Source: Acidobacteriaceae bacterium (GTDB lineage Bacteria > Acidobacteriota > Terriglobia > Terriglobales > Acidobacteriaceae). Taken from it: a DNA stretch of 64,000 bases. Below, piece by piece: positions 1 through 64,000 of this stretch. Both the position numbers and the translations under genes were made by a program. Below the pieces are notes generated by a model. It did no database searches. It saw nothing but the letters and a program-made list of their open reading frames with translations, and was not told where the DNA came from. The stretch is taken from the NCBI GenBank assembly GCA_030037545.1, contig JASHRF010000061.1, positions 1 through 64,000 on the forward strand. Reading direction: 5' to 3'. Numbering within the stretch: position 1 is the stretch's first letter; each line of letters starts with the position of its first letter.

Positions 1-176
1 TCTACCGACACGAACTGCGCCGTCTCTGCCTCGCGCAACCTTCTCTTCCAGGCAAACAACTGGCTGCTCGGAAGATTCCCTTCCCGACAAAACGCCGCCA
101 CGCTCTGTCCGCTCTGCCGCTGCTCCACCACCAACCCTCGCCACTTCCCCCATGTCTCCGTCTTGCGCTGCCTCAT
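1..176 (-). CDS. IS66-family accessory protein TnpA-like, 3' end outside window
   Basis: An open frame runs from the ATG at 176 to the window edge without a stop. It is preceded by TTAGGAG, giving a ribosome binding site directly upstream. The 58 visible residues start MRQRKTETWGKW and continue through RQSGQSVAAFCREGNL and SSQLFAWKRRLRE. This matches the helix-turn-helix N-terminus typical of the small TnpA/OrfA protein of IS66 elements: a Trp-rich start, a QSG-x-S-V-x-x-F-C-x-x helix and an F-x-W-x-R-R-L recognition segment. TnpA is thought to bind DNA and assist transposition, though its exact role is not settled. Only the N-terminal half is present here. Confidence 0.75.
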   Translation of the reverse strand, partial: MRQRKTETWGKWRGLVVEQRQSGQSVAAFCREGNLPSSQLFAWKRRLREAETAQFVSV

Positions 177-234
177 CTCCTAAGAGTGCGGCACGCCACT
201 GCCTGACACAAGATGCGCTTCACAGATCGCTCAC
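1..234 (-). mobile_element. End of an IS66-family-like insertion sequence (partial)
   Basis: Read on the minus strand, the element appears to begin at 234 with GTGAGCGATCTGTGAAGCGC, which resembles the GTAAGCG-type terminal repeat I remember for IS66 elements. About 60 bases inside lies the start of a TnpA-like gene, the usual IS66 layout. The outer boundary coincides with the point where a conserved-looking reading frame on the same strand is broken off, which is independent support for an insertion there. The other end, the transposase gene and the 8-bp target duplication lie outside the window, so family and boundary are inferred. Confidence 0.6.
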
Positions 235-407
235 ATATCGGTTAGAACCTTGCGTGTCACAGGAAAGAGTTTTCCATAGAAGCTGAAGAAACCAATCACC
301 CGCTCGGGCTGTTGGAAAGGCTGGATCAGCCCGTTCAGAAGCATGCGGTCGAAGCACCGATATCGGGCACGAATGCTATGCTCGTGGTGCTCGTAGAAGG
401 CGTTCAT
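231..407 (-). pseudogene. Conserved hypothetical protein truncated by the IS insertion
   Basis: The likely start is the ATG at 407 (MNAFYEHHEHSIRARYRC), which has a good GGAGG eight bases upstream. The longer frame opening at 470 has no such site. The 58 residues include the segment LNGLIQPFQQPER followed by VIGFF. I recall this as the N-terminus of a much larger hypothetical protein common in acidobacteria and rhizobia, where the region corresponding to VLTDM continues as VLRDIA or similar. Here the frame meets a stop (231-233) exactly where the IS66-like end begins, so the rest of the gene has been displaced. The function of the intact family is unknown to me. Confidence 0.55.
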
Positions 408-565
408 GGCTGCCTCCAGAGTGGTGAGATATACTCCGAAGATTATTCCACCCACGCTTTCCATGGGCAAGGAAGGAATATCAAGGGAGGAGCCCTTGGC
501 TAGTTAGAGAGCTAAAAACCGCATTGTCCATAAGAAAGAATAAGAAAGACTGAAGGTGCGGGAAA

Positions 566-1906
566 ATGCAAAAGAGAAACCACGACAGAATCAGGAGAAT
601 GCTCCCAGCTGCACTGTTGTTTTGTGCCGGCATATTAAGCAACGCACAAGGCGCCGATACAAGTCAGACTCCCCCTGATTCCCCAGTACCCGCACCGCAT
701 TCCATCGAGGACCTGAATTACCTTGGAGGAGATGCCGCCATGCCGCCGTTTTCCGACAGCGTCATCGATCTCAATTCGGAATTTCGCCGGGCGCTCTTTC
801 GTAAGGGCATTACCTTTAGGGTAATCTCGGGAATGCAATACACACAGAATATGCTTGATGCGCCTGTGACTGCCGAGGCGCAGGTATATGCGGGTCAGCG
901 GCCTTTCGAGAGTTCGTTTGTGCAGCCGATCTTCGCTGCCGATCTTCATCAACTGCATTTAGCGCACGCCCAGTTGTATCTGGGCGGAGTGTGGAATTGG
1001 GCAAGCTGGAATCCCGATGGCCCGAAGACCGTTCAGTTGTGGGCCCTCTATTTCTACAAGGCATTCGGGGAAGATCGTGTGGAAGTGAAAGCGGGTTACA
1101 TTGCCAACAACATGAGTTTCGTCGGTCTCTTTGTAGGAGGATCGACCGCGACTGGCGCACAAGGCGTTTACGCGGTATTGCCCTACGAAGCGGGTATGTC
1201 ATATTTCCCCCTGACGGCGCCTTCGGCCAACATTCGGATTCACGGACCGAAGAATACCTATGTCCAGGCCGCTGCACAGCGGAGCATCGATCCGAACGGA
1301 GGACCTGCCGAAGTCGCGCGCAATCACACCGGATTCCGCTTTATTCCGCACGGTGACAAACTCGTCGCGATCAATGAAGCGGGCTATCTGCGCGCGCCCA
1401 GCACCACTATGCACGAGGTGTGGTTCCGCGCCGGATCGATCAACAACACCACGCCCATGAGAATTGAGGCTACCGGCCAATTGCAGCCTGGCAATTACTG
1501 CGCATATGCCCTGATGGATGCTCAAGTGATCAAGTCGGATCCAGCGCGTCCGGACCAAGGCCTCTATGCCGGCGGCTCCTTCATGACCGTGCCGAGAACG
1601 ATGAATGCTTACGCCCGCTATTACGAGGCAAGGCTCTACCAAAAGGCGCCGTTTCGGTCACGTTCCGGTGACGTTCTTTCGGCGGTAGCATCCCGTACCG
1701 GCTATAGCAATATCTTTACCGACCATCTCGTCTCCCAAGGCAAGACCGTCTGGCGCGCCGGAACGACTCTCACCGGCAGCTACTCTCTGCGCGTTTCCCG
1801 CGGAAACTACCTCAGCCTCGGATTGAGTGGCGTCTTTGGGCCGGCAATCAGCCCACGTGTTCCCAATGCACTCAATTTCATTGCCAACTGGACTCTGTTC
1901 TTCTAG
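566..1906 (+). CDS. OprB-like carbohydrate-selective porin
   Basis: The 446-residue product has a basic N-terminus and a hydrophobic signal peptide ending near SNAQG (residues 1-29). A long beta-rich region follows, with aromatic-girdle strands and a final strand ending in Phe-Phe (NFIANWTLFF), the outer-membrane insertion signal. Motifs such as GYIANNMSF, GPKNTYVQAAAQRSI, the late QGLYAGGSFM segment and the SLGLSGVFGPA repeat fit the OprB carbohydrate porins (about 400-480 aa), which let mono- and oligosaccharides diffuse across the outer membrane. GAAGGTG lies just upstream of the start. It stands alone: the flanks are IS debris and a regulator/permease pair. Substrate cannot be read from the sequence. 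Confidence 0.75.
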   Translation: MQKRNHDRIRRMLPAALLFCAGILSNAQGADTSQTPPDSPVPAPHSIEDLNYLGGDAAMPPFSDSVIDLNSEFRRALFRKGITFRVISGMQYTQNMLDAPVTAEAQVYAGQRPFESSFVQPIFAADLHQLHLAHAQLYLGGVWNWASWNPDGPKTVQLWALYFYKAFGEDRVEVKAGYIANNMSFVGLFVGGSTATGAQGVYAVLPYEAGMSYFPLTAPSANIRIHGPKNTYVQAAAQRSIDPNGGPAEVARNHTGFRFIPHGDKLVAINEAGYLRAPSTTMHEVWFRAGSINNTTPMRIEATGQLQPGNYCAYALMDAQVIKSDPARPDQGLYAGGSFMTVPRTMNAYARYYEARLYQKAPFRSRSGDVLSAVASRTGYSNIFTDHLVSQGKTVWRAGTTLTGSYSLRVSRGNYLSLGLSGVFGPAISPRVPNALNFIANWTLFF

Positions 1907-2135
1907 AGATGCTTCGATAAGCCGATTGAGACAGGAGCGACTTTCGCGCTGCGCCCGACTGGTTGAACGCAACTACCATGAGCGCACCGGCCCTTCGCGT
2001 CGTTCAGGCTCGCGCATGCAGTAGTACTTACAGCCAGTAGTCAGGATGGGGAGCGTTTTCCCTGTTGCTTTCCCAATGGGAATATAGCATTCTTCTGTTG
2101 GTAAGCCAAATGAAGTCTCTACGGAATAGAACCAC

Positions 2136-2483
2136 ATGAAACAGAAGAAGGACGTTCAACAGGGGACGCTGGCGCTGATGGTGTTGAAAACCCTCGAAGT
2201 GCTCGGGCCGTTGCATGGCTACGGCATAGCCCGGCGCATCGAGCAAATCAGTGGCGATCTGCTCTTTGTGAACCAGGGCACACTCTATCCCGTACTGCTG
2301 AGGCTGGAGCAGGAAGGCGCTATTGCGTCCGAATGGGGGCCGTCTGAGAACAACCGGCGGGCGCGTTTTTATCGGCTGACACGCGCAGGACACAAGCTCC
2401 TGGAATCCGAGAAGCGCGACTGGGAACAGACTGCGGCCATCATCGCGCGCTTCTTTGAAGTGAAGGCGGAGGAACTGGGATGA
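2136..2483 (+). CDS. PadR-family transcriptional regulator
   Basis: This is a 115-residue winged-helix protein of the short PadR type. Visible hallmarks are QQGTLALMVLKTLEVLGPLHGYGIARRIEQ (helices 1-2), NQGTLYPVLLRLEQEGAI (recognition helix, residues about 46-63) and RARFYRLTRAGHKLLESE (wing and start of the dimerisation helix). Its stop overlaps the next start by four bases (ATGA), so the two genes are translationally coupled. Small PadR regulators directly upstream of MacB-like permeases are the standard acidobacterial arrangement, and by analogy it probably represses its own operon. The region upstream has no convincing consensus promoter. Confidence 0.9.
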   Translation: MKQKKDVQQGTLALMVLKTLEVLGPLHGYGIARRIEQISGDLLFVNQGTLYPVLLRLEQEGAIASEWGPSENNRRARFYRLTRAGHKLLESEKRDWEQTAAIIARFFEVKAEELG

Positions 2484-5128
2484 GAGTCCTGAGGCGATTA
2501 TTTTCACGCTTGGTCAACTTCATGGCTAATCGGCGTGGTGATGAGCGGCTCCACGAAGAGCTGGAACAGCATCTGGCAATGCAGACGGAAGAGAACCTGC
2601 GCGCCGGCATGGCTCCCGCAGAGGCCCACCGTCAGGCTGTGCTGAAGTTCGGAGGAGCAGAAACGATCCGCGAGCAGTTCCACGCCGAGGAAGGCTTGCC
2701 GCTGATCGAAAACCTCCTTCAGGATGTTCGATATGCACTGCGCCAGTTGCGCAAGTCTTCCGGATTCACAATGACGGCGTTGCTCACTCTGGCGCTGGGC
2801 ATTGGGGCTAATACGGCGGTTTTCAGCATCGTTTATGGGGTGCTCTTTCGGCCACTGCCGTATCCCCACCCGCAACAGATCGTGCAGCTTACCGAATCCT
2901 CGCCTCGCGGCGCCGATGAAGAGGACGTTACCTATCAGGAACTGCAATTCCTAAAACAACGCATCTCGGCATTTCAATTTCTCGCCGGCTACACCGTCCA
3001 GGGTTACAACCTGGGGGCAGGGAATAAAACCGAGCGTGTTAAGGGGCTTCCAGTTTCCGCCGATTATTTTCGCGTACTGGGAATTAAGCCCTTGCTGGGC
3101 CGCGATTTTCTTCCTGAAGAAGATCGCGGCGCCGGCGCTCGTGTCGCTATCCTCAGCTATGGAACCTGGAAGCGGCAGACGGGCGGCGATCCGGAAATTA
3201 TTCATCGAACTATCACTCTGGATGGCGAACCCTTCAGCGTAATTGGTGTAATGCCACCTGGATTGGAGGCTACAGTTGATCCCATTTTGCCGGGCGCCAC
3301 AGATGTATGGACACCGCTGGCACTGGTAGCGCGAACTGCTGCCCAAGGAGAAAATGTCGCGGTTTTGGGACGCATTCGGGCAGGAATTTCTTTCCCGCAA
3401 GCTCGTGCGCAGGTGAACGGCGCTACGACTGAATTTCGCGAGACGTTTCCCAATGAGCTAGGGCCCACAACCACGCTGAGCATTCAGTCGTATCGGGCGA
3501 TGCTCTCCAGCGACGTTCGCGCTATCCTGCTGGTGCTGTTTGGCGCGGTGGGATTTGTTCTGTTGATTGCGTGCGCGAATGTCGCCAATCTGTTCCTAGG
3601 CCGCGCCGCGGGTCGCGCCCGGGAATTCGCGGTTCGTGCGGCATTGGGCGCATCGCACAATCGGCTGGTTCGACAACTGCTCACGGAAAGCATTCTGCTT
3701 TCCGCCCTGGCCGCTCTGCTCGCGCTGCTCCTGGCGCGGATGGGAATGCAATCGCTGGTGTCGCTCAGCCCATCCGACCTTCCGCGCGCCTCCGAAATTC
3801 ACCTGGATGGCTGGGCCCTCGCTTTCACTCTGGCCTTGAGTGTGGGCACCGGGATCCTGTTTGGTTTGGTCCCGGCGTTCCGCATCTCGTCGGGGGAGAT
3901 TTACGACAAGCTAGGCGAGGTCACGGCCCGCGTCAGCAGCGGAAGACGGCAGCGGCGTCTTCGCTCGGCCTTGGTGGTAAGCGAAGTGGCGCTTAGCCTG
4001 GTCCTGCTTACTGGAGCCGTATTATTGATTGAAACTTTCTGGCATGTGCTGAGCACCGACCCCGGATTCAACCCTAGCCGCGTGCTTTCGATCGAAATCT
4101 ATCTCTCCGGCTCGCATTACGATTCCACTTCCGCCGTTGCGCGCTATTACGACCAAGCGGTGCAACAAGTTGAGGCGCTACCAGGCGTGCAATCGGCCGC
4201 GGTGGTGGCGGATGGGATCCCGCTGCAGCGTGGCCTAAATATGGGCGTTGTGGTTCATGGCAAGTATGACTGGCCAACATTCGGTTTGCGCTCAATCCAG
4301 GCAGATTACTTCCAGACTCTGAGGGTACCGCTTGTGTCAGGCAGGGCGTTTACGCCTGCGGACAACGAACAAGCTCCCCATGTTGTCGTCATCAGCGAGT
4401 CCGCAGCGCGCATGTTATTCCCTGGCCGAAATCCGCAAGGGGAGCTTCTCCATACCGCTGGATTGGACTGGCAAGTGGTGGGCGTATCCGGAGACGTGAA
4501 ATCGTATCTTGATCGGCCCGCGCAACCGACTATTTACGTTCCGTTAGCACAGATGCCCTTTCCGTTGATGCGAATGCTTGCGAACTGGTTCGCAACTGAC
4601 ATTGTTGTCCGCAGCTCCGCTGACCCCCTGGCGCTCAGTCATTCGATTGAACAACAACTTCAGGCGATTGATCCCTCCATCGGCATAGGTCACATCCGCT
4701 CCATGGAGCAGGTGCGCTCGGCTGCAGTGGCCTCGCGCCAATTTAATATGACGCTGCTGAGCGTCTTCGCGGGTTTGGCACTGCTGCTAGCGGCCATCGG
4801 AATCTACGGCGTCATCGCCTACAGTGTCACGCAACGCACACATGAAATCGGAGTGCGCATGGCGCTGGGCGCGCGGCGTGAAGATGTCGCAGGAATGGTT
4901 CTGAAGGATGTTGGTGTGCTGGTGGGGATTGGCCTTGTAGCCGGAATCGCCGCCTCTCTGCTTGGCGCGAAGATTCTTGGTAGCTTACTGTTTGGCGTGA
5001 AGCCACGAGATCCGCTGACTTTGGCGGCGGCCTCCGGGGTGCTGTTGTTGACGGGACTCTTTGCGGCATGGTGGCCGGCGCGGAGGGCGGCCCGCATAGA
5101 GCCGATGGAAGCGCTAAGGAATGAATAA
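2480..5128 (+). CDS. MacB/FtsX-type ABC permease of the acidobacterial duplicated orphan permease (ADOP) kind
   Basis: The 882-residue membrane protein begins with an ADOP-type soluble segment (residues about 10-85: DERLHEELEQHLAMQTEENL, then QAVLKFGG). Two MacB_PCD/FtsX units follow. The first has a membrane helix at GFTMTALLTLALGIGANTAV, a periplasmic region and a three-helix FtsX block (about 345-470). The second has a helix near LRSALVVSEVALSLVLLTGA, another periplasmic region, and a C-terminal FtsX block with RTHEIGVRMALGARREDV. It has no ATPase domain and no ATPase gene beside it, as usual for these orphan permeases. MacB relatives move peptides or lipoproteins by a mechanotransmission mechanism; the substrate here is unknown. 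Confidence 0.9.
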   Translation: MRVLRRLFSRLVNFMANRRGDERLHEELEQHLAMQTEENLRAGMAPAEAHRQAVLKFGGAETIREQFHAEEGLPLIENLLQDVRYALRQLRKSSGFTMTALLTLALGIGANTAVFSIVYGVLFRPLPYPHPQQIVQLTESSPRGADEEDVTYQELQFLKQRISAFQFLAGYTVQGYNLGAGNKTERVKGLPVSADYFRVLGIKPLLGRDFLPEEDRGAGARVAILSYGTWKRQTGGDPEIIHRTITLDGEPFSVIGVMPPGLEATVDPILPGATDVWTPLALVARTAAQGENVAVLGRIRAGISFPQARAQVNGATTEFRETFPNELGPTTTLSIQSYRAMLSSDVRAILLVLFGAVGFVLLIACANVANLFLGRAAGRAREFAVRAALGASHNRLVRQLLTESILLSALAALLALLLARMGMQSLVSLSPSDLPRASEIHLDGWALAFTLALSVGTGILFGLVPAFRISSGEIYDKLGEVTARVSSGRRQRRLRSALVVSEVALSLVLLTGAVLLIETFWHVLSTDPGFNPSRVLSIEIYLSGSHYDSTSAVARYYDQAVQQVEALPGVQSAAVVADGIPLQRGLNMGVVVHGKYDWPTFGLRSIQADYFQTLRVPLVSGRAFTPADNEQAPHVVVISESAARMLFPGRNPQGELLHTAGLDWQVVGVSGDVKSYLDRPAQPTIYVPLAQMPFPLMRMLANWFATDIVVRSSADPLALSHSIEQQLQAIDPSIGIGHIRSMEQVRSAAVASRQFNMTLLSVFAGLALLLAAIGIYGVIAYSVTQRTHEIGVRMALGARREDVAGMVLKDVGVLVGIGLVAGIAASLLGAKILGSLLFGVKPRDPLTLAAASGVLLLTGLFAAWWPARRAARIEPMEALRNE

Positions 5129-5462
5129 CCGTTCATCAAATCGAGACTCTCGCTGCATCCATTGCCGCAGTGGGTATATCAGCCAGTTGCACAACAGCGT
5201 GATGGCTCCGCGGCTATTGCGCCGCGACCGGAGCGGGCTCGAAAAACTCTGAAAATGAAGGCGAACCCAATCCGGTCTTTACGTGCGGCGTGACAACCGG
5301 AGAAGTGCCAGCCGAACAGGAAGAAATGCTCGCCCTCGGGATCGCTCGAAACGAAAGCGACACTCGACGATCCGCAAACTTCTCGCGGTGGGTAATGGCG
5401 GAAGCGGAGAGGGATGGTTCGGAGATTCCTCGTAGCGGAAGGTATCACAACGGCCAATTGTC
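5129..5462. other. Intergenic, 334 bp, REP-like character
   Basis: No gene is supported. A GC-rich imperfect hairpin sits at 5205-5234 (GCTCCGCGGC against GCCGCG-ACC-GGAGC) without a T-run on either strand. The stretch from about 5330 to 5450, read on the minus strand, gives peptide strings such as VIPSATRNL. I associate these with intergenic palindromic repeats of acidobacterial genomes rather than protein. It separates the convergent ends of the permease and the diguanylate cyclase. Confidence 0.35.
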
Positions 5463-7025
5463 CTAACCGCAGGCTACTTGATTTCTCCCAGAGAGCTTCG
5501 CCGAGTAGAGGGCCTGATCTGCCCACCTCATCAGATCAATCGAATTCTGGCCATTCAATGGGACCCGAACCGCGACACCGAGACTGACAGTTTGTATACC
5601 GCATGGGCTAGCCGGGTTTAGCAGAGCGAGATCTGCGACAGCGTGACGAATCTCTTCAGCGACCTCTCGAGCACGCGCCTGCGGGATGCGGGGCAGGATT
5701 ACCGCGAACTCCTCGCCGCCAATGCGCGCAGCAATTCCGTTGACTGTCTCCGCGATTGCTGCGATCACTTCGGCGATCGAGCGTAGGCACGCATCGCCGC
5801 CTACGTGACCGGCCACATCGTTGTATTGCTTGAACTGATCGACATCCAGCAAAAGGAGAGCCACGAGTTCTCCGTCAGCGAGAGCATCTGTCCAGGCACT
5901 CTCCAATTGAAGATTAAAAGCACGCCGGTTGGGCAGACCCGTCAACGCGTCAACCAAGGCGAGATTGCGGAATTTCGCCTCGCTTGCGGCGAGTGAGTTC
6001 TTGAGATCCTCTTTCTCTTCGAGGAGCGCCGCGACCGGAAACATGGTGAAGATCGCGACTGCCGCAAATATTTGAGCAATGACGATCCGATGCAGCAGCA
6101 TGTGCTCGCCCGCGATGAGCATCAACGGACCGTGCCCCTTGACGGTGAAGCCGATGGCCATCAGGGTAACCAGGAGAATGTTGACCACGGTTCCAGGCAA
6201 CCCCAGGCGAAACGCCACCAGCAGGAATGCCGGGAATAGGAAGAAAATCAAAGGGTCCCTGCTGTTTGTAAAGACTAGAACGGTAATGACTACCGGAGCG
6301 CAAAGAACGAGCAGCGTGTGGGGCAGACGGCTACGCTCAAACATGGAAAAGAACGCCGGACGCTGCACCATGATGATGAGCGGCGCCAGGATTGCCATGC
6401 CCAGCAAGTCGCCGAGGTACCAGGTACGAAACATCTGCCACCACGGAGGCCCGGGAACGAAGAGCAGGGTCCACGAGGCTCCCAGCGCGCTCGTCAACGC
6501 GGCCGCTCCCACAACAGAGACGAGCAAGAAGCCGACGAGAGACCTGCGCTTGGAAAGATCCAGCGGCCAGCCGAGCCATACAGTCAGCAAGAGGCTGGAA
6601 GCAACTACCTCGAAGGAATTCGCAAGCGAGACGCCAAATGCCAGCCGGAAGGGATCTCCCCAGAGCACGTCGGCAAGCGTGTCTGCGGTGAGTCCGGCTA
6701 TGAAGTAAGCCAGCCATCTGCGCTTGGGCTGCGTAATGAGCAGACCGAATACGATGCCATTAGAAAGCCAGATCGTGGCGATGCCCTCCGACTGATGAGA
6801 GAGCACAATGCCCATCCACGAAGAGACAGCGGCAAGCGTAAAGACGGATGCGAGACGGATTGCGGCGGCGCCAGGCCAGGAATCGCTCCGCCAGCATCCC
6901 TGCCAAATCTCCCCGAGCAGGGCAACCATTTCAGTCTGAGGCTTTGAGCCTGAAACGGAAAGATGCGGGGGCGAGAGACTCTGGTCTTGAGAGGTGCTTG
7001 CCGAGGAGGGGGAGATGATTTCCAT
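5463..7025 (-). CDS. MASE1-GGDEF diguanylate cyclase
   Basis: The ATG at 7025 is preferred because GAGG lies nine bases upstream; an in-frame ATG at 7064 has no comparable site. The 520-residue product has an N-terminal membrane region of about eight helices (about 50-335, including VSSWMGIVLSHQSEGIATIW and the conserved WLSNGI) typical of MASE1 sensors. The GGDEF domain follows (DALTGLPNRRAFN, then ARIGGEEF with GGEEF at about 436-440). The metal-binding D and signature loop are intact, so it should make c-di-GMP from two GTP. The RxxD inhibitory I-site expected just before GGEEF is absent (TVNG there), so product feedback inhibition is probably lost. The MASE1 ligand is unknown. It is monocistronic. 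Confidence 0.88.
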   Translation of the reverse strand: MEIISPSSASTSQDQSLSPPHLSVSGSKPQTEMVALLGEIWQGCWRSDSWPGAAAIRLASVFTLAAVSSWMGIVLSHQSEGIATIWLSNGIVFGLLITQPKRRWLAYFIAGLTADTLADVLWGDPFRLAFGVSLANSFEVVASSLLLTVWLGWPLDLSKRRSLVGFLLVSVVGAAALTSALGASWTLLFVPGPPWWQMFRTWYLGDLLGMAILAPLIIMVQRPAFFSMFERSRLPHTLLVLCAPVVITVLVFTNSRDPLIFFLFPAFLLVAFRLGLPGTVVNILLVTLMAIGFTVKGHGPLMLIAGEHMLLHRIVIAQIFAAVAIFTMFPVAALLEEKEDLKNSLAASEAKFRNLALVDALTGLPNRRAFNLQLESAWTDALADGELVALLLLDVDQFKQYNDVAGHVGGDACLRSIAEVIAAIAETVNGIAARIGGEEFAVILPRIPQARAREVAEEIRHAVADLALLNPASPCGIQTVSLGVAVRVPLNGQNSIDLMRWADQALYSAKLSGRNQVACG

Positions 7026-7356
7026 GGCGTGGGTCCTCAACAGCTTTCGTTCCCAATAATGCACTTCTGATTTGCGGGGCTTGAGTATAGATCAGAGTGT
7101 ACAGTCGGTTCCATCGCCTGCAAAGTGCGTTTATGATTTCTTCCCCTGAATCCCGAGTCGTCGAGAAGGGCGCTTTCAGGTCGCTTGCAAACGACGCAGG
7201 CAAGCACCGCTTCGACATCGATGGAAGAGCCATTCGCCATGCGCGTCATTCTGATCAGATCCAAAGTGCGCTCTCGCAAGCGCGCCCGGAGGTCTGGCGC
7301 TTTTCTCTTGCCTGTGACTTACGTGGAAGTCGCCTGCACTTCTATTATAGGTTGCG

Positions 7357-7379
7357 TATTACCTTTTAGATTATTACCT
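7357..7379. promoter_or_regulatory. Direct repeat TATTACCT x2 upstream of the EamA transporter
   Basis: TATTACCT occurs at 7357-7364 and again at 7372-7379, a 15-bp period, in an AT-rich patch about 125 bases before the EamA start. It could bind a tandem activator. The rest of the 477-bp gap 7026-7502 shows no supportable gene; an open frame at 7097-7369 has no family-like features. The diguanylate cyclase promoter should also lie in this divergent gap, but I cannot place it. Confidence 0.25.
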
Positions 7380-7502
7380 AAGTGTAGTTTCCTGAATGGC
7401 GGTGTGCGGGCACTACCGTCGAACAGCGCGAAAGTCCATCACTGAGTTTGTAGCAGCTTTGCGCTTGTCGAAAACCAGACCGCAGCGTGTCAGCAGATCG
7501 GA

Positions 7503-8474
7503 ATGAACCTGCCCAGACCTAAGCGGCTGACCGTCGAAAGCGACCCCCGCGCTAAGATCAAGTCAGATCCGATGCCCGATTCCCCGCCCCCCATCACCCA
7601 CTTCGGCGCCATCGGTCTCGCGCTTGCCGGATTCACCTTTTGGGTTTTTGCCGATACATCCATTAAGCTCGTGGGCCAGTCAGGTCTGCCCGCGTACGAA
7701 CTGGTGGCATTCCTGGGCCTGTTCATGGCAGTGTTTCTGGGCGCGTATGCGCTGGCCCGCCACACGGCCCGCGATCTGCGCCCGCATCGCATAGAATTGC
7801 AACTCGCCCGCGCCTGCCTCGACCTGGGCAACAACATCGGCGTCGTCATCGCGCTATGCCATCTCTCCCTCACCCTGTTTTACATTCTTGTATTCATGGC
7901 ACCGATGGTCATTGCCCTGCTCTCGGCCATCTTCTTGCGTGAACGTCTGCGCTGGCGCAAAGCCGCGGCCATCGTGGCCGGTTTTGCCGGCGTGGTGGTT
8001 TCCGTCAACCCCTGGGGCAGCGCCAGACATGCGGACTGGACAGGCGTCCTCGCCTGCACGGTTTGCGTGGCCTGTTTCTCCACGAATATGGTGTGGTCGC
8101 GCGTGCTCACCCGCACCGAGACACCCATGAGCCTAGCCTTCTTTTCCGGCCTCGTGACCGCCGTGGCCGGGTTCGCGCTCATGCTCTTCCACGCCGCGCC
8201 GCTCACTCCCCGCACCGGTGCCGGGCTCTTCGCCATGGGCCTGTTCTGCGCCGCTGGAACCCTCTGCTTCTACACCGCGGTCAAGCATACTTCCGCAGCC
8301 AACGTCTCGCAGTACCACTACACGCAACTGCTCACCGGCACGCTGCTTGCCTATCTCATCTGGCACGACAAGCCCGGCCGGTTCGTCGTCCTCGGCGGTG
8401 CGCTCATTCTCGTTTCCGGCCTTTACATCGCCGTGACCGCGCCGGAGTTCGCCCCGCTCAGCGAGGGCAACTGA
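7503..8474 (+). CDS. EamA/DMT-superfamily transporter
   Basis: The 323-residue product has ten predicted membrane helices in two five-helix halves, the EamA (drug/metabolite transporter) pattern. The first half runs from IGLALAGFTFWVFADTSIKL through LTLFYILVFMAPMVIALLSA, and the second from DWTGVLACTVCVACFSTNMV to VVLGGALILVSGLYIAV. The GERL-like loop LRERLRWRKAAAIVAGFAGV is typical. Family members export amino acids, nucleosides or other metabolites; the substrate is unknown. The start is uncertain: the ATG at 7572 would also work and still precede helix 1. Its TGA overlaps the ATG of a decayed flavoprotein gene, so it was once upstream in a longer operon. Confidence 0.85.
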   Translation: MNLPRPKRLTVESDPRAKIKSDPMPDSPPPITHFGAIGLALAGFTFWVFADTSIKLVGQSGLPAYELVAFLGLFMAVFLGAYALARHTARDLRPHRIELQLARACLDLGNNIGVVIALCHLSLTLFYILVFMAPMVIALLSAIFLRERLRWRKAAAIVAGFAGVVVSVNPWGSARHADWTGVLACTVCVACFSTNMVWSRVLTRTETPMSLAFFSGLVTAVAGFALMLFHAAPLTPRTGAGLFAMGLFCAAGTLCFYTAVKHTSAANVSQYHYTQLLTGTLLAYLIWHDKPGRFVVLGGALILVSGLYIAVTAPEFAPLSEGN

Positions 8475-8640
8475 TGAAGCCGTACCGTCTCGATGTCCTC
8501 GGCGCGGGCGCGGCGGATCGGATAGCCGCCATCGAAGTCAGTCGCCGCGGACGCCGCGTCGCGGTCCTCGAGCGCGCCGAGCGCCCGGCAAAAAGATACT
8601 CATCCCCTGCGGAGGCCGCGCGAACTCCACTAATCTTCAC
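8474..8640 (+). pseudogene. Remnant of a BaiN/HI0933-family flavoprotein (5' end only)
   Basis: Directly overlapping the EamA stop is an ATG frame reading MKPYRLDVLGAGAADRIAAI, then EVSRRGRRVAVLERAERP, a slightly damaged Rossmann FAD-binding start (intact proteins read V-x-G-A-G-A-A-G). After RP a one-base deletion shifts the frame, and the continuation reads KKILIPCGGRANSTNLH, matching the family signature GKKILISGGGRCNFTN with substitutions. Similarity ends abruptly at about 8640, where an unrelated remnant begins on the other strand. Only about 55 of some 400 residues survive. It no longer makes a functional oxidoreductase. Confidence 0.7.
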
Positions 8641-8820
8641 ATACCGCAAAGGCGCAACGAGCACGGCTCTGACTGCGGTAAAGACCACCGCGGTTGCTCC
8701 CACGTTCAATGCGATTGACAGGAGGGCGATACCCGTAAGAGCACGAGTTCGCCAGAAAAGCCACCTGAATATCTCGCAGGACTGACACACTCTTCAACCG
8801 TATAGGTTCAGATTTCATCC
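8641..8820 (-). pseudogene. Remnant of an ADOP-type MacB/FtsX permease
   Basis: On the minus strand the peptide VLRDIQVAF, then after a frameshift WRTRALTGIALLSIALNVGA and TAVVFTAVRAVLVAPLRY, corresponds to the first membrane helix region of ADOP permeases (compare the intact gene at 2480, LLQDVRYALRQLRKS followed by TALLTLALGIGANTAVFS). The match stops at about 8641, exactly where the flavoprotein remnant on the plus strand ends. A rearrangement has therefore joined two truncated genes. The rest of the gap to 9040 shows no gene I can support. Confidence 0.65.
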
Positions 8821-8967
8821 GGCGGTCAAAGGCCCAACGGCCAGCGAGCCGCGGCACTGAGATCGAAGCCGGCGGTCGCTCGCGCAATGGCAACCAGACC
8901 AAGCCAGACTTTAGGCGGTAGTTGATAATCTGACTGAAAATCCAGCCCGCGGCGGGAGCCGACCACG

Positions 8968-8993
8968 GGAACGTGGATGAGTTTTAACACGTA
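8968..8993 (+). promoter_or_regulatory. Candidate ECF-type promoter for the sigma/FecR operon
   Basis: GGAAC at 8968-8972, 17 bases, then CGTA at 8990-8993 resembles the -35 GGAAC / -10 CGTC-like bipartite promoters used by many ECF sigma factors. It lies about 50 bases before the sigma gene, as expected for autoregulation. This is motif matching only. Confidence 0.3.
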
Positions 8994-9040
8994 GTTTGGG
9001 GCATGCGCATTCATAATTGCGCAAATCGAGCGTCATCCAT

Positions 9041-9607
9041 ATGAAGATTCCGGAGCGTCAACCCGTGAGCGCAGCCATGGCGAGCCTTGCATTACTCGAC
9101 AGCGAGGATCTGGCTCGATTGTTTGCAGACCACTATCGGCGCGTCCTGATGGCGGCATTCCGGATCACAGGCAATTTGGCGGATGCGGAGGACGTGGCCC
9201 AGGCAGTCTTTCTGAGATTGGGTTCGGGCGAGGTCCCGGCCGTCGCCAATGCTCGAAGCTATCTCTATCGTGCGGCCATCAACGGCGCTCTCGATCTGTT
9301 ACGGCGCAGGAAGACTGCCGCAAGCGAGCCTCTGGAGTCTGCGGCGGGGGTGTCTTCGACTGGGGCATTCTCCGCACCCGACCTGCAGATGAGGAATAAG
9401 GAGTTGGGGCGGCAGCTCCGGGCGGCCATTGCCGAATTGGCTCCGCGCGCCGCGATGATGTTCGCGCTGCGTTACCTGGAGGAGCTAAATAACCGGGAAA
9501 TCGCGAAACTGATGGGGACTTCTCAGACAGTGGTTGCGGTCACGCTCTATCAATCGCGATCAAAGCTGAAGAAACGATTGATGGAATTGGAACGGGGGAT
9601 GCAATGA
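9041..9607 (+). CDS. ECF-type RNA polymerase sigma factor
   Basis: The 188-residue protein has region 2 (LARLFADHYRRVLMAAFRIT, then GNLADAEDVAQAVFLRL, about 24-66) and region 4 (LAPRAAMMFALRYLEELNNR, then EIAKLMGTSQTVVAVTLYQS, about 130-175), connected by a short linker, as in ECF sigma factors. It lacks regions 1 and 3. The start is uncertain: the ATG at 9041 and an ATG at 9077 both precede region 2, and neither has a strong Shine-Dalgarno. Its stop overlaps the FecR/zinc-finger gene by four bases (ATGA). That next protein is its probable anti-sigma partner, and the sigma factor likely drives this operon. Confidence 0.9.
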   Translation: MKIPERQPVSAAMASLALLDSEDLARLFADHYRRVLMAAFRITGNLADAEDVAQAVFLRLGSGEVPAVANARSYLYRAAINGALDLLRRRKTAASEPLESAAGVSSTGAFSAPDLQMRNKELGRQLRAAIAELAPRAAMMFALRYLEELNNREIAKLMGTSQTVVAVTLYQSRSKLKKRLMELERGMQ

Positions 9608-12183
9608 GACGCGACGACCAACAAATCCTGGATCGTGCCACCCGCGCACTGCGGGCCGATGTGCCGGATGCCGAAGCGATTTCGGCTTCCGCGGCACGGG
9701 CCGCGCTCGCGCTGGGCATTGGATTGAATCCCGAGGAGTTCGACGGTGCCATCCGGAACTGTGAAGATGTCGAGCAGCTGTTCGGGCCCTATCGCGCTGG
9801 AAGTCTGTCGGCGGCTCGAAGACTGCTGGTGGAGGCGCATCTGCATGATTGCGGAGCGTGTTTGCGACTCTACCGGGAAGGGCGCGAAAGGGCGGCGGTC
9901 GATTGGTCGGCGCCAGCCATCGCGACCACACCCAGGCGGCGCCCGTTCACATGGGAATGGGCGCTTGCCGGCCTCGCTGCGCTCCTGCTGGCCGGCGCCT
10001 TTGTCTACAGGGCATTCTGGCAGGTTCCCCCGGGTGTGCGGGCCGAAGTCGAATCCATCGGCGGCTCTGCGTATCTGATCGACGGAAACGAAGATCGCCG
10101 GCTCTCGCCCGGCGCGGTGCTGAGCCAGGGAGACGAACTGCGGACGGGCGGTGATTCCCGCGCATCTTTGCGGCTCGCGGATGGCTCGTCAGTCGAAGTG
10201 AACCAGCGCAGCACGCTTGGCGTGGGCGCACGCGGTCGCGATATGACGGTAACGTTGAGCCGCGGCGCGGTGATTGTGCAGGCGGCACGCCGTACCTCCG
10301 GCCACCTGTACGTACTGACTCCGGACTGCCGGATCGCAGTCACCGGAACCGTGTTTTCGGTGGATGCAGGGCTGAAAGGCTCGCGAGTAGCAGTGCTGCA
10401 GGGATCGGTCAAGGTTGTGCACGCCGGCATCAAGTCCGTATTGCAGCCGGGCGAACAGTTGGCAACCAGCGATAATCTCGCTCCGGAGCCGCTGGATCAG
10501 CAATTTGCGTGGAGCCTGGATCGCCAGAAGTACGTAAGTCTGCTGGCGCAGCTTGCCAATGTCGAGCACCGCATGGCGCAGATTACGTTCCCTCAGCCGC
10601 GCTACGGCAGCGATCTGCTGGCCCGCGTTCCCGCTGATACGCTGCTCTATATCAGCATTCCGAACCTGGGCGATTTCCTAAATGAGGCAAATACCATCTT
10701 TCAGGAACAGTTGAACCAGAGTCCCGAATTGCGGCAGTGGTGGACACGCAATCATAATGGCGATCCCAATGCCCTGAACGAGTTCGTGGCCAAGATCCAG
10801 GATCTGAGCACCTATATCGGCGATGAAATCGTGATGGTTGGAGTCGGGCAGGGACAGCATTCCGGGTTTGCGATGATTGCGGACGTCCAGAAAAGCGGGC
10901 TCAAAGATGAAATGCAGCAGCAGTTCTCTGGCAACCGCGCAAATCTGGCCGTGCTGGACCCCGCCTCGCTGGCAAGCGTGTCCTCCCATGCAGGACCGGG
11001 CGGCTATGCATTAGTTCGGGATCGGGAGGTGGTATTCGCAAACGATCTTGCGATACTCAGGGCGGTGAACTCTCAATTGGACGCGGGCGCGAGCGGGTTC
11101 GCGCAGAGTGCGTTCGGGACGCAGATTGCCGCGGCTTACAATCGCGGAGCCGGCATCATCGTGGCGGCGAATCTGCACGGAATGTTGAAGAACGGAACGG
11201 GGCGCGGAGTTCAAGATAAAGGCCGCAATCTTGAATCCAGCGGATTAGGGGACGCGGGATTCCTCATTGCGGAGCATCAGGAAATCAACGGTGTGCCGGC
11301 CAACCATCTGAACCTGCAATTCGCCGGAACCCGGCAGCGCGTGGCATCGTGGCTGGCCAGCCCAGCGCCCATCGGGTCGCTCGATTTTGTAAGCCCCAAT
11401 GCGTCTCTCGCGGTGGCCGCTCTCACTAAAGATCCGGCCGCCATTGCTGACGACATCATGGCCATGGCTTCGCAGTCGAACGGCAAACCAGTGGATTGGA
11501 GCTACGCCGACGCCCACCTTCAGATCAGCGTTCGCAACGATCTGATCGCGAACCTGAGCGGAGATTTTCTCTTCGCTATCGATGGTCCCATCCTGCCTGC
11601 GCCCTCGTGGAAACTCGTTGTGGGAGTCAACGATGCGGCAGCGCTCGAGAGTGCGCTGGAGCGGATGACGGAAGCGATCGGCAGCCAGAACCACGGCCCG
11701 AAGGCACATACGTTGAAGATTCAAGCGGAGACGGCCGGCTCGCGCCAGTACTATGTGCTTCGCGATCTAACCAGTGGAACCGAAGTGGCTCAGTATACCT
11801 TCGCCGGCGGCTACTTGATCGTGGCGCCCAGCCGGGCGCTGCTGATGGATGCGCTGAACACGCAGGCGAGCGGCAACTCGCTGGCGGACTCGGCGAGTTT
11901 CCGTGCCTTGTTGCCGCAGGACGAAAACACAGATTACTCAGGCGTTTTCTATCAGAACCTGGGGCCCGTGTTGACGCCGCTGTTGTCGCAGTTCAACGGC
12001 GAAGCGGCGGACGCCATCCGTACGCTTGCCTCCGACGCCCGTCCCACTGCGATCTGCGCGTGGGGTAAGGACAACGGCATTGAAGCGGCCAGCGATAGCC
12101 GGCTCTTCGGCTTCGACTTTCTCACCCTGGGTGCGATACTGGATTCCCGGAACAAGTCCGCCGTTCAACACGTATTGAACTGA
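9604..12183 (+). CDS. Zinc-finger/FecR membrane protein with large C-terminal domain (probable anti-sigma/sensor)
   Basis: The 859-residue product has an unusual domain order. Residues about 40-90 are a zf-HC2-like segment with H-x3-C-x2-C ([15 protein letters not shown]), the zinc anti-sigma type. A single membrane helix follows ([17 protein letters not shown], about 119-136). A FecR domain (about 150-300) has [32 protein letters not shown] and [20 protein letters not shown]. Then comes about 550 residues beginning [20 protein letters not shown], which resembles DUF3352-like proteins. The N-terminus should face the cytoplasm and hold the ECF sigma factor while the rest is periplasmic. It is co-translated with the sigma factor upstream and one base from the ABC ATPase start. 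The C-terminal ligand is unknown. Confidence 0.75.
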
Positions 12184-12184
12184 C

Positions 12185-13126
12185 ATGAGCATCATTGGCC
12201 TTGATGGATTGCAGGTGCGCCTCGGCGGCCGGACCGTTCTCGACGGCCTGACCGGCGAGTTGCACGGCAAGGCAATCGGGCTCCTTGGGCCCAATGGTGC
12301 AGGGAAATCCACGCTCATCAACACGTTGCTGGGCTTCCACACACCCTCGCGGGGTACGGCCTGCGTGTTCGGTCTCGATTCGCGGCGCGACCGGGCCCGG
12401 ATCCGCCAAAGCATCGGTTACATGCCGGAGAACGACTCCTTCATCGGCAACATGACCGGAGTGCGATTTGTTCGCTATATGGCGGAACTGGCTGGGTTGC
12501 CGCGCGCCGAAGCGCTGGAGCGCGCGCACGAAGCCCTCTTCTACGTCGGATTGGGCGAAGTGCGCCACCGAAATATCGACACCTACTCGCTGGGCATGAA
12601 ACAGTTGATCAAACTGGCGCAGGCGCTGGCGCACGGACCGCAGTTGCTCATTCTGGATGAGCCGACAAACGGTCTCGACCCCCTCGCGCGTCAGCGCATG
12701 ATTCACACGCTTCAGGAAATCCGCAAAGGGGGCAGCATACGGCTGCTGATTTCGTCTCATTTGTTGCGCGACATCGATGAGACACGCGATGAGGTCCTGA
12801 TTCTGAAAGATGGGCGCATCGCAGCGTTGTCCAACATAGAGGAAGAGCGCCGATCGCACCGAAACTTCATGGAGCTGGAAATCATGGGTTCCGCGGACGA
12901 ATTCTGCGATTCGCTGCGTGATCTTGGTTGCGAATGTGCGTGCTTTGCCGGCGGGCGGGTAAAGCTTGTGATGCCGGACCGCATGGAGCCGCGCGATCTC
13001 TATGTGATGGCGAGCCGCCATGGTCTGCAGATTCGCCGCATCCATCGCCGCCGCGACTCGCTGGAAGACATTTTCATGCGCGCCATGGACGCCGATTCGG
13101 CAAGGGGGGAACTTGTCCGTCTATAG
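12185..13126 (+). CDS. ABC transporter ATP-binding protein (first system)
   Basis: The 313-residue ATPase has Walker A GPNGAGKS (about 34-41), a Q-loop region GYMPENDSF, signature YSLGMKQ, Walker [14 protein letters not shown] and the switch His in SSHLL. After about residue 225 there is a C-terminal extension. The DNA around YMPENDS is characteristic of ABC-2 exporters rather than importers. The start lies one base after the FecR gene stop, so it is in the same transcript. The partner permease starts inside its 3' end. Substrate unknown; ABC-2 systems export polysaccharides, lipids, antibiotics or proteins. Confidence 0.92.
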
Positions 13127-13985
13127 GCACGAGTATCGGGCATATACCGGCAAGCTCACCCCTCTGTGGACGCGCGTGCGCGTGGTGGCGCGTTACGCGC
13201 TCGGTGAGGCCTGGTCGTCGCGAATCACCGTGGGCCTGTTCACGTTTTCCATGCTGCCGGTGGTCGTCTACCTGATCGGCATCTTTCTCGCCAACAATGC
13301 CCTGGCCCGGGTGCTCGTCATGCAGGGAAATGGAGTTCTGGAGGTCAACTCCGGCTATTTCCTAAGGGTGCTCTCCACTCAATGCTGGTTCGCGGTGGTA
13401 ATGACCGCATGGATAGCGCCGCGCCTGGTGTCCTTCGACCTCGCCGACAACGCACTTCCCATCCTGCTCAGCCATCCCATCTCGCGCTTCCGGTTCGTTC
13501 TCGGAAAATTCATCGCCCTGTTCTTGTGCCTGTCCCTGGTAACGTGGGTTCCCGGACTGCTTTTGTTTGCCTACCAGGGATATTCCTGTTCCAAGCCATG
13601 GATGGGTGCGAATCTCCGCATCGTGACTGGGCTGTTGCTCGGCGCGCTGCTATGGATCGGCTTTCTTTCCATGCTGGGGTTGGCGCTCTCGTCCTGGGTG
13701 AAATGGCGAACGGTAGCAATCGGCGTTATCTTCGCGGCGGTATTCGTGCCGGCAGGCGTAGGCGGGATTATCACCGCGATTCTGCGCACCAGATGGGGCT
13801 ATCTGCTGAACCTCCCTGTCATGATGACGCAGCTGTGGCAACGCTTCCTGGGCGCGCCGCCAACCATGCGTGACGACATGCGCTTGCCCACCTCGGCCAT
13901 TGCGCTCGTGCTGGCCACGGTCTGCCTGATCTGTGTGGCCATGCTGAACGCGCGCATCCGCGCCCGCGAAGTGGTGCGGGGATGA
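13113..13985 (+). CDS. ABC-2 type permease (first system)
   Basis: I place the start at the TTG at 13113. It is preceded by AAGGGGGGAAC, a strong Shine-Dalgarno, and it gives a sensible N-terminus ([15 protein letters not shown]). The longer ATG frame from 13020 would overlap the ATPase by over 100 bases and begins with out-of-frame-like residues. The 290-residue product has about six membrane helices ([20 protein letters not shown], then [34 protein letters not shown] and others) plus the ABC-2 motif region [20 protein letters not shown]. It overlaps the ATPase by 14 bases and the next ATPase by four. Confidence 0.85.
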
Positions 13986-14932
13986 CCGCCATGAACGACC
14001 GCATCGTGTTCGAAGATGTGTCGAAGTTCTACGGTGAAGTACTGGGCGTGAACCGCGTGTCGCTCAGTATTCCGTCTGGGGTCACCACCCTGGTCGGGCC
14101 CAACGGCTCGGGCAAGACAACGCTGATGAACCTGATGACCGGCCTGGTGCAGCCATCGAGCGGACAGATTTCCGTTTTTGGACTGCCGCCTGGCGATGCC
14201 GACCGGTTCTTTCGTCAGGTTGGCTACTCCACGCAGTTCGATTCGTTCCCACGCCGTTTGACGGGTTGGGAATTTCTGCTCGACTCTCTGCTGCTGCACG
14301 GAATGAGCGAAGGCGAAGCTTTCAGGCTTGCCGGCGAAGCGCTGGAGCGCGTCCGCTTGGGCGATGCCGGCTCGCGGAGAATTGAGACCTACAGCAAAGG
14401 CATGCGGCAGAAGATCAGGCTTGCGCAGGCCATCGCGCACCATCCGCGGGTGCTGGTTCTCGACGAGCCATTGAACGGACTCGATCCCATGGCTCGGGCT
14501 GAGTCGCTGGCGCTTTTCCAGGAGCTGAGCCGGCAGGGGATGCACCTCGTCATCTCCAGCCACATTCTCGATGAGGTCGACAGAATATCCGACCGTGTCA
14601 TCCTCATCACCGGCGGCTATATCGTCGCGGAGGGCGCAATTCACCAAGTGCGGCGCGAAGTGCGCGACAAGCCCATGCAGGTACTTATCCGCTGCGATAA
14701 GCCGGAGCTACTGGCCTCCCGAATGTTCTCTGCCAATCACTGCGCGGAAGCAAGGCTCCACGTTGATGGAAAAGGAGTTTTCCTGCGCACCGGCGATATT
14801 GATGAATTCTATCGGCTCCTGAATGAAATCGCAGTCGAGGGACTGGTAAAGATCGACACTGTTGCTCCCGCCGACGACGATACCCACGCAATCTATCAGT
14901 ATCTGATTGGTTCGGAAGGGATCCCGTCATGA
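13982..14932 (+). CDS. ABC transporter ATP-binding protein (second system)
   Basis: The 316-residue ATPase has Walker A GPNGSGKT, Q-loop YSTQFDSFP, signature YSKGMRQK, Walker B VLVLDEPLNGLDP and switch SSHIL. A C-terminal extension of about 90 residues follows. It overlaps the permease before it and the permease after it by four bases each. It is clearly paralogous to the first ATPase of this operon but diverged. Two ATPase/permease pairs in one transcript may form a heteromeric transporter or two separate exporters under the same sigma factor. Confidence 0.92.
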   Translation: MTAMNDRIVFEDVSKFYGEVLGVNRVSLSIPSGVTTLVGPNGSGKTTLMNLMTGLVQPSSGQISVFGLPPGDADRFFRQVGYSTQFDSFPRRLTGWEFLLDSLLLHGMSEGEAFRLAGEALERVRLGDAGSRRIETYSKGMRQKIRLAQAIAHHPRVLVLDEPLNGLDPMARAESLALFQELSRQGMHLVISSHILDEVDRISDRVILITGGYIVAEGAIHQVRREVRDKPMQVLIRCDKPELLASRMFSANHCAEARLHVDGKGVFLRTGDIDEFYRLLNEIAVEGLVKIDTVAPADDDTHAIYQYLIGSEGIPS

Positions 14933-15795
14933 ATACCGAAGCCGTGAGCGCCCGGGTGAAGTCGATACTTGTGCAGCCGTGGGGATTCTGGTGGCTGCAG
15001 ATGCGCCGTCTGGTGCGCATTGAACTGCGCAGGAATCTGTTCTCGCGCAAGGCAGCCTGGATCTACTTCCTCGCCTTCATCCCCACTGCCGTCATCCTCA
15101 TCCACGTGCTGCACGATACACATCCGGCGTCTGGGTTGAGCCTTGACACCAACGTGCTGGCCGGCATCGTGCAGTTCTACTACATCCGTTTAGGCGTTTT
15201 CTTTGGCTGCCTAGGAATTTTCTCGCGCCTGGTTCGCGGCGAAATGATCGAGCGAAGCCTGCATTTCTATCTGCTGTCTCCGGTGCGCCGCGAGATTCTG
15301 CTGCTGGCCAAGTTTGCAGCAGGATCGATCAGCGCACTGCTCCTTTTCGGCAGCGCAGTGATCGCCGCTTTTGCTTTCCTGTATGCCGCTTACGGGACTG
15401 CAGGACTGGATTACGTGTTTCACGGTCCCGGCCTTGGTCAGCTCGGGGCGTATCTCCTCATCGTCACTCTTGGTTGCCTGGGCTACGGAGCAGTGTTCTT
15501 GCTGCTGAGCATGATGTTTCGCAATCCTATGCCCGCCGCCATGCTGGTGATGGGATGGGAAGCCATCAACCCGGTGCTGCCGTCGCTCCTGCAGAAGATC
15601 AGCGTAGCTTCGTATCTACGTCACCTCATGCCCATCACCGTTCCCGGTGAAGGCGTCTTTGCATTGCTGACTGTGGAGACCGAGCCGGTTGCTGGATGGG
15701 TGGCATGCCTCGGCCTCCTCACTCTGATCGTCATTGTCCTCGCGTACTCCTGCTTTAGAATTCGCCGGCTCGAAATTCGATACACAACCGAGTGA
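14929..15795 (+). CDS. ABC-2 type permease (second system)
   Basis: The 288-residue membrane protein has a cytoplasmic N-terminus (LQMRRLVRIELRRNLFSRKA) and about six helices (AAWIYFLAFIPTAVILIHVL, then YYIRLGVFFGCLGIFSRLV, ISALLLFGSAVIAAFAFLYA, LLIVTLGCLGYGAVFLLLSM and a final GLLTLIVIVLAYSCF). The conserved cytoplasmic segment GEMIERSLHFYLLSPVRREI before the third helix is the ABC-2 coupling region. It overlaps the ATPase by ATGA and is the last gene of the ECF/FecR/ABC operon. No terminator hairpin with a T-run is visible downstream. Confidence 0.88.
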   Translation: MNTEAVSARVKSILVQPWGFWWLQMRRLVRIELRRNLFSRKAAWIYFLAFIPTAVILIHVLHDTHPASGLSLDTNVLAGIVQFYYIRLGVFFGCLGIFSRLVRGEMIERSLHFYLLSPVRREILLLAKFAAGSISALLLFGSAVIAAFAFLYAAYGTAGLDYVFHGPGLGQLGAYLLIVTLGCLGYGAVFLLLSMMFRNPMPAAMLVMGWEAINPVLPSLLQKISVASYLRHLMPITVPGEGVFALLTVETEPVAGWVACLGLLTLIVIVLAYSCFRIRRLEIRYTTE

Positions 15796-15835
15796 TGGCA
15801 ATCTTCAAATTGCGCCCCGCACATGGCGATGATTC

Positions 15836-16187
15836 CTATTGACTATCTATAAGAACGATGAAGCTCTGCGCGACCATGGCCGCGGCAGCGCAGGTAGAAT
15901 TGCCGGCTCGCGTCGCGTAGATGGTGCAGGTGCCGGTGGCAATGAACGTGGCCGTCGTGCCGCTGACCGTGCAAGCGCTGACCCTATTCAAGGCAAAGCT
16001 GACTGTCAGGCCGGAGTTGGCTGCGGCAGTCAGCGTCAGCGGCGTTGCCACCGTCTGGCTGGCGATTGCGCCAAAGGATATGGTCTGGCTTTTGAGTGCG
16101 GCCCCGGTTGGTGTATTACCGCATCCCTGCCGCAGCCAATGCGATGGGGAGCCAAAAAGACAACAACAAGAACAATCCCGCAGCCAT
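15836..16187 (-). pseudogene. Frameshifted remnant of a secreted Ig-like lipoprotein
   Basis: The minus strand has an ATG at 16187 followed by a signal peptide-like stretch (MAAGLFLLLSFWLPIALAAA). The frame then shifts by one, and the other frame continues GCGNTPTGAALKSQTISFGA, then IASQTVATPLTLTAAANSG, VSACTVSGTTATFIATGTCT and NSTCAAAAMVAQSF to a stop at 15836. The second part is a Q-T-I-x-F Ig-like repeat common in large acidobacterial surface proteins, with the lipobox cysteine right at the shift. One intact gene would be a lipoprotein of about 115 residues. A sequencing error is possible but the frame break is what is written. Confidence 0.5.
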
Positions 16188-16212
16188 GCGGAGGTTGACC
16201 GGTCACTCCATA

Positions 16213-19200
16213 TCAGAACTCTATCTTCACTGAGACCTGGCCGGTGCGCGCGCTTCCAAAGTCCGATCCGCGGGCGGAACTGATCTTGCCGAAATCCACA
16301 TTCGTAATGTCCAGAGTCGGATCGTTGAGATTGGTGTGGTTGAGGACGTTGGTGAACGTGCCCTCCATGCGCAGATGAAGGTTTTCCCTGATTGCTACCG
16401 TCTTATTGAGTCCCGCCGACAGATTCACCGTACCGGGTCCGAGGATGTTGCCATTACTCTCATTGCCGAATCGTCCGATGGGATCCGAGTGGACTCCAAC
16501 GGTGCAGTCATTACCGGCATAGGACGTTGCGGTGTAGCCGGTATCGCTGGGGCACGCGAACGCGTCTGGATTGAGCCACTGGGCCCTGGTTCGATTGGCA
16601 GGAACGATCGAACTACCCGTCATATCCGGGCGTTGATTGATATCGTGTATGGTCCCGGAGCCCGTTCCCGAGGGATCGGCGTCGCCGGCGGGAATGTACG
16701 CCGTAAGATAAGGGCCGGTCTGCACGAGAAAGATGCTGCTCAGTTGCCAGCCGCCAACAATCACATCTACGCCCCGGCTCATGTTGGCGCCGAAAGCACG
16801 GCCGCGGCCGAAGGGAAGCTCGTACAACCCCGAGCTGATCCACCGTTGCCGCCGCGTGCCGTACACGTTTCCGTAGTCCAAGGGAACATCGTGCAGATAA
16901 GTCGCTTCGTTTCCGACTTCTCCCACAAAGCTGGTAGCGTTGGGGCCCAGGTTATCGGCCAGATTTTTCGCCCAGGTATAGGCGGACTCGAAGGTGAGGC
17001 CATGCTGGAAGCGGCGGTTGCCCTCTATTTCAAGAGCGTTATAGATAGCCTGCGCGCCGTTCAGGGTGTCGGCGATTGAACCCCAGTTGGGAAACGGCCG
17101 GTCGGTCAGCGGGCGCGACTCGGCCGGCGTGGTGCTGGAATACGTCATGTCGTTCTCATCGCCGTAATACACCAGATCGTCGGTTCTCATGCCCACGTAA
17201 GAGATGCGGGTTCCGATGTTTCCTTTGAGTTCTCTTTCAAAGGAGAGGTTCCACTGCATGGAGTAAGGATTTTTCCAGTCGATCTGATTGGCCGATGAGA
17301 AGATCGCGGTGCCATAGCCCTGCGCCGTGCCCGGGCTGGTCTGCGGCCACGTGTAGGTGGGCGGATAATACGGAGCGCTTGTCAGGTTGTAATAATACAG
17401 CGTGGCCGCCTGCAGCGTATCGGTCATGGCAAAAAAGCTGCTGCCGAGTATGGTGGTGTTGTAGATGCCGAACCCCGCGCTCACGACTGTCTTGTCATCG
17501 TTGAAGGGGCGCCATGCCAAGCCCACCCGCGGCATAAAACGGTCCGTCTGCGCGTGGCGCAGCCCGCTCGGCAAACCCGCCTGGCTGTTGGAAAGCACTG
17601 GCGTGCAGGCCGCGTAAGCCGTGGTGCTGGGGCCATAACCGCAGGCATCGAACTGATCCAGGAATACCGAATTCAGTTTGCTCGCGTAACCGTCAGGATA
17701 GATGACTTCGCCGGTCGTGGCCACGCTGGGATTGAAGTTCCCGATCGTTCCCGTGGTATCGTGCATGGCCGGATCGAACTCGTAGCGCAGGCCGAAGGAG
17801 AGCGTCAGCCGGGGCGTGACCCTCCACTGGTCCTGCCCGTAGAGCGCGTAATATGCCGTTGCTCCGTCGTCCGTGGGAACCAGGGTGAAGTATTCGGTCT
17901 CGTACGGCGTCCCCGCCAAGTAGTCGGCAAACTGATACGCTGCCTGGGAGAAGGATTGACCGAAGAGGGCGCCAAAATACCCGCTCGTGTACAGCCCGGC
18001 AAAGGCGAATCCTTCCACGTTGGTCGTGGTCGCATTGCCCAGCGTGGTGAGCGAATGCAGGTCGCGGATATCTCCACCCATCTTGACCGTATGTTTGCCC
18101 CTGACCCAGGTCAGGTTATCGTCGTACTGAATGAGATGACTCTGGTAGGTTTGGTTGTAATTGCCCGCATAAAGCGAGGTCAGCACGCTGGGAAAGTCGA
18201 CCACCGTTTCCCCGTTGATGGGCAGGCCCGCCGTGACCGGATCGAATGCGGCACTGTCGGTGTACGGCGCTCCATTCAGCTCGTTGCGCTGGCCGTTTTC
18301 TTCGACCGTAAATCCGAAGCGGAATTCGTTGAGCAGGTTGGGCGTGAAGTTATAAATCAGCGAGCTGGCCAGAATTCTGTAATTGTCGAAATCCGTAATC
18401 GACGGAACCAGCAAATTCTGCGGATCGAGAAGCGTGATGTTCTTAAAAGTGTACCTGGCAAGGACGAGCGCCTTGGGGCTGAAGTGATGGTCGACGCGGG
18501 CGTCGAACTGATTGGTGTCGTAGTTGGAGGGGAGGTTCGCCGTGTAGTTGTAGCCCGCGCCGGCCTGGGCAGCCGCAATGGTGGTGTAGGGCGCGGAAGC
18601 CGGGAAATTCGGCGCCGGAAAGAGGCTCAGGAACGGCATCGCCGAGGGGCTGATGGGGTTCACCTGATTATTCGAATAGGGGGTAGCATCGGCGGGATCG
18701 ATTACCGGTTGGGTTGGAAATTCGACGCCGAAATTCCCGCTCAGCATATCCGCGGTGGGAACCATCTCCTGGAACGGGGTCTGCTTGGGAAAACGAAAAC
18801 CTTCGTAGGTGGCAAAGAAGAAAGTCCTGTCGCGGCCTTTGTAGAGATGGGGAATGCTCGCCGGGCCGCCCACACTGACGCCAAAATCGTTGCCCAGCAA
18901 TTGGGGCTTGACGCTCACGCCAAAGGCCGTGGCATCGAGGGCGCTGTTCTGGAAATGCCAAAATCCCGTCCCGTGGTATTGGTTTCCTCCGCTCTTGGAG
19001 ACGACCGTAATCTCTCCCGCCTGGCCGAATTCCGCATTGTTGTTCACGCCATCCACGCGGATTTCCGCGATGGACTCCGCGGAAGGGAAGGCGTCGGCCA
19101 GGGGTATGTTGTAGCGCACATTCTGCGTGGAGATGCCGTCGACGGACGCTTCGTTCTGCGAAGGCTGCCCACCTTGCACCGAGAAGCCCATGTTCCCCGA

Positions 19201-19764
19201 GCTGCCGCTGGCCGATGGCGAGCTGGTGCCGGATGCGGTATCGGTTTGCACTCCGGGAAGGGCCTGAATCACGTTCAGTGGGCTCGTGCCACCGCTCCCG
19301 TAATAGTTTACTGGCAGATTCGATACATTTTGTCCGCTCAGAGTGGCGGAAATCGAAGCCGTTTCGGTGTTGATGGCTCCCGCGGACTCCGCGTTTACGG
19401 TCACCTCTTCCTTCGCGGCCGCCACGGCCAGGGACACGTCCGCTCGTAGCTCCTGCCGCGCCGAGAGCCGAAGGCCCTCAATGAACTTGGTTTCAAAGCC
19501 CGTCTTACTCACCTGAAGCCGGTAGGTTCCAGGCGTGAGTTCCAAAGCCTGGTAATTTCCGCCGGTGTCGGTTTGATAGGTGGCAGTTACTCCTTCGTCG
19601 ACGTTCGTGACCTTGACCGTAGCATCGGGAATCACCGCTCCGCTGGCGTCCTTGACCGTGCCCAGAATAGTCGATTGCGTCGACTGGGCCAGCAAAACCG
19701 GCGTGATCAGGATGGCCACCGCCGCCAGAATATTTTGGAAAGAATGGATTACAGAAAACCGCAC
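16213..19764 (-). CDS. Oar-like TonB-dependent outer-membrane receptor
   Basis: The start is a GTG at 19764 with GGGAGG six bases upstream. The 1183-residue product has a signal peptide (IHSFQNILAAVAILITPVLL), then a carboxypeptidase-regulatory-like beta-sandwich (about 30-110: ILGTVKDASGAVIPDATVKV, GNYQALELTPGTYRLQV). The plug domain is about 125-260 (NVIQALPGVQTDTASG, GGQPSQNEASVDGISTQNVR, AEIRVDGVNNNAEFGQAGEI). A long beta-barrel ends in KVSVKIEF-type residues with a terminal Phe. This is the CarboxypepD_reg/TonB-receptor architecture that acidobacteria use widely for importing sugars, peptides or metals. No TonB box can be assigned. A promoter and palindrome lie upstream, so it is transcribed alone. 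Confidence 0.9.
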   Translation of the reverse strand: MRFSVIHSFQNILAAVAILITPVLLAQSTQSTILGTVKDASGAVIPDATVKVTNVDEGVTATYQTDTGGNYQALELTPGTYRLQVSKTGFETKFIEGLRLSARQELRADVSLAVAAAKEEVTVNAESAGAINTETASISATLSGQNVSNLPVNYYGSGGTSPLNVIQALPGVQTDTASGTSSPSASGSSGNMGFSVQGGQPSQNEASVDGISTQNVRYNIPLADAFPSAESIAEIRVDGVNNNAEFGQAGEITVVSKSGGNQYHGTGFWHFQNSALDATAFGVSVKPQLLGNDFGVSVGGPASIPHLYKGRDRTFFFATYEGFRFPKQTPFQEMVPTADMLSGNFGVEFPTQPVIDPADATPYSNNQVNPISPSAMPFLSLFPAPNFPASAPYTTIAAAQAGAGYNYTANLPSNYDTNQFDARVDHHFSPKALVLARYTFKNITLLDPQNLLVPSITDFDNYRILASSLIYNFTPNLLNEFRFGFTVEENGQRNELNGAPYTDSAAFDPVTAGLPINGETVVDFPSVLTSLYAGNYNQTYQSHLIQYDDNLTWVRGKHTVKMGGDIRDLHSLTTLGNATTTNVEGFAFAGLYTSGYFGALFGQSFSQAAYQFADYLAGTPYETEYFTLVPTDDGATAYYALYGQDQWRVTPRLTLSFGLRYEFDPAMHDTTGTIGNFNPSVATTGEVIYPDGYASKLNSVFLDQFDACGYGPSTTAYAACTPVLSNSQAGLPSGLRHAQTDRFMPRVGLAWRPFNDDKTVVSAGFGIYNTTILGSSFFAMTDTLQAATLYYYNLTSAPYYPPTYTWPQTSPGTAQGYGTAIFSSANQIDWKNPYSMQWNLSFERELKGNIGTRISYVGMRTDDLVYYGDENDMTYSSTTPAESRPLTDRPFPNWGSIADTLNGAQAIYNALEIEGNRRFQHGLTFESAYTWAKNLADNLGPNATSFVGEVGNEATYLHDVPLDYGNVYGTRRQRWISSGLYELPFGRGRAFGANMSRGVDVIVGGWQLSSIFLVQTGPYLTAYIPAGDADPSGTGSGTIHDINQRPDMTGSSIVPANRTRAQWLNPDAFACPSDTGYTATSYAGNDCTVGVHSDPIGRFGNESNGNILGPGTVNLSAGLNKTVAIRENLHLRMEGTFTNVLNHTNLNDPTLDITNVDFGKISSARGSDFGSARTGQVSVKIEF

Positions 19765-19831
19765 GATTCACCTCCCAAATGGAAACAGCGAAACGGTGAC
19801 ACGTGGACATCTCATGTATATTGCGCATGTT

Positions 19832-19861
19832 ACAATATGAGCGACGCTCAACTTTTGTCAA
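19832..19861 (-). promoter_or_regulatory. Sigma-70 promoter of the Oar-like receptor
   Basis: On the minus strand TTGACA (19861-19856), 18 bases, TATTGT (19837-19832). The -35 is perfect and the -10 matches four of six. It lies about 70 bases before the GTG start and faces only this gene. Confidence 0.55.
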
Positions 19862-19868
19862 GTGAAAA

Positions 19869-19904
19869 TTCGGTAATGGGCCGATTTCGAGACCCATTAC
19901 CGAA
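19869..19904. promoter_or_regulatory. 36-bp palindrome with perfect 12-bp arms upstream of the receptor promoter
   Basis: TTCGGTAATGGG (19869-19880) and CCCATTACCGAA (19893-19904) are perfect inverted repeats separated by 12 bases. It sits seven bases upstream of the -35 box and 88 bases after the PI-PLC-like gene stop. It may be an upstream operator or activator site for the receptor. Alternatively it may be the terminator of the upstream gene: a short TTTT follows the stem on the minus strand, which is a weak U-tract. Confidence 0.5.
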
Positions 19905-19991
19905 AATTCCATGGATCAAGATCTCAACTTTGCGGCCCGCATTGCTGATCTCGCGGAAACAGGCCCTTCTGAGCCTGGAATGACCAGGCGC

Positions 19992-21179
19992 TCAACGCGG
20001 CACGGCAGGCTCAAGCATTGAATCCATGCAGGTTGGAGGCGTGGTCACCGGGTTGCAACGGGCCGGAAGCTTATCGGGCAAGGCGACAAAATATCCAGAC
20101 CATTTGGCGGGCTCAAACCATGGATAATCGGTGCTTACAATCTGGGCCCCGCTCGCCAGTGCTCTGTCCCGGCGGCGGACATCGCCGCTGCGCGCCTCGG
20201 CAGTATCTGAATCCGCCATGGTGCGCACCAGGTAGCCCTGGCGGACCAGCGCTGCAATGGCCTCTGCGTTTGTGTCGTTCTCCTCGACAAAAGCGGCGTC
20301 AGGATGGCCTGGAGTTGCATTGGTGAAGAGAACGCGCCCGCGCAATGCTGGGTGTCCTTGCAGGTAAATCGGCCCAGCCCAGGCCTGGTCCATGAGAAAG
20401 ATCACCTTACCGCGCGCCTTCCCCAATGTGGGCCAACCATCCTTCCGAACCGCCCGTTCCAGCGTGCGACGGTGTCCGCGCACCTGGTCCGGTGTGATCA
20501 CCTCGTCCTTGGAAAAGACCGATCGGATGGCTGCATCCAGCGCGTCGAAAGTCACGGCCGTGAAATGCTCGGGGATGGTCCAGGGAAAATTCGCATCCGG
20601 CACATCGCGCTTGGTTTCCACCAGAATGAAGATGGGGACGTGGTGCGGATGGGCCTTCGACCAGTTGCGCACCATCTCCAGGCAGGCCGTGAACGGCTGG
20701 CAGTTGCTCGCATAATCCACATCCTGCACGTGCATCACCTTGAAGCCTGCCTTCAGCATCACGCCCTTCGGGTAGGGATCGGGATCGGCGGGCAACCCGG
20801 CCTGCGCAACGAAAACCTGCCCCATCGGATGAGCATAGAGGCCGCCCTTGCTATCGGCGAAGATATCCAGCTCGATCTGCCGGATTCCACGATTCAACTG
20901 CACCGCCAATCCGGCGTGCGCATAATCCAGCTCCGCAAACGCCCTGGGATCTTTCTGTTGCACCAGCTTGGCAATCGAGGGCAGAAGCCCGGCGTGATAG
21001 CTGTTGTGCGTCCCGATCACCTGGATCTGGTTGATCCGAACCGCGTTGTCGCCATCCCCGGCCTGCGCGCTCTGCTGCGCATGGGCAAACATTGCGATCA
21101 TTAAGATTCCAGCCACAGCGACAGCCAACATGGGTGCTCTCACCAAAGCTTTCCCCCTGCCAACATGTTCATTGCTCAT
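19992..21179 (-). CDS. Secreted PI-PLC-like protein (calcium-dependent phosphoinositide phospholipase C family)
   Basis: The ATG at 21179 is chosen because GGGAG lies five bases upstream and it begins just before a signal peptide (APMLAVAVAGILMIAMFAHA). A longer frame to 21293 overlaps the divergent transporter region. Of the 395 residues, key features are IQVIGTHNSYHAG (catalytic His region), RGIRQIELDIFADSKGGLYA (metal-binding acidic cluster), PIFILVETKRDVP and GKVIFLMDQ. These fit the TIM-barrel PI-PLC-C1 group typified by the Streptomyces calcium-dependent enzyme (about 400 aa). Substrate may be inositol phospholipids, GPI-like anchors or another phosphodiester. Its neighbours give no pathway. 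Confidence 0.75.
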   Translation of the reverse strand: MSNEHVGRGKALVRAPMLAVAVAGILMIAMFAHAQQSAQAGDGDNAVRINQIQVIGTHNSYHAGLLPSIAKLVQQKDPRAFAELDYAHAGLAVQLNRGIRQIELDIFADSKGGLYAHPMGQVFVAQAGLPADPDPYPKGVMLKAGFKVMHVQDVDYASNCQPFTACLEMVRNWSKAHPHHVPIFILVETKRDVPDANFPWTIPEHFTAVTFDALDAAIRSVFSKDEVITPDQVRGHRRTLERAVRKDGWPTLGKARGKVIFLMDQAWAGPIYLQGHPALRGRVLFTNATPGHPDAAFVEENDTNAEAIAALVRQGYLVRTMADSDTAEARSGDVRRRDRALASGAQIVSTDYPWFEPAKWSGYFVALPDKLPARCNPVTTPPTCMDSMLEPAVPR

Positions 21180-21421
21180 GTTACTCCCAAACCCGGCCTC
21201 GGCCTCGGAAAACAACCCGAATTCCGCCATTCGCCCTGCTGCTGATTGGCCTGCGTCCGGCGCATGGAAAGTGGGGCATCTGTGATCGAACATCCGATCG
21301 CCATATTATGCTGGAGGCAGTCTTGCCCGCACATCTGGCCTTATGCACGGTTGTGCCGCTTGCGGACCGTCGAAAGGGTAGGTTGGTGTTGAACAGGGTT
21401 CTGCCGCAAAGGCGCGACCGG

Positions 21422-22558
21422 ATGATTCTGCTTCCCGTCGTCGGGGCGCAACTCATTGTCACCACCAGCCTTTTCCTCATGCCGGTTATTATTGACACGC
21501 TCCAGGTTCACGCCGGCCTTTCGGCGAAGGCTGCCGGATCGTTGTTGAGCATGGAGCTCGCCACTTCGGCCCTCACCACTTTATGTGTCTCCGTGTGGCG
21601 CCGCAACCATTCGTCGCGGCATTGGGCATTCGCCGGCGGGCTGCTCACAGTTGCCGCCACTGCGCTCACCCTCATCTCAGCCGCACCACTGCTTCTTTTT
21701 GCCACCCGGTTCCTGGCTGGAGTTGGAGCGGGTGTGGTGGGCGCCGAAGCAACCAGCGTTCTGGCGTGCGGAATCGACCGGGAACGGCTGATCGCGACCG
21801 TGACCATCGTTTCCATTGTTGACGCCGCGTTTTGGCTTGCGGTACTGCCTTACATGATCGACAGCATTGGATATCGGGCGCCCTATGCCTGTCTTCTGCT
21901 CATCTGCTTGAGCGGCACATATCTGTTGCGGCGCCTGCCCTCGTTCTCCATCCGGCAGGGCGCCACTGTGCAGGCTTCCCGGTCACCCTTTGCCGTATTC
22001 GCCGTACTTGTCTTTGCCGCTGTCTTTCTCACCCAGTTGGGGCAAGGCGCATTCTGGAGCATGGAAAGCATTTATGGCAGCAACGCCGGGTTCAACAACC
22101 ATGCCATCGGCATGATCCTTTCCATCGTCACACTGCTCTTGTTGCTCGGCGCCCTCGGGGCGGCGTGGACCGGCAATCGCTTCGGGCGTTTGCCTTCGCT
22201 GCTGACGCTCATCGCAACGAATGCGCTTTCGATCCTTCTCGTCAGCACCATCGCGGTCCACATTGTCTATGTCGCAGCTAACGTTCTGCAGTCGCTCACC
22301 AACCTTTCTTCGGTGATCTATCAACTTGCTTTGGCGGCCAGCCTAGATCGCTCGGGACGGGCAGTCGCGGTGAGCACAGCCCTGGTAACGCTTGGCAATG
22401 GCCTGGGGCCAGGTCTCGCGGCTGGCTTGAGCGCTGGCTTTTCCGCGCCCTCGGTGGGCGTATGTGTTCTCGGTTTCAACGCTGCGGCTTTGGGCTTTTA
22501 TTGCGCGGTCGCATGGCGCCGGATGGCCAGGCCGGAAACATCTGCTACTCTGACGTAA
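21422..22558 (+). CDS. MFS transporter
   Basis: I take the ATG at 21422 (MILLPVVGAQLIVTTSLFLM), preceded by AAAGG nine bases upstream. The open frame extends further left to 21092, but those residues look like non-coding, and start codons at 21309 or nearby cannot be excluded. The 378-residue protein has about twelve hydrophobic helices with the weak A-loop CVSVWRRNHSSRHWAFAGGL between helices 2 and 3, and the typical GxxPGLAAGLSAGF-like ending (LGNGLGPGLAAGLSAGFSAP). Substrate is unknown; sugars or aromatic compounds are common for this size. It is divergent from the PI-PLC-like gene with 242 bases between. Confidence 0.75.
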   Translation: MILLPVVGAQLIVTTSLFLMPVIIDTLQVHAGLSAKAAGSLLSMELATSALTTLCVSVWRRNHSSRHWAFAGGLLTVAATALTLISAAPLLLFATRFLAGVGAGVVGAEATSVLACGIDRERLIATVTIVSIVDAAFWLAVLPYMIDSIGYRAPYACLLLICLSGTYLLRRLPSFSIRQGATVQASRSPFAVFAVLVFAAVFLTQLGQGAFWSMESIYGSNAGFNNHAIGMILSIVTLLLLLGALGAAWTGNRFGRLPSLLTLIATNALSILLVSTIAVHIVYVAANVLQSLTNLSSVIYQLALAASLDRSGRAVAVSTALVTLGNGLGPGLAAGLSAGFSAPSVGVCVLGFNAAALGFYCAVAWRRMARPETSATLT

Positions 22559-22665
22559 CCGTCGCATTCGCTCCCATGGGCGGCCGCCAAGTCCGGGTGC
22601 GCAAGCTCATGGTTAGCGGCCATGGCTCCCAACCCAAGCAAGGAAATTGAATTCGCTCCAGTTCC

Positions 22666-24087
22666 ATGAATGACGACCTGACCAATACGGATGTGATTAA
22701 TACGGCCGAAGCGATCTTGCCGGAGCGCCGTCTTGAGAGACTGCGAACCGTTGTCGACGCCGGCATGGCGCGCTCCTTTTCGTGGCGCAAGACTCAACTC
22801 GACGGGCTGCTGCGTTTTGTCGAGGACCATCAAACGGCCATGCTTGAAGCCCTGAAAGCGGACCTGGGTCGTTGCCCAACCGAAGCCCGCCTGGTAGACG
22901 TCACCATGGTCTGCGCCGAGATACAACGTATGCGGCGCCATCTGCGCAAATGGTTGCGGCCCCGTTTTGTTCACACTCCCCTTGCGGCGCAGCCGGGAAA
23001 AAGTTGGATCGAGCAGGAGCCATTTGGCTTGGCGCTGATCCTGGGCACGTGGAACTATCCGTTTCAGCAGATTCTCCTTCCGCTTGCCGGAGCGCTGGCC
23101 GCCGGCAATGCCGCGGTGGTCAAGCTGAGTGAGGTTGCGCCGCGCGCCGCTGCGCTGATGGCCGCGCATTTGGAGCATTACGTCGATCCGGAGGCAGTCA
23201 TCGTCATTACCGGCGGTCCGGAAACAGCTTCGCAACTTCTCGAATTCCGGTTTGACAAGATTTTTTTCTCCGGCCAGAGCCGCGTGGGCCGGATCGTGAT
23301 GGCCGCGGCCGCGGCTCACTTGACGCCTGTGACCCTCGAACTGGGCGGGAAAAATCCGGCGCTCCTTGCCCCCGATTGCCCACTCGAGGTCGCCGCTCGG
23401 CGCATTGCCTGGGGCCGCTTCATGAACGCTGGCCAGCTTTGTGTGGCGCCCGATTATGTCCTGGCGCCGGAACCGCTGCGTCTGCCTCTGATCGCTGCCC
23501 TGCAACGGGCCATAAAACGCTTTTATGGGCCCGACCCGCAGCGCAGCGACTCCTTTGCGCGCATTGTTAATCAGCGTCATTTTCAAAGGTTGCTGGCGCT
23601 CATGCACGATGGCCGCATTGCCGTCGGGGGCCAGTCGGATCCGGCCGACTTGTATATTGCGCCCACCGTGCTTACCGATTTGCCCGGCCATGCCGCGGTT
23701 CTCGAAGAAGAGATCTTCGGCCCCATACTGCCGGTTGTCGGGTACGCAGAAATCGAAGATGCCCTGGCCTTTGTCAGGCAACGGCCCAAACCGCTGGCGC
23801 TCTACCTCTTCACCAGGAATCGCAGGTTGCAGCAACAGGTGATTCGCGGCACAAGTTCAGGGAGTGTTGTAGTAAACGACGTCCTGGTCAACCAGATTGT
23901 CCCCGGCCTTCCCTTTGGCGGCGTCGGCAGCAGCGGGATGGGCGCCTTTCACGGCCGCTACACGCTTGACGCTTTTTCCCATGCCAAAGCCGTGGTGCGC
24001 CGGTCGTTCCGCGCCGATATCGACGCGCGCTATCCGCCCTTCAGCGAGATGAAGGACCAGCTTTTGACCTGGCTGATTTCCCGGTAG
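22666..24087 (+). CDS. Aldehyde dehydrogenase, ALDH3-like
   Basis: The 473-residue enzyme lacks the long N-terminal extension of ALDH1/2 and fits the ALDH3 or fatty/coniferyl aldehyde type (about 450-480 aa). Visible are EQEPFGLALILGTWNYPF (cofactor binding), LELGGKNP with the general base Glu at about 225, and FMNAGQLCVAPDYVLAP with catalytic Cys about 259. The FSGQSRVG and FGGVGSSGMGAFHGRYTLDA motifs complete the family pattern. It oxidises an aldehyde to the acid with NAD(P). The next gene on the opposite strand, a TetR regulator, overlaps its 3' end by 47 bases; such pairs can be co-regulated. Confidence 0.9.
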   Translation: MNDDLTNTDVINTAEAILPERRLERLRTVVDAGMARSFSWRKTQLDGLLRFVEDHQTAMLEALKADLGRCPTEARLVDVTMVCAEIQRMRRHLRKWLRPRFVHTPLAAQPGKSWIEQEPFGLALILGTWNYPFQQILLPLAGALAAGNAAVVKLSEVAPRAAALMAAHLEHYVDPEAVIVITGGPETASQLLEFRFDKIFFSGQSRVGRIVMAAAAAHLTPVTLELGGKNPALLAPDCPLEVAARRIAWGRFMNAGQLCVAPDYVLAPEPLRLPLIAALQRAIKRFYGPDPQRSDSFARIVNQRHFQRLLALMHDGRIAVGGQSDPADLYIAPTVLTDLPGHAAVLEEEIFGPILPVVGYAEIEDALAFVRQRPKPLALYLFTRNRRLQQQVIRGTSSGSVVVNDVLVNQIVPGLPFGGVGSSGMGAFHGRYTLDAFSHAKAVVRRSFRADIDARYPPFSEMKDQLLTWLISR

Positions 24088-24802
24088 ATTTTGCTTTGCG
24101 AGCGGCGGCGCCGCGGCGGGCCTTTCTTTCTCCGCGGAGTGAAGAGGCACGGCCGCTTAACGTCACGGAATCGATGAGCAGAGAAATCGCCGCCTTTAAA
24201 GAAAGCAGGACGCGGGCACGATGCGGCTCGGGGAGGGTGAGAGCGAGACGCGTGGTGGCGCTGGCTGTCTCGATTGCGATCAAGGCGCAGTCGTAAACGG
24301 CGCTGGGGTTCGATCCGGGATACATCTTCTGCAATGCGCCGGCGATAACTCGGGCATTTTGAAGTGTGTCCTCGACATTGAGCGCGCGCAGCTCGATGGA
24401 TGCGGCGACGCAACTCCATATTTCGATGAATGCGGGGTTGGAGGCCTGCAGCTCGGCCATCCGATCAATAATGATCCCGATCAGGCTGTTCGACTCATTC
24501 TTGCCTTCCTTGATGGCGTTGCGTATGCCAACGGCCAAAGTCTCGGAAATTGCGGACGTGTAACGAGTCCACATCTCGCGCACAATGGCCAGTTTCATGG
24601 GGAAATACTGGTATACCGAAGCAATCGGCATCTTGGCCTCGCGCGCAATTTCGCGCATGGAAACTGCTTCATAGCCACGCGCTGCGAACAGGCGAAGAGC
24701 GGTTTCCAATACGCTTTCAAATCGGGCCTGGCTGCGCTCCTGGCGTGGGATCCGTTTGACTTGCGTTCTGCTTTCGACATCGAACATCGATCGTTTCTTC
24801 AT
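24041..24802 (-). CDS. TetR-family transcriptional regulator
   Basis: The 253-residue product from the ATG at 24802 has the TetR helix-turn-helix at about 20-65 (RQERSQARFESVLETALRLF, then AARGYEAVSMREIAREAKMP and IASVYQYFPMKLAIVREMW). A helical ligand-binding region and a Lys/Arg-rich tail (RGERKARRGAAARKAKSTGK) follow. An in-frame ATG at 24787 is an alternative start. The C-terminal basic tail is coded within the overlap with the aldehyde dehydrogenase 3' end. It may regulate the convergent dehydrogenase or the divergent operon, but the LacI-type palindrome upstream of the latter does not look TetR-like. Confidence 0.85.
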   Translation of the reverse strand: MKKRSMFDVESRTQVKRIPRQERSQARFESVLETALRLFAARGYEAVSMREIAREAKMPIASVYQYFPMKLAIVREMWTRYTSAISETLAVGIRNAIKEGKNESNSLIGIIIDRMAELQASNPAFIEIWSCVAASIELRALNVEDTLQNARVIAGALQKMYPGSNPSAVYDCALIAIETASATTRLALTLPEPHRARVLLSLKAAISLLIDSVTLSGRASSLRGERKARRGAAARKAKSTGKSARSKAGPSSR

Positions 24803-25100
24803 GTGATTGGCCCGCGTGCGCAATTTCGCTTCCCGGCAATCGAACCTGCCCCGCCAAATTTGTCTATGAATTGCCACGGTACGGGTATTCCGCTCCGTTG
24901 CTCCGACCCCGCCGGGTTTCTCAATTTCTGCGCAGAATCGGCGTATCGCTCATCAAATAGACCATACACCATCCGTCAACAGTCAAAAGAAGCGGCCATC
25001 CAGCAGGCACATCTGGCTCCAGTTCTGCAGCAGGCACCCACGCGTCCGTGGCCTGGATCTGAAAGCCGGCGGATAGCGGTAAGCAGAGCCGGCTCCTCTA

Positions 25101-25129
25101 TTGACATATGTGACTCATGCTCATATTAT
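25101..25129 (+). promoter_or_regulatory. Strong sigma-70 promoter of the kinase/aldolase operon
   Basis: TTGACA (25101-25106), 17 bases, TATTAT (25124-25129). Both boxes are near consensus with ideal spacing. It is about 170 bases upstream of the kinase start, and the 495-base gap back to the TetR gene has no other coding feature. Confidence 0.75.
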
Positions 25130-25140
25130 GCAGACAATTT

Positions 25141-25159
25141 TGCGGAAACAGTTTCCGCA
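25141..25159. promoter_or_regulatory. 19-bp LacI-type operator palindrome
   Basis: TGCGGAAAC-A-GTTTCCGCA is a perfect 9-1-9 palindrome, centred about 21 bases downstream of the -10 box, so a bound protein would block initiation or clearance. The GGAAAC/GTTTCC half-sites resemble LacI-family (GalR/CcpA-like) operators. The only LacI gene in the window is at 48481, some 23 kb away; the cognate regulator may lie elsewhere. Confidence 0.6.
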
Positions 25160-25297
25160 CTTAGGATTGCTTTGCCGGCCGCGCGGAACAGCGCTCTTCT
25201 CGGCCAGGGCGGGCCGGATTTGCCGGCGGGTGCGCGTGTTAAGCGCATGCTGTTCGAGGAAGAGCTGCGCCTTTTAATTTAGCTTGAGGGACGAGCC

Positions 25298-26899
25298 ATG
25301 GTGGTCGGGCACCACAACCGATTTGCACTCGCCGTCGACCTGGGGACCACGGGTTGCAAATCTGCATTGGTAGCTCCTGACGGAGCCGTCCACAAGTGGG
25401 CCTTCCGTCCTGTTCCCTTGCACCTCGTCGATCAGATTGGCGCTGAGCAGGACCCGGAAGATTGGTGGAGCGCATTCCTCAGCTCCGCGCAGGAACTCAT
25501 CGGTTCTTTGCCCGCGTTGGACGGAGAAATCGCCGCCATTTGTTGCTCCTGCCAGGGAGAATGCATCATCCCTGTCGATCGGGACGGCCGTCCCTTGCAA
25601 CGCGCGATGTCATGGATGGATATGCGTGGGGCCGAGATGATTCGCCGCCGTGCTGGAAATCGGGCGTTTTCCGTGGCCGGCTACGGCCCCATGAAATTGC
25701 TGCACTGGATCCATCGCGCCGGCGGCGCTCCGGCTCTCTCGGGAAAAGATTCTGCGGGACACATCGCCTTCATCAAAGAGACGCGGCCGGCCATCTACGA
25801 TCGAACCTATAAGTTTTTCAATGCCCTCGACTATATGAACCTGCGCCTCACCGGCCGGTTCGTCGCCACGGTAGACTCGATCCTTACCTCCTGGGTCACT
25901 GACAACCGCAACGCCTCCAATATCCGCTATGACAAAAAACTTGCTGGCCAATCCGGCATCGACTTGGAGAAACTGCCGGAAATTGTCCGCTGCACCGATG
26001 TGCTTGGCCCTCTTTGCCCTTCGGCTGCTGCACAGCTCGGGCTGCCGCGCGACACGCCGGTAGTTGCGGGCGCCGTGGACAACTCCGCCGCAGCCATCGG
26101 GTCCGGGGCCATTCGGGATGGTGAAGCTCACCTCTATCTAGGTACGTCTTCCTGGGTGGGCGCGCATGTCCCCTTCAAGAAGACCGATGTGTTTGCGCAG
26201 ATTGCCTCTGTGCCTTGCGCTATAAGCGGGCGCTACCTGGCCGTCGCTCTACAGTCCTCAGCCGGCTCTAATCTTTCTTTTCTGTTCGACAAGATCCTCT
26301 TCCATCCCGATGAGTTCGGCACGGAGCGGCCGTCCGATGTCTATTCCATTTTGGAAATAGTCGCGGCCTCCGTTCCGCCAGGCGCTCGCGGCTTGCTGTA
26401 CACGCCCTGGATCTTCGGAGAACGCAGTCCGGTCGATAATTCGAGTTTGCGGGCCGGTCTGCTCAATCTATCCCTCGAGCACTCTCGCGCAGACATGATC
26501 CGCGCCATCCTTGAAGGCATAGCTTTGAACACGCGCTGGATGGTCACGCCTTTCAATCGTTTTCTCGGCAAGCGGCTCGGCCAAATCACCATGGTCGGCG
26601 GAAGTGCGGCCTCTGACGTCTGGTGCCAGATCTTCGCCGACGTACTCGGCATTACCGTTCGGCAAGTCGAGTCTCCTATCCAGGCAAATGCAGTGGGAGC
26701 GGCTCTTATCGGCTTGGTAGGGATCGGCGCTCTATCTTACGACAATGTCCCGGAGATGATCAAAATTCGCCGCACCTATCTGCCCGATTCTGGACGCAAG
26801 GCCATTTACGACGATCTCTTCGATGCTTTCAGACTTGCCTATCGGCGTCTGGCGCCGTTGTACCGAAAGTTGAATCTCTCCGGCAAGGTGCGCCCATGA
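25298..26899 (+). CDS. FGGY-family carbohydrate kinase
   Basis: The 533-residue kinase starts AVDLGTTGCKSALVAPDG (phosphate-1 loop) and has the FGGY_N fold with SWMDMRGAEMIRR. FGGY_C has PVVAGAVDNSAAAIGSGAI and ALNTRWMVTPF-type substrate segments, then ITMVGGSAASDVWCQIFADV and QANAVGAALIGLVGIG. GAGGG seven bases upstream of the ATG supports the start. FGGY enzymes phosphorylate pentoses, polyols or ketoses (xylulose, rhamnulose, fuculose, erythritol); xylulokinase-like is the closest general impression. ATGA overlap with the class II aldolase makes phosphorylated ketose the likely aldolase substrate. A rhamnulokinase role is possible given RhaA and RhaT elsewhere in the window. Confidence 0.85.
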   Translation: MVVGHHNRFALAVDLGTTGCKSALVAPDGAVHKWAFRPVPLHLVDQIGAEQDPEDWWSAFLSSAQELIGSLPALDGEIAAICCSCQGECIIPVDRDGRPLQRAMSWMDMRGAEMIRRRAGNRAFSVAGYGPMKLLHWIHRAGGAPALSGKDSAGHIAFIKETRPAIYDRTYKFFNALDYMNLRLTGRFVATVDSILTSWVTDNRNASNIRYDKKLAGQSGIDLEKLPEIVRCTDVLGPLCPSAAAQLGLPRDTPVVAGAVDNSAAAIGSGAIRDGEAHLYLGTSSWVGAHVPFKKTDVFAQIASVPCAISGRYLAVALQSSAGSNLSFLFDKILFHPDEFGTERPSDVYSILEIVAASVPPGARGLLYTPWIFGERSPVDNSSLRAGLLNLSLEHSRADMIRAILEGIALNTRWMVTPFNRFLGKRLGQITMVGGSAASDVWCQIFADVLGITVRQVESPIQANAVGAALIGLVGIGALSYDNVPEMIKIRRTYLPDSGRKAIYDDLFDAFRLAYRRLAPLYRKLNLSGKVRP

Positions 26900-27555
26900 A
26901 CTTCGATCAACCCCGTCGCGAAGTGGTTGCAACCTGTCTGCAATTGGCCGATAAAGGATATCTCGCGGGAACCGCCGGAAACGTCGCCTGCCGCATCGAC
27001 ACTGAGCATTTTGCCGTTACCCCCACAGCAACCGACTATTACGTCATGAGGCCGGATGATATCTGCGTGCTCCGCCTGGACAATCTTGTGTGCGTCGCCG
27101 GAGACCGACGGCCTTCTATCGAACATAGGCTGCATGCCCATCTTCTTCGTGCGCGACGGGATTGCCGCGCCAGCATCCATACCCATCAGCCCATTGCTAG
27201 CGCCTATACACTGTTGGGGCGCGCATTGGACATTCAATGTCCGGCGTATCAACTCCCACTGGGGCAAGAGGCTGCCTTGGTGAGCTACGCGCCATCGGGC
27301 ACTAGCCGGCTGGCGTCGAAATTGCGAGAGGCGATTCGGCCTGAAATCAATGCCTATCTACTGTGCAACCACGGCGTGGTCTGCTGCGGTCCCACGCTGA
27401 GCGAAACGGTGGCCAGGTTAGAAACTCTGGAGTTGGCCTGCGCCGCCTTTTTTCGCGATGCCATCGTTGGCCGGGCAAGCCTGGGTAGCGATCCCTCGTT
27501 GTCCGAGGTTCTGAAGCAGTTACTCAACTGCGAAGATTTGGAGTGTGTGCAATGA
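26896..27555 (+). CDS. Class II aldolase/adducin-family protein with intact active site
   Basis: The ATG at 26896 overlaps the kinase stop; the frame is open further left but that part lies inside the kinase. The 219-residue protein shows E76 (RPSIEHRLHAHL), H95 and H97 (IHTHQP) and H159 (LLCNHG). These spacings match the nucleophilic Glu and zinc His ligands E73/H92/H94/H155 of L-fuculose-1-phosphate aldolase, so the zinc site is complete. Such enzymes cleave phosphorylated ketoses or epimerise ribulose phosphate. Overlap with the kinase and the aminotransferase supports one pathway. The exact substrate, possibly a phosphorylated deoxyketose or pentulose, cannot be deduced. Confidence 0.85.
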   Translation: MNFDQPRREVVATCLQLADKGYLAGTAGNVACRIDTEHFAVTPTATDYYVMRPDDICVLRLDNLVCVAGDRRPSIEHRLHAHLLRARRDCRASIHTHQPIASAYTLLGRALDIQCPAYQLPLGQEAALVSYAPSGTSRLASKLREAIRPEINAYLLCNHGVVCCGPTLSETVARLETLELACAAFFRDAIVGRASLGSDPSLSEVLKQLLNCEDLECVQ

Positions 27556-29036
27556 TGACACCAGGCACTACTCTGCCGTTGTCGGAGACCGATGTGTCGA
27601 GTTCCACGTACGGCATTTCAGAATGGCCCGACACCAAAGACCTGTACGCACGTCTCGCAGAACTTGTGAAGCAGCCGATGCGGCCCATCCGCCGCGGAAA
27701 GATGGAGGCCGTTCTTCAATATTTCGAACAAAAGTGCGATCGGTCGCGGCATCTGGCAGAGCAGGCGAAGCAATTCATTCCTGGCGGCATACAACACAAC
27801 CTGGCTTTCAACTATCCATTTCCGCTGGCCATGACCAGCGCCAACGGCGCCTGGCTAACCGATGTCGATGGGAACCGCTATATCGACTTTCTCAAGGCAG
27901 GAGGGCCAACGCTGCTTGGCGCCAACGATGCCACAGTGCGCCGCCAAGTGCACGATCTCCTCGACTCTTGCGGCCCCGTAACCGGCCTGTTCCATGAGTA
28001 CGAGGTCAAGTTGGCCGAGTTAGTCTGCAGAGCGATGCCTTCCATCGAGATGCTGCGGATGCTGGGCTCCGGGACAGAAGCTGTGATGGCGGCGCTGCGC
28101 CTGGCGCGAGCCTATACCGGCCGAAAATGGGTGATCAAGATCGGCGGCGCATACCACGGCTGGAGCGACCAGATGGTGTATGGCATGCGCATTCCCGGCA
28201 CCGGGCGCAGAGAGGCCGTCGGCATTCCCCGAGCTTGCACAGCTTATACCCAGGAACGATTCCCGAACGACCTGGACGCTTTGCAGCGAACCCTGTGGAT
28301 CAATCGGCTGAGAGGTGGTACTGCCGCAATTATCGTCGAGCCGCTGGGGCCGGAGAGTGGCACCCGCCCTGTGCGCCGGGACTTCAACAGCGGATTGAGG
28401 AAGCTCTGTGACGATTTTGGCGCCCTGCTGATCTTCGATGAAGTCGTAACCGGCTTCCGCGTGGGCATGGGTGGTGCGCAGGGATATTTTGGCGTGAAGC
28501 CAGACCTGACCGTGCTGGGAAAATGCCTCACCGGCGGTTACCCTATGGCGGGCGGCATCGGTGGACGCCGCGACGTGATGATGTTGCTGGCGGGCGGCAT
28601 TGGGAATACTTCGAAGCGGGCCTTTGTAGGCGGAACTCTGAGCGCCAATCCGCTCTCCTGCGCCGCCGGTTATTTCGCCATTCAAGAGATGCAGCGAGCC
28701 GGCGCCGTAGTGAAGGCTGGACGCGCGGGAGACCGATTGCGTAAAGGGCTCGGCGAAATCATTAGCCGTCTGGGTTTGCCGTTTGTCACGTACAACCTGG
28801 GCCCCATCGTCCATCTGCAAACTTCGGGCGTCATGCTCATGAGCATGCGCAATCCTCTCAAAGTGATGAGAGAGGCAGAGAGCCGCAAGCACATGCTGGA
28901 AGAGATGGGGGCGGCTTTCACGGCGCATGGAGTCATCACTCTGGCAGGCAGCCGTATCTATACCGGGCTTGCCGATACCGATGCGGTGATCGACGATGCG
29001 CTGAGCCGCTTTGAGGACGTGCTGAAGCTGGTTTGA
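27552..29036 (+). CDS. Class III (glutamate-1-semialdehyde-like) PLP aminotransferase
   Basis: The ATG at 27552 overlaps the aldolase stop (ATGA). The 494-residue protein carries an N-terminal extension of about 70 residues before the class III fold: FIPGGIQHNLAFNYPFPLAM, DVDGNRYIDFLKAGGPTLLG, RMLGSGTEAVMAALRLARAY. The PLP aspartate is in LLIFDEVVTGFRVG (D about 296) and the Schiff-base lysine in TVLGKCLTGGYPMAGG (K about 324). It resembles glutamate-1-semialdehyde 2,1-aminomutase-like aminotransferases used on amino-keto compounds. In this operon it could aminate an aldehyde or keto product of the aldolase, an unusual combination with a sugar kinase. A role in tetrapyrrole synthesis is unlikely given the context. 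Confidence 0.85.
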   Translation: MMTPGTTLPLSETDVSSSTYGISEWPDTKDLYARLAELVKQPMRPIRRGKMEAVLQYFEQKCDRSRHLAEQAKQFIPGGIQHNLAFNYPFPLAMTSANGAWLTDVDGNRYIDFLKAGGPTLLGANDATVRRQVHDLLDSCGPVTGLFHEYEVKLAELVCRAMPSIEMLRMLGSGTEAVMAALRLARAYTGRKWVIKIGGAYHGWSDQMVYGMRIPGTGRREAVGIPRACTAYTQERFPNDLDALQRTLWINRLRGGTAAIIVEPLGPESGTRPVRRDFNSGLRKLCDDFGALLIFDEVVTGFRVGMGGAQGYFGVKPDLTVLGKCLTGGYPMAGGIGGRRDVMMLLAGGIGNTSKRAFVGGTLSANPLSCAAGYFAIQEMQRAGAVVKAGRAGDRLRKGLGEIISRLGLPFVTYNLGPIVHLQTSGVMLMSMRNPLKVMREAESRKHMLEEMGAAFTAHGVITLAGSRIYTGLADTDAVIDDALSRFEDVLKLV

Positions 29037-29048
29037 TTGGGGGCGAAT

Positions 29049-29711
29049 GTGCTGCGAGCACAGATTGAAACGCAAATGCTGGAGGGATGCCGGCGGCTTG
29101 CCGGTAAGGGATTCTTCAACACCCCGGGTGACAGCTTTTCCATGCGCATTCCCGGCAGCACGGAGATGATTCTCGCCACCGGCCATGAGGATTGGCGGCA
29201 GATTGAAATCGCCGATTTCCACGCAATTTCCCTTTCCTCAAAAGAACGTTTAGATGGACTCCACGCATCCATCTACCGGGCGCGTGCCGATGTTGGTGCA
29301 GTGGCGATTTCCAGCCCCATGGGCGCACGTCTGCTGGCCGGGCATGGTGGTCTTTTGCCGCCCATCTTCGATGAACAGATAAGGCATCTCGGTCCACCTG
29401 CCGGACCCCTGTGCAACGAGGATACGCATGAACTTATAGCAGGAAGAGCATGCAAACGGGGCGCCAATGCCGCGCTGCTTGGCGAGCGGTTGATCTGCAT
29501 GGGAATGACCTGCGACCGCGTTGTTTTCAACACCGAACTTTATGAGAAATGCGCGCGCGCCTATGTCATAGCCAAAGCATCCGGCAGCCCCATCGGGCTT
29601 ATACCGCTTTGGGTTCGGCTGATCGCAAACCGTCGCCTATTAAAAGACGAGCGTCGCGCCGCCCTAAGTTATCGCAACGGCTGTATTCCTGAGGGCATCG
29701 ATGCATATTGA
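29049..29711 (+). CDS. Aldolase-fold protein lacking the class II metal site (pseudo-aldolase)
   Basis: I take the GTG at 29049 (GGGGG six bases upstream); a TTG at 29037 is equally possible. The 220-residue product keeps the class II aldolase/adducin framework (LAGKGFFNTPGDSFSMRIPG, LHASIYRARADVGAVAIS, the final helices). However, the H-x-H motif reads I87-S88-S89 (AISSPMG), and the third His region reads GERLICMG with E146. The nucleophile position also reads Leu in my alignment. It therefore cannot bind zinc as its upstream neighbour does. It may be a regulatory or structural partner of the active aldolase, or have a new reaction. Codon use looks like its neighbours. Confidence 0.7.
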   Translation: MLRAQIETQMLEGCRRLAGKGFFNTPGDSFSMRIPGSTEMILATGHEDWRQIEIADFHAISLSSKERLDGLHASIYRARADVGAVAISSPMGARLLAGHGGLLPPIFDEQIRHLGPPAGPLCNEDTHELIAGRACKRGANAALLGERLICMGMTCDRVVFNTELYEKCARAYVIAKASGSPIGLIPLWVRLIANRRLLKDERRAALSYRNGCIPEGIDAY

Positions 29712-29787
29712 GATCAGCCACAAACCGGTGCGCGCAGGCTCGATATCGCCGAATCGCATAAAGGATCATAACTCGGGAAGGATTACC

Positions 29788-31440
29788 ATGCTTATTTGTT
29801 TGCGCGTACACAACAATCTTCAACTTCGTCTTATAGTAGCGCGCCTTGCTTGTGGCCTGTTGCTTCTTCTCGCCAGTTCTGCCGCCGGCGCCGCGGCTTC
29901 CGCCGCCAAACCAATTCCAAGAATCGAGAAGACAGGCAACTCTATCCGGCTTCTTGTTGATGGCAGCCCGTATCTGATGCTGGGCGGCCAGGTTCACAAT
30001 TCCGACTCGTCGAATGCCGATGACCTCAATCAGGCTCTGGATGTACTCGCCGCCTGGCATGCCAATACCGCCGAAGTGCCCATCTATTGGGAGACGATTG
30101 AACCCAGGCCCGGTCAATTCGATTTCAGCTCCATCGATCTCGCCATTCAGGCCGCACGCAAGCGCGACCTGCATCTTGTATTGCTTTGGTTCGGCACGTG
30201 GAAAAATGGTGAGAGTCAATACGTGCCCGAGTGGGTGAAGCGCGACCGGCAAAAGTATGTGCGCGTGCAGGGCCCGCGCGGGGAGGAGACGAAAATCATT
30301 TCTCCTCTTTGCCGCGCCGTCATGATGGCCGACGCGCATGCGTTCGCTGCGGTGATGCAGCACGTAAAGAGCGTCGACCGGACGGAACGCACCGTTCTGA
30401 TGATGCAGGTGGAAAACGAGCCGGGGCTCATCGGCGTGGACCGGGACTACTCAGATGCCGCCAACCGCCTGTTCGACGCACCGGTGCCCAACCAGTTGCT
30501 CAGCTACCTCGCGAGCCATCGCCGGCGACTTTCAGCGCCCATGGCCGTGGTGTGGAGCAAATCGCCGCAGTCGGGCAATTGGAAGCAAGTCTTCGGTGAG
30601 CTGGCGCCGGAGGCATTCAGCGCATGGCTGGTCTCGAATTACGTGAATACCGTTGCGGCTGCCGGCAAGCAGGAGTACCCGCTGCCCATGTACGTCAATG
30701 TCTGGCTGATCGAAGGAGTTGAGCGTGCAGGCATGTGGCCGAGCGGCGGCGCTACCGTGAATGTGATGGACATCTGGAAGGCGGCAGCGTCTGCCATTGA
30801 CATCCTGGCGCCGGACATCTATTACCCCAAGTTTTACGATGTGGCCGCGCAATACACGCGGCCCGATAACTCACTCTTCGTGCCCGAGACGAATTTCAAT
30901 CCCTACTTCGTTGGCTTTGCCTATACCACGTTTGGCGATTTCAACGGAATCGGTTTCAGCCCTTTCGGGATTGACGATGCTCAAAAAGGTGGACGGGCAG
31001 CAATAGTTGGCGCGGAGTTTGAGGACACCTATCGCGTGCTGCGGCCTCTGCTTCCACTCATCGCCCGCTACCAATACACCGGCAAGCTCCACCCCATCCT
31101 GCAGGGACTGGCAAATGGAGAAGACTGGAAGGAGTCCATTCGCGTGGGTAATGGGTTGGCTGCAAACATTGACTTCACTGCCACGTTTGACCCTGTAAAG
31201 GGCAGGGCCAGCGGCATGATCATCGAACTGGCGCCCGACGATTTCGTCATCATGGGCACCGGATTCGATGTAACCTTCCGCGAGATGGAAGGCCCACTCC
31301 GCGATGCGGAGCTGATTTCCATTGAGGAGGGCACCTTTCAGGGCGACCGATGGGTGCCGTCTCGCCTTTTGAACGGCGACGAAGCACATGTATCGTTGCC
31401 TGAAAAGTCCACCATCTTGCGCGTGCGAGTCTTGCGATAG
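29788..31440 (+). CDS. DUF5597/GH35-like secreted beta-galactosidase-type glycosidase
   Basis: The ATG at 29788 is preceded by GGAAGGA five bases upstream and opens a signal peptide (LRLIVARLACGLLLLLASSA). The longer frame starting at 29701 is less likely. The 550-residue enzyme has a GH-A TIM-barrel: GQVHNSDSSNADDLNQALDV, NTAEVPIYWETIEPRPGQFD, LVLLWFGTWKNGESQYVPEW and MMQVENEPG with the acid/base Glu. A region PDIYYPKFYDVA and VPETNFNP has the probable nucleophile Glu, then a C-terminal beta domain. This is the GH35-like group with DUF5597 at the end. It would release galactose or similar sugar in the periplasm or outside. It follows the pseudo-aldolase in the same operon. Confidence 0.8.
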   Translation: MLICLRVHNNLQLRLIVARLACGLLLLLASSAAGAAASAAKPIPRIEKTGNSIRLLVDGSPYLMLGGQVHNSDSSNADDLNQALDVLAAWHANTAEVPIYWETIEPRPGQFDFSSIDLAIQAARKRDLHLVLLWFGTWKNGESQYVPEWVKRDRQKYVRVQGPRGEETKIISPLCRAVMMADAHAFAAVMQHVKSVDRTERTVLMMQVENEPGLIGVDRDYSDAANRLFDAPVPNQLLSYLASHRRRLSAPMAVVWSKSPQSGNWKQVFGELAPEAFSAWLVSNYVNTVAAAGKQEYPLPMYVNVWLIEGVERAGMWPSGGATVNVMDIWKAAASAIDILAPDIYYPKFYDVAAQYTRPDNSLFVPETNFNPYFVGFAYTTFGDFNGIGFSPFGIDDAQKGGRAAIVGAEFEDTYRVLRPLLPLIARYQYTGKLHPILQGLANGEDWKESIRVGNGLAANIDFTATFDPVKGRASGMIIELAPDDFVIMGTGFDVTFREMEGPLRDAELISIEEGTFQGDRWVPSRLLNGDEAHVSLPEKSTILRVRVLR

Positions 31441-31485
31441 TTGATCGACGATAAGATGAAGAAGATTTATAGGAGAGACCGCTCT

Positions 31486-33825
31486 ATGAAACTTTTCCCT
31501 TTTTGCCCGGTTGGGTCGTTCTCTGTTTCTTTTTCTCGCTTAATAAGATCCGCGCCCTCGCTCATCGTTTTGGCCGTGCTGGCCTGCGCCGCTTGGGCGC
31601 AAAATTCTTCGCCTGGTCCCGCTGCCAGTGTCCATCCGCTCATTGGCACTGGCACCGGTCCAGGAGGGAGCATCAACTTGTTTCCCGGCCCGGCAACGCC
31701 TTTTGGCATGGTGCAGCTAAGTCCCGATACCGAGGACCACGGCTACGGCTACCACTATAATGACCCCTTTGTGGGCGGTTTCAGCATGACCCACATGAGC
31801 GGTCCCGGCTGCCCCAATGAAGGTGATGTATTCTTCACCGCCACAACCGGGCCGATCCACACCACCAAAGAGGATTTCGCATCGCCATACTCGCACGCCA
31901 TGGAGACTGCCAGGCCGGGCTACTACCAGGTGCGTCTGCTGGAGTGGAATATCAACGCCGAGTTGAGCGCCACCGACCACACCGGTATCGCCCAATTTAC
32001 GTTTCCCCCCGGCCAGCCCGCGAACATCCTGCTTCCCATCAGCCAAACGCTGAATTACACCACCGGCGCTTCGGTCCAGGTGGTCGGCGACAACCAAGTC
32101 CAGGGCTACGTCGAGGACCGCGCGTTCTGTGGCAGCCAACGAACCTATAAGGTCTACTTCGTCATGACCTTCAGCAAGCCGTTCTCGTCTTACGGCACAT
32201 GGACTGGAGCCAAATACGGCGGACCGGGGGCCATCGCCGCAGGCAGCCGCATCGCCGAACAGTCCGGCCATGAGGAATGGGTAGGCGCGTACGCCACGTG
32301 GCCGGCCGAGCCGCATGCGCAGACCATCACCGCAAAGATTGCCATCTCCTACGTCGATTCCGACGGCGCCGAAAACAACTTGAAGACCGAAGCTGCCGGC
32401 AAGGATTTTTCCGCCATCCGCAGCCAGGCGCAGGCCGCATGGAATAGAGCGCTGGGCGTAATCGACGTCTCCGGCGGCACCGAGGCCGAGCGCACCGTCT
32501 TCTACTCCGCGCTCTATCATTCGCTGCTGATGCCCAGCATCTTCAGCGATGCCGACGGCCGCTACCTCGGCTTCGACGGCCAGATTCACGCCGTGACTCA
32601 GGGCCACGCCGTCTACGCCAACTATTCCGGCTGGGACATTTACCGCAGCGAGATTCCGCTGCTGGCCATGATCGAGCCGCGGCGCATGGAAGACATGGCG
32701 CAGTCCGTGGTGCTGATGTACCAACAGGGCGGCTGGGTGGGGCGCTGGCCGCAGATCAACCTCTATACCAACGTGATGGCCGGCAGCCCGCTCACCGTCG
32801 CGCTGGCTACGGCCTGGCTCGACGGCCTGCACGGCTTCGACATGACTGCCGGCTGGGATGGCATGTTCAAGGACGCCACCCAGGCGCCGGCGCCCGGCCA
32901 CCCCTACACCGGCGAGGACGGCATCGACTGGATCAACAAGCTCCATTACGTGCCAGACGACAAGATCGGTTATGGCTCCGTCTCGCAGATTCAAGAGGAC
33001 GCCATCGCCTACGCGTCCCTCTACCGCGTCGCCGTTGATCTGGGCAAAACCGCCGAAGCTAAGACCCTTTACGACCGCGCCCTCAACTACCGCAATGTCT
33101 TCGACCAGGACGATCGCTTCTTCCGTCCGCGCGACTCCAACGGTCAGTGGTCTCCCAACTTCGATCCCGCACAGGAAGACCATGGGTTCATCGAAGGCAC
33201 TGGATGGCATTACCAGTGGCTCGAGCCCGCGGATATGGCGTGGGTGGTCAATGCCATGGGCCGCGGCCTCTTCAATCAGCGTCTCACGGAGTTCTTCAAC
33301 TACCCCGCACCCGGCTGGTACGGCAAGTACTACAACCCTTACAACGAAACCGACCTCGAAGCACCCTTTGCTTTCAACTTCTCCAGCCGGCCGTGGGAAA
33401 CGCAGCGCGTGGTCCGGCGCGTTCTCAATGAGAACTACACTGACGATCCCAATGGCATCCCCGGCAACGACGATTGTGGCGAGATGTCCTCATGGGCGGT
33501 GCTGAGCATGATGGGCATCTACAGCGTAGACCCGGCGAGCCTGGCCTACGAATTGGTTGCCCCGGTGTTTCCGAAGGCGGTCATCCATCTCCACGAGCCG
33601 TACGCCGGCAAAACTTTCACCATCGAAGCCGGCGGCGCGGCGCCCGGCGCGGCATATATCCAGAAGGTCGAGCTCGACGGCCGCGCGCACACGCAGAACT
33701 GGATCTCGTTCAAAGCCATCTCCGCCGGCGGGACATTGCGCTTCGTACTCGGGACCACCCCCAATCGGGCATGGGGCGCCGCGCCGGCCGATGCGCCGCC
33801 TTCGTTCAGCGAAGTCCAGCCATGA
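31486..33825 (+). CDS. GH92 secreted alpha-1,2-mannosidase
   Basis: The ATG at 31486 follows AGGAGA and precedes a signal peptide (SLIVLAVLACAAWA). The 779-residue protein carries GH92 landmarks: VHPLIGTGTGPGGSINLFPG, TPFGMVQLSPDTEDHGYGYH, FSMTHMSGPGCP, GWDIYRSEIPLLAMIEPRRM, GWDGMFKDA and GNDDCGEMSSWAVLSMMGIY, with the last Glu being the general acid of calcium-dependent exo-alpha-mannosidases. It would trim alpha-mannose from glycans such as yeast mannan or high-mannose N-glycans, or related substrates. It is the last gene of the operon, 45 bases after the GH35-like gene, and connects the operon to mannan or glycoprotein degradation. Confidence 0.9.
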   Translation: MKLFPFCPVGSFSVSFSRLIRSAPSLIVLAVLACAAWAQNSSPGPAASVHPLIGTGTGPGGSINLFPGPATPFGMVQLSPDTEDHGYGYHYNDPFVGGFSMTHMSGPGCPNEGDVFFTATTGPIHTTKEDFASPYSHAMETARPGYYQVRLLEWNINAELSATDHTGIAQFTFPPGQPANILLPISQTLNYTTGASVQVVGDNQVQGYVEDRAFCGSQRTYKVYFVMTFSKPFSSYGTWTGAKYGGPGAIAAGSRIAEQSGHEEWVGAYATWPAEPHAQTITAKIAISYVDSDGAENNLKTEAAGKDFSAIRSQAQAAWNRALGVIDVSGGTEAERTVFYSALYHSLLMPSIFSDADGRYLGFDGQIHAVTQGHAVYANYSGWDIYRSEIPLLAMIEPRRMEDMAQSVVLMYQQGGWVGRWPQINLYTNVMAGSPLTVALATAWLDGLHGFDMTAGWDGMFKDATQAPAPGHPYTGEDGIDWINKLHYVPDDKIGYGSVSQIQEDAIAYASLYRVAVDLGKTAEAKTLYDRALNYRNVFDQDDRFFRPRDSNGQWSPNFDPAQEDHGFIEGTGWHYQWLEPADMAWVVNAMGRGLFNQRLTEFFNYPAPGWYGKYYNPYNETDLEAPFAFNFSSRPWETQRVVRRVLNENYTDDPNGIPGNDDCGEMSSWAVLSMMGIYSVDPASLAYELVAPVFPKAVIHLHEPYAGKTFTIEAGGAAPGAAYIQKVELDGRAHTQNWISFKAISAGGTLRFVLGTTPNRAWGAAPADAPPSFSEVQP

Positions 33826-34309
33826 AATGACACGGCGCTGGACTTTTCTCTTGCAGGATGGTATTCGGCCGCAGGTCGGCTGCGGCCTCGCAAGGATCGC
33901 TGACCCACCCCTCGACGAACAACTCTTCGCCAGGGGCCGCGCACGCGTTCTATCTACAAACGCGATTTTCGACACTGTTTCCACGCTTTTCGGCCATTTT
34001 TGATCCACGGGAGCGATCGCGAAGAGTTGACTTGCCCCGGAGGCATCTCCGCAGTTGCCTTTTCCATGCTCGCACACGATTGAAGCAACACCGTCCTCAT
34101 TAACAACCCCTTAACCATCTCATCCGATTTCTCACCCTTAATCCTTCTCCGCGCGTTCCTCGTGATAGGCATCACGGACAGCGCTTTTGATGAAGATCAA
34201 GGATAAGTTACGGTTTCGTGGTCCAACCGTGCACATAAATGTCTCATGGGCGGTCACCCGGATTCCTTCCCGCTGAGCTGGTTCAGAGCGGATCAGAAAG
34301 GCTGAAGCA
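33826..34309. other. Intergenic, 484 bp, with a 16-bp palindrome
   Basis: No gene is supported. The AT-rich part (about 33950-34210) is unlike the flanking coding sequence. CGTGAT-AGGC-ATCACG at 34161-34176 is a perfect 6-4-6 palindrome about 135 bases upstream of the Gluconate_2-dh3-like gene. Its half-sites are the same GTGAT/ATCAC elements as in the palindrome at 44777-44796. The operon promoter is probably here but I see no confident -35/-10 pair. Confidence 0.3.
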
Positions 34310-34831
34310 ATGCTTACCCGGCGGCGGTTCGTGACGGCCAGTGCCATTGCAGGCGCCGGTCTAGCCGCAGGGTGCGCTGCTCGAAAGAACTCGGCCTGGG
34401 AATTTCTGAGCGAAAAGGATGCGCGGACCTTGACGGCGATCTGCGATCAGATCATTCCTGCCGATGATTTCCCGAGCGCCTCGCAAGCAGGTGTGCTCAC
34501 CTATGTTGACCGGCAACTGGTCCGCCACTTCCAGCGCTTTCAGAAGGCCTATATTAAGGGCCTGAACCACGCAAATCTGTTAAGTAGAAAGCGCTTTTCG
34601 CTCGACCTCGCCGAGGCAACACCGCAACAGAAGCTTCAGATCGTAAGCGCAATCGAACAACAGAATCCAGAGTTCTTTGAGCTGGTTCGGAGTCACACTC
34701 TCCAGGGATATTACGGCTCCCCGCGCCATGGCGGGAATCGCGAAGGCGTGAGCTGGCGCATGCTTGGATTGAGCGAGCCGCCGATACGTGGCAGCGCACA
34801 ATACGATTTAGCATCAGGATCACGGCCATGA
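34310..34831 (+). CDS. Gluconate 2-dehydrogenase subunit 3-like protein
   Basis: The 173-residue product starts with a twin-arginine signal (LTRRRFVTASAIAGAGLAAG) ending in a lipobox-like AAGC. The mature part has LSEKDARTLTAICDQIIPAD, YVDRQLVRHFQ, IVSAIEQQNPEFFELVRSHT and QGYYGSPRHGGNREGVSW, the pattern of the small subunit that helps secrete and bind FAD sugar or alcohol dehydrogenases. AAAGG precedes the start. It overlaps the GMC gene by ATGA, so it is the chaperone or subunit of that enzyme. The complex should be exported folded by Tat. Confidence 0.88.
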   Translation: MLTRRRFVTASAIAGAGLAAGCAARKNSAWEFLSEKDARTLTAICDQIIPADDFPSASQAGVLTYVDRQLVRHFQRFQKAYIKGLNHANLLSRKRFSLDLAEATPQQKLQIVSAIEQQNPEFFELVRSHTLQGYYGSPRHGGNREGVSWRMLGLSEPPIRGSAQYDLASGSRP

Positions 34832-36480
34832 AGCGTGTCAACGCTGTGGTCATTGGCGCAGGCGCCGGAGGCGGCATAGTCGCCAAAGAACTGTCGATGG
34901 CGGGACTTAGTGTGGTTCTGCTGGAGCGAGGAAAGTGGTACACACCATACGATTGCCGCAAGGACGATCTCCGCAATCAACGCACAGCCGTGCTGGGCAA
35001 TGCATTCGGACCTGAGGACCACGGAAATCCTCGCGTGTGGGTCGACCCGGCGGGCGCAGAGCACATCGCACTGCCCAGCGATGGTATCTATCAAAACAAC
35101 GCAGCCTGCGTAGGTGGAGGGACGTTCAGCTATGGCGCCATGGCTTGGCGCTATCTGCCGCAGGATTTCCGCATGAAATCCACTTATGGGAGGCCCGAGG
35201 GCAGCTCGCTGGAAGATTGGCCCATCGGCTACGACGACCTGGAGCCCTTTTACGAAAAGGCGGAGTACGAGATCGGCATTTCAGGCGATTATTCCGGCAC
35301 CCCGTTTCACGGTCCCAGACGGCGCCCGCTCCCCATGCCGCCGTTGCCCCCGAATCGCGAATTCGAAATCCTGGAACCCGCCGCAAAGCGCCTCGGCCTG
35401 CACCCCTTTCACATTCCCATGGCCCGCAACGCCGTACCGTACAACGGCCGCGGCTCATGCATGCGGTGCCGTTGGTGCGTCGGATTTGCCTGCGAAGTGG
35501 ACGCCAAGAACGGTTCGCAGAACACGGTAATTCCCACCGCCTTGTCGACAGGAAATTGCGAATTGCGTACGAAGTGCATGGTGAAGGAGATCCTCACTGA
35601 TAATGGCGGCAGCGCGCGCGGCGTAGCATACTTCGACGCCGATGGGCATTTGCAGGAGCAGCCTTCCGACATCGTCGTGGTTTCAGCCTGCGCCATTGAA
35701 TCGGCCCGCCTGCTGCTGAATTCGAAGAGCCGCCTGTTTCCCAATGGTATGGGAAATCGCTACGACCAAGTGGGCCGGAATTTACAAGGCCATCACTATA
35801 CCGGAGCGGTGGGTTATTTTGACTTCGATACCTACGACGATATCGGCCCCGGAGCGAGCATCGCCGTCACCGACTATAACCATGGAACGCCCGGTCTCTG
35901 CGGCGGCGGTCTTCTCGCCAATGAATTCATTCGCCTGCCCATTCAGATGATCGATCGCATGCCTTCGGATACGCCGCGATGGGGGCTGGGACACAAGCGG
36001 GCCATGCGCGATTTCTACAAGCGGAACATCGTCGTGATGGGGCCGACCCAGCAGATTCCTGCCGCCGACGCCAGAGTCACTCTCGACTCAACGGTGAGAG
36101 ACAAGTGGGGCTTGCCGGTGGCGCGCATCTCCGGCAATGTCCATCCCCATACCTTTGAAATTGGCAAAAAACAGGCAGATCGCGCGGCGGCGTGGCTCAA
36201 GGAGACAGGCGCCGTCAGCATTTCGCGATTCGCGGGCAAGGGCGTGCTGGTGTCCGCCGGCCAGCACCAGGCCGGTACTTGCCGCATGGGCGACGACCCG
36301 CGCAGCTCGGTGGTGAACAAGCAATGCCAGATTCACGATGTCGATAATGTGTTCGTCATTGACTCCAGTGTTCACGTGACGAATGGCGGATTCAATCCCG
36401 CGCTCACCATCATGGCCATCGCTTACTACGCTTCTGAAGCGCTGCTCCGGAACTGGAAAGGCACGCAATTCCGGTCATGA
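34828..36480 (+). CDS. GMC-family FAD dehydrogenase with a cysteine cluster
   Basis: The 550-residue flavoenzyme has VVIGAGAGGGIVAKELSMAG (FAD binding), CVGGGTFSYGAMAWRYLPQD, and the C-terminal HVTNGGFNPALTIMAIAYYA with the GMC active-site region. It has no own signal and is probably piggybacked through Tat by the small subunit. At about residues 211-222 is CMRCRWCVGFAC, a cysteine cluster in the same place as the iron-sulfur ligands of bacterial FAD-glucose dehydrogenase, suggesting an Fe-S relay from FAD. Substrate is a sugar, alditol or gluconate-type compound. It overlaps both neighbours by four bases. Confidence 0.88.
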   Translation: MKRVNAVVIGAGAGGGIVAKELSMAGLSVVLLERGKWYTPYDCRKDDLRNQRTAVLGNAFGPEDHGNPRVWVDPAGAEHIALPSDGIYQNNAACVGGGTFSYGAMAWRYLPQDFRMKSTYGRPEGSSLEDWPIGYDDLEPFYEKAEYEIGISGDYSGTPFHGPRRRPLPMPPLPPNREFEILEPAAKRLGLHPFHIPMARNAVPYNGRGSCMRCRWCVGFACEVDAKNGSQNTVIPTALSTGNCELRTKCMVKEILTDNGGSARGVAYFDADGHLQEQPSDIVVVSACAIESARLLLNSKSRLFPNGMGNRYDQVGRNLQGHHYTGAVGYFDFDTYDDIGPGASIAVTDYNHGTPGLCGGGLLANEFIRLPIQMIDRMPSDTPRWGLGHKRAMRDFYKRNIVVMGPTQQIPAADARVTLDSTVRDKWGLPVARISGNVHPHTFEIGKKQADRAAAWLKETGAVSISRFAGKGVLVSAGQHQAGTCRMGDDPRSSVVNKQCQIHDVDNVFVIDSSVHVTNGGFNPALTIMAIAYYASEALLRNWKGTQFRS

Positions 36481-37565
36481 AAAGATGGCTGATCATCTGC
36501 GGGTTTGCGATCTGCTCCGTTACTCTCCTGGCAGTCGGAGTTACACAAGGGGCGTCGCTCTACTACGCTGCCGGTCATGGAGCCGCTTGCGCAGATTGCC
36601 ATGAAATGGCTGAGTATGCAAGCGCGGTGCACTCTTCTCCGCATGACAATGCCACGTGTACAGACTGCCACCAGGCCAGCCTCTTCACCAGGCTTCGCCA
36701 CATCCAAGTCCATCTGGCCGGTAGCGCGCCGGAAACAATCCGGCTGCGCGAAGTCGACGTGAGGCAGATGATTGCGAACTGTAAGAGCTGCCATGAGCAC
36801 GAATATGCGAGTTGGCGCGCCGGCCCGCACAGCGCTACTTATACCGAGATATTCGCGGATCCGGCACACATCTCGAAGCGCGGTTTAATGGACGACTGCT
36901 TTCGCTGTCACGGAATGTATTTCGACGGGGCGATCCGCGACCTGGTTCAACCCCAGAACACGCGTGGTCCTTGGCATCTATCCCATCCGGAACTTGCCGG
37001 CCAGCCAACCATTCCTTGCCAGGCTTGCCATTGGATACACCGGGAAGGCCCGCCGGAAACCAAGCCGCCCGCGCGAATCTCCGTTGCAGGACCGATCGTC
37101 CCCCAGTCTCTGGGATTCTTTGATCGGCGGGAGGGTATGCACTTCGCTGCGGCAACCCTCGCGATTCCTACGCTCTACGATGGCCCCCGGCAGCTCAAGG
37201 CGAGCCCGGATCAGCGGCAGGCAATCTGTTATCAGTGCCACGCGCCTCGGCTACCTGAAGCGAATAGCACGGCCGCGGCCAACCACTGGGGACCGCAGGC
37301 CGGCTCAGGCGACGATCGCACCCCGATGGGAGTTCATGAAGGCCTCAGCTGCTTCTCGTGCCACAATAGCCATAACGAGAGCGCGCGAGCCTCGTGCGCC
37401 ACGTGTCACCCGGAGATGTCACACTGCGGCCTCGATGTGGAGAAAATGGATACAACTTACGCGAATCCCGCGAGCAAGCATAATATTCATTGGGTCAAGT
37501 GCACTGATTGCCATCAGCACGGACTACCGCGGGTGAAGTGCGTCGTCACCGTCGCGGCACGATGA
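36477..37565 (+). CDS. Membrane-anchored nine-haem cytochrome c
   Basis: The 362-residue protein begins with an uncleaved hydrophobic helix (WLIICGFAICSVTLLAVGV). It then has nine CXXCH motifs: CADCH (about residue 38), CTDCH, CKSCH, CFRCH, CQACH, CYQCH, CFSCH, CATCH and CTDCH near the end. The N-terminal part resembles NapC/NirT/NrfH-type quinol-linked cytochromes. It is translated from within the GMC gene stop (ATGA), so it is likely the electron acceptor of the FAD dehydrogenase. In known FAD sugar dehydrogenases the partner is a three-haem cytochrome, so the nine-haem version is unusual. It may feed the quinone pool, an oxidase or external acceptors. Confidence 0.88.
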   Translation: MKRWLIICGFAICSVTLLAVGVTQGASLYYAAGHGAACADCHEMAEYASAVHSSPHDNATCTDCHQASLFTRLRHIQVHLAGSAPETIRLREVDVRQMIANCKSCHEHEYASWRAGPHSATYTEIFADPAHISKRGLMDDCFRCHGMYFDGAIRDLVQPQNTRGPWHLSHPELAGQPTIPCQACHWIHREGPPETKPPARISVAGPIVPQSLGFFDRREGMHFAAATLAIPTLYDGPRQLKASPDQRQAICYQCHAPRLPEANSTAAANHWGPQAGSGDDRTPMGVHEGLSCFSCHNSHNESARASCATCHPEMSHCGLDVEKMDTTYANPASKHNIHWVKCTDCHQHGLPRVKCVVTVAAR

Positions 37566-37731
37566 GTCCTTTACGCTGGGCGGTTCTCGAATTAGTCCAA
37601 CCGGCTCACGCGCCCTCGAGAATACGCCGGACGGCCGTAATGAGTGCCCGGCTCTAGATCGGCACCCACTCAGTACAGCGTTGGGAATGCAACCGTCAGT
37701 GTGAGAGACTCTTTATTTGAAGGAGTCGATT

Positions 37732-37794
37732 TTGAGTTTGCCCATCGGCCGCGGATCCATGCTGGCGGTCGCTGTTGGTGTGTTTGCCAGCTAA
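37732..37794 (+). CDS. Possible 20-residue leader peptide
   Basis: A TTG at 37732 has AAGGAG six bases upstream and opens MSLPIGRGSMLAVAVGVFAS followed by TAA. It lies 50 bases upstream of the PQQ dehydrogenase gene. It may be a leader peptide, a decayed signal peptide, or chance. It does not have the Glu/Tyr pattern of PqqA. Confidence 0.2.
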   Translation: MSLPIGRGSMLAVAVGVFAS

Positions 37795-37844
37795 CCTTTA
37801 TCTCGCGCGCAGCGGTTTTGATTTAGCTTTCAGGAATCCTCAGG

Positions 37845-40307
37845 ATGACTTGGTCACGATTAGTTGCTTCGGCTGCCGTCGCGTTGAGCGCTTTGTTTGT
37901 CTGTCTGATTGATGCGCAGAATTCTACCGCGCGCGGAGCAGCGACGGTTAATCATCCGCTCTCCCTCCAAAGAGTAGCAGCGGACTGGAGCACATACAAC
38001 GGAGGCGTTGACGGCGATCACTTCTCTTCGCTAACTCAGATCAATCGCGCCAATGTGCGAAATCTGCGGCTGGCATGGATTTACAACACCGAAGAGCGTG
38101 GAGATCCCCAGGAACAGGGAGGACTTGAAACCAATCCTCTGGTTGTTGGCCGGACAATGTTCGTGTACACTCCGTCGCAGAAGATTGTGGCGCTCGACGC
38201 AGCGTCAGGCAAGGTTCTCTGGACTTTCGACTCGGGCATTTCTACCCAAATGCCCAACCGCGGCATGTGCTATTGGACCGATGGGAAAGATAGCCGATTG
38301 CTGGCAGCCGTGGCCGATCACCTCTATGCTCTCAACCCGAAGACAGGAAAACCCATCGCCAACTTCGGAGAAGACGGAGCCGTCGATCTGCGCAAGAACC
38401 TGGGAGAAACCGACTACACCAAGACCTTCGTCGCCATGACTTCTCCCGGCATTCTTTACAAGGACCTGATCATCGTTGGTTTCCGCGCACCCGAGGAAGA
38501 ACCTGCGGCACGCGCCGATATTCGCGCTTACGACGTGCGCACCGGCCGGCTGCGGTGGACGTTTCACACTATTCCCCACCCCGGTGAACCGGGATATGAA
38601 ACCTGGCCTCCAGACGCGTGGAAAACCACTGCCGGGTCCGCAAATAACTGGGCGGGAATGGCGCTGGACGTCAAGCGGGGCATCGTCTACGCGCCCACAG
38701 GATCTGCTGTGGCGGACTTCTACGGCTACGACCGCTTGGGAAATGACTTATTCGCCGATACGCTGCTCGCGCTTGACGCTGGCACGGGCAAGCTTCTGTG
38801 GTATTTTCAGGGCGTTCACCACGATATCTGGGACCGCGACTTCCCTTCCCCGCCTGCATTGGTAACCGTGAAGCGCCATGGGCGCTTGGTCGATGCCGTC
38901 GCACAGACGACGAAACAGGGTTATGTTTTCCTTTTCGACCGCGTGACCGGAAAGCCTCTCTTCCCCATCCAGGAGCGTCCGTTTCCACCCAGCGACGTGC
39001 CGGGCGAGGTCAGTTCACCAACGCAGCCCATCCCGCTGGCGCCCGCACCCTACGCGCGTCAAATGCTGACTGCCGATATGCTCACTGAGCGCACGCCTGA
39101 AGCGCATGCCTGGGCAGTGGATCGGTTCAAAACTTTCCGCAGCGGCGGCCAGTTCGTCCCGTTCTCGGTGAATGAACAGACCATCATCTTTCCCGGGTTT
39201 GATGGAGGCGGTGAGTGGGGCGGGCCGGCAGTGGATCCTCGCAGCGGCGTAATTTATATCAACTCCAACGATGTGGCCTGGACAGGCGCCCTGACCCTCA
39301 ACACGCGCGGCAAGAGCCCTGGCGAAGATACTTATTTGAGTCAATGCTCAGGATGTCATGGCGAAAATCGCCAAGGCTCGCCGCCCGCGTTCCCATCGCT
39401 GCTTGGCATCGACAAAACTCTCGGCGCATCAGGCATCACCAAGGTGATTCGGGAGGGTAAAGGAAGAATGCCGTCCTTTCCCAACATCGACGACGCGACT
39501 CTTAGAGGCTTGATTACATTTCTCCGTACACCGCCGAGCGCCGTCTCCTCTGGGACGCCTGTTGCGGCCGGCAATCGCAATGAGAAGACCGGCGCCGCTC
39601 TCTATGACATGCATTGCGCCATCTGCCATGGCGATGACCTGGCTGGCGGGCCATCGAATTATCCGGGCCTTATCGGCGTCCGGAGCCGGCTGTCTGACCA
39701 GCAGATTGCAGCCATCATTCACAATGGCGAGGGCCCCATGCCGGCCTTTCCTGAACTCGCCGCCGCCGCCACTGAGGCTCTTCTGCGCTTCCTCGGCCCC
39801 GCGCCCGCGCAGCTCTCCGAAGACGCTTCTTCTAAGAGAGAGGCCACTCCGATCGATGGGCCTCCCGAGGGAACGGCGAAATATCGTTTCACCGGATATC
39901 GCAAGTTTCTCGATCCCGATGGCTATCCTGCGATTCTTCCGCCATGGGGCACGCTGAACGCCATTGACCTGAATACCGGAAAATATCTTTGGAAGATTCC
40001 ATTTGGACAGTATCCGGCCCTCGCGGCCAAGGGCATGGGCAATACCGGCTCGGAGAACTACGGCGGTCCGATTATCACGGCCAGCGGTCTTCTCTTTATC
40101 GGAGCGACCATCTACGACCACAAGATTCGCGCCTTTAATAGCCAAACCGGCAAATTACTTTGGGAGGCAGACCTGCCATACTCTGGCGTGGCGACGCCGG
40201 CTACGTATATGGTCGACGGCAAGCAGTACATCGTGATCGCAGCAAGCGGCCAGCGCGATCCTAAACGTCCGCAGGGAGCCGTCTATGTTGCTTTCACGCT
40301 TCCTTGA
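37845..40307 (+). CDS. PQQ-dependent dehydrogenase with two inserted cytochrome c domains
   Basis: The 820-residue periplasmic protein has a signal peptide (VASAAVALSALFVCLIDA). The PQQ beta-propeller is shown by DWSTYNGGVDGDHFSSLTQI, GKVLWTFDSGI, HTIPHPGEPGYETWPPDAWK, TGKLLWYFQGVHHDIWDRDF and, near the end, MGNTGSENYGGPIITASGLL. Within the propeller, at about 495-670, are two cytochrome c domains: CSGCH (about 501) with Met in GRMPSFPN, and CAICH (about 588) with Met in GPMPAFPE. It would oxidise a sugar or alcohol and pass electrons internally to haem. It is downstream of the FAD/nine-haem operon but separated by 279 bases and probably has its own promoter. Confidence 0.9.
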   Translation: MTWSRLVASAAVALSALFVCLIDAQNSTARGAATVNHPLSLQRVAADWSTYNGGVDGDHFSSLTQINRANVRNLRLAWIYNTEERGDPQEQGGLETNPLVVGRTMFVYTPSQKIVALDAASGKVLWTFDSGISTQMPNRGMCYWTDGKDSRLLAAVADHLYALNPKTGKPIANFGEDGAVDLRKNLGETDYTKTFVAMTSPGILYKDLIIVGFRAPEEEPAARADIRAYDVRTGRLRWTFHTIPHPGEPGYETWPPDAWKTTAGSANNWAGMALDVKRGIVYAPTGSAVADFYGYDRLGNDLFADTLLALDAGTGKLLWYFQGVHHDIWDRDFPSPPALVTVKRHGRLVDAVAQTTKQGYVFLFDRVTGKPLFPIQERPFPPSDVPGEVSSPTQPIPLAPAPYARQMLTADMLTERTPEAHAWAVDRFKTFRSGGQFVPFSVNEQTIIFPGFDGGGEWGGPAVDPRSGVIYINSNDVAWTGALTLNTRGKSPGEDTYLSQCSGCHGENRQGSPPAFPSLLGIDKTLGASGITKVIREGKGRMPSFPNIDDATLRGLITFLRTPPSAVSSGTPVAAGNRNEKTGAALYDMHCAICHGDDLAGGPSNYPGLIGVRSRLSDQQIAAIIHNGEGPMPAFPELAAAATEALLRFLGPAPAQLSEDASSKREATPIDGPPEGTAKYRFTGYRKFLDPDGYPAILPPWGTLNAIDLNTGKYLWKIPFGQYPALAAKGMGNTGSENYGGPIITASGLLFIGATIYDHKIRAFNSQTGKLLWEADLPYSGVATPATYMVDGKQYIVIAASGQRDPKRPQGAVYVAFTLP

Positions 40308-40342
40308 GAACTCCCCATCTGCGTCAACTGGCGCCCGCGTCT

Positions 40343-40978
40343 TCAGTCGTCCTTGGCAGTTCCGCTGATCCCCAGCCGCTCCATCCATCCCGCAAGTTCG
40401 CGCGCATCGGCGCTGCCGGCCGCCTGCGTCGCGCGCACATTCATCCGCTCCTGTTCGGCGCGGTTCTGGCTCAGTTTGAACTTGCCTTCGATCCGCTCAA
40501 TCGTAATTCGGAACCCCATAATTCCGGCCAGCATGGCTCGCCGGTAACCCTCCGGCATGGCACGCCATCTCTCTCCATACGCTGGCTCATGCGTCGCAAT
40601 CAATCCCGCGAGCAGCGCATCTTTGGTCCCATCGTCCTCAACCAGCACCAACTTGCCATAGGCATGGATCGCAATGTAATTCCAAGTCGGAACCGAAAGC
40701 TCTTCCACATAATTCGTCGGCGAAACATAGCTGTGCGGTCCGAGAAACACCACCAGCGTCTCGCGTCCTGCCAGCGCCTGCCAGTGATGGTTCGCGCGCG
40801 CAAAATGTCCCTCCAGCAGCCCGTGCTTACCCTCGTCCTTCACCACCAGCGGCAGATGTGTAGCCGTCAAGCTCCCCTCTGCATCCTGCGGCCCAAACAA
40901 AATCGCAAACGAATATCGCCGCATCGCGTCCAGCAGCACCGCGCGCTCATAAATCTGATTGAATCTCGGTGTGTACAC
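40343..40978 (-). CDS. PaiB-like FMN-binding protein
   Basis: The start is a GTG at 40978 with GAGGA four bases upstream. The 211-residue product shows FNQIYERAVLLDAMRRYSFA, THLPLVVKDEGKHGLLEGHF, ARANHHWQALAGRETLVVFL and HSYVSPTNY, then VPTWNYIAIHAYGKL, all typical of the FMN-binding split-barrel PaiB family. Members are annotated as negative regulators or FMN-dependent oxidoreductases/heme-handling proteins. It converges with the PQQ dehydrogenase with 35 bases between. Function in this context is not evident. Confidence 0.9.
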   Translation of the reverse strand: MYTPRFNQIYERAVLLDAMRRYSFAILFGPQDAEGSLTATHLPLVVKDEGKHGLLEGHFARANHHWQALAGRETLVVFLGPHSYVSPTNYVEELSVPTWNYIAIHAYGKLVLVEDDGTKDALLAGLIATHEPAYGERWRAMPEGYRRAMLAGIMGFRITIERIEGKFKLSQNRAEQERMNVRATQAAGSADARELAGWMERLGISGTAKDD

Positions 40979-41306
40979 TCAATCCTCGATCCGAAAAAAC
41001 GCGCCGGCGGGAAACCCATCGCCGGGGCGCGCCCCAACCTGTTTTCGATACGTCCCAAGATATCGGTAAACCTGAAGGATGAGCAAGATCGTTCCGAATC
41101 CAGAGTGCGGCTCCATGCCCGCCGGCGAGCTTATTGCGGAAATGGATCGTCATCGTTTGACCCAGCGCTGGCCCCGAGAGCGCGCATATCGTGAAAGATC
41201 TCGCGCCTTCGATTGACGTGGTTTGTGTTCCGGAACGGGCCCGCACGCTCGAACCTTACGGCCAGGATCCGTGCTTTAACGCTCAGATGACGGTCGCAGA
41301 GATTAA
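40979..41306. other. Intergenic, no supportable gene
   Basis: From 41190 to 41300 the plus strand reads VKDLAPSIDVVCVPERARTL, then EPYGQDPCFNAQMTVAEIKA, which looks coding-like and may be a decayed gene end, but I cannot name a family. The stretch leads straight into the MITE-like element. Confidence 0.25.
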
Positions 41307-41427
41307 AGCCTGTTATTAACCTTGTGGCAAGTCGCGCAGAATCAATAGTTTACAGAGATTAGGCTGAACTCTATTTTGTTCACAAGTGCTTTTGAATCAG
41401 TAGATTGCAAAAAGTTAATAACAGGCT
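41307..41427. mobile_element. MITE-like element with perfect 14-bp terminal inverted repeats
   Basis: AGCCTGTTATTAAC (41307-41320) and GTTAATAACAGGCT (41414-41427) are perfect inverted repeats bounding a 121-bp AT-richer segment without an ORF. The similarity continues weakly inward (TTGTGGCAA against TTTTTGCAA). TTA/TAA-like trinucleotides flank both ends, a possible 3-bp target duplication as for IS5-group elements. It may be a miniature derivative of an IS. Confidence 0.6.
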
Positions 41428-41819
41428 CTAAGGGAATTCAAAGCCCAGGGCAATCGCACTTCAAAAACCGCAATTCTCTTGAAGGACTCCTCTTCTTCGC
41501 TTTGCCGTTGTCAAGGCCTTGCCAAGGCCGCATCGGCCGCATCGCGCTCATTGGGCGGAAAATATATTTTCGCCCTTCGTTGCGGGTTAATTTCGCCGTT
41601 CCGCTATGCTGTGAAGAATGCTCCCAGGCAGGCGCTCATGGACGCTCCAGAATCCGGGGCCGGCAGGCGCAAAAAAGCGCAGGAAAGTTAAGTTTTCTCG
41701 CACAAATCGGCAGGTTAATCGCACCCGAAAACGTATCCAACCATCAGAAAACAAGGAGCTTCATGGCAAAATCCCATACACCCCCCCGGGGGGTATATAT
41801 GAACCTGAAATCAACACCA

Positions 41820-42065
41820 CCGGTGCACCAATTCCAAATGCGATTGCCCTGATTCAAAGCCAAGGCCCCATTGCGGATGCCAAGTTGTACGCGACAATGA
41901 ATCACGAGAGCAATCGCATGAAGGAAGACTCCCGTGTGGACGAAAGGACGCTTCAGGAAATTTACCTGCTTCCGTTTACAGCCGCCATTCGCGAAGCGCA
42001 TGTAGGAACGGTCATGTGCGCGTATAGAAGATCAATGGAATCTATTCCTGCGAGCTTTCCCATGC
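41820..42065 (+). pseudogene. Fragment of a GH3 beta-glucosidase
   Basis: The plus strand reads IALIQSQGPIADAKLYATMN, then HESNRMKEDSRVDERTLQEI, YLLPFTAAIREAHVGTVMCA and, after a one-base shift, KINGIYSCELS. This is the GH3 N-terminal domain segment that in intact enzymes reads IQSQGVIATAKHYA, ERTLREIYLPAF and GSVMCAYNxVNG. The frame then ends and the rest is missing. The gap between this and the MITE (41428-41819) carries no recognisable gene, only an open frame without family features. Confidence 0.65.
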
Positions 42066-42214
42066 CGAGGGGACGAAGATTCCGCGCCCGTCCGTCACCA
42101 CTTGCGGAATGGTTAGCGGCTCTCGATCGCATGCTCGCAGCTGCGGGCGGTCTTGATGGCACGAAGGAAAGCAGCGGGGAAGTTGTCGGGGCATTTCCCG
42201 GCCCGTCCAGGGCT

Positions 42215-43507
42215 TTAGGTTGACTGCGCCGGCATTCGCGGCTTCGCCGGCGTGCGCTGACGAAGCACTTCGGTTTCGTAGCGGCGCACCGTCGCCAGCC
42301 ATTCGCCGCCACAGGGTACGGTTTTGCTGGCGCAGTAGTAATCCCAAACCGCGGACCAGGGCATCGATTTCTCTTCTTCAAGCAGGGCCAGCCGGGTGGT
42401 AAAGTCAAACTCGCTCTCCGCCTGCGTGAGCGCCGGGCGCGGCTCCAACAGGGCCATCAGCAAGGCCTTGCGCATGTTGCGCGCGCCGATGACCCAGGCC
42501 GCCACGCGGTTGATGCTGGCGTCGAAATAATCGAGACCAATGTGCACCCTATCCAAGGCGTTCGAGCGCACGATCTCCTGCGCGATGGCGATGGTCGCGT
42601 CGTCGAGCAGCACCACGTGGTCGCTGTCCCAGCGCACCGGCCGCGAAACGTGGAGCAGCAACTCGTCAAGAAAGCACAGGCAGGTGGAAATCTTGTCGGC
42701 CACGCTTTCGGTGGGGTGGAAGTGGCCTGCGTCAAGGCAGAGCAGCGTTTTGCGCGTGGCGGCGTAGGCAAGGAAGAACTCGTTGGAACCCACCGTGCAG
42801 CTTTCTGTGCCAATGCCGAAGAGTTTACCTTCCACCGCGACCTTGTGATGGCGTCCGTCGACAGCAGCGAGGACTTCATCGAGAGCGTTTATGAGGCGCT
42901 GCCGCGGAGCGAGCCGGTCAGCGGGCGTGTCCTTGTATCCATCCGGAATCCAGATGTTCATGATCGCGGGGCTGTTCAATTCCCTGCCCATGTGCTCGCT
43001 GATCCGGCGGCAGGCTATGCAATGGTCGATCCAGAAACGGCGGATGGCGGCATCGGGATGGCTCAGAGTCAGGTTCTGCGCGCTCTTGGGATGAGAGAAG
43101 CACGTGGGATTAAAGTCCAGGCCGAGGCCTTGCCGCCGCGCCCAGTCGATCCAGTGCTGGAAATGGGCCGGCTGGATGGCATCGCGCTCTATGGGGCCAT
43201 CGGCCTCGAGGTATATGGCGTGCAGGTTTACGCGGCTGCGGCCCGGGATAAGCGAGAGCGCCAGTTCGAGATCGGCGCGCAGCTCCGGCGCCGTGCGCGC
43301 GCGGCCTGGATAGTTTCCCGTGGTCTGGATGCCGCCGGTCAGTTGGCCATCGGGATTTTCGAAGCCTAGCACATCGTCGCCCTGCCAGCACTGCAGAGAT
43401 ATGGGAATGGCGTCCAATTGCGCCAGCACGGCGTCGGTGTCCAAGCCTTGATCGGCGAAGCGCTGCCTGGCGAGCTGGTAAGCATCCTGAATGGGTTTCT
43501 CGATCAT
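42215..43507 (-). CDS. rhaA: L-rhamnose isomerase
   Basis: The 430-residue protein has [52 protein letters not shown]-type and [14 protein letters not shown] motifs. The metal/catalytic segments are [20 protein letters not shown] (acidic ligand) and [19 protein letters not shown] (Asp/His ligands), all typical of the RhaA xylose-isomerase-like TIM barrel. It converts L-rhamnose to L-rhamnulose in the cytoplasm. Its start lies 72 bases downstream of the rhaT stop, so they form a rhamnose uptake/isomerisation operon. No rhamnulokinase or rhamnulose-1-phosphate aldolase is adjacent. Confidence 0.9.
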
Positions 43508-43579
43508 GCCAATGCCACTCCTTTCACGGTTAACGTGAGGCCGGATGCGAGACGCAGCGAGACTCCGGAGGCGATGGGA

Positions 43580-44611
43580 TTACGAGGCCATCCCCAGCCC
43601 GACCAGGTTGGCAGCGGCCACGATCACCAGCATTCCTGCCCAAAGCAGCCGCACCGGGCGTCTGCTGATTCCGGCCCACTCGCCCAGCGCCAGGCCCACA
43701 ATGCCGCCGCAGAGAACATAGCCGCTCATGTGCAGCATCCAGTTCACGTAGGCCAGGCGCACGGGGATGTTGGCTGCGCCCCAGGCGTAGAAAAAAAACT
43801 GCAGATACCACATGATTCCACCGGCCGCCGCCATGCTGCCATTCTTTACCAGAACGGCCTTGGACTGCTCCAGGTCGCGGCGCAGCGACAGATCGGGTTT
43901 GAATGCCAGCCGCAGGAAACAGTAGCCCATATTTACCACTGCGCCGCCACCCATAATGATGACGTAAGACGGCAGCGCGCTATAGAGTGCGCTGACGCCA
44001 AGACCTAGCGCGGCTGCAGAAATGGGCTGCGCAGCGTCAATGGCGAATGACATGCCCGAGGAAAAGATTCCACACAGCACTGCCAGCACCAGGCCAAGCT
44101 TGAGGTTGAATTCCTGGATTTCGCCGCGTAGCTCGATCTCCTTCTGATGGCCGGCATAGGAGACCATGGCCACACCGAGCAATGCCACCAGCACGCCCGA
44201 CATGGTCCAAAGCCCGCTGCGGCTCAGGAAAAGGGGCGCAAAGTGGCCGTGCATAAGCGGAGGCGCTAGCGTGCCCACCACGAGAGTGACGCCAATGGCC
44301 ACGCCAATGCCCAGCGACATGCCCAGATGGCGCATGGTGAGGCCGTAACTCACATTGCCGATACCCCACATGGCTCCGAAGAGAGCAACCTTGAGGACGA
44401 GACTCGTGTCCAGCGCAGCGTAAAAAGCTCGGAAATCGGGCAGCAGAAACCAGCTCACGCCCATGGGCAGCAGAATCCAGGAAAAGAAGCCGGCCACGGC
44501 CCAAGTGGTTTCCCACGACCATCTTTTCACTTTCTCAATGGGGGCATAAAAAGAGGCGGCGCAGGAGGCGCCCACCAGGTGCCATGCCATTCCGGTTAGT
44601 ATGGCCGGCAT
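43580..44611 (-). CDS. rhaT: L-rhamnose/proton symporter
   Basis: The ATG at 44611 has GGAAGAGG directly upstream and starts MPAILTGMAWHLVGASCAAS, as RhaT does. The open frame extending to 45031 is not used. The 343-residue protein has about ten helices: the characteristic FYAPIEKVKRWSWETTWAVA, SWILLPMGVSWFLLP, ALFGAMWGIGNVSYGLTMRH and LGMSLGIGVAIGVTLVVGTL are close to enterobacterial RhaT. It imports L-rhamnose with protons. The pair rhaT-rhaA is transcribed away from the GH44 gene. Confidence 0.9.
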   Translation of the reverse strand: MPAILTGMAWHLVGASCAASFYAPIEKVKRWSWETTWAVAGFFSWILLPMGVSWFLLPDFRAFYAALDTSLVLKVALFGAMWGIGNVSYGLTMRHLGMSLGIGVAIGVTLVVGTLAPPLMHGHFAPLFLSRSGLWTMSGVLVALLGVAMVSYAGHQKEIELRGEIQEFNLKLGLVLAVLCGIFSSGMSFAIDAAQPISAAALGLGVSALYSALPSYVIIMGGGAVVNMGYCFLRLAFKPDLSLRRDLEQSKAVLVKNGSMAAAGGIMWYLQFFFYAWGAANIPVRLAYVNWMLHMSGYVLCGGIVGLALGEWAGISRRPVRLLWAGMLVIVAAANLVGLGMAS

Positions 44612-44713
44612 TCCTCTTCCTTTCAAGGCTGGCGCGGGCTTGGGATGCGGCCGCGCAACTGCAATGTGGCTGGAGTAAGCCCAAACCCGAACGCGACACC
44701 AAATCTCTGTTGA

Positions 44714-44742
44714 AGCTATGTGACATGACGCGACGCTGTCAA
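44714..44742 (-). promoter_or_regulatory. Candidate sigma-70 promoter of rhaT-rhaA
   Basis: On the minus strand TTGACA (44742-44737) is followed after 17 bases by ATAGCT (44719-44714), a weak -10. The start site would be about 100 bases upstream of rhaT. The palindrome at 44777-44796 lies 35 bases upstream of the -35. Confidence 0.4.
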
Positions 44743-44776
44743 CACAAAATCGCTTTTTTTGTGCCCATGATCTCGT

Positions 44777-44796
44777 TATCACGGGGCGCCGTGATA
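44777..44796. promoter_or_regulatory. 20-bp palindrome in the rhaT/GH44 divergent region
   Basis: TATCACGG-GGCG-CCGTGATA is a perfect 8-4-8 palindrome, midway between the two divergent genes. It is the size of a repressor operator and could control rhaT-rhaA, the GH44 gene or both. The LacI gene at 48481 follows GH44, making it a candidate regulator. Confidence 0.45.
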
Positions 44797-44885
44797 GGAT
44801 TGCTGGCGCACTGAAAACCATCACGTGAGGGCGCTGAACGGAGACGGCCGCGCACCCGGTCAAAGAGCCGCGGCGAGGGACCCGC

Positions 44886-47800
44886 ATGACTAGGACTGGA
44901 CCGCAGGCGGCACTGGGATTGACTTTGATGGCCGGACTTTGGCTGTCAGGATGCGGCGGAGGCCTGAGCTCCACTCCGCCCCCGCAGAAATCGACGCCGG
45001 CAGTGACGGTAACGCCCTCAGTGAAGAGCATGACCGCAAATCAAGCCCTTACGGTGACCGTCAGCGTAAGCGGGAGCAACGGCACGCCTACCGGTTCGGT
45101 GATACTGAGCGCCGGCGCCTATTCGTCTCCGGCAACCACGCTGAGCAGCGGCAGCGCTGCGATTACCATTCCCGCCAATACGCTGGCAACCGGAGCTGTG
45201 ACGCTCTCGGCCGGCTATACTCCGGATGCAAGTAGCGCCTCTATCTACAACAGCACTTCGGGAACGGTCACGGTTACGGTGCTGACCATGCCGAGCATAA
45301 CCGTGGCTCCGAGTTCCGGTAGCATCACCACCACGCAGGCGTTGACGGTGACGATATCGGTGAGCGGAGCCGGAAACACGCCGACCGGATCGGTGACGTT
45401 GAGCAGCGGCAGCTATGCGTCCATGCCCTCCACGCTCAGCAACGGCAGTGTCCAGATTACGATCCCTGCGGGCTCGCTGTCTGTGGGAACCGACAGTTTG
45501 ACCGCCCAGTACACGCCAGACACCACCAGCGCTTCAATCTACGCCAATTCCATCGGATCGAACTCCGTCAAAGTATCTCTGGACGTGCCGGTAGTAGCCG
45601 TGACGCCAGGTTCGAACAGCATTCCTACCACGCAGGCGCTGACGGTGACGGTAACGGTGAGCGGCGGCGGCACGAGTCCAGCGCCAACCGGATCCGTGAC
45701 CCTGAGCAGCGGAACCTACACTTCCGGGGCGGCCACGCTGAGCAGCGGAAGCGCGTCGATCAATATCCCGGCCGGCTCGCTGGCCGCGGGAAGCGACACG
45801 TTGACGGCCAAATACACCCCGGACATGGCCGGCTCCGCTATCTATGCGAGCGCCAGCGGGACGAATTCCGTAACCGTCACCAGCGCGACTACGTATGTAT
45901 TGACCGTCGATTCGACCGCGCCTGCGAGCGGGATCACGATCGGCGCTAGCCCGGAGGATGTCAATTCAAAAAGCAGCGGCGTCACGCCGTTCACGCTCAC
46001 CTATAGCACCGGAACCCAGGTGACGTTGAGCGCTGGGCAGTTGGACGACGGCTATTCCTTCGTGTCGTGGACCGGGTGCACGTCCACGCCCAGCACAGGC
46101 GTCTGCGATGTCACGGTCAACGCCAATACCACCGTGACCGTGAACTACAACCAGACGGGCATCACTTCCATCACCATCACGCCCAACACGGCTACGATCG
46201 GTACCCAGCAGCAATTTACGGCCACGGTGAACGGCGCGGGGAGCTTCAGCAAGTCGGTTAGCTGGAGCTTGAGCTGCCCGGCGTGCGGCAGCTTGAGCGA
46301 AGGGGATTTCGCGTCAACGACCACCACGACTGCGCTCTACAACACGCCCTACCCGGCTCCGGCCTCGGTAACCATCACGGCCACCAGCACCCAGGACACG
46401 TCCGTGAGCGGAAGCGTGACAGTTGCGCTGAATCCGCCCGCGGCGTCCACCGGGCCGTCGTTGCTGGTAGACATCAATACGCCCAACACACCCGCCGAGA
46501 ATCCGCATACCATCAGCCCTTACGTATACGGGATGAACGCGTACGCTCTCGATTCAGCATCCGAGAAGATTGCCGACCCCGCCATTTTGCGCTGGGGCGG
46601 CGACGACACCTCGCGCTACAACTACCAGAACGACATGACCAACTCGGCAAGTGATTATTACTTCGAGAGTTTCCAGGGCGCAGCCGCGATGTTTCCCAAC
46701 TCCACCAGCAGCAACAGTTTTACAAGTTTCGTAGAGAGCACCGATGCTGCCGGCTCTGCAGCTTTAGGCACCGTGCCGGTGTTGGGCTGGGTCACCAACA
46801 ACCAGCAGTACGCCTGCAGCTTTCCCGAATCTCAGTTCCCCGGACAGGAGGAATACAACGGCAACAACTGCGGCAACGGCGTGGAGGCGGATGGGACCGA
46901 TCTCTACGGCAGCAACGCCATTGCAGCCACCACGAGCATTTCGGAACCGCCGCCGGATATTATGTCGAGCAGTACTCCGGGGCCCGGTTCCGCGAACCTG
47001 CCGTCATGGGCCGCAGGCACGTGGGCTGGCGAATGGGTAAATTCGGTGGTGAGCAATGCCAGCCTCGGCAACGGCGCCAGCGGCAAAGGCGTGGCGGTAT
47101 GGGACCTGGACAACGAGCCGACGTGGTGGGACGCGGTGCATCGCGACGTGCATCCCGATCCCTTTACCTACGACGAAGTGACCAACGGCGACATCGGCAC
47201 GGCGCTGGCCATCAAGACGGCCGATCCGACAGCGTTGGTGAGCGGGCCAGTGATCGACTGGTGGTGGGCGTACTTTTACTCAAAAGAAGATATTGAAAAC
47301 GGGTGGTCGTCCGGGCCATGCTACCAGCCATGGAGCAATCCGACGGATCGCGCCGCCCACGGAGGCACGGCGCTGATGGACTATTATCTGCAGCAGTTCC
47401 AGCAATATTCTCAGGAATACGGAATCCGGCTGCTCGATTACGTCGACATTCACGGGTATTTTGCGCCGGATTATCCTGTCGGCAGCGGCAACTCGGTGGG
47501 TTTGACAACAGCGGGCGACACCCAGGAGCAGCAAACCCGCATGAACGGCACGCGCGTCTACTGGGATCCCACCTATACCGACCCCAACTACCCGCAACCC
47601 AATTACTCCGGCGCGCCGGCCGCGTCAACCAATTGCTCACCGCCGCTTCAGGCGCCGGAGCTGGTGCGGCTCCTGAAGAGTTGGGTAAGCAACGATTATC
47701 CCGGCACGCCCACCGATCCCACCCGGACTGCGATCGACGAATACAACTTCGGCGGGCTGGAATCGATCAACGGCGCCGTCACGCAGGCGGATATTCTCGG

Positions 47801-48263
47801 CATCTTCGGACGCGAGGGGCTGGACATGGGCGCATTCTGGCCGTCGCAAGCCTATGACACGCAGGGCCCGGGAAATTTTGCCTTCGCCATGTACCGCAAC
47901 TACGATGGCAATGACTCTACCTTCGGCGACACCTATCTGTATGCGACCAGCACGGCCAGCGGCGGAGGCGACGGCGAAGGCCAGCTCGCGGTCTATGGCG
48001 GGCTGCGCAGCACGGACAACTCCATTACCGTGATGGTGATCAATAAGACCTACGGCTCGCTGACTTCGACCATCAGCCTGGAGAATTTTGTGGGCGGCTC
48101 AGGCCTCACAGCGCAGGTCTACCAGTACAGCAACGCCAGTCTGACTGCGATCGCTACGCCTGGCACGACGCCGGTAACGCCGCCCAGCGGAGGTGGGAAT
48201 ACGAGCACTATCAGCTACACGTTTCCAGGCCAGTCGATCACGCTGCTGGTGGTGCCGAATTGA
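44886..48263 (+). CDS. Secreted GH44 glycanase with N-terminal Ig-like repeats
   Basis: GAGGGA precedes the ATG. The 1125-residue protein has a lipoprotein signal (ALGLTLMAGLWLSGCGGG, lipobox LSGC). Three Ig-like repeats of about 95 residues follow (each with TTQALTVTxSVSG, PTGSVTLSSGxY, xTAxYTPD), then an InlB-like repeat (SYSFVSWTGCT-like region) and another Ig-like domain. The GH44 domain begins about 527 (NPHTISPYVYGMNAYALD, ILRWGGDDTSRYNYQNDM). The acid/base Glu is in WDLDNEPTWWD (about 744) and the nucleophile in TAIDEYNFG (about 952); a beta domain ends the protein. GH44 enzymes cleave beta-1,4-glucans, mixed-linkage glucan or xyloglucan. The cell-surface lipoprotein tether is likely. 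Confidence 0.88.
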   Translation: MTRTGPQAALGLTLMAGLWLSGCGGGLSSTPPPQKSTPAVTVTPSVKSMTANQALTVTVSVSGSNGTPTGSVILSAGAYSSPATTLSSGSAAITIPANTLATGAVTLSAGYTPDASSASIYNSTSGTVTVTVLTMPSITVAPSSGSITTTQALTVTISVSGAGNTPTGSVTLSSGSYASMPSTLSNGSVQITIPAGSLSVGTDSLTAQYTPDTTSASIYANSIGSNSVKVSLDVPVVAVTPGSNSIPTTQALTVTVTVSGGGTSPAPTGSVTLSSGTYTSGAATLSSGSASINIPAGSLAAGSDTLTAKYTPDMAGSAIYASASGTNSVTVTSATTYVLTVDSTAPASGITIGASPEDVNSKSSGVTPFTLTYSTGTQVTLSAGQLDDGYSFVSWTGCTSTPSTGVCDVTVNANTTVTVNYNQTGITSITITPNTATIGTQQQFTATVNGAGSFSKSVSWSLSCPACGSLSEGDFASTTTTTALYNTPYPAPASVTITATSTQDTSVSGSVTVALNPPAASTGPSLLVDINTPNTPAENPHTISPYVYGMNAYALDSASEKIADPAILRWGGDDTSRYNYQNDMTNSASDYYFESFQGAAAMFPNSTSSNSFTSFVESTDAAGSAALGTVPVLGWVTNNQQYACSFPESQFPGQEEYNGNNCGNGVEADGTDLYGSNAIAATTSISEPPPDIMSSSTPGPGSANLPSWAAGTWAGEWVNSVVSNASLGNGASGKGVAVWDLDNEPTWWDAVHRDVHPDPFTYDEVTNGDIGTALAIKTADPTALVSGPVIDWWWAYFYSKEDIENGWSSGPCYQPWSNPTDRAAHGGTALMDYYLQQFQQYSQEYGIRLLDYVDIHGYFAPDYPVGSGNSVGLTTAGDTQEQQTRMNGTRVYWDPTYTDPNYPQPNYSGAPAASTNCSPPLQAPELVRLLKSWVSNDYPGTPTDPTRTAIDEYNFGGLESINGAVTQADILGIFGREGLDMGAFWPSQAYDTQGPGNFAFAMYRNYDGNDSTFGDTYLYATSTASGGGDGEGQLAVYGGLRSTDNSITVMVINKTYGSLTSTISLENFVGGSGLTAQVYQYSNASLTAIATPGTTPVTPPSGGGNTSTISYTFPGQSITLLVVPN

Positions 48264-48295
48264 TTGACTGCGCCGTGAAGCGCTCACAGTTTACC

Positions 48296-48324
48296 TTGCG
48301 CCTGCCGGTTCCCGCTGTTATAGT
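48296..48324 (+). promoter_or_regulatory. Candidate promoter for the LacI gene
   Basis: TTGCGC (48296-48301), 17 bases, TATAGT (48319-48324, five of six). It lies in the 217-base gap between GH44 and the LacI regulator. Confidence 0.45.
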
Positions 48325-48480
48325 CCTGCTTTGGCCGATCGCTTCATTTGATAGACGGCGCGTGAACTGGAGCGCCGCACGTGCGGCTGTTGCGACTATG
48401 GTTGGTTGCGACTGCGGTAGGGTTTTCCCTTTGTGGATTTGGCCAGGACGTGAGCAACCGCGTTGTTCCTGGGGAGTGGG

Positions 48481-49572
48481 ATGAAAGTTTCTGCCGGCAA
48501 TCGGTCGCAGAACCGGGCAAAACAGGATGAGCTGACGCGGGCTGCGCACCGCAAGCCGACCATGAGCGACGTGGCACGGCTGGCCGGAGTGGGCACCATG
48601 ACGGTGTCCCGGGTGCTGAGCGGAACCGTGCATGTTACGGCCGCGACAGCACAGCGCGTACACACCGCCGTAGCGCAGCTGAAATACCGGCCCAATGAAC
48701 TGGCGCGAGCCTTCCGCGGGCAGCACAGCCATTCCATCGGCCTCATTATTCCTTACCTCTACGATCCCTTCTTTGCCAATTGCGCGCACGCAGTGACGAC
48801 CGTGGCCCGGGAACACGGTTATTCGGTTCTCATCACCACTTCGGGGGAGGACCCGGAGACGGAATTTGCTGAAGCCGAGCAGATGCTGCAGCGGCACGTG
48901 GATGGAATCGTGGTGATCCCGTCACGCTTCAAGCATACCCGGCTCACCCGGGCGCTCTTCGGCAGGACGCCAGTGGTCGCGTTCGACCGTCCTGTGCCGG
49001 ACCCCACCATCGACGTGGTCCTGGTGCAGAACACGGCGGGCACGCGCCGCATCGTGGAGCATCTCATCGAGCACGGTCACCGGAGAATAGCTTACGTGGC
49101 GCTGAGCCGCAGCCTGTTTACCATCAATGCACGGTTTCTGGGCTACCGGCGAGCCATGCACGACGCGGGGTTGGAGGAGGATGCAATCTTCGATTGCGAT
49201 TCAGAAGAGAAGACCACGCGCATCCTGAAGGAACGTGTGAGCGGGCCGGATGCGCCTACTGCGCTACTGACTTCTAACACGCTGGTGACGCGGTTTGTGC
49301 TGGGCGCCATTGCGCGGTTGGGCCTGAAAGTTCCCAACGATCTGGCTTTCGCGGGATTCGACGATTTCGACCTAGCGGAGTTCACATCGCCGCCCCTGAC
49401 CGTCGTGCGCCAGCCAGCGCTGGAGATGGGCAGGGCGGCCACCAGCCTACTCTTCGACCGCGTTACGCGCGGGGAAACGCCCAGCACCGGAAACCGCATC
49501 GTGCTGCCTGTGGAGATCGTGTTACGCCGCTCCTGCGGCTGCAAGCACCACAATGCGGTGGTGATTCATTAG
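48481..49572 (+). CDS. LacI-family transcriptional regulator
   Basis: The ATG at 48481 follows GGGGAG four bases upstream. The 363-residue protein has the HTH MSDVARLAGVGTMTVSRVLS (about 28-47) with the hinge helix LKYRPNELARAFRGQHS. A sugar-binding core follows (GLIIPYLYDPFFANCAHAVT, DGIVVIPSRFKHTRL, DDFDLAEFTSPPLTVVRQPA) and the C-terminal RRSCGC. It is a typical sugar-responsive repressor. By position it may control GH44, rhaT-rhaA or the ROK/GH operon that follows. The palindromes at 44777 and 25141 are candidate targets. The sugar ligand is unknown. Confidence 0.9.
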   Translation: MKVSAGNRSQNRAKQDELTRAAHRKPTMSDVARLAGVGTMTVSRVLSGTVHVTAATAQRVHTAVAQLKYRPNELARAFRGQHSHSIGLIIPYLYDPFFANCAHAVTTVAREHGYSVLITTSGEDPETEFAEAEQMLQRHVDGIVVIPSRFKHTRLTRALFGRTPVVAFDRPVPDPTIDVVLVQNTAGTRRIVEHLIEHGHRRIAYVALSRSLFTINARFLGYRRAMHDAGLEEDAIFDCDSEEKTTRILKERVSGPDAPTALLTSNTLVTRFVLGAIARLGLKVPNDLAFAGFDDFDLAEFTSPPLTVVRQPALEMGRAATSLLFDRVTRGETPSTGNRIVLPVEIVLRRSCGCKHHNAVVIH

Positions 49573-49910
49573 GTTCACGCCGGCGTTGCCGGCCCCCGGA
49601 AAAGCGGTCGCTTTGCGGCCCCTCATCCTTTCCGAGAGAAATTCGGGAAACCGGTCCTTCGATTTCACTTCGCTCAGCACGAAAACGCGGCTGGAAAACG
49701 GGATTCTCGGGATCGTTATCATTCTCGGCATCGTGAGTCGGCCTCTCCGTGAAGGGTCATGTGTAAACTGCAATGGCAGGATAGCAATGTTTGACTTAGA
49801 AAATCCTTTGTCTCGAAAATCCCTATCTTACTTGGCACAAGCTGTGGTACAAAGGATAGCAATTTCAAATCGTCTGGGAACGCTCTCATAGAATCGGGGA
49901 TTCCGCGGCT
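49573..49910. other. Intergenic, 338 bp, with REP-like and direct repeats
   Basis: No gene is supported. From about 49625 to 49700 the sequence resembles acidobacterial REP-like repeats. AGGATAGCAAT occurs twice, at 49778-49788 and 49853-49863, 75 bases apart. TTGACT (49791-49796) with GAAAAT (49815-49820, 18-base spacer) is a weak candidate promoter for the ROK gene. Confidence 0.3.
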
Positions 49911-50837
49911 GTGACAGATATGGGGCGATGGGTGCTGGTATTTGACGTGGGCGGAAGCCATGTGGCTGCCGCACTATGCCGGGAGCGGGACCTCCGCCTG
50001 GGCACGGTGGCCAGCGCGCCTCACGCGGACGTCGAGAGCGCTGAGGCCTTTGTGGACCTGCTTCACCGGCTGGGCCGGGATGCAGAAGCAGCGTCGGAGC
50101 CAGTGGAGGGGGTGATGCTGGCGGTGCCTGGGCCGTTCGACCTGGAAGCCGGTATCAGCCTCATGCAGCACAAGCTGCCATATCTCCATGGATTCCACTT
50201 GCGGAAAGCGCTGGCCGGGCGCCTGGGATTCGATTCGGCTCGGATTCGATTTCTCAACGATGCTAACGCGTACCTTCTCGGTGAGATCGGGACCGGGGCG
50301 GCGCGCGGATTTGAGCGTGTGATTGGCTTGACGCTAGGCACGGGCATTGGCTCGGCGTTTGCCGTGAGCGGCCAGATTGTGACCGGAGGGCGCGGCGTAC
50401 CGCATGACGGCGAGATCTGGAATTTACCCTATAACGGCGCGACGGTCGAGGACTTCGTTTCCACGCGGGCCATCGTAGGTGCGTATCAGCGGCGTGTCGG
50501 CAGAACCTGCACAGTGGTGGATATCGCCTGGGCCGCAAAATGCGATGCGGCGGCAAGAGCGGCATTCGAGGAGTTCGGCCAGCAGCTTGGCCGAGTCATC
50601 CGCACCGTACTAGGCGAGTTCGAGGCGGACGCCATCGTGCTGGGCGGCGGCATCGCGCAATCCTCCGAGCTATTTCTGGAGGCGGCGCGCAGTGAGTTGC
50701 CACAGCGGCCGCTGGAATTGCGAATCGCAGAGCTTGGCGAGCGCGCGCCGCTGGTGGGCTGTGGCGTGGCGTGGTTCGCGGCCTGCGCTACGGCCATTCC
50801 GGCCGAGTCCGAATCGGCAGGCACTGTCGCGGACTGA
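49911..50837 (+). CDS. ROK-family sugar kinase-like protein
   Basis: The GTG at 49911 or the ATG at 49920 starts the frame. The 308-residue protein has VFDVGGSHVAAALCRERDLR (ATP phosphate loop), VMLAVPGPFDLEAG, RIRFLNDANAYLLGEIGTGA (catalytic Asp of the N-D-A motif) and VIGLTLGTGIGSAFAV. The zinc-binding C-x-C-G-x2-G-C-x-E motif of most ROK proteins is absent (GRGVPHDGEIWNLPYNGATVEDF instead), as in some glucokinase-like members. It likely phosphorylates a hexose such as glucose. It is followed after 47 bases by a large glycosidase in the same direction. Confidence 0.85.
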   Translation: MTDMGRWVLVFDVGGSHVAAALCRERDLRLGTVASAPHADVESAEAFVDLLHRLGRDAEAASEPVEGVMLAVPGPFDLEAGISLMQHKLPYLHGFHLRKALAGRLGFDSARIRFLNDANAYLLGEIGTGAARGFERVIGLTLGTGIGSAFAVSGQIVTGGRGVPHDGEIWNLPYNGATVEDFVSTRAIVGAYQRRVGRTCTVVDIAWAAKCDAAARAAFEEFGQQLGRVIRTVLGEFEADAIVLGGGIAQSSELFLEAARSELPQRPLELRIAELGERAPLVGCGVAWFAACATAIPAESESAGTVAD

Positions 50838-50884
50838 GCCGCGAGCGCCGATCGAAGTCGTGGTTGAAGGTCTGGAGCATTCCG

Positions 50885-53800
50885 ATGAAATTGAACCTGC
50901 ATAGGAGAGATTGCCGGGCGGCATTGCGCCGCGCCGGCTGGTTGCCCACGGTTTTGATGGCGCTGACGCCGGCGGTGTCGCAGGCCAAGACAGTAGTGTT
51001 GTGGCAGACGGGATTTCCATCCGTGGCCAGCCAGCCGGTGGACCGCGCGTCCCTGGAGCAGGCGCTCAAGGAACTGGACGCGCAATTTGCGGACCTGAAG
51101 ACGCTGGCCGATCCAGCTACGCTCGCCGATGCCGATCTGCTCATCCTGCCCTACGGTTCGGCTGTGCCGGTGATCGAGTGGAAAGTGATCGAAGATTATC
51201 TCCACGCGGGCGGAAATCTGCTGATCGTAGGCGGGCAGCCGCTGCGTGTGCCGGTGACCGAAGCGGACGGCAAGTTTGTGCCGGTCGACCCGCAGGATAG
51301 TTATTCGCGGGCTCTCGGCTTCCGTCACACCTACGACGTTCCGGTTCCCGCCGATGTCCATTTTGCGTGGAGGCACGGGTACGCTTGGTCGCAGACGCAG
51401 GTGCGCGCGCGGCGAGTTTTTGCCGTCGAGGGGCAGCTGGACGGGCTGGGTTACATGGTGAACGCCAAGGGCCAGTTGGTCGCCGCGCCGGTGATTGTGG
51501 CGGATCACCTCTCTGGACCGATGAAGGGCAGCCGCATTGTGGCGCTCGATTTCGATCCGCAGCCCGGCTACTGGGAGAGCGCGGATGGGATTGCGCTGCT
51601 GCGGCAGAGCGCGCTCTACGCGAGCCGGGGCGCGACGGCTTTGTCCATCGAATTGCAGTTCTCCGCGGTGCGGCCGGATGAACCACCGGCGATTACGGTG
51701 CATCTGCGCGAGGCCCACGCGCAACACGCGCAGCAGAATGGAGGCGCAACCCCTGAGGAGATCAAAGTTGCGCTGCGCTCGGAAAAGGCCGTGATGGATT
51801 CGGCCACGCTGCCGGTTCCTTCCGGCGGCACTGCCGATCTGGCCGCGCCGTTTACCAAGGCGCTGCCGGCGGGTTTCTATACCGTGACGGCGGAGTTGCG
51901 CGAGAATGGCCGGGGCGAGAATGACCAGCTTGAGGAGTTTTACCAGAATGGGTTCTGGGTTGAGGACGCGTCGGCGGTGAACGCGGGGCCGGTGCTGGGC
52001 GTTAAGGGCAATTTTCTCACCCGCGATGGCGTGCCGTTCTTCCCGGTGGGCACCAATTATTTCACGACCGAAGAAAACGGATGGGACTTCTCCGGGCCGC
52101 GCAATGCGTGGGTGTGGGACAACGATTTTGGCGACATGGCGGCGCATGGCGTGAACTTTGTGCGCACCGGCGTGTGGATGCCGAACGCGAGCTTCATTGA
52201 AGCCGGAACCGGCGGTGTGAATGAGCGCTTTCTGCGCAACCTGGAGGCGTATCTGCGCTGTGCGCAACGGCACAATATTGCGGTGAACTTCAACTTCTTT
52301 GCGTTCTCACCCAAGTCAGGAAGCGGGAGCGCCGGAAATTCTGCAGCTACGCCGCCCAATCCCTACACCGACGATGCGTCAGTGGCTGCGGAGCAGGCGT
52401 ATGTGCGCTCGGTGGTGGACCGGTTCAAGAATGTGCCGTGGCTTTCGTGGGACCTGATAAACGAGCCGAGCTTTTCCAATCCGCGCCATATTTTCAGGGG
52501 CAATTATCCCAACGGCGACGCGAGCGAGACGGCGGCGTGGCGCAAGTGGCTGCGGCAGAAATACGACAACGATTTGCCGGCGCTGGCCAGCGCGTGGCGC
52601 GTGCCGGCAGCGTCACTAGGCAGCTTTGATGCCGTGCCGCTTCCCTTGCCTGCCGATCTTTCGCCCCAGCGCTACGGAAATCCGAACGAAGTGCGCGCCG
52701 TGGATTACAACCTGTTCGCGCAGGGTATTTTCAGCGACTGGGTGCGGTCGATGGTAACGATGATCCGTGCGACCGGGAGCAAGCAACTAATCGACGTGGG
52801 ACAGGACGAAGGCGGCGTGAGCGACCGCGTGCTCAATCAGTTCTATGGTGGCGCGGGAGTTTCGTTTACCACCAACCATACTTACTGGCAGGATGACGCG
52901 CTGTTATGGGATTCGGTGGCGGCGAAACACCCAGGCGTTCCGAACATTACCGGCGAGACCGGCTACCAGCCGGTGTGGGAGCCGGACGGATCGTGGCGCT
53001 ACGACGAGCTGACGGGCGCGAATCTCATTGAACGGAAATGGGCGCTCGGCTTTGCGGCCGGCTCGAGCGGCGCGCTGCAGTGGGACTGGGCGCGCGAGGC
53101 GGACTTCGGGATGCAGCGCAGCGACGGCTCCGCAAAGATTTGGGAAGGCCGCATGAGGGCCCTGGGCGCCTTTGCGCAGAAGGCCGGTTCGATGGCCACG
53201 GGGCTTACGCTACCTCAGATTGCGATCGTGCTACCGCAGTCGCTGCAGATGTCGGTAGCCAACTCGTTCGCAATCGAGGCGCAGAAGAACGCGGTGCGCG
53301 CAATGTACGGCTACGCGCGCGGCGAAGCTTACGCAGTGGGCGAGTACCAGCCGGAACTGCTTGGGCATCCGAAGCTGATCGTGCTTCCGTCGGCGATGTG
53401 CTTGACGAATGATGCTTGGAACGTAATCGAGCAGAGAGTGCGCGATGGGGCTGTGCTGTTGGTAACCGGTCCGTTCGACGGCGATGCGCATTGGCACGCG
53501 ACAGGAAGGCAGAATACAGTGGGGTTGCCGTATCGAACCGAGGCGCTCCTTATCCGCGATCACCTGGTGAAGTTTCCGTTCGGCGAAGAGCGACTGATCT
53601 TTGGTGGCAACATGACGACTGTGTTGAACCGGGCGGCGCTGGCCAACGGGCAGGATTGGGCGGAGAAGCCGCTGGGCAAAGGCAAAATTCTGTTTGCGCC
53701 GTTGCCGCTGGAGCTGAACGACAACCTGCAGGCTATCGGCGATGCATACCGCTACGCGATGAAGGTTGCGGGTGTGACGCCGGTGTATACCACTACGCTC

Positions 53801-54010
53801 GACGATCCGGGCATCCTGATTTGCCCCACCCAGTTTCCCACCGCGACGCTCTACGTCATCACGTCGGAATCGAACCGGCAGCAGGTGAATTTCGTTGACC
53901 AGCGCAGCGGCAAGCGCTTCGCGGGAACGCTGGCCAGCGGACGCGCCGCCATTCTGTTGGTGGGGGCAGACGGAAAGCTGCTGGCCGCGTATAACTGGCC
54001 GAATCCGTAA
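50885..54010 (+). CDS. Secreted GH-A clan glycosidase (GH5-like) with flanking GATase-like domains
   Basis: GGAG seven bases upstream supports the ATG at 50885. The 1041-residue protein has a signal peptide (GWLPTVLMALTPAVSQA). An N-terminal GATase/BPL-like Rossmann domain (about 35-160: DADLLILPYGSAVPVIEWKV, GGNLLIVGGQPLRVPV) comes first. A beta-sandwich linker region follows, then a TIM-barrel (about 365-765: GVPFFPVGTNYFTTEENGWD, HGVNFVRTGVWMPNASF, WLSWDLINEPSF with acid/base Glu about 527 and PNITGETGYQP with nucleophile about 690). A second GATase-like domain resembling a beta-galactosidase trimerisation domain ends it (about 775-1000). Substrate unknown; a beta-mannosidase or glucanase is plausible. 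Confidence 0.75.
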   Translation: MKLNLHRRDCRAALRRAGWLPTVLMALTPAVSQAKTVVLWQTGFPSVASQPVDRASLEQALKELDAQFADLKTLADPATLADADLLILPYGSAVPVIEWKVIEDYLHAGGNLLIVGGQPLRVPVTEADGKFVPVDPQDSYSRALGFRHTYDVPVPADVHFAWRHGYAWSQTQVRARRVFAVEGQLDGLGYMVNAKGQLVAAPVIVADHLSGPMKGSRIVALDFDPQPGYWESADGIALLRQSALYASRGATALSIELQFSAVRPDEPPAITVHLREAHAQHAQQNGGATPEEIKVALRSEKAVMDSATLPVPSGGTADLAAPFTKALPAGFYTVTAELRENGRGENDQLEEFYQNGFWVEDASAVNAGPVLGVKGNFLTRDGVPFFPVGTNYFTTEENGWDFSGPRNAWVWDNDFGDMAAHGVNFVRTGVWMPNASFIEAGTGGVNERFLRNLEAYLRCAQRHNIAVNFNFFAFSPKSGSGSAGNSAATPPNPYTDDASVAAEQAYVRSVVDRFKNVPWLSWDLINEPSFSNPRHIFRGNYPNGDASETAAWRKWLRQKYDNDLPALASAWRVPAASLGSFDAVPLPLPADLSPQRYGNPNEVRAVDYNLFAQGIFSDWVRSMVTMIRATGSKQLIDVGQDEGGVSDRVLNQFYGGAGVSFTTNHTYWQDDALLWDSVAAKHPGVPNITGETGYQPVWEPDGSWRYDELTGANLIERKWALGFAAGSSGALQWDWAREADFGMQRSDGSAKIWEGRMRALGAFAQKAGSMATGLTLPQIAIVLPQSLQMSVANSFAIEAQKNAVRAMYGYARGEAYAVGEYQPELLGHPKLIVLPSAMCLTNDAWNVIEQRVRDGAVLLVTGPFDGDAHWHATGRQNTVGLPYRTEALLIRDHLVKFPFGEERLIFGGNMTTVLNRAALANGQDWAEKPLGKGKILFAPLPLELNDNLQAIGDAYRYAMKVAGVTPVYTTTLDDPGILICPTQFPTATLYVITSESNRQQVNFVDQRSGKRFAGTLASGRAAILLVGADGKLLAAYNWPNP

Positions 54011-54017
54011 GCAGGTT

Positions 54018-56744
54018 CTACTGCACTAGGGTCGTGATGCTCTGCGCAGGCAGCGTGTAAGTGAACTGGCCGCCGGAGACGGCAACTCCCGGCTCCGCCA
54101 TCAAGCCGCCCGCCGACGTGGTTTGGTATGGCGTCAGCGATGTGATGTTCCCGTTCTGAAGGATGAACGACTCAGTGACGGCAGCGGTGTTCGCGTTGAT
54201 GACCACAAGCACGTAATGCGTGACGCCCGACTGCGTGCCGGAATACGCCGAGAGATAGACGCCGGATTGAGGATTGGCTGGAGCCTCGTAGCGCACGTAG
54301 CCGGGCTGAATGAATTTAGCGAACTGGCCGATGGCGTAACCGTAATAGGTGGGCGACGGCTGCGCGCTGGTGTAGCAGCCGCTGCCGGATTCTCCTCCGC
54401 CGTCGTTCATGAGGCCGTAATTGACTCCATCGCATTCGTCGTCCCAAATCCACCACCACACATAGGCGTTGTATCCGGCTACAACCAGCGTGTTGTGGAC
54501 TTCCTCGGCCGCGTTCAGCGCATCCGCGATGGTGGGTTGGGCGCTGCCATTGCAGCCTCCGCTGACCGGGCACAGATAGTGTTCGGTCGCCCACACATCC
54601 TTGCCGAAGCCTTCCGCTAAGGCGTAGGGTTGCGGATCGTTTACCGACTCCCCACTTGAGTAGAGGTGGCCGCCGATGATCGATACATTGGGCTCGGCAC
54701 TGGTATCGTCCAGCGTCGGATTGGAAAAATCGAAGTTGAAGACCGCCGACTCCGGCATCATCAACTTTGTTGTCAGAGGATTTGGGTCACTGGAGGTCAG
54801 CGATTCCACAAAGTTGTCCATCTCCTGCGGAGTCCAAACGCAGGACTCGTAAGTTACGTTCTCCTCCGGCTCATTCTGCATCGAGATGGCATACAGATTC
54901 ACGGGTGGCGCGTCGGCAGAGGCCATGAAACTGATGAAGCCCTCAAGATAATTGGCGTAGTCCCCGTAATGGTTTGGATCGAGATAGCCGCCACAGTAGT
55001 CGGTGCCTTCGGAGCCGCAACTGCTGGCGAATGCCTGGTTGACGGTCACGCCATCATTAGTGACAATGCCGCCAGCAAGTTTCCAAACGGCCGGCGGCGT
55101 CCAGGGCGTGGCGAACACAATTGCGTTGGGATTTGCGCTCTGCGCCTCCTGCGCGTTCGCAAGCTCGGCATCCCACTCGCCGGTCTCATATTTATATCCA
55201 TATGCGCCACCGCCCGATGCCGAGCCTTCGGGGTCGATCCGAACGCGCAGGATGCTGAGGCCGAGGCCGTTGGTGGGATTGAACAAGGCCGTGGCCTGCT
55301 GCGTTGTGAGCGTGCCCAGCCACGCGGTCGAGCCGCCAAAGCCACGGATGGTTTGTTGCGAAATGGAAAAGTCGACAGTGGCAACGCTTGGATTGGCGCC
55401 GGTGGTGAAGGTCCACTGGTAGTTCGAAGCCAGCGCGACGTCAGCGGTGGATTGCGCGCCGGTGGTGATGGTGGCCGTGTACTCGGTGCTGTAGGCAAGG
55501 CTCGCGGAGGGAATAAAGCTGGCTGAGTCGGTTCCGGCAGAGTAGCTCACGATTCCACTCACCGCACCGCTGGGGCCGGTCAGCGTGAACGTTGAAGTCG
55601 AAATTGTGGTCGAGCTCATGGCCGTGCTGAAGTTTGCGGTCAGGGCCTGGGTGACCGAGACACCGGTGGCGCCGCTGGCGGGCACTGTGGATAGAACTGT
55701 GGGCACGGCCGCAGCCGTGGTGAACGTCCAGGCATAGCTTTGGGAGAGAGGGATTCCGGCTGAGCTTGTGGCCGCGGTGCTGATGGTGGCAGTGTAAGCC
55801 GTATCGTAGGCGAGGTCGGCGCTGGGCGTGAAAGTGGCAATCGAGTTTGAGGTGTTGTAGGTCACGTTGCCGGAGACGGAGCTGCCGCCCGCGGTCGTAA
55901 GCGTGAACGCGCCGATGACGCTCGACGAGTTCATGACCTGACTGAATGTCGCGGTTACGATGGATCTGGCGGCGACGTTGGTGGCGTTGTTGGCGGGACT
56001 AACCTCTGTGACCGCCGGCGGAGCAGCGACCGTCGTGAACGACCAAGCATAATTAGCGGCCAGCGCGGCGCCGTTGGAAGAGGTTACGCCGGTGGTGATG
56101 GTGGCCGTATACTGCGTGCCGTTGGCAAGCGGCGCAGAGGGCGTAAATGTGGCTACGTTTCCCGTGGTTGAATAAGTCACGGTTCCGGCAACAGACGCTC
56201 CGCCCGAAGCGAGCGTGAACGTGGAAGCGCCGAGGGAAGACGAATTCATGGGCTCGCTGAAAGTGGCCGTCAGCGCCGTAGCAATGGGAACCGCAATCAC
56301 TCCGGTGGCCGGGGTGACCTCCGTAACTGTAGGCGCGGGCGCCTGCGCGGTGGTAAAGGACCAGGCGTAATTTGCAGCCAGCGCTGCGCCATCTGAGTCC
56401 ATGGCGGCAGTGGTGATGGTCGCGGTGTACTGGGTGTTGAAGGCAAGATTTGCGGAAGGCGTGAATGTGGCACTGTTGCTGGTGGAGGAATAGCTGACGG
56501 TTCCGGCCACAGCTCCGCTAGGCCCTGACAAGGTGAAGCTGGATGCTCCAATGGTGGATGCATTCATAGCTTCGCTGAAGCTGCCATAAATGGCCGTCGA
56601 GACCGAAACCCCGGTTGCGCCGCTTGCCGGCATCACGGACGTGACGGTGGGCGCGACTGGTGGAGAGGTGGTGACGCCCGCACCGCCGCAACCCGAGACG
56701 ATAAGCGCCGTCAAGAATAGGAGCGCAAAGAAACCAGAACGCAT
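54018..56744 (-). CDS. GH30 lipoprotein with four Ig-like (Big_5) repeats
   Basis: AGGAGAAG precedes the ATG at 56744. The 908-residue protein has a lipoprotein signal (FFALLFLTALIVSGCGGAG). Four repeats of about 105 residues follow with the Big_5 pattern (VTSVMPASGATGVSVSTAI, NTQYTATITTAAMDSDG, LAANYAWSFTT). The GH30 domain starts about 455 (QQTIRGFGGSTAWLGTLT). The acid/base is E625 in SMQNEPEEN and the nucleophile E721 in WATEHYL; a beta-sandwich ends it. GH30 includes glucuronoxylanases and beta-1,6-glucanases. It converges with the GH-A enzyme (seven bases between stops). It should work at the cell surface alongside GH44. Confidence 0.9.
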   Translation of the reverse strand: MRSGFFALLFLTALIVSGCGGAGVTTSPPVAPTVTSVMPASGATGVSVSTAIYGSFSEAMNASTIGASSFTLSGPSGAVAGTVSYSSTSNSATFTPSANLAFNTQYTATITTAAMDSDGAALAANYAWSFTTAQAPAPTVTEVTPATGVIAVPIATALTATFSEPMNSSSLGASTFTLASGGASVAGTVTYSTTGNVATFTPSAPLANGTQYTATITTGVTSSNGAALAANYAWSFTTVAAPPAVTEVSPANNATNVAARSIVTATFSQVMNSSSVIGAFTLTTAGGSSVSGNVTYNTSNSIATFTPSADLAYDTAYTATISTAATSSAGIPLSQSYAWTFTTAAAVPTVLSTVPASGATGVSVTQALTANFSTAMSSTTISTSTFTLTGPSGAVSGIVSYSAGTDSASFIPSASLAYSTEYTATITTGAQSTADVALASNYQWTFTTGANPSVATVDFSISQQTIRGFGGSTAWLGTLTTQQATALFNPTNGLGLSILRVRIDPEGSASGGGAYGYKYETGEWDAELANAQEAQSANPNAIVFATPWTPPAVWKLAGGIVTNDGVTVNQAFASSCGSEGTDYCGGYLDPNHYGDYANYLEGFISFMASADAPPVNLYAISMQNEPEENVTYESCVWTPQEMDNFVESLTSSDPNPLTTKLMMPESAVFNFDFSNPTLDDTSAEPNVSIIGGHLYSSGESVNDPQPYALAEGFGKDVWATEHYLCPVSGGCNGSAQPTIADALNAAEEVHNTLVVAGYNAYVWWWIWDDECDGVNYGLMNDGGGESGSGCYTSAQPSPTYYGYAIGQFAKFIQPGYVRYEAPANPQSGVYLSAYSGTQSGVTHYVLVVINANTAAVTESFILQNGNITSLTPYQTTSAGGLMAEPGVAVSGGQFTYTLPAQSITTLVQ

Positions 56745-57097
56745 GCTTCACTTCTCCTTAATTCTCAGGCCAGCGCAGGTAACCATCCAGCGGTCCGAAG
56801 CCAGCGGCGCAAAATTCTTCCCGGAAGTAGCATCGACTAATTCGTATGTTGGCGCGTCAGGGACGCGCGCAAGCCCGGAGATTCGAGTTAGGGCCGATCC
56901 CCCTGTTTCGGTAGCGGAATCATAGCGAATCAGTTTACTTGGATGTGCCAATAAGATCGCATCGTCAGGAATTGCACTCACGGCTGATATTGAGCAATCG
57001 AGGCGCGTTAGCCTGCTCAACAAGTCAGCGGAAATTGTGAAAGCTCTCTAACTAATGTTGCTCCCATGGAGGTTCCAGAAAACTATTATTCAGACAA
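56745..57097. other. Intergenic upstream of the GH30 gene
   Basis: An open frame (56748-57023, minus) has no recognisable family and overlaps the region where the GH30 promoter should be. Nothing else is supported. Confidence 0.25.
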
Positions 57098-57125
57098 AAA
57101 GCACGCCGCTTACGCGGCGTGCTTT
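57098..57125 (-). terminator. Rho-independent terminator of the NHL/Ig protein gene
   Basis: AAAGCACGCCGC-TTAC-GCGGCGTGCTTT is a perfect 12-bp stem with a 4-base loop. On the minus strand the stem is followed by TTTTTG. It lies 32 bases past the stop at 57157. Confidence 0.85.
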
Positions 57126-57156
57126 GTTTTGACGCTGGTGCTCTCTTCCGGCTTTC

Positions 57157-60100
57157 CTACTGCACTTGTACATTGACATAGAACGGCAAAGAAACCTGGT
57201 TTCCGCTGCCGTACACCAGAATGCCGTTGTCCGTCGTCGATCCGCTCCCGGGAACGATGCAGTTGTCACCTGCGCCGCCCGGCGAGGAGGAACATAGTGT
57301 GCCCACTTCGTTCGCCGTGATCGTCACCTGATAGTTTCCCGACGGTGTTGCGAGTGTGGCTCCCGAGGTCAGAGTCGTGGTGTTGCATGCTGTAATGCTC
57401 ATTGCCAGCCCTCCCGCAACGACCATCAGGAAGACCATCAGGAACATCCGGCTCTTCTGGAAATCCCGGCGCCGGAAGAAGAGCCCAATCATTCCGAAGC
57501 CGAAGATCGCCGCCAAAGTGACCGACGTATCGCGAGCGTTCTGGCTGGTCGTGGTGCCCGCTGACACATTGGTGTAGAAAGTCACGGTCACCTGGGCCGG
57601 CGTGCACGACACCGAGCCGTTGGCAAGTTCTGTTGTCGTTGCCCCGGACGGACAGTTAATATCTGTCGCAGTAGGCACATTCGCGTCCGGAGTGGGATAG
57701 TAGAACGAACATTGGGTGCGCGGCGGCAGATTGTCGCAAGCCAACGACACCGGAAGGTTGGTGGCATTCAATTGAGCGTTGAGTCCCGAAATCCCCCAGC
57801 CCAGCATCGACGTAAGCGTCAAATTCATGCTGGCCGCGGTGCCGGCCTGCAGCGTTATCGTCGGGGCGACCGTCTGTGACGCCGAATTACTGGTTTGGGT
57901 AATTTGCACAATGGGGCCGCGCACCGATTGAAACAACGTTGATGTCGATCCGGTGAGACCCAGGAAGTTCGCGTCCCCGCTATACACCGGAGAGAGATAA
58001 TGTGTGAACATCACCGGCGAATAAGTGACGTCTTGCGGCACAAACCACAGGCAACTTGTTGGGAACCCTGCCCCGGCGCTGGTAGCCGCGGTGGGACTGA
58101 TGTTTAACACTCCCGCGCCGGCCTCGTCAGGACACGCCACGCCGGAATATCCACCCGGAGCCGTGTACCCGGCCAGAATGCAGTCTGCCGCACCCAATCC
58201 CGTTGTTGAGGTTCCAGGCGGGCAGCTTGTCACGTTGTCCATGATCGTGAGCGTCCCGGTAGGAACGCCGGCGGCGGTGTTTACATTCACCTGGAAGAGA
58301 TACTGGTAGGGCTGTGCCGATCCATCGTACGGCGTCGTGCCATTGCCGGTCGACGCGATTACGAAGGGCAGGTCGATATCGGAAGGATCGGGGAACACAG
58401 GCAGCGCGAGGCCGGTAATCGCTGACTTCGCCACGTTCCCCGTGATCGTCTGGGTCGATGTGCCGAAGACCCTGTCGCCCTGATAAGAAATGGTAAAGTT
58501 GCCGGTCCCAGCCAGAACCGGCGCCAGGTCGAAGGTGTATTGTCCGCTGGCGTTCAGAGTTGCGGTCACAGTGTCGGTCACCGGATTAATCACCCCGGCG
58601 CCCGCAACTTGCGACACCGTCCACGACGGGTACGACAGCGTGACCTGCCCGGTGGGAGTTCCGGTACCGCTCGCTGCGGTTACAGTCACTGTAACCGGTG
58701 TATTGATAACCTGGGCGCTGCTGGCCACGCTGAGGGCCGTTGTAGAGTTGGACAGCGCCAACCCATCGCCTGTGGCATCGATCAGGATCGGTGAGTTCAC
58801 GGCATTGCTCGTGACTCCGATTTCGCCGCTGAGGGGACCCTGCTGGCCGGGCCCGGGATCGAAGGTGATGAGTGCCTGGCAGGTTCCACCGGCAGCCACC
58901 GCGCTGGATTCGCAGGTGACGTCGGCAGCGGTAAAGTCGTCCGCATTGCTGCTCGTGTACCCGGTGACGCTTAAATTCGAATTGCCGGCATTGACAATGG
59001 TTGCAGTTGCGGTCGTGGACCCGGTAAGAGACGCCGGTTGGGGCAAAGGAACTGCACCGTCGAACGAGACGACGTTGACGTTCAACCCCGTGCCATCGGC
59101 AACATAGGCGTTGCCCTTGCGATCAAGGGCCACAGACATAGGATTGGTCAGAGTTGATGGGGTGATGGTGGCCACATTGTTAGGCGCCAGGGCGCCGCTG
59201 GTAAAAGGAATCCGCGAAACGCCGCCGGACTCGGCGATGTAGATGGCGCCGGAAGGATCAACCGCCAGCCCGGTAGCGCCGCTCAGATTGCTGAGCAGGG
59301 TCGCCGGAGCGCCGGTACCGCCGGTGAGTTCAAAAAGATTGTTTCCATCAGCCACGTAAAGATTGCCGCTGGCGTCTACGGCAACATAGGAGGGAGAGGT
59401 GAGCCCGGCAGTCAGGAAGGTTTCAGACTGGCCGAGGTTCGAGGTGGTAAATGCGCTCACATTGCTGATTTTGACAACGCGATGATTGTACGGATCAGCG
59501 ACATAGAGATTGTTCACTCCGTCGACGGCAAGATTGAGTCCGGCGCCCAGGCCGGTAACCAGTGTGGTTTGTCCCTGCGCATGGAGGCAGTTGGTCGTCA
59601 CAACACAGTCAAGCGCGGTCGCTTCGGGGGGTGTGTAGGGAATCTCAAAGACCTCGCCCAAGCTACTGTCGGCAATAAAGACGTCACCGGTGCCATCGAC
59701 CGCAACTCCGGTGGGCGAGCTCAAGCCGGTTCCGATGGAGATAGGATTGCTATAGCCGGCCGGATACATCAGCACTTTTCCGAGCCCCGCATCTGCAACA
59801 TAAACGTGACCGGAGGCGTCGACCGCGACCTGGCTTGGGTTCACCAAGCTGTTACTGGCGCCGATGGTGGAATCCGCGGCCGGCGAAACCTGGATGTTGG
59901 AACCCATTCCGGTGCCGTGCAGCACCATCGAAGCCAGGATATTGTTGCTTTTGTCGAGCATGACCAGCTTGGCGGAGAGGCTGCCTACCGAAGCCGGAGT
60001 GAAGGAGATAGTCTGGAGGCAGCCGGAGCCGGCATTGTAGGCGGTTCCGGTGGTGCAAGTTCCGCCGGTAATCGAAAAATCGGGTGTCGACACGCCATCT

Positions 60101-61356
60101 TCCACGATCTTGAAATTCTGAGGCGTGGCACTGCCGTTAAACCCGAAAACGACGTTTGTCCCCACGGATCCTGTAGTCCCTACGGCCGAAGAACCGAGTT
60201 CCGCATATCCGAAGCCGATCTTGGCCACGTCCGCCTGGCCGTTGGTCTGCGTCTGGGTGGTGGGAACGTACATGACATTGTGGACCATGTCGAGGGCAAC
60301 TTCGCCCCGCGCCGGAACTGAGGTCAGCAGGACTGCCGACGAAGTCTGCGGAGTGCCCGCGGAATTCGGGATCATGTAGACGCCTTGTTGCGAGTCGCTG
60401 ACGTACAGATTACCGGCCGCGTCGGTAATGACGCCGGTAACGGAGGGCAAGTTCGGATCGACGCGGGCCAGAGTCGCGTCGCCATAAACAGCGGTTGACC
60501 CCGATCCGGTTTCCTGGTATTGCCCATTGGTCGCGGTACCGGGGATTTCAAGGACGCCGGGCAGATAGCTGCTCTGCGTGTAATCCTCAACGAGATAGAC
60601 GTTCGATTCCGGATCCTGTGCAACCGAGTCGGCCCACTGGGTCATTCCCAGAAGCGGTACCCAGTTCCATCCCGCCACCGTCGGATTCGACCACGCGCCG
60701 GTGACTTGGAGGCTCTGAATGTCTTCGCCGTTGTTGCCGCCGTGATTGGCGACGATTAAGTTGCCGTTGTTGCCGATAGCGATGCCCCAGGGCTGAAAGT
60801 AGCCGTAGTTTCCTATGATGCCACTGCCGGTCAGATCGGGAATGCTGTATTGCGCCCAGCAATTCGGCTCGTTGCCAGTTCCGGAATTAGTGCAGATATC
60901 GGTCGTGGGATTGGCGGCCGACAAGTCGGTAGATGCCCCGTCCGTCAGGCCGGTCCAGTTGCCGGCTGCTGCATTATAGGGGAACATCAACAGGGCGTTA
61001 TTCCAGTCTCCCTCCAAATAGATGTTGTTGTTGGGATCGATGGCAATTCCCAGGTTCTGATTGCCGGAGAGCCCGCCGATGCCGCCCACCAATATCGCCG
61101 CTCCTCCGCCGGCAGGAAACTCGTACAAGGCGGCGTTACCAGTGTCAATTACCCACCAGTCCCCAAATGAATCGATCGCTGTCTGATAGATTTGCCCAAA
61201 ACCAGTGGGGTGAGACAAGCCGACTGCGGAAGTCGCGGTCACCAGCGGCACGGTACCTTGGCCTGCGGCAACTTCACTCAGGCAGAGGCTAAACAGCATC
61301 AGCGCGATTGCAAAGCCGGCAAGCCGGCGCAGTGCGGTGAACGACGAGGTGGCCAT
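57157..61356 (-). CDS. Giant secreted NHL-repeat/Ig-like surface protein
   Basis: The ATG at 61356 has GGGAGG six bases upstream, and it precedes a signal peptide (RRLAGFAIALMLFSLCLSEV). The 1399-residue protein has many NHL-like beta-propeller units (e.g. LAVDGVNNLYVADPYNHRVV, YVAVDASGNLYVADGNNLFE, GVAVDGTGDVFIADSSLGEV). A choice-of-anchor Ig region (QNFKIVEDGVSTPDFSITGG) and Ig-like 3 domains (TPTGQVTLSYPSW, PTGTLTIMDN) follow. Near the C-terminus are a hydrophobic segment LAAIFGFGMIGLFF with RRR, a second hydrophobic segment ending ITAC, and a final Ig strand ATPSGNYQVTI. It is probably an adhesin or matrix protein. A paralogue lies directly upstream. Confidence 0.8.
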   Translation of the reverse strand: MATSSFTALRRLAGFAIALMLFSLCLSEVAAGQGTVPLVTATSAVGLSHPTGFGQIYQTAIDSFGDWWVIDTGNAALYEFPAGGGAAILVGGIGGLSGNQNLGIAIDPNNNIYLEGDWNNALLMFPYNAAAGNWTGLTDGASTDLSAANPTTDICTNSGTGNEPNCWAQYSIPDLTGSGIIGNYGYFQPWGIAIGNNGNLIVANHGGNNGEDIQSLQVTGAWSNPTVAGWNWVPLLGMTQWADSVAQDPESNVYLVEDYTQSSYLPGVLEIPGTATNGQYQETGSGSTAVYGDATLARVDPNLPSVTGVITDAAGNLYVSDSQQGVYMIPNSAGTPQTSSAVLLTSVPARGEVALDMVHNVMYVPTTQTQTNGQADVAKIGFGYAELGSSAVGTTGSVGTNVVFGFNGSATPQNFKIVEDGVSTPDFSITGGTCTTGTAYNAGSGCLQTISFTPASVGSLSAKLVMLDKSNNILASMVLHGTGMGSNIQVSPAADSTIGASNSLVNPSQVAVDASGHVYVADAGLGKVLMYPAGYSNPISIGTGLSSPTGVAVDGTGDVFIADSSLGEVFEIPYTPPEATALDCVVTTNCLHAQGQTTLVTGLGAGLNLAVDGVNNLYVADPYNHRVVKISNVSAFTTSNLGQSETFLTAGLTSPSYVAVDASGNLYVADGNNLFELTGGTGAPATLLSNLSGATGLAVDPSGAIYIAESGGVSRIPFTSGALAPNNVATITPSTLTNPMSVALDRKGNAYVADGTGLNVNVVSFDGAVPLPQPASLTGSTTATATIVNAGNSNLSVTGYTSSNADDFTAADVTCESSAVAAGGTCQALITFDPGPGQQGPLSGEIGVTSNAVNSPILIDATGDGLALSNSTTALSVASSAQVINTPVTVTVTAASGTGTPTGQVTLSYPSWTVSQVAGAGVINPVTDTVTATLNASGQYTFDLAPVLAGTGNFTISYQGDRVFGTSTQTITGNVAKSAITGLALPVFPDPSDIDLPFVIASTGNGTTPYDGSAQPYQYLFQVNVNTAAGVPTGTLTIMDNVTSCPPGTSTTGLGAADCILAGYTAPGGYSGVACPDEAGAGVLNISPTAATSAGAGFPTSCLWFVPQDVTYSPVMFTHYLSPVYSGDANFLGLTGSTSTLFQSVRGPIVQITQTSNSASQTVAPTITLQAGTAASMNLTLTSMLGWGISGLNAQLNATNLPVSLACDNLPPRTQCSFYYPTPDANVPTATDINCPSGATTTELANGSVSCTPAQVTVTFYTNVSAGTTTSQNARDTSVTLAAIFGFGMIGLFFRRRDFQKSRMFLMVFLMVVAGGLAMSITACNTTTLTSGATLATPSGNYQVTITANEVGTLCSSSPGGAGDNCIVPGSGSTTDNGILVYGSGNQVSLPFYVNVQVQ

Positions 61357-61390
61357 TACATTCCTCCCGAAAAGAACTCGTATCAAACTG

Positions 61391-61417
61391 CCGCGGGTAG
61401 CCTTTGTTCACCCGCGG
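61391..61417. repeat. Inverted repeat, 8-bp arms
   Basis: CCGCGGGT (61391-61398) and ACCCGCGG (61410-61417) with 11 bases between. It lies in the gap between the two NHL/Ig genes, just upstream of the first gene on the minus strand, and may be a regulatory site or hairpin. Confidence 0.4.
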
Positions 61418-61440
61418 GTTGAGGCTTTCGCTTTCTTTCA

Positions 61441-61474
61441 GCTTTCCGGGAGCCGCCTCGAGCTCCCGGAAAGC
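61441..61474 (-). terminator. Perfect 13-bp stem after the upstream NHL/Ig gene
   Basis: GCTTTCCGGGAGC (61441-61453) and GCTCCCGGAAAGC (61462-61474), 8-base loop. It is 30 bases past the stop at 61504. The minus-strand continuation has no T-run, so it may be a Rho-dependent stop or mRNA-stabilising hairpin rather than a classical terminator. Confidence 0.5.
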
Positions 61475-61503
61475 GCGGTTTCGCTTCCCGGTCTGCGCAA
61501 ACT

Positions 61504-64000
61504 TTACTGAACTGAAACCGGCAAGGTGAAGATGGGCGTTGTCAGCGAGCTCTGCGTCAGAGCCTCTGGGTTGTAGGTGATGATTTGCACGTTATAACTG
61601 CCGGCGGGCGTTGCTACCTTGGGCGCCGACGGCGGCGTTGAGTATCCGGCATTCGTGCAGGCGGTGATGCCCATGAACAGTCCGGAAAGCACCATCGCCA
61701 CGCAGATCATGGCCATGTACCGAGTGAGTCTCTTGCGGCCGGCGATCAGGCCGAGCAGCCCCAGGCCAAACAGGCCGGCCAGCGACCAAGGCTCCTGCCT
61801 GGCGATGGACGCGGTGATGGGTCCGTTGGCAGCGACATTGGTGCTGATCGTCATTACAACGGTTGTGAGCTGCGGGCCGGTCGCAGTTGCCGAACTTGAT
61901 CCCGATCCAGAGATGGCGGAGGTGGAAACCTCAAATTGGGTCGAGGAAAGCCCGGTAGGGAGAACGGTGAAACTCAACTTATTCAAAGCGTAGAGGCTGT
62001 CAGTTTGGGTCGCAGACATCGTGATTACCGCGCCTGCCGGGAAATTATTGCTCGCCGTAAGGGTCAGATTCCCGCCGGAAGCCGAGTATGCTGTAATTTG
62101 AGCCGTGTCCTCACCCACAGGCGAGGTGCCGGTGCTGGTGTTGGCGTAATTAAACGTGCATTCGGAGTACTCCGGCAAAGTGCTCACAGGGTTGGTCGCC
62201 GCCAGCTGGATAGGCGCATCGGCCGAGTTGCATTCCAGACTCACGCCCGAGCTCCCGAAACCCACCAGCGGCATGAGCGTCAGAGCCACCTGGGTTGGCG
62301 TCCCCGGCGTGATGTTTACCGTCCCGGAAGGCGCAGTGATTTGAATGCTTTGTACGATGACCTCGAATTGCGACACCACGGGTGTCTCCTGCATGTAATT
62401 CACATCACCGCTGTATACGGCCGTCAAGTTGTACACCCCGGTGTTCAGATTCGCCAGCGAGAAGGTAGCCACACCGTTGGCGTTCACCGCAACCGCGCCA
62501 TTGATGCCCTGGGTTGGATCGGCTGGCGTGCAGGTGCCGTTCGCATAGGCCGAGCAGAAGCTGACGGTTCCCGTAGGCGTTCCCACAGGCGAGGTCACGA
62601 CCGCCGATACATAAGCCGCCCCTGTCTGCAGCACGTAGGTACTTCCGTTGTAAACGGTCACGTAATTCGGATTCGCGGTGCAGCTCGTCGACGACGGGGC
62701 GTCGGGCAATAGAGTAGTCGCGTTCAAACACTGACTGCTCGTCATCGGCACCCCCAGGGCAATGGTCGGCACTGCCTGGGCGATGGTGAAGGTGGCCTTG
62801 ACGGCGCTGCCGGCAAAGCAGGTGGATGTCGAACAGGTGTTCTGGGTGGCGCCGGCGGTCCCGTAGCCCCCGTAATCTGCGCTGACGGTGTAGGTTCCGC
62901 CCAGCAGGCCATTGTAGGTAAAGGTGACGCTGCCGTCACTGCCCAGTGCCTCGGTCTGCTTGGCCAGATTGCCGTTGGCGCTGCCCACCGAAAGCGTCAC
63001 GTTACCCTGCGGTGTCCCGGCGGATGCGCAGTTCGCTCCCCCAGAGGCGGAGCAGACTACGGTCACCTGGATGGTTACGCACCCGGGATAGGTCAAGATG
63101 CCCGAGCACCCTGTGCCCGTCGCGGGAGCAACGGTAATCGCCGCTGTGGTCGCCGGCCGAAGATCCACGACTACATCGCCCGATACCGCGATATTTACGC
63201 CCGCCGCGGCATTCACGGCGTTGCTCACGACGTTGATGGATGCCGAGGTGGTGTCGGCAGCCGGCGCATCCAGTTGCATGCCGAGGTAGCAGGATCCACC
63301 CTGCGAAATGGGAGTGGACGAGCTGCAAGCCGGCGAGCCTTGAGTGGCCGATATGACCGCGTAATCGCTGGCGCTGGTCCCGGTGATGAGATCAATTGCC
63401 GGGTTATCGGAGACCTCCAGCGGCACGTTGCCCAGGTTGAGAATCTGCGCATCGACCTCGATAGGAACATTGGGATTGATTTCTACCCCTCCGTTGTTGA
63501 AGTTGACGGTGCCGCCGATGCCGAGTTGCGCCAAGCCGGCTGTCGACCCGGAGCCGTAATCGGCATAGACATTTTGGGAACCGTCCAGCGCCACGCCCCA
63601 CGGTGCGGCGGGGCCGCTGCCCAGAGCGCTGCTGATCACAACCGGAGCGTTGGTATTCAGGGCCCCGGTGGTGGTGTCCCAGGGAATCCACTCCAATCCG
63701 TTCTCTCCTGCCACAAAGACAGAACTCGAGGGATCCACGGCAATGCCCGTCACTCCCTGGAGACCGGTGGCAAGCTTCGCCGGAGCGGCGTTGCCTCCAA
63801 ATGGCATCGAGATCTCATACAGGTTGCCTCCATCGGCAACCCACACATTCCCTGAGGTGTCGGTCGCAATGGCGGTCGGACCCGTGAATCCAGTCCCCAG
63901 CGTTATCTGCGGGTAGCCACCGGAAACCATCAGCAGATTTGCCTGAGGATTCGGTATCTCGACTACCTGCTTGTTGGCCTCATCGGCTACGAACACATCT
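61504..64000 (-). CDS. Giant NHL-repeat/Ig-like surface protein, N-terminus outside window
   Basis: The frame is open to the window edge (the codon before residue V of VFVADEANKQVVEIPN is in frame), so the 5' part is missing. The visible 830 residues have NHL-like units (AIATDTSGNVWVADGGNLYE, GIAVDPSSSVFVAGENGLEW), an Ig-like region, Ig-like 3 domains (GNVTLSVGSANGNLAKQTEA, PTGTVSFCSAYANGTCTPAD) and a C-terminal module. That module reads WSLAGLFGLGLLGLIAGRKR, a second helix AMICVAMVLSGLFMGITAC, then VATPAGSYNVQI and a final strand ending LPVSVQ. The C-terminal module matches the protein at 57157-61356. Function likely adhesion or surface matrix. Confidence 0.78.
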   Translation of the reverse strand, partial: DVFVADEANKQVVEIPNPQANLLMVSGGYPQITLGTGFTGPTAIATDTSGNVWVADGGNLYEISMPFGGNAAPAKLATGLQGVTGIAVDPSSSVFVAGENGLEWIPWDTTTGALNTNAPVVISSALGSGPAAPWGVALDGSQNVYADYGSGSTAGLAQLGIGGTVNFNNGGVEINPNVPIEVDAQILNLGNVPLEVSDNPAIDLITGTSASDYAVISATQGSPACSSSTPISQGGSCYLGMQLDAPAADTTSASINVVSNAVNAAAGVNIAVSGDVVVDLRPATTAAITVAPATGTGCSGILTYPGCVTIQVTVVCSASGGANCASAGTPQGNVTLSVGSANGNLAKQTEALGSDGSVTFTYNGLLGGTYTVSADYGGYGTAGATQNTCSTSTCFAGSAVKATFTIAQAVPTIALGVPMTSSQCLNATTLLPDAPSSTSCTANPNYVTVYNGSTYVLQTGAAYVSAVVTSPVGTPTGTVSFCSAYANGTCTPADPTQGINGAVAVNANGVATFSLANLNTGVYNLTAVYSGDVNYMQETPVVSQFEVIVQSIQITAPSGTVNITPGTPTQVALTLMPLVGFGSSGVSLECNSADAPIQLAATNPVSTLPEYSECTFNYANTSTGTSPVGEDTAQITAYSASGGNLTLTASNNFPAGAVITMSATQTDSLYALNKLSFTVLPTGLSSTQFEVSTSAISGSGSSSATATGPQLTTVVMTISTNVAANGPITASIARQEPWSLAGLFGLGLLGLIAGRKRLTRYMAMICVAMVLSGLFMGITACTNAGYSTPPSAPKVATPAGSYNVQIITYNPEALTQSSLTTPIFTLPVSVQ

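What the first reader, a model, noticed from the sequence alone, without database searches (positions are those of the whole stretch)
25298..33825. Operon uniting a sugar kinase, aldolase, class III aminotransferase and two secreted glycosidases
The first three genes overlap by ATGA, implying one metabolic route: kinase phosphorylates a ketose, class II aldolase cleaves it, and a GSA-like aminotransferase acts on an aldehyde or keto product or precursor. I know of no described pathway pairing these enzymes with GH35-like and GH92 enzymes. The glycosidases suggest the starting material is a mannose- or galactose-containing glycan, or a modified sugar.
Basis: partly seen in the sequence, partly recalled or inferred. 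Interest (0 to 1): 0.7.

Follow-up and report, generated by a model that had tools for sequence, protein, structure and literature searches.

The report
Probable bacterial phytosphingosine-degradation operon
An apparently undescribed group of bacterial genes seems to take apart a plant and fungal membrane lipid base (phytosphingosine) as if it were a sugar, and in many bacteria it probably does so with an aldolase whose active site is shared between two complementary subunits.

Summary
The genes are real. Kinase and aldolase overlap by ATGA, as do aldolase and aminotransferase. It also missed an upstream fatty-aldehyde-type dehydrogenase, a transporter and a regulator. The block kinase-aldolase-aminotransferase recurs across Acidobacteriota, Proteobacteria, Chloroflexota and Thermoleophilia, where aldolase and aminotransferase can be fused. 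GH92 is not conserved with it; GH35 only within Acidobacteria.

In Proteobacteria the block often lies beside homologues of sphBCD and SphR, the sphingoid-base metabolism genes and sensor of Pseudomonas, or beside FadL-type lipid porins. Best reading: catabolism of phytosphingosine, a 2-amino-1,3,4-triol. The aminotransferase makes the 2-ketone, the kinase phosphorylates C1, the fuculose-phosphate-type aldolase cleaves C3-C4 to DHAP plus a long-chain aldehyde, and the dehydrogenase oxidises it.

The two aldolase genes show complementary loss. Single-copy aldolases carry zinc ligands and an FDEQ motif at the place of FucA Tyr113, a residue donated by the neighbouring subunit. In two-gene loci one protein keeps the zinc ligands, the other FDEQ. 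This predicts a heteromeric aldolase. No chemistry was tested. The glycan interpretation is not supported. My open-access paper searches found no description of this pathway.

The parts
25298..26899 (+). FGGY-family kinase (KIN); predicted to phosphorylate C1-OH of 2-keto-phytosphingosine
   Evidence: Pfam FGGY_N 6.4e-33 and FGGY_C 1.4e-28; best NCBIfam match XylB, below its cut-off; KIN matches in 66 of 80 loci, mostly 46-78% identity, 31-36% in some, mainly Chloroflexi; substrate inferred
26896..27555 (+). Class II aldolase, zinc subunit (ALD)
   Evidence: Pfam Aldolase_II (the 310-aa ORF given there starts upstream at 26623); nearest solved structures 6btd and FucA; metal ligands E,H,H,H and phosphate-site Asn in 75 of 75 rows; lacks FDEQ
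27552..29036 (+). Class III aminotransferase (AT), GSAM fold; predicted to deaminate C2 of phytosphingosine
29037..29711 (+). Aldolase-like partner subunit without metal ligands (PSA), keeps FDEQ and EKC motifs; TTG start assigned
   Evidence: Pfam Aldolase_II 9.1e-07; AlphaFold pLDDT 90.8, nearest 6btd and FucA; HxH in 0 of 35 and FDEQ in 34 of 35 PSA rows
22666..24087 (+). Class 3 (fatty-aldehyde-type) aldehyde dehydrogenase
   Evidence: Pfam Aldedh; top PDB matches are ALDH3-type, including fatty aldehyde dehydrogenase 4qgk at 8.8e-125; benzaldehyde DH 2e-84; 69% orthologues beside the module in two of four acidobacterial loci
21371..22558 (+). MFS transporter (ORF listed from 21092; orthologues align from about 21371)
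   Evidence: Pfam MFS_1 3e-16; 55-73% in four acidobacterial loci; no PDB match at E 1 or better
24041..24877 (-). TetR-family regulator, divergent from KIN
   Evidence: Pfam TetR_N 6.1e-15; 66-77% in four acidobacterial loci
29788..31440 (+). Secreted GH35 / DUF5597 glycosidase, linked in Acidobacteria only
   Evidence: NCBIfam GH35_fam 577.4 bits, cut-off 500; PDB beta-galactosidases including Bgl35A; present at 77-81% in three of four comparison loci
16213..19764 (-). Oar/TonB-type outer-membrane protein, linked in Acidobacteria
   Evidence: Pfam OMP_b-brl_4 9e-183; 58-71% by segment in four comparison loci
19992..21293 (-). PI-PLC-C1 family phospholipase-like protein
   Evidence: Pfam PF16670 1.5e-131; syntenic in one of four comparison loci
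31486..33825 (+). GH92 glycosidase: a neighbour, not part of the conserved module
   Evidence: Pfam GH92 1.5e-147; no orthologue at this place in the four comparison loci; one 30% relative elsewhere in L015

Best explanation
The conserved module (kinase, zinc aldolase, aminotransferase, aldolase-like partner, with a class 3 aldehyde dehydrogenase) degrades sphingoid bases, most likely phytosphingosine. Step 1: the aminotransferase converts the 2-amino-1,3,4-triol head to a 2-ketone, in effect a 5-alkyl-5-deoxy-D-ribulose. Step 2: the FGGY kinase phosphorylates C1. Step 3: the fuculose-phosphate-type aldolase cleaves C3-C4 to DHAP plus a long-chain aldehyde (tetradecanal plus one carbon, that is pentadecanal, from the C18 base). 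Step 4: the dehydrogenase oxidises the aldehyde to a fatty acid. In Acidobacteria and Proteobacteria the aldolase is predicted to be a heteromer: ALD brings the zinc and phosphate site, PSA the residue that reaches in from the neighbouring subunit. Shown here: the genes, conserved order, fusion, sph/SphR linkage and complementary motif loss. Inferred: every reaction, the substrate and the heteromer.
For: Order and fusion: ALD by AT in 75 of 80 loci, KIN too in 64 of 80; single ALD-AT frames in L092, L096, L098, L099. Sphingoid link: an ALO plus Ala_racemase_N pair, with a cytochrome c in three cases, matches the domain make-up printed for sphBCD. Of 53 AT genomes searched, 10 have the racemase-type protein and 8 of these the pair; in 5 of the 8 (two of them strains of Agrobacterium vitis) it lies 6-18 kb from AT. 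In 40 Pseudomonas-genus genomes SphC is in 11, AT in 5, both in 4 (Fisher 0.015), 3.3 and 4.1 kb apart in two. One AraC regulator, of a cluster found in 17 AT loci, has the sph-locus AraC as best hit in 4 of 5 Pseudomonas genomes; in the fifth its best hit lies by another AT module. SphBC matters for growth of P. aeruginosa with phytosphingosine (PMC11893366, abstract and passages). Lipid link: FadL-type gene within 10 kb in 12 of 30 genomes, about 0.2 expected; ALDH of the fatty-aldehyde class. Chemistry: FucA cleaves C3-C4, Tyr113' of the next subunit deprotonating the C4-OH (PMC11841055 passages). Heteromer: FDEQ in 41 of 41 single-copy ALD, 0 of 34 ALD with partner, 34 of 35 partners; HxH in 41 of 41, 34 of 34, 0 of 35; the Asp of FDEQ aligns with the FucA Tyr in 4 of 5 alignments shown, the next Glu in the fifth.
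Against: No reaction was assayed. Neutral ceramidase is not enriched: 1 clear hit in 37 AT genomes, none in the own genome, so the source of free base is unexplained. The window and the other acidobacterial AT genomes searched have no SphD-like gene, and the window uses a TetR, not the SphR homologue; the link to them is by orthology. In 43 of the 53 AT genomes no SphD-like match was found. Chloroflexi loci showed no lipid-specific neighbour; one of their MFS proteins resembles choline/ethanolamine carriers. The full double SphR site scores below P 0.05 upstream of KIN in only 2 of 16 AraC loci. A perfect half-site is there in 10 of 16, all rhizobial and so not independent, against 2 of 41 others; L025, L027, L029, L032, L047, L052 and the Pseudomonas locus L156 lack it. 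Linkage counts include related strains. GH35 linkage in Acidobacteria could point to a glycosidic substrate.
Confidence: 0.68

Rival explanations
1. The module degrades a small hydrophilic 2-amino polyol or amino sugar by the same chemistry, and the lipid neighbours are incidental.
For: FGGY kinases and FucA-type aldolases act on sugars; GH35 is linked in Acidobacteria; a Chloroflexi MFS beside the module resembles choline/ethanolamine carriers.
Against: sphBCD and SphR homologues, FadL porins and fatty-aldehyde-class ALDH recur beside it in several lineages; the GSAM NSPVRAF segment is replaced by a conserved aromatic one.
Confidence: 0.17
2. It protects against antimicrobial sphingoid bases rather than feeding on them, perhaps acting on several bases.
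For: SphBC is important for growth of P. aeruginosa in the presence of sphingosine, sphinganine and phytosphingosine (PMC11893366, abstract and passages).
Against: A full route to DHAP and a fatty acid is more than detoxification needs; sphingosine and sphinganine lack the C4-OH that this aldolase type uses (chemistry of the bases recalled; mechanism).
Confidence: 0.08
3. The module is biosynthetic: the aldolase condenses DHAP with a fatty aldehyde and the aminotransferase makes a phytosphingosine-like base.
For: DHAP aldolases are used in the synthetic direction (PMC11274987 passages); a Butyrivibrio plasmid has KIN, ALD and AT next to a GtrA-family gene.
Against: Transporters, outer-membrane proteins, divergent regulators and an aldehyde dehydrogenase suggest catabolism; a kinase is not obviously needed in that direction.
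Confidence: 0.07
4. PSA is not a subunit of the aldolase but a separate enzyme or binding protein (a rival to the heteromer only).
For: It has its own set of invariant residues in 34 rows, including FDEQ and a last Tyr.
Against: Its FDEQ and EKC motifs are those of the single-copy aldolase that ALD has lost, and it follows AT in the loci that have it.
Confidence: 0.2

Closest known systems
SphR regulon / sphBCD of Pseudomonas aeruginosa (PMC3900636, PMC5150637, PMC11893366; passages seen)
   Same: Shared neighbourhoods in several Proteobacteria, related AraC regulator, probably the same class of substrate
   Different: sphBCD is predicted to encode a cytochrome c, a periplasmic oxidase and a threonine-aldolase-like enzyme, with the product unknown; the present module is an aminotransferase, a sugar-type kinase and a zinc aldolase
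5-deoxyribose salvage / DHAP shunt (PMC6079011, start of abstract in the search listing only)
   Same: Kinase plus class II aldolase on a deoxypentose; the predicted substrate here is the same skeleton with a long alkyl tail (inference)
   Different: There an isomerase makes the ketose; here an aminotransferase would, and the aldehyde would be long-chain
Eukaryotic phytosphingosine degradation (recalled: base kinase, S1P lyase, alpha-oxidation with Mpo1)
   Same: Same starting lipid; both would end in an odd-chain fatty acid
   Different: There the base is phosphorylated first and cleaved at C2-C3 to phosphoethanolamine; here C3-C4 would be cleaved to DHAP
[quoted passage not shown]
   Same: Fold, metal ligands, phosphate-site Asn, active site between subunits
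   Different: FucA is a homotetramer; here the two halves of the site are predicted to sit on two proteins, with Asp/Glu in place of Tyr113
FumI, fumonisin (aminopentol) aminotransferase 6hbs/6hbv

Membership tests
FucA-type class II aldolase | Metal ligands Glu + three His in ALD | tested here: met
   75 of 75 rows
FucA-type class II aldolase | Trans-subunit acid/base residue (Tyr113 position) in the same protein | tested here: not met
   ALD of two-gene loci lacks FDEQ in 34 of 34; it is in PSA. Single-copy ALD has FDEQ in 41 of 41 but Asp/Glu, not Tyr
FucA-type class II aldolase (PSA) | Metal ligands | tested here: not met
   HxH in 0 of 35 PSA rows; at single ligand columns E in 6, H in 0, 1 and 5 of 35
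FGGY kinase | Both FGGY domains over the Pfam cut-off | tested here: met
FGGY kinase, xylulokinase XylB | NCBIfam equivalog cut-off | tested here: not met
   228.8 bits against 380.25
Glutamate-1-semialdehyde aminomutase | NCBIfam cut-off for hemL | tested here: not met
   281.7 bits against 527.3; NSPVRAF segment not kept
Class 3 / fatty aldehyde dehydrogenase | Closer to ALDH3-type chains than to other ALDH | tested here: met
   ten best PDB sequences 4.6e-126 to 7.2e-110, next (benzaldehyde DH) 2e-84
SphR regulon | AraC regulator homologous to SphR beside the module | tested here: met
   For Proteobacteria only: one AraC cluster in 17 loci; a member hits sph-locus AraC proteins at 39-43%. 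Not so in the window, which has TetR
SphR regulon | Two direct half-sites TGNCCSNNRNNSNCC upstream | tested here: inconclusive
   Double site P below 0.05 in 2 of 16; single perfect half-site in 10 of 16; controls worked upstream of sphB in 4 of 5 and of sphA in 2 of 3
SphR regulon | Induction by sphingoid bases | not testable with these tools
   needs expression data
DHAP shunt (5-deoxyribose salvage) | Isomerase gene in the cluster | tested here: inconclusive
   Only isomerase seen near is L-rhamnose isomerase RhaA, 13 kb from AT on the other strand, with no match in the fetched acidobacterial stretches; other loci were not searched for isomerases

The most novel reading that the evidence does not exclude
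Bacteria of several phyla share a dedicated phytosphingosine pathway that handles a membrane lipid as a sugar: transamination to a long-tailed deoxyribulose, C1 phosphorylation and retro-aldol cleavage to DHAP and a fatty aldehyde. In two phyla the aldolase has become an obligate heteromer whose two subunits each lost the opposite half of the active site.
Probability: 0.55. Interest if true: 0.9.

Novelty: new variant of a known kind. Interest (0 to 1): 0.8.

Why it matters
Phytosphingosine is a major base of plant and fungal sphingolipids (recalled), and how soil and rumen bacteria break it down is, as far as my searches went, undescribed. The module gives a testable enzyme-by-enzyme route for genes seen here in 80 examined loci, out of 460 candidate relatives, and bears on the open question of what bacteria make from sphingoid bases. 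The split aldolase would be a clear natural case of an interface active site divided by duplication and complementary loss.

Tried and rejected
Glycan route: rejected because GH92 is not conserved and GH35 is linked in Acidobacteria only. Ceramidase co-occurrence (PF04734): 150 of 399 class genomes match, mostly weakly, own genome none; of 37 AT genomes 2 match, 1 over the cut-off; no support. Mpo1-like PF06127: adjacent in the Burkholderia plasmid only among the loci searched; 17 of 53 AT genomes, following taxonomy; dropped. The SphD-like hit in Pseudomonas P818 (L129) has no ALO partner and was not counted as sph; G436 has a SphD-like gene on the AT contig about 20 kb away but no ALO found and was not counted. 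For G455 and G468 the oxidase was recognised by clustering with L049 and L043, not by a new search. L062 was first counted as a PSA locus; the tree put it with single-copy aldolases and it was removed. The SphR site scan of the Pseudomonas AT locus gave nothing. The Pfam sweep of flanking genes (105 proteins given, of 122 listed by my script and 187 candidates) gave only a few lipid-type families: DUF1302 2, FadL 2, DUF1329 1. The window MFS has no solved relative. The Butyrivibrio ALD has no FDEQ, and no PSA gene is annotated beside it; it fits neither class. Paper searches found no description of this pathway in their listings; most subscription papers are not held.
Full report
What is there. 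The window holds, on the + strand, an FGGY kinase (KIN, 25298-26899), a class II aldolase (ALD, 26896-27555) and a class III aminotransferase (AT, 27552-29036), neighbours overlapping by ATGA. Next come a GH35-type and a GH92 glycosidase. Upstream lie an MFS transporter, an aldehyde dehydrogenase and a divergent TetR regulator.

How conserved it is. Close aminotransferase orthologues (80-86%) are rare in the window's own group: one other (G035) among the 60 genomes and four others among the 399, both counts including the own genome. Four acidobacterial loci keep the order KIN-ALD-AT-PSA with MFS, TetR and an outer-membrane protein; GH35 is in three of the four, an orthologous ALDH in two, GH92 in none at that place. 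A scan of named genomes gave 460 candidate relatives, of which the best 80 were kept, at 65-86% identity, from Acidobacteriota, Proteobacteria, Chloroflexota and Thermoleophilia. Of these 80, 75 have ALD on the same strand within 2.5 kb and 64 also have KIN within 8 kb. In four Thermoleophilia/Actinomycetota loci ALD and AT are one reading frame (L092, L096, L098, L099). Plasmids of Burkholderia ambifaria and Butyrivibrio fibrisolvens carry KIN, ALD and AT together; two IS5-family transposase genes lie around the Burkholderia copy, one between its regulator and MFS genes, the other beyond its ALDH.

What its neighbours say. In four loci a D-arabinono-lactone-oxidase gene (in two of them only its cut end, recognised by clustering) is followed by an alanine-racemase-N gene near the module. 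A paper on P. [quoted passage not shown] I searched the racemase-type protein in 53 AT genomes: 10 match. Eight have the oxidase beside it, and in five of those, two being Agrobacterium vitis strains, the pair lies 6-18 kb from AT. Three of the eight have the cytochrome too, two by Pfam and one by its CxxCH motif. In Rhodoferax (L137) KIN, ALD, AT, PSA, MFS, epimerase-like gene, ALDH, cytochrome, oxidase and racemase run in one direction. In 40 Pseudomonas-genus genomes, the AT-bearing centre among them, 11 have SphC, 5 have AT and 4 have both (Fisher p 0.015); in two of the four they are 3.3 and 4.1 kb apart. These look like genuine sph loci: the published SphR double site stands upstream of sphB in four of five tested and of sphA in two of three.

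The regulator. An AraC gene with an Arabinose_bd domain is found near the module in 17 loci. I ran one of them, from L032, against five Pseudomonas genomes. In four the best hit is the AraC of the sph locus (E 1e-71 to 1e-78; next best 1e-32 to 1e-56). In the fifth the best hit (1e-91) lay elsewhere, and fetching that place showed another KIN-ALD-AT-PSA module with an ALDH. In L155 sphBCD, this AraC and the module lie side by side. The full double SphR site upstream of KIN beats shuffles at P below 0.05 in only 2 of 16 AraC loci. A perfect half-site 119-149 bases upstream of the KIN match is there in 10 of 16 against 2 of 41 others, but the ten are all rhizobial.

The lipid link. FadL-family genes lie within about 10 kb of AT in 12 of 30 proteobacterial genomes, with about 0.2 expected from 52 copies in 155 Mb; counted as two of twelve lineages (my own grouping) the chance is 0.003. 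The window's ALDH is nearest to class 3 chains, fatty aldehyde dehydrogenase among them. A Chloroflexi transporter resembles choline/ethanolamine carriers. SphBC is important for growth of P. aeruginosa with phytosphingosine (PMC11893366, abstract and passages).

The split aldolase. [quoted passage not shown] Single-copy ALD proteins have the zinc ligands and a motif FDEQ whose Asp aligns with the FucA tyrosine in four of the five alignments printed; in the fifth (6btd) it is the next Glu. FDEQ is present in 41 of 41 single-copy ALD, 0 of 34 ALD from loci with PSA, and 34 of 35 PSA (the exception, L090, lies on a 3-kb contig and covers only part of the protein). HxH is present in 41 of 41, 34 of 34 and 0 of 35. 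EK[CSVA][AS] is present in 41 of 41, 0 of 34 and 33 of 35 (L062, a single-copy aldolase first counted as PSA, is removed). Mean identity is 34.5% between single-copy and ALD, 30.3% between single-copy and PSA, and 17.9% between ALD and PSA (L062 still included). ALD of two-gene loci forms one clade (100/100), and the 35 PSA lie on one side of a 100/100 branch; the bootstrap had not settled. A Burkholderia plasmid and a Pseudomonas locus outside these rows show the same split. The PSA model (pLDDT 90.8) has an aldolase fold. I read this as duplication followed by complementary loss, so that ALD and PSA should form a heteromer with a shared site.

What does not fit. No neutral ceramidase enrichment; no SphD-like gene in the six acidobacterial AT genomes, nor in 43 of the 53 searched in all; no lipid-specific neighbour noticed in Chloroflexi; the role of GH35, the outer-membrane protein and PI-PLC in Acidobacteria is unknown, though glycosylated or inositol-phosphate sphingolipids would be one explanation (speculation). 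Butyrivibrio has an ALD of neither type.

Verdict. The best reading is a phytosphingosine catabolic module with a predicted heteromeric aldolase, resting on gene context and motif patterns and not on assays.

Noticed in passing
window 42215-45031 (-): L-rhamnose isomerase RhaA and rhamnose transporter RhaT.
   Followed up: no
window 34310-40307 (+): Gluconate-2-dehydrogenase subunit 3-like, GMC oxidoreductase, cytochrome c3/c7-like and PQQ dehydrogenase genes in a row.
   Followed up: no
L092, L096, L098, L099: Natural ALD-AT fusion frames in Thermoleophilia/Actinomycetota MAGs.
   Followed up: partly
L113:19500-19751 (-): DUF962 (Mpo1-like) gene beside the module on a Burkholderia ambifaria plasmid; yeast Mpo1 acts in phytosphingosine degradation (recalled).
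   Followed up: partly
L114:13643-14542: Butyrivibrio plasmid aldolase with zinc motif but no FDEQ and no annotated partner, and a longer C-terminus.
   Followed up: no
L050, L057, L058, L059, L061, L077, L078, L093: Some Chloroflexi loci carry a more distant FGGY kinase (32-36%) in place of the usual one of about 50%.
   Followed up: no
L135:7059-10643, L136:9693-13269: In two Rhizobium genomes the oxidase-racemase (sphCD-like) pair elsewhere in the genome is preceded by the MFS family that follows the AT module in Dyella and Rhodoferax.
   Followed up: partly
window 5463-7064 (-): MASE1-GGDEF diguanylate cyclase.
   Followed up: no
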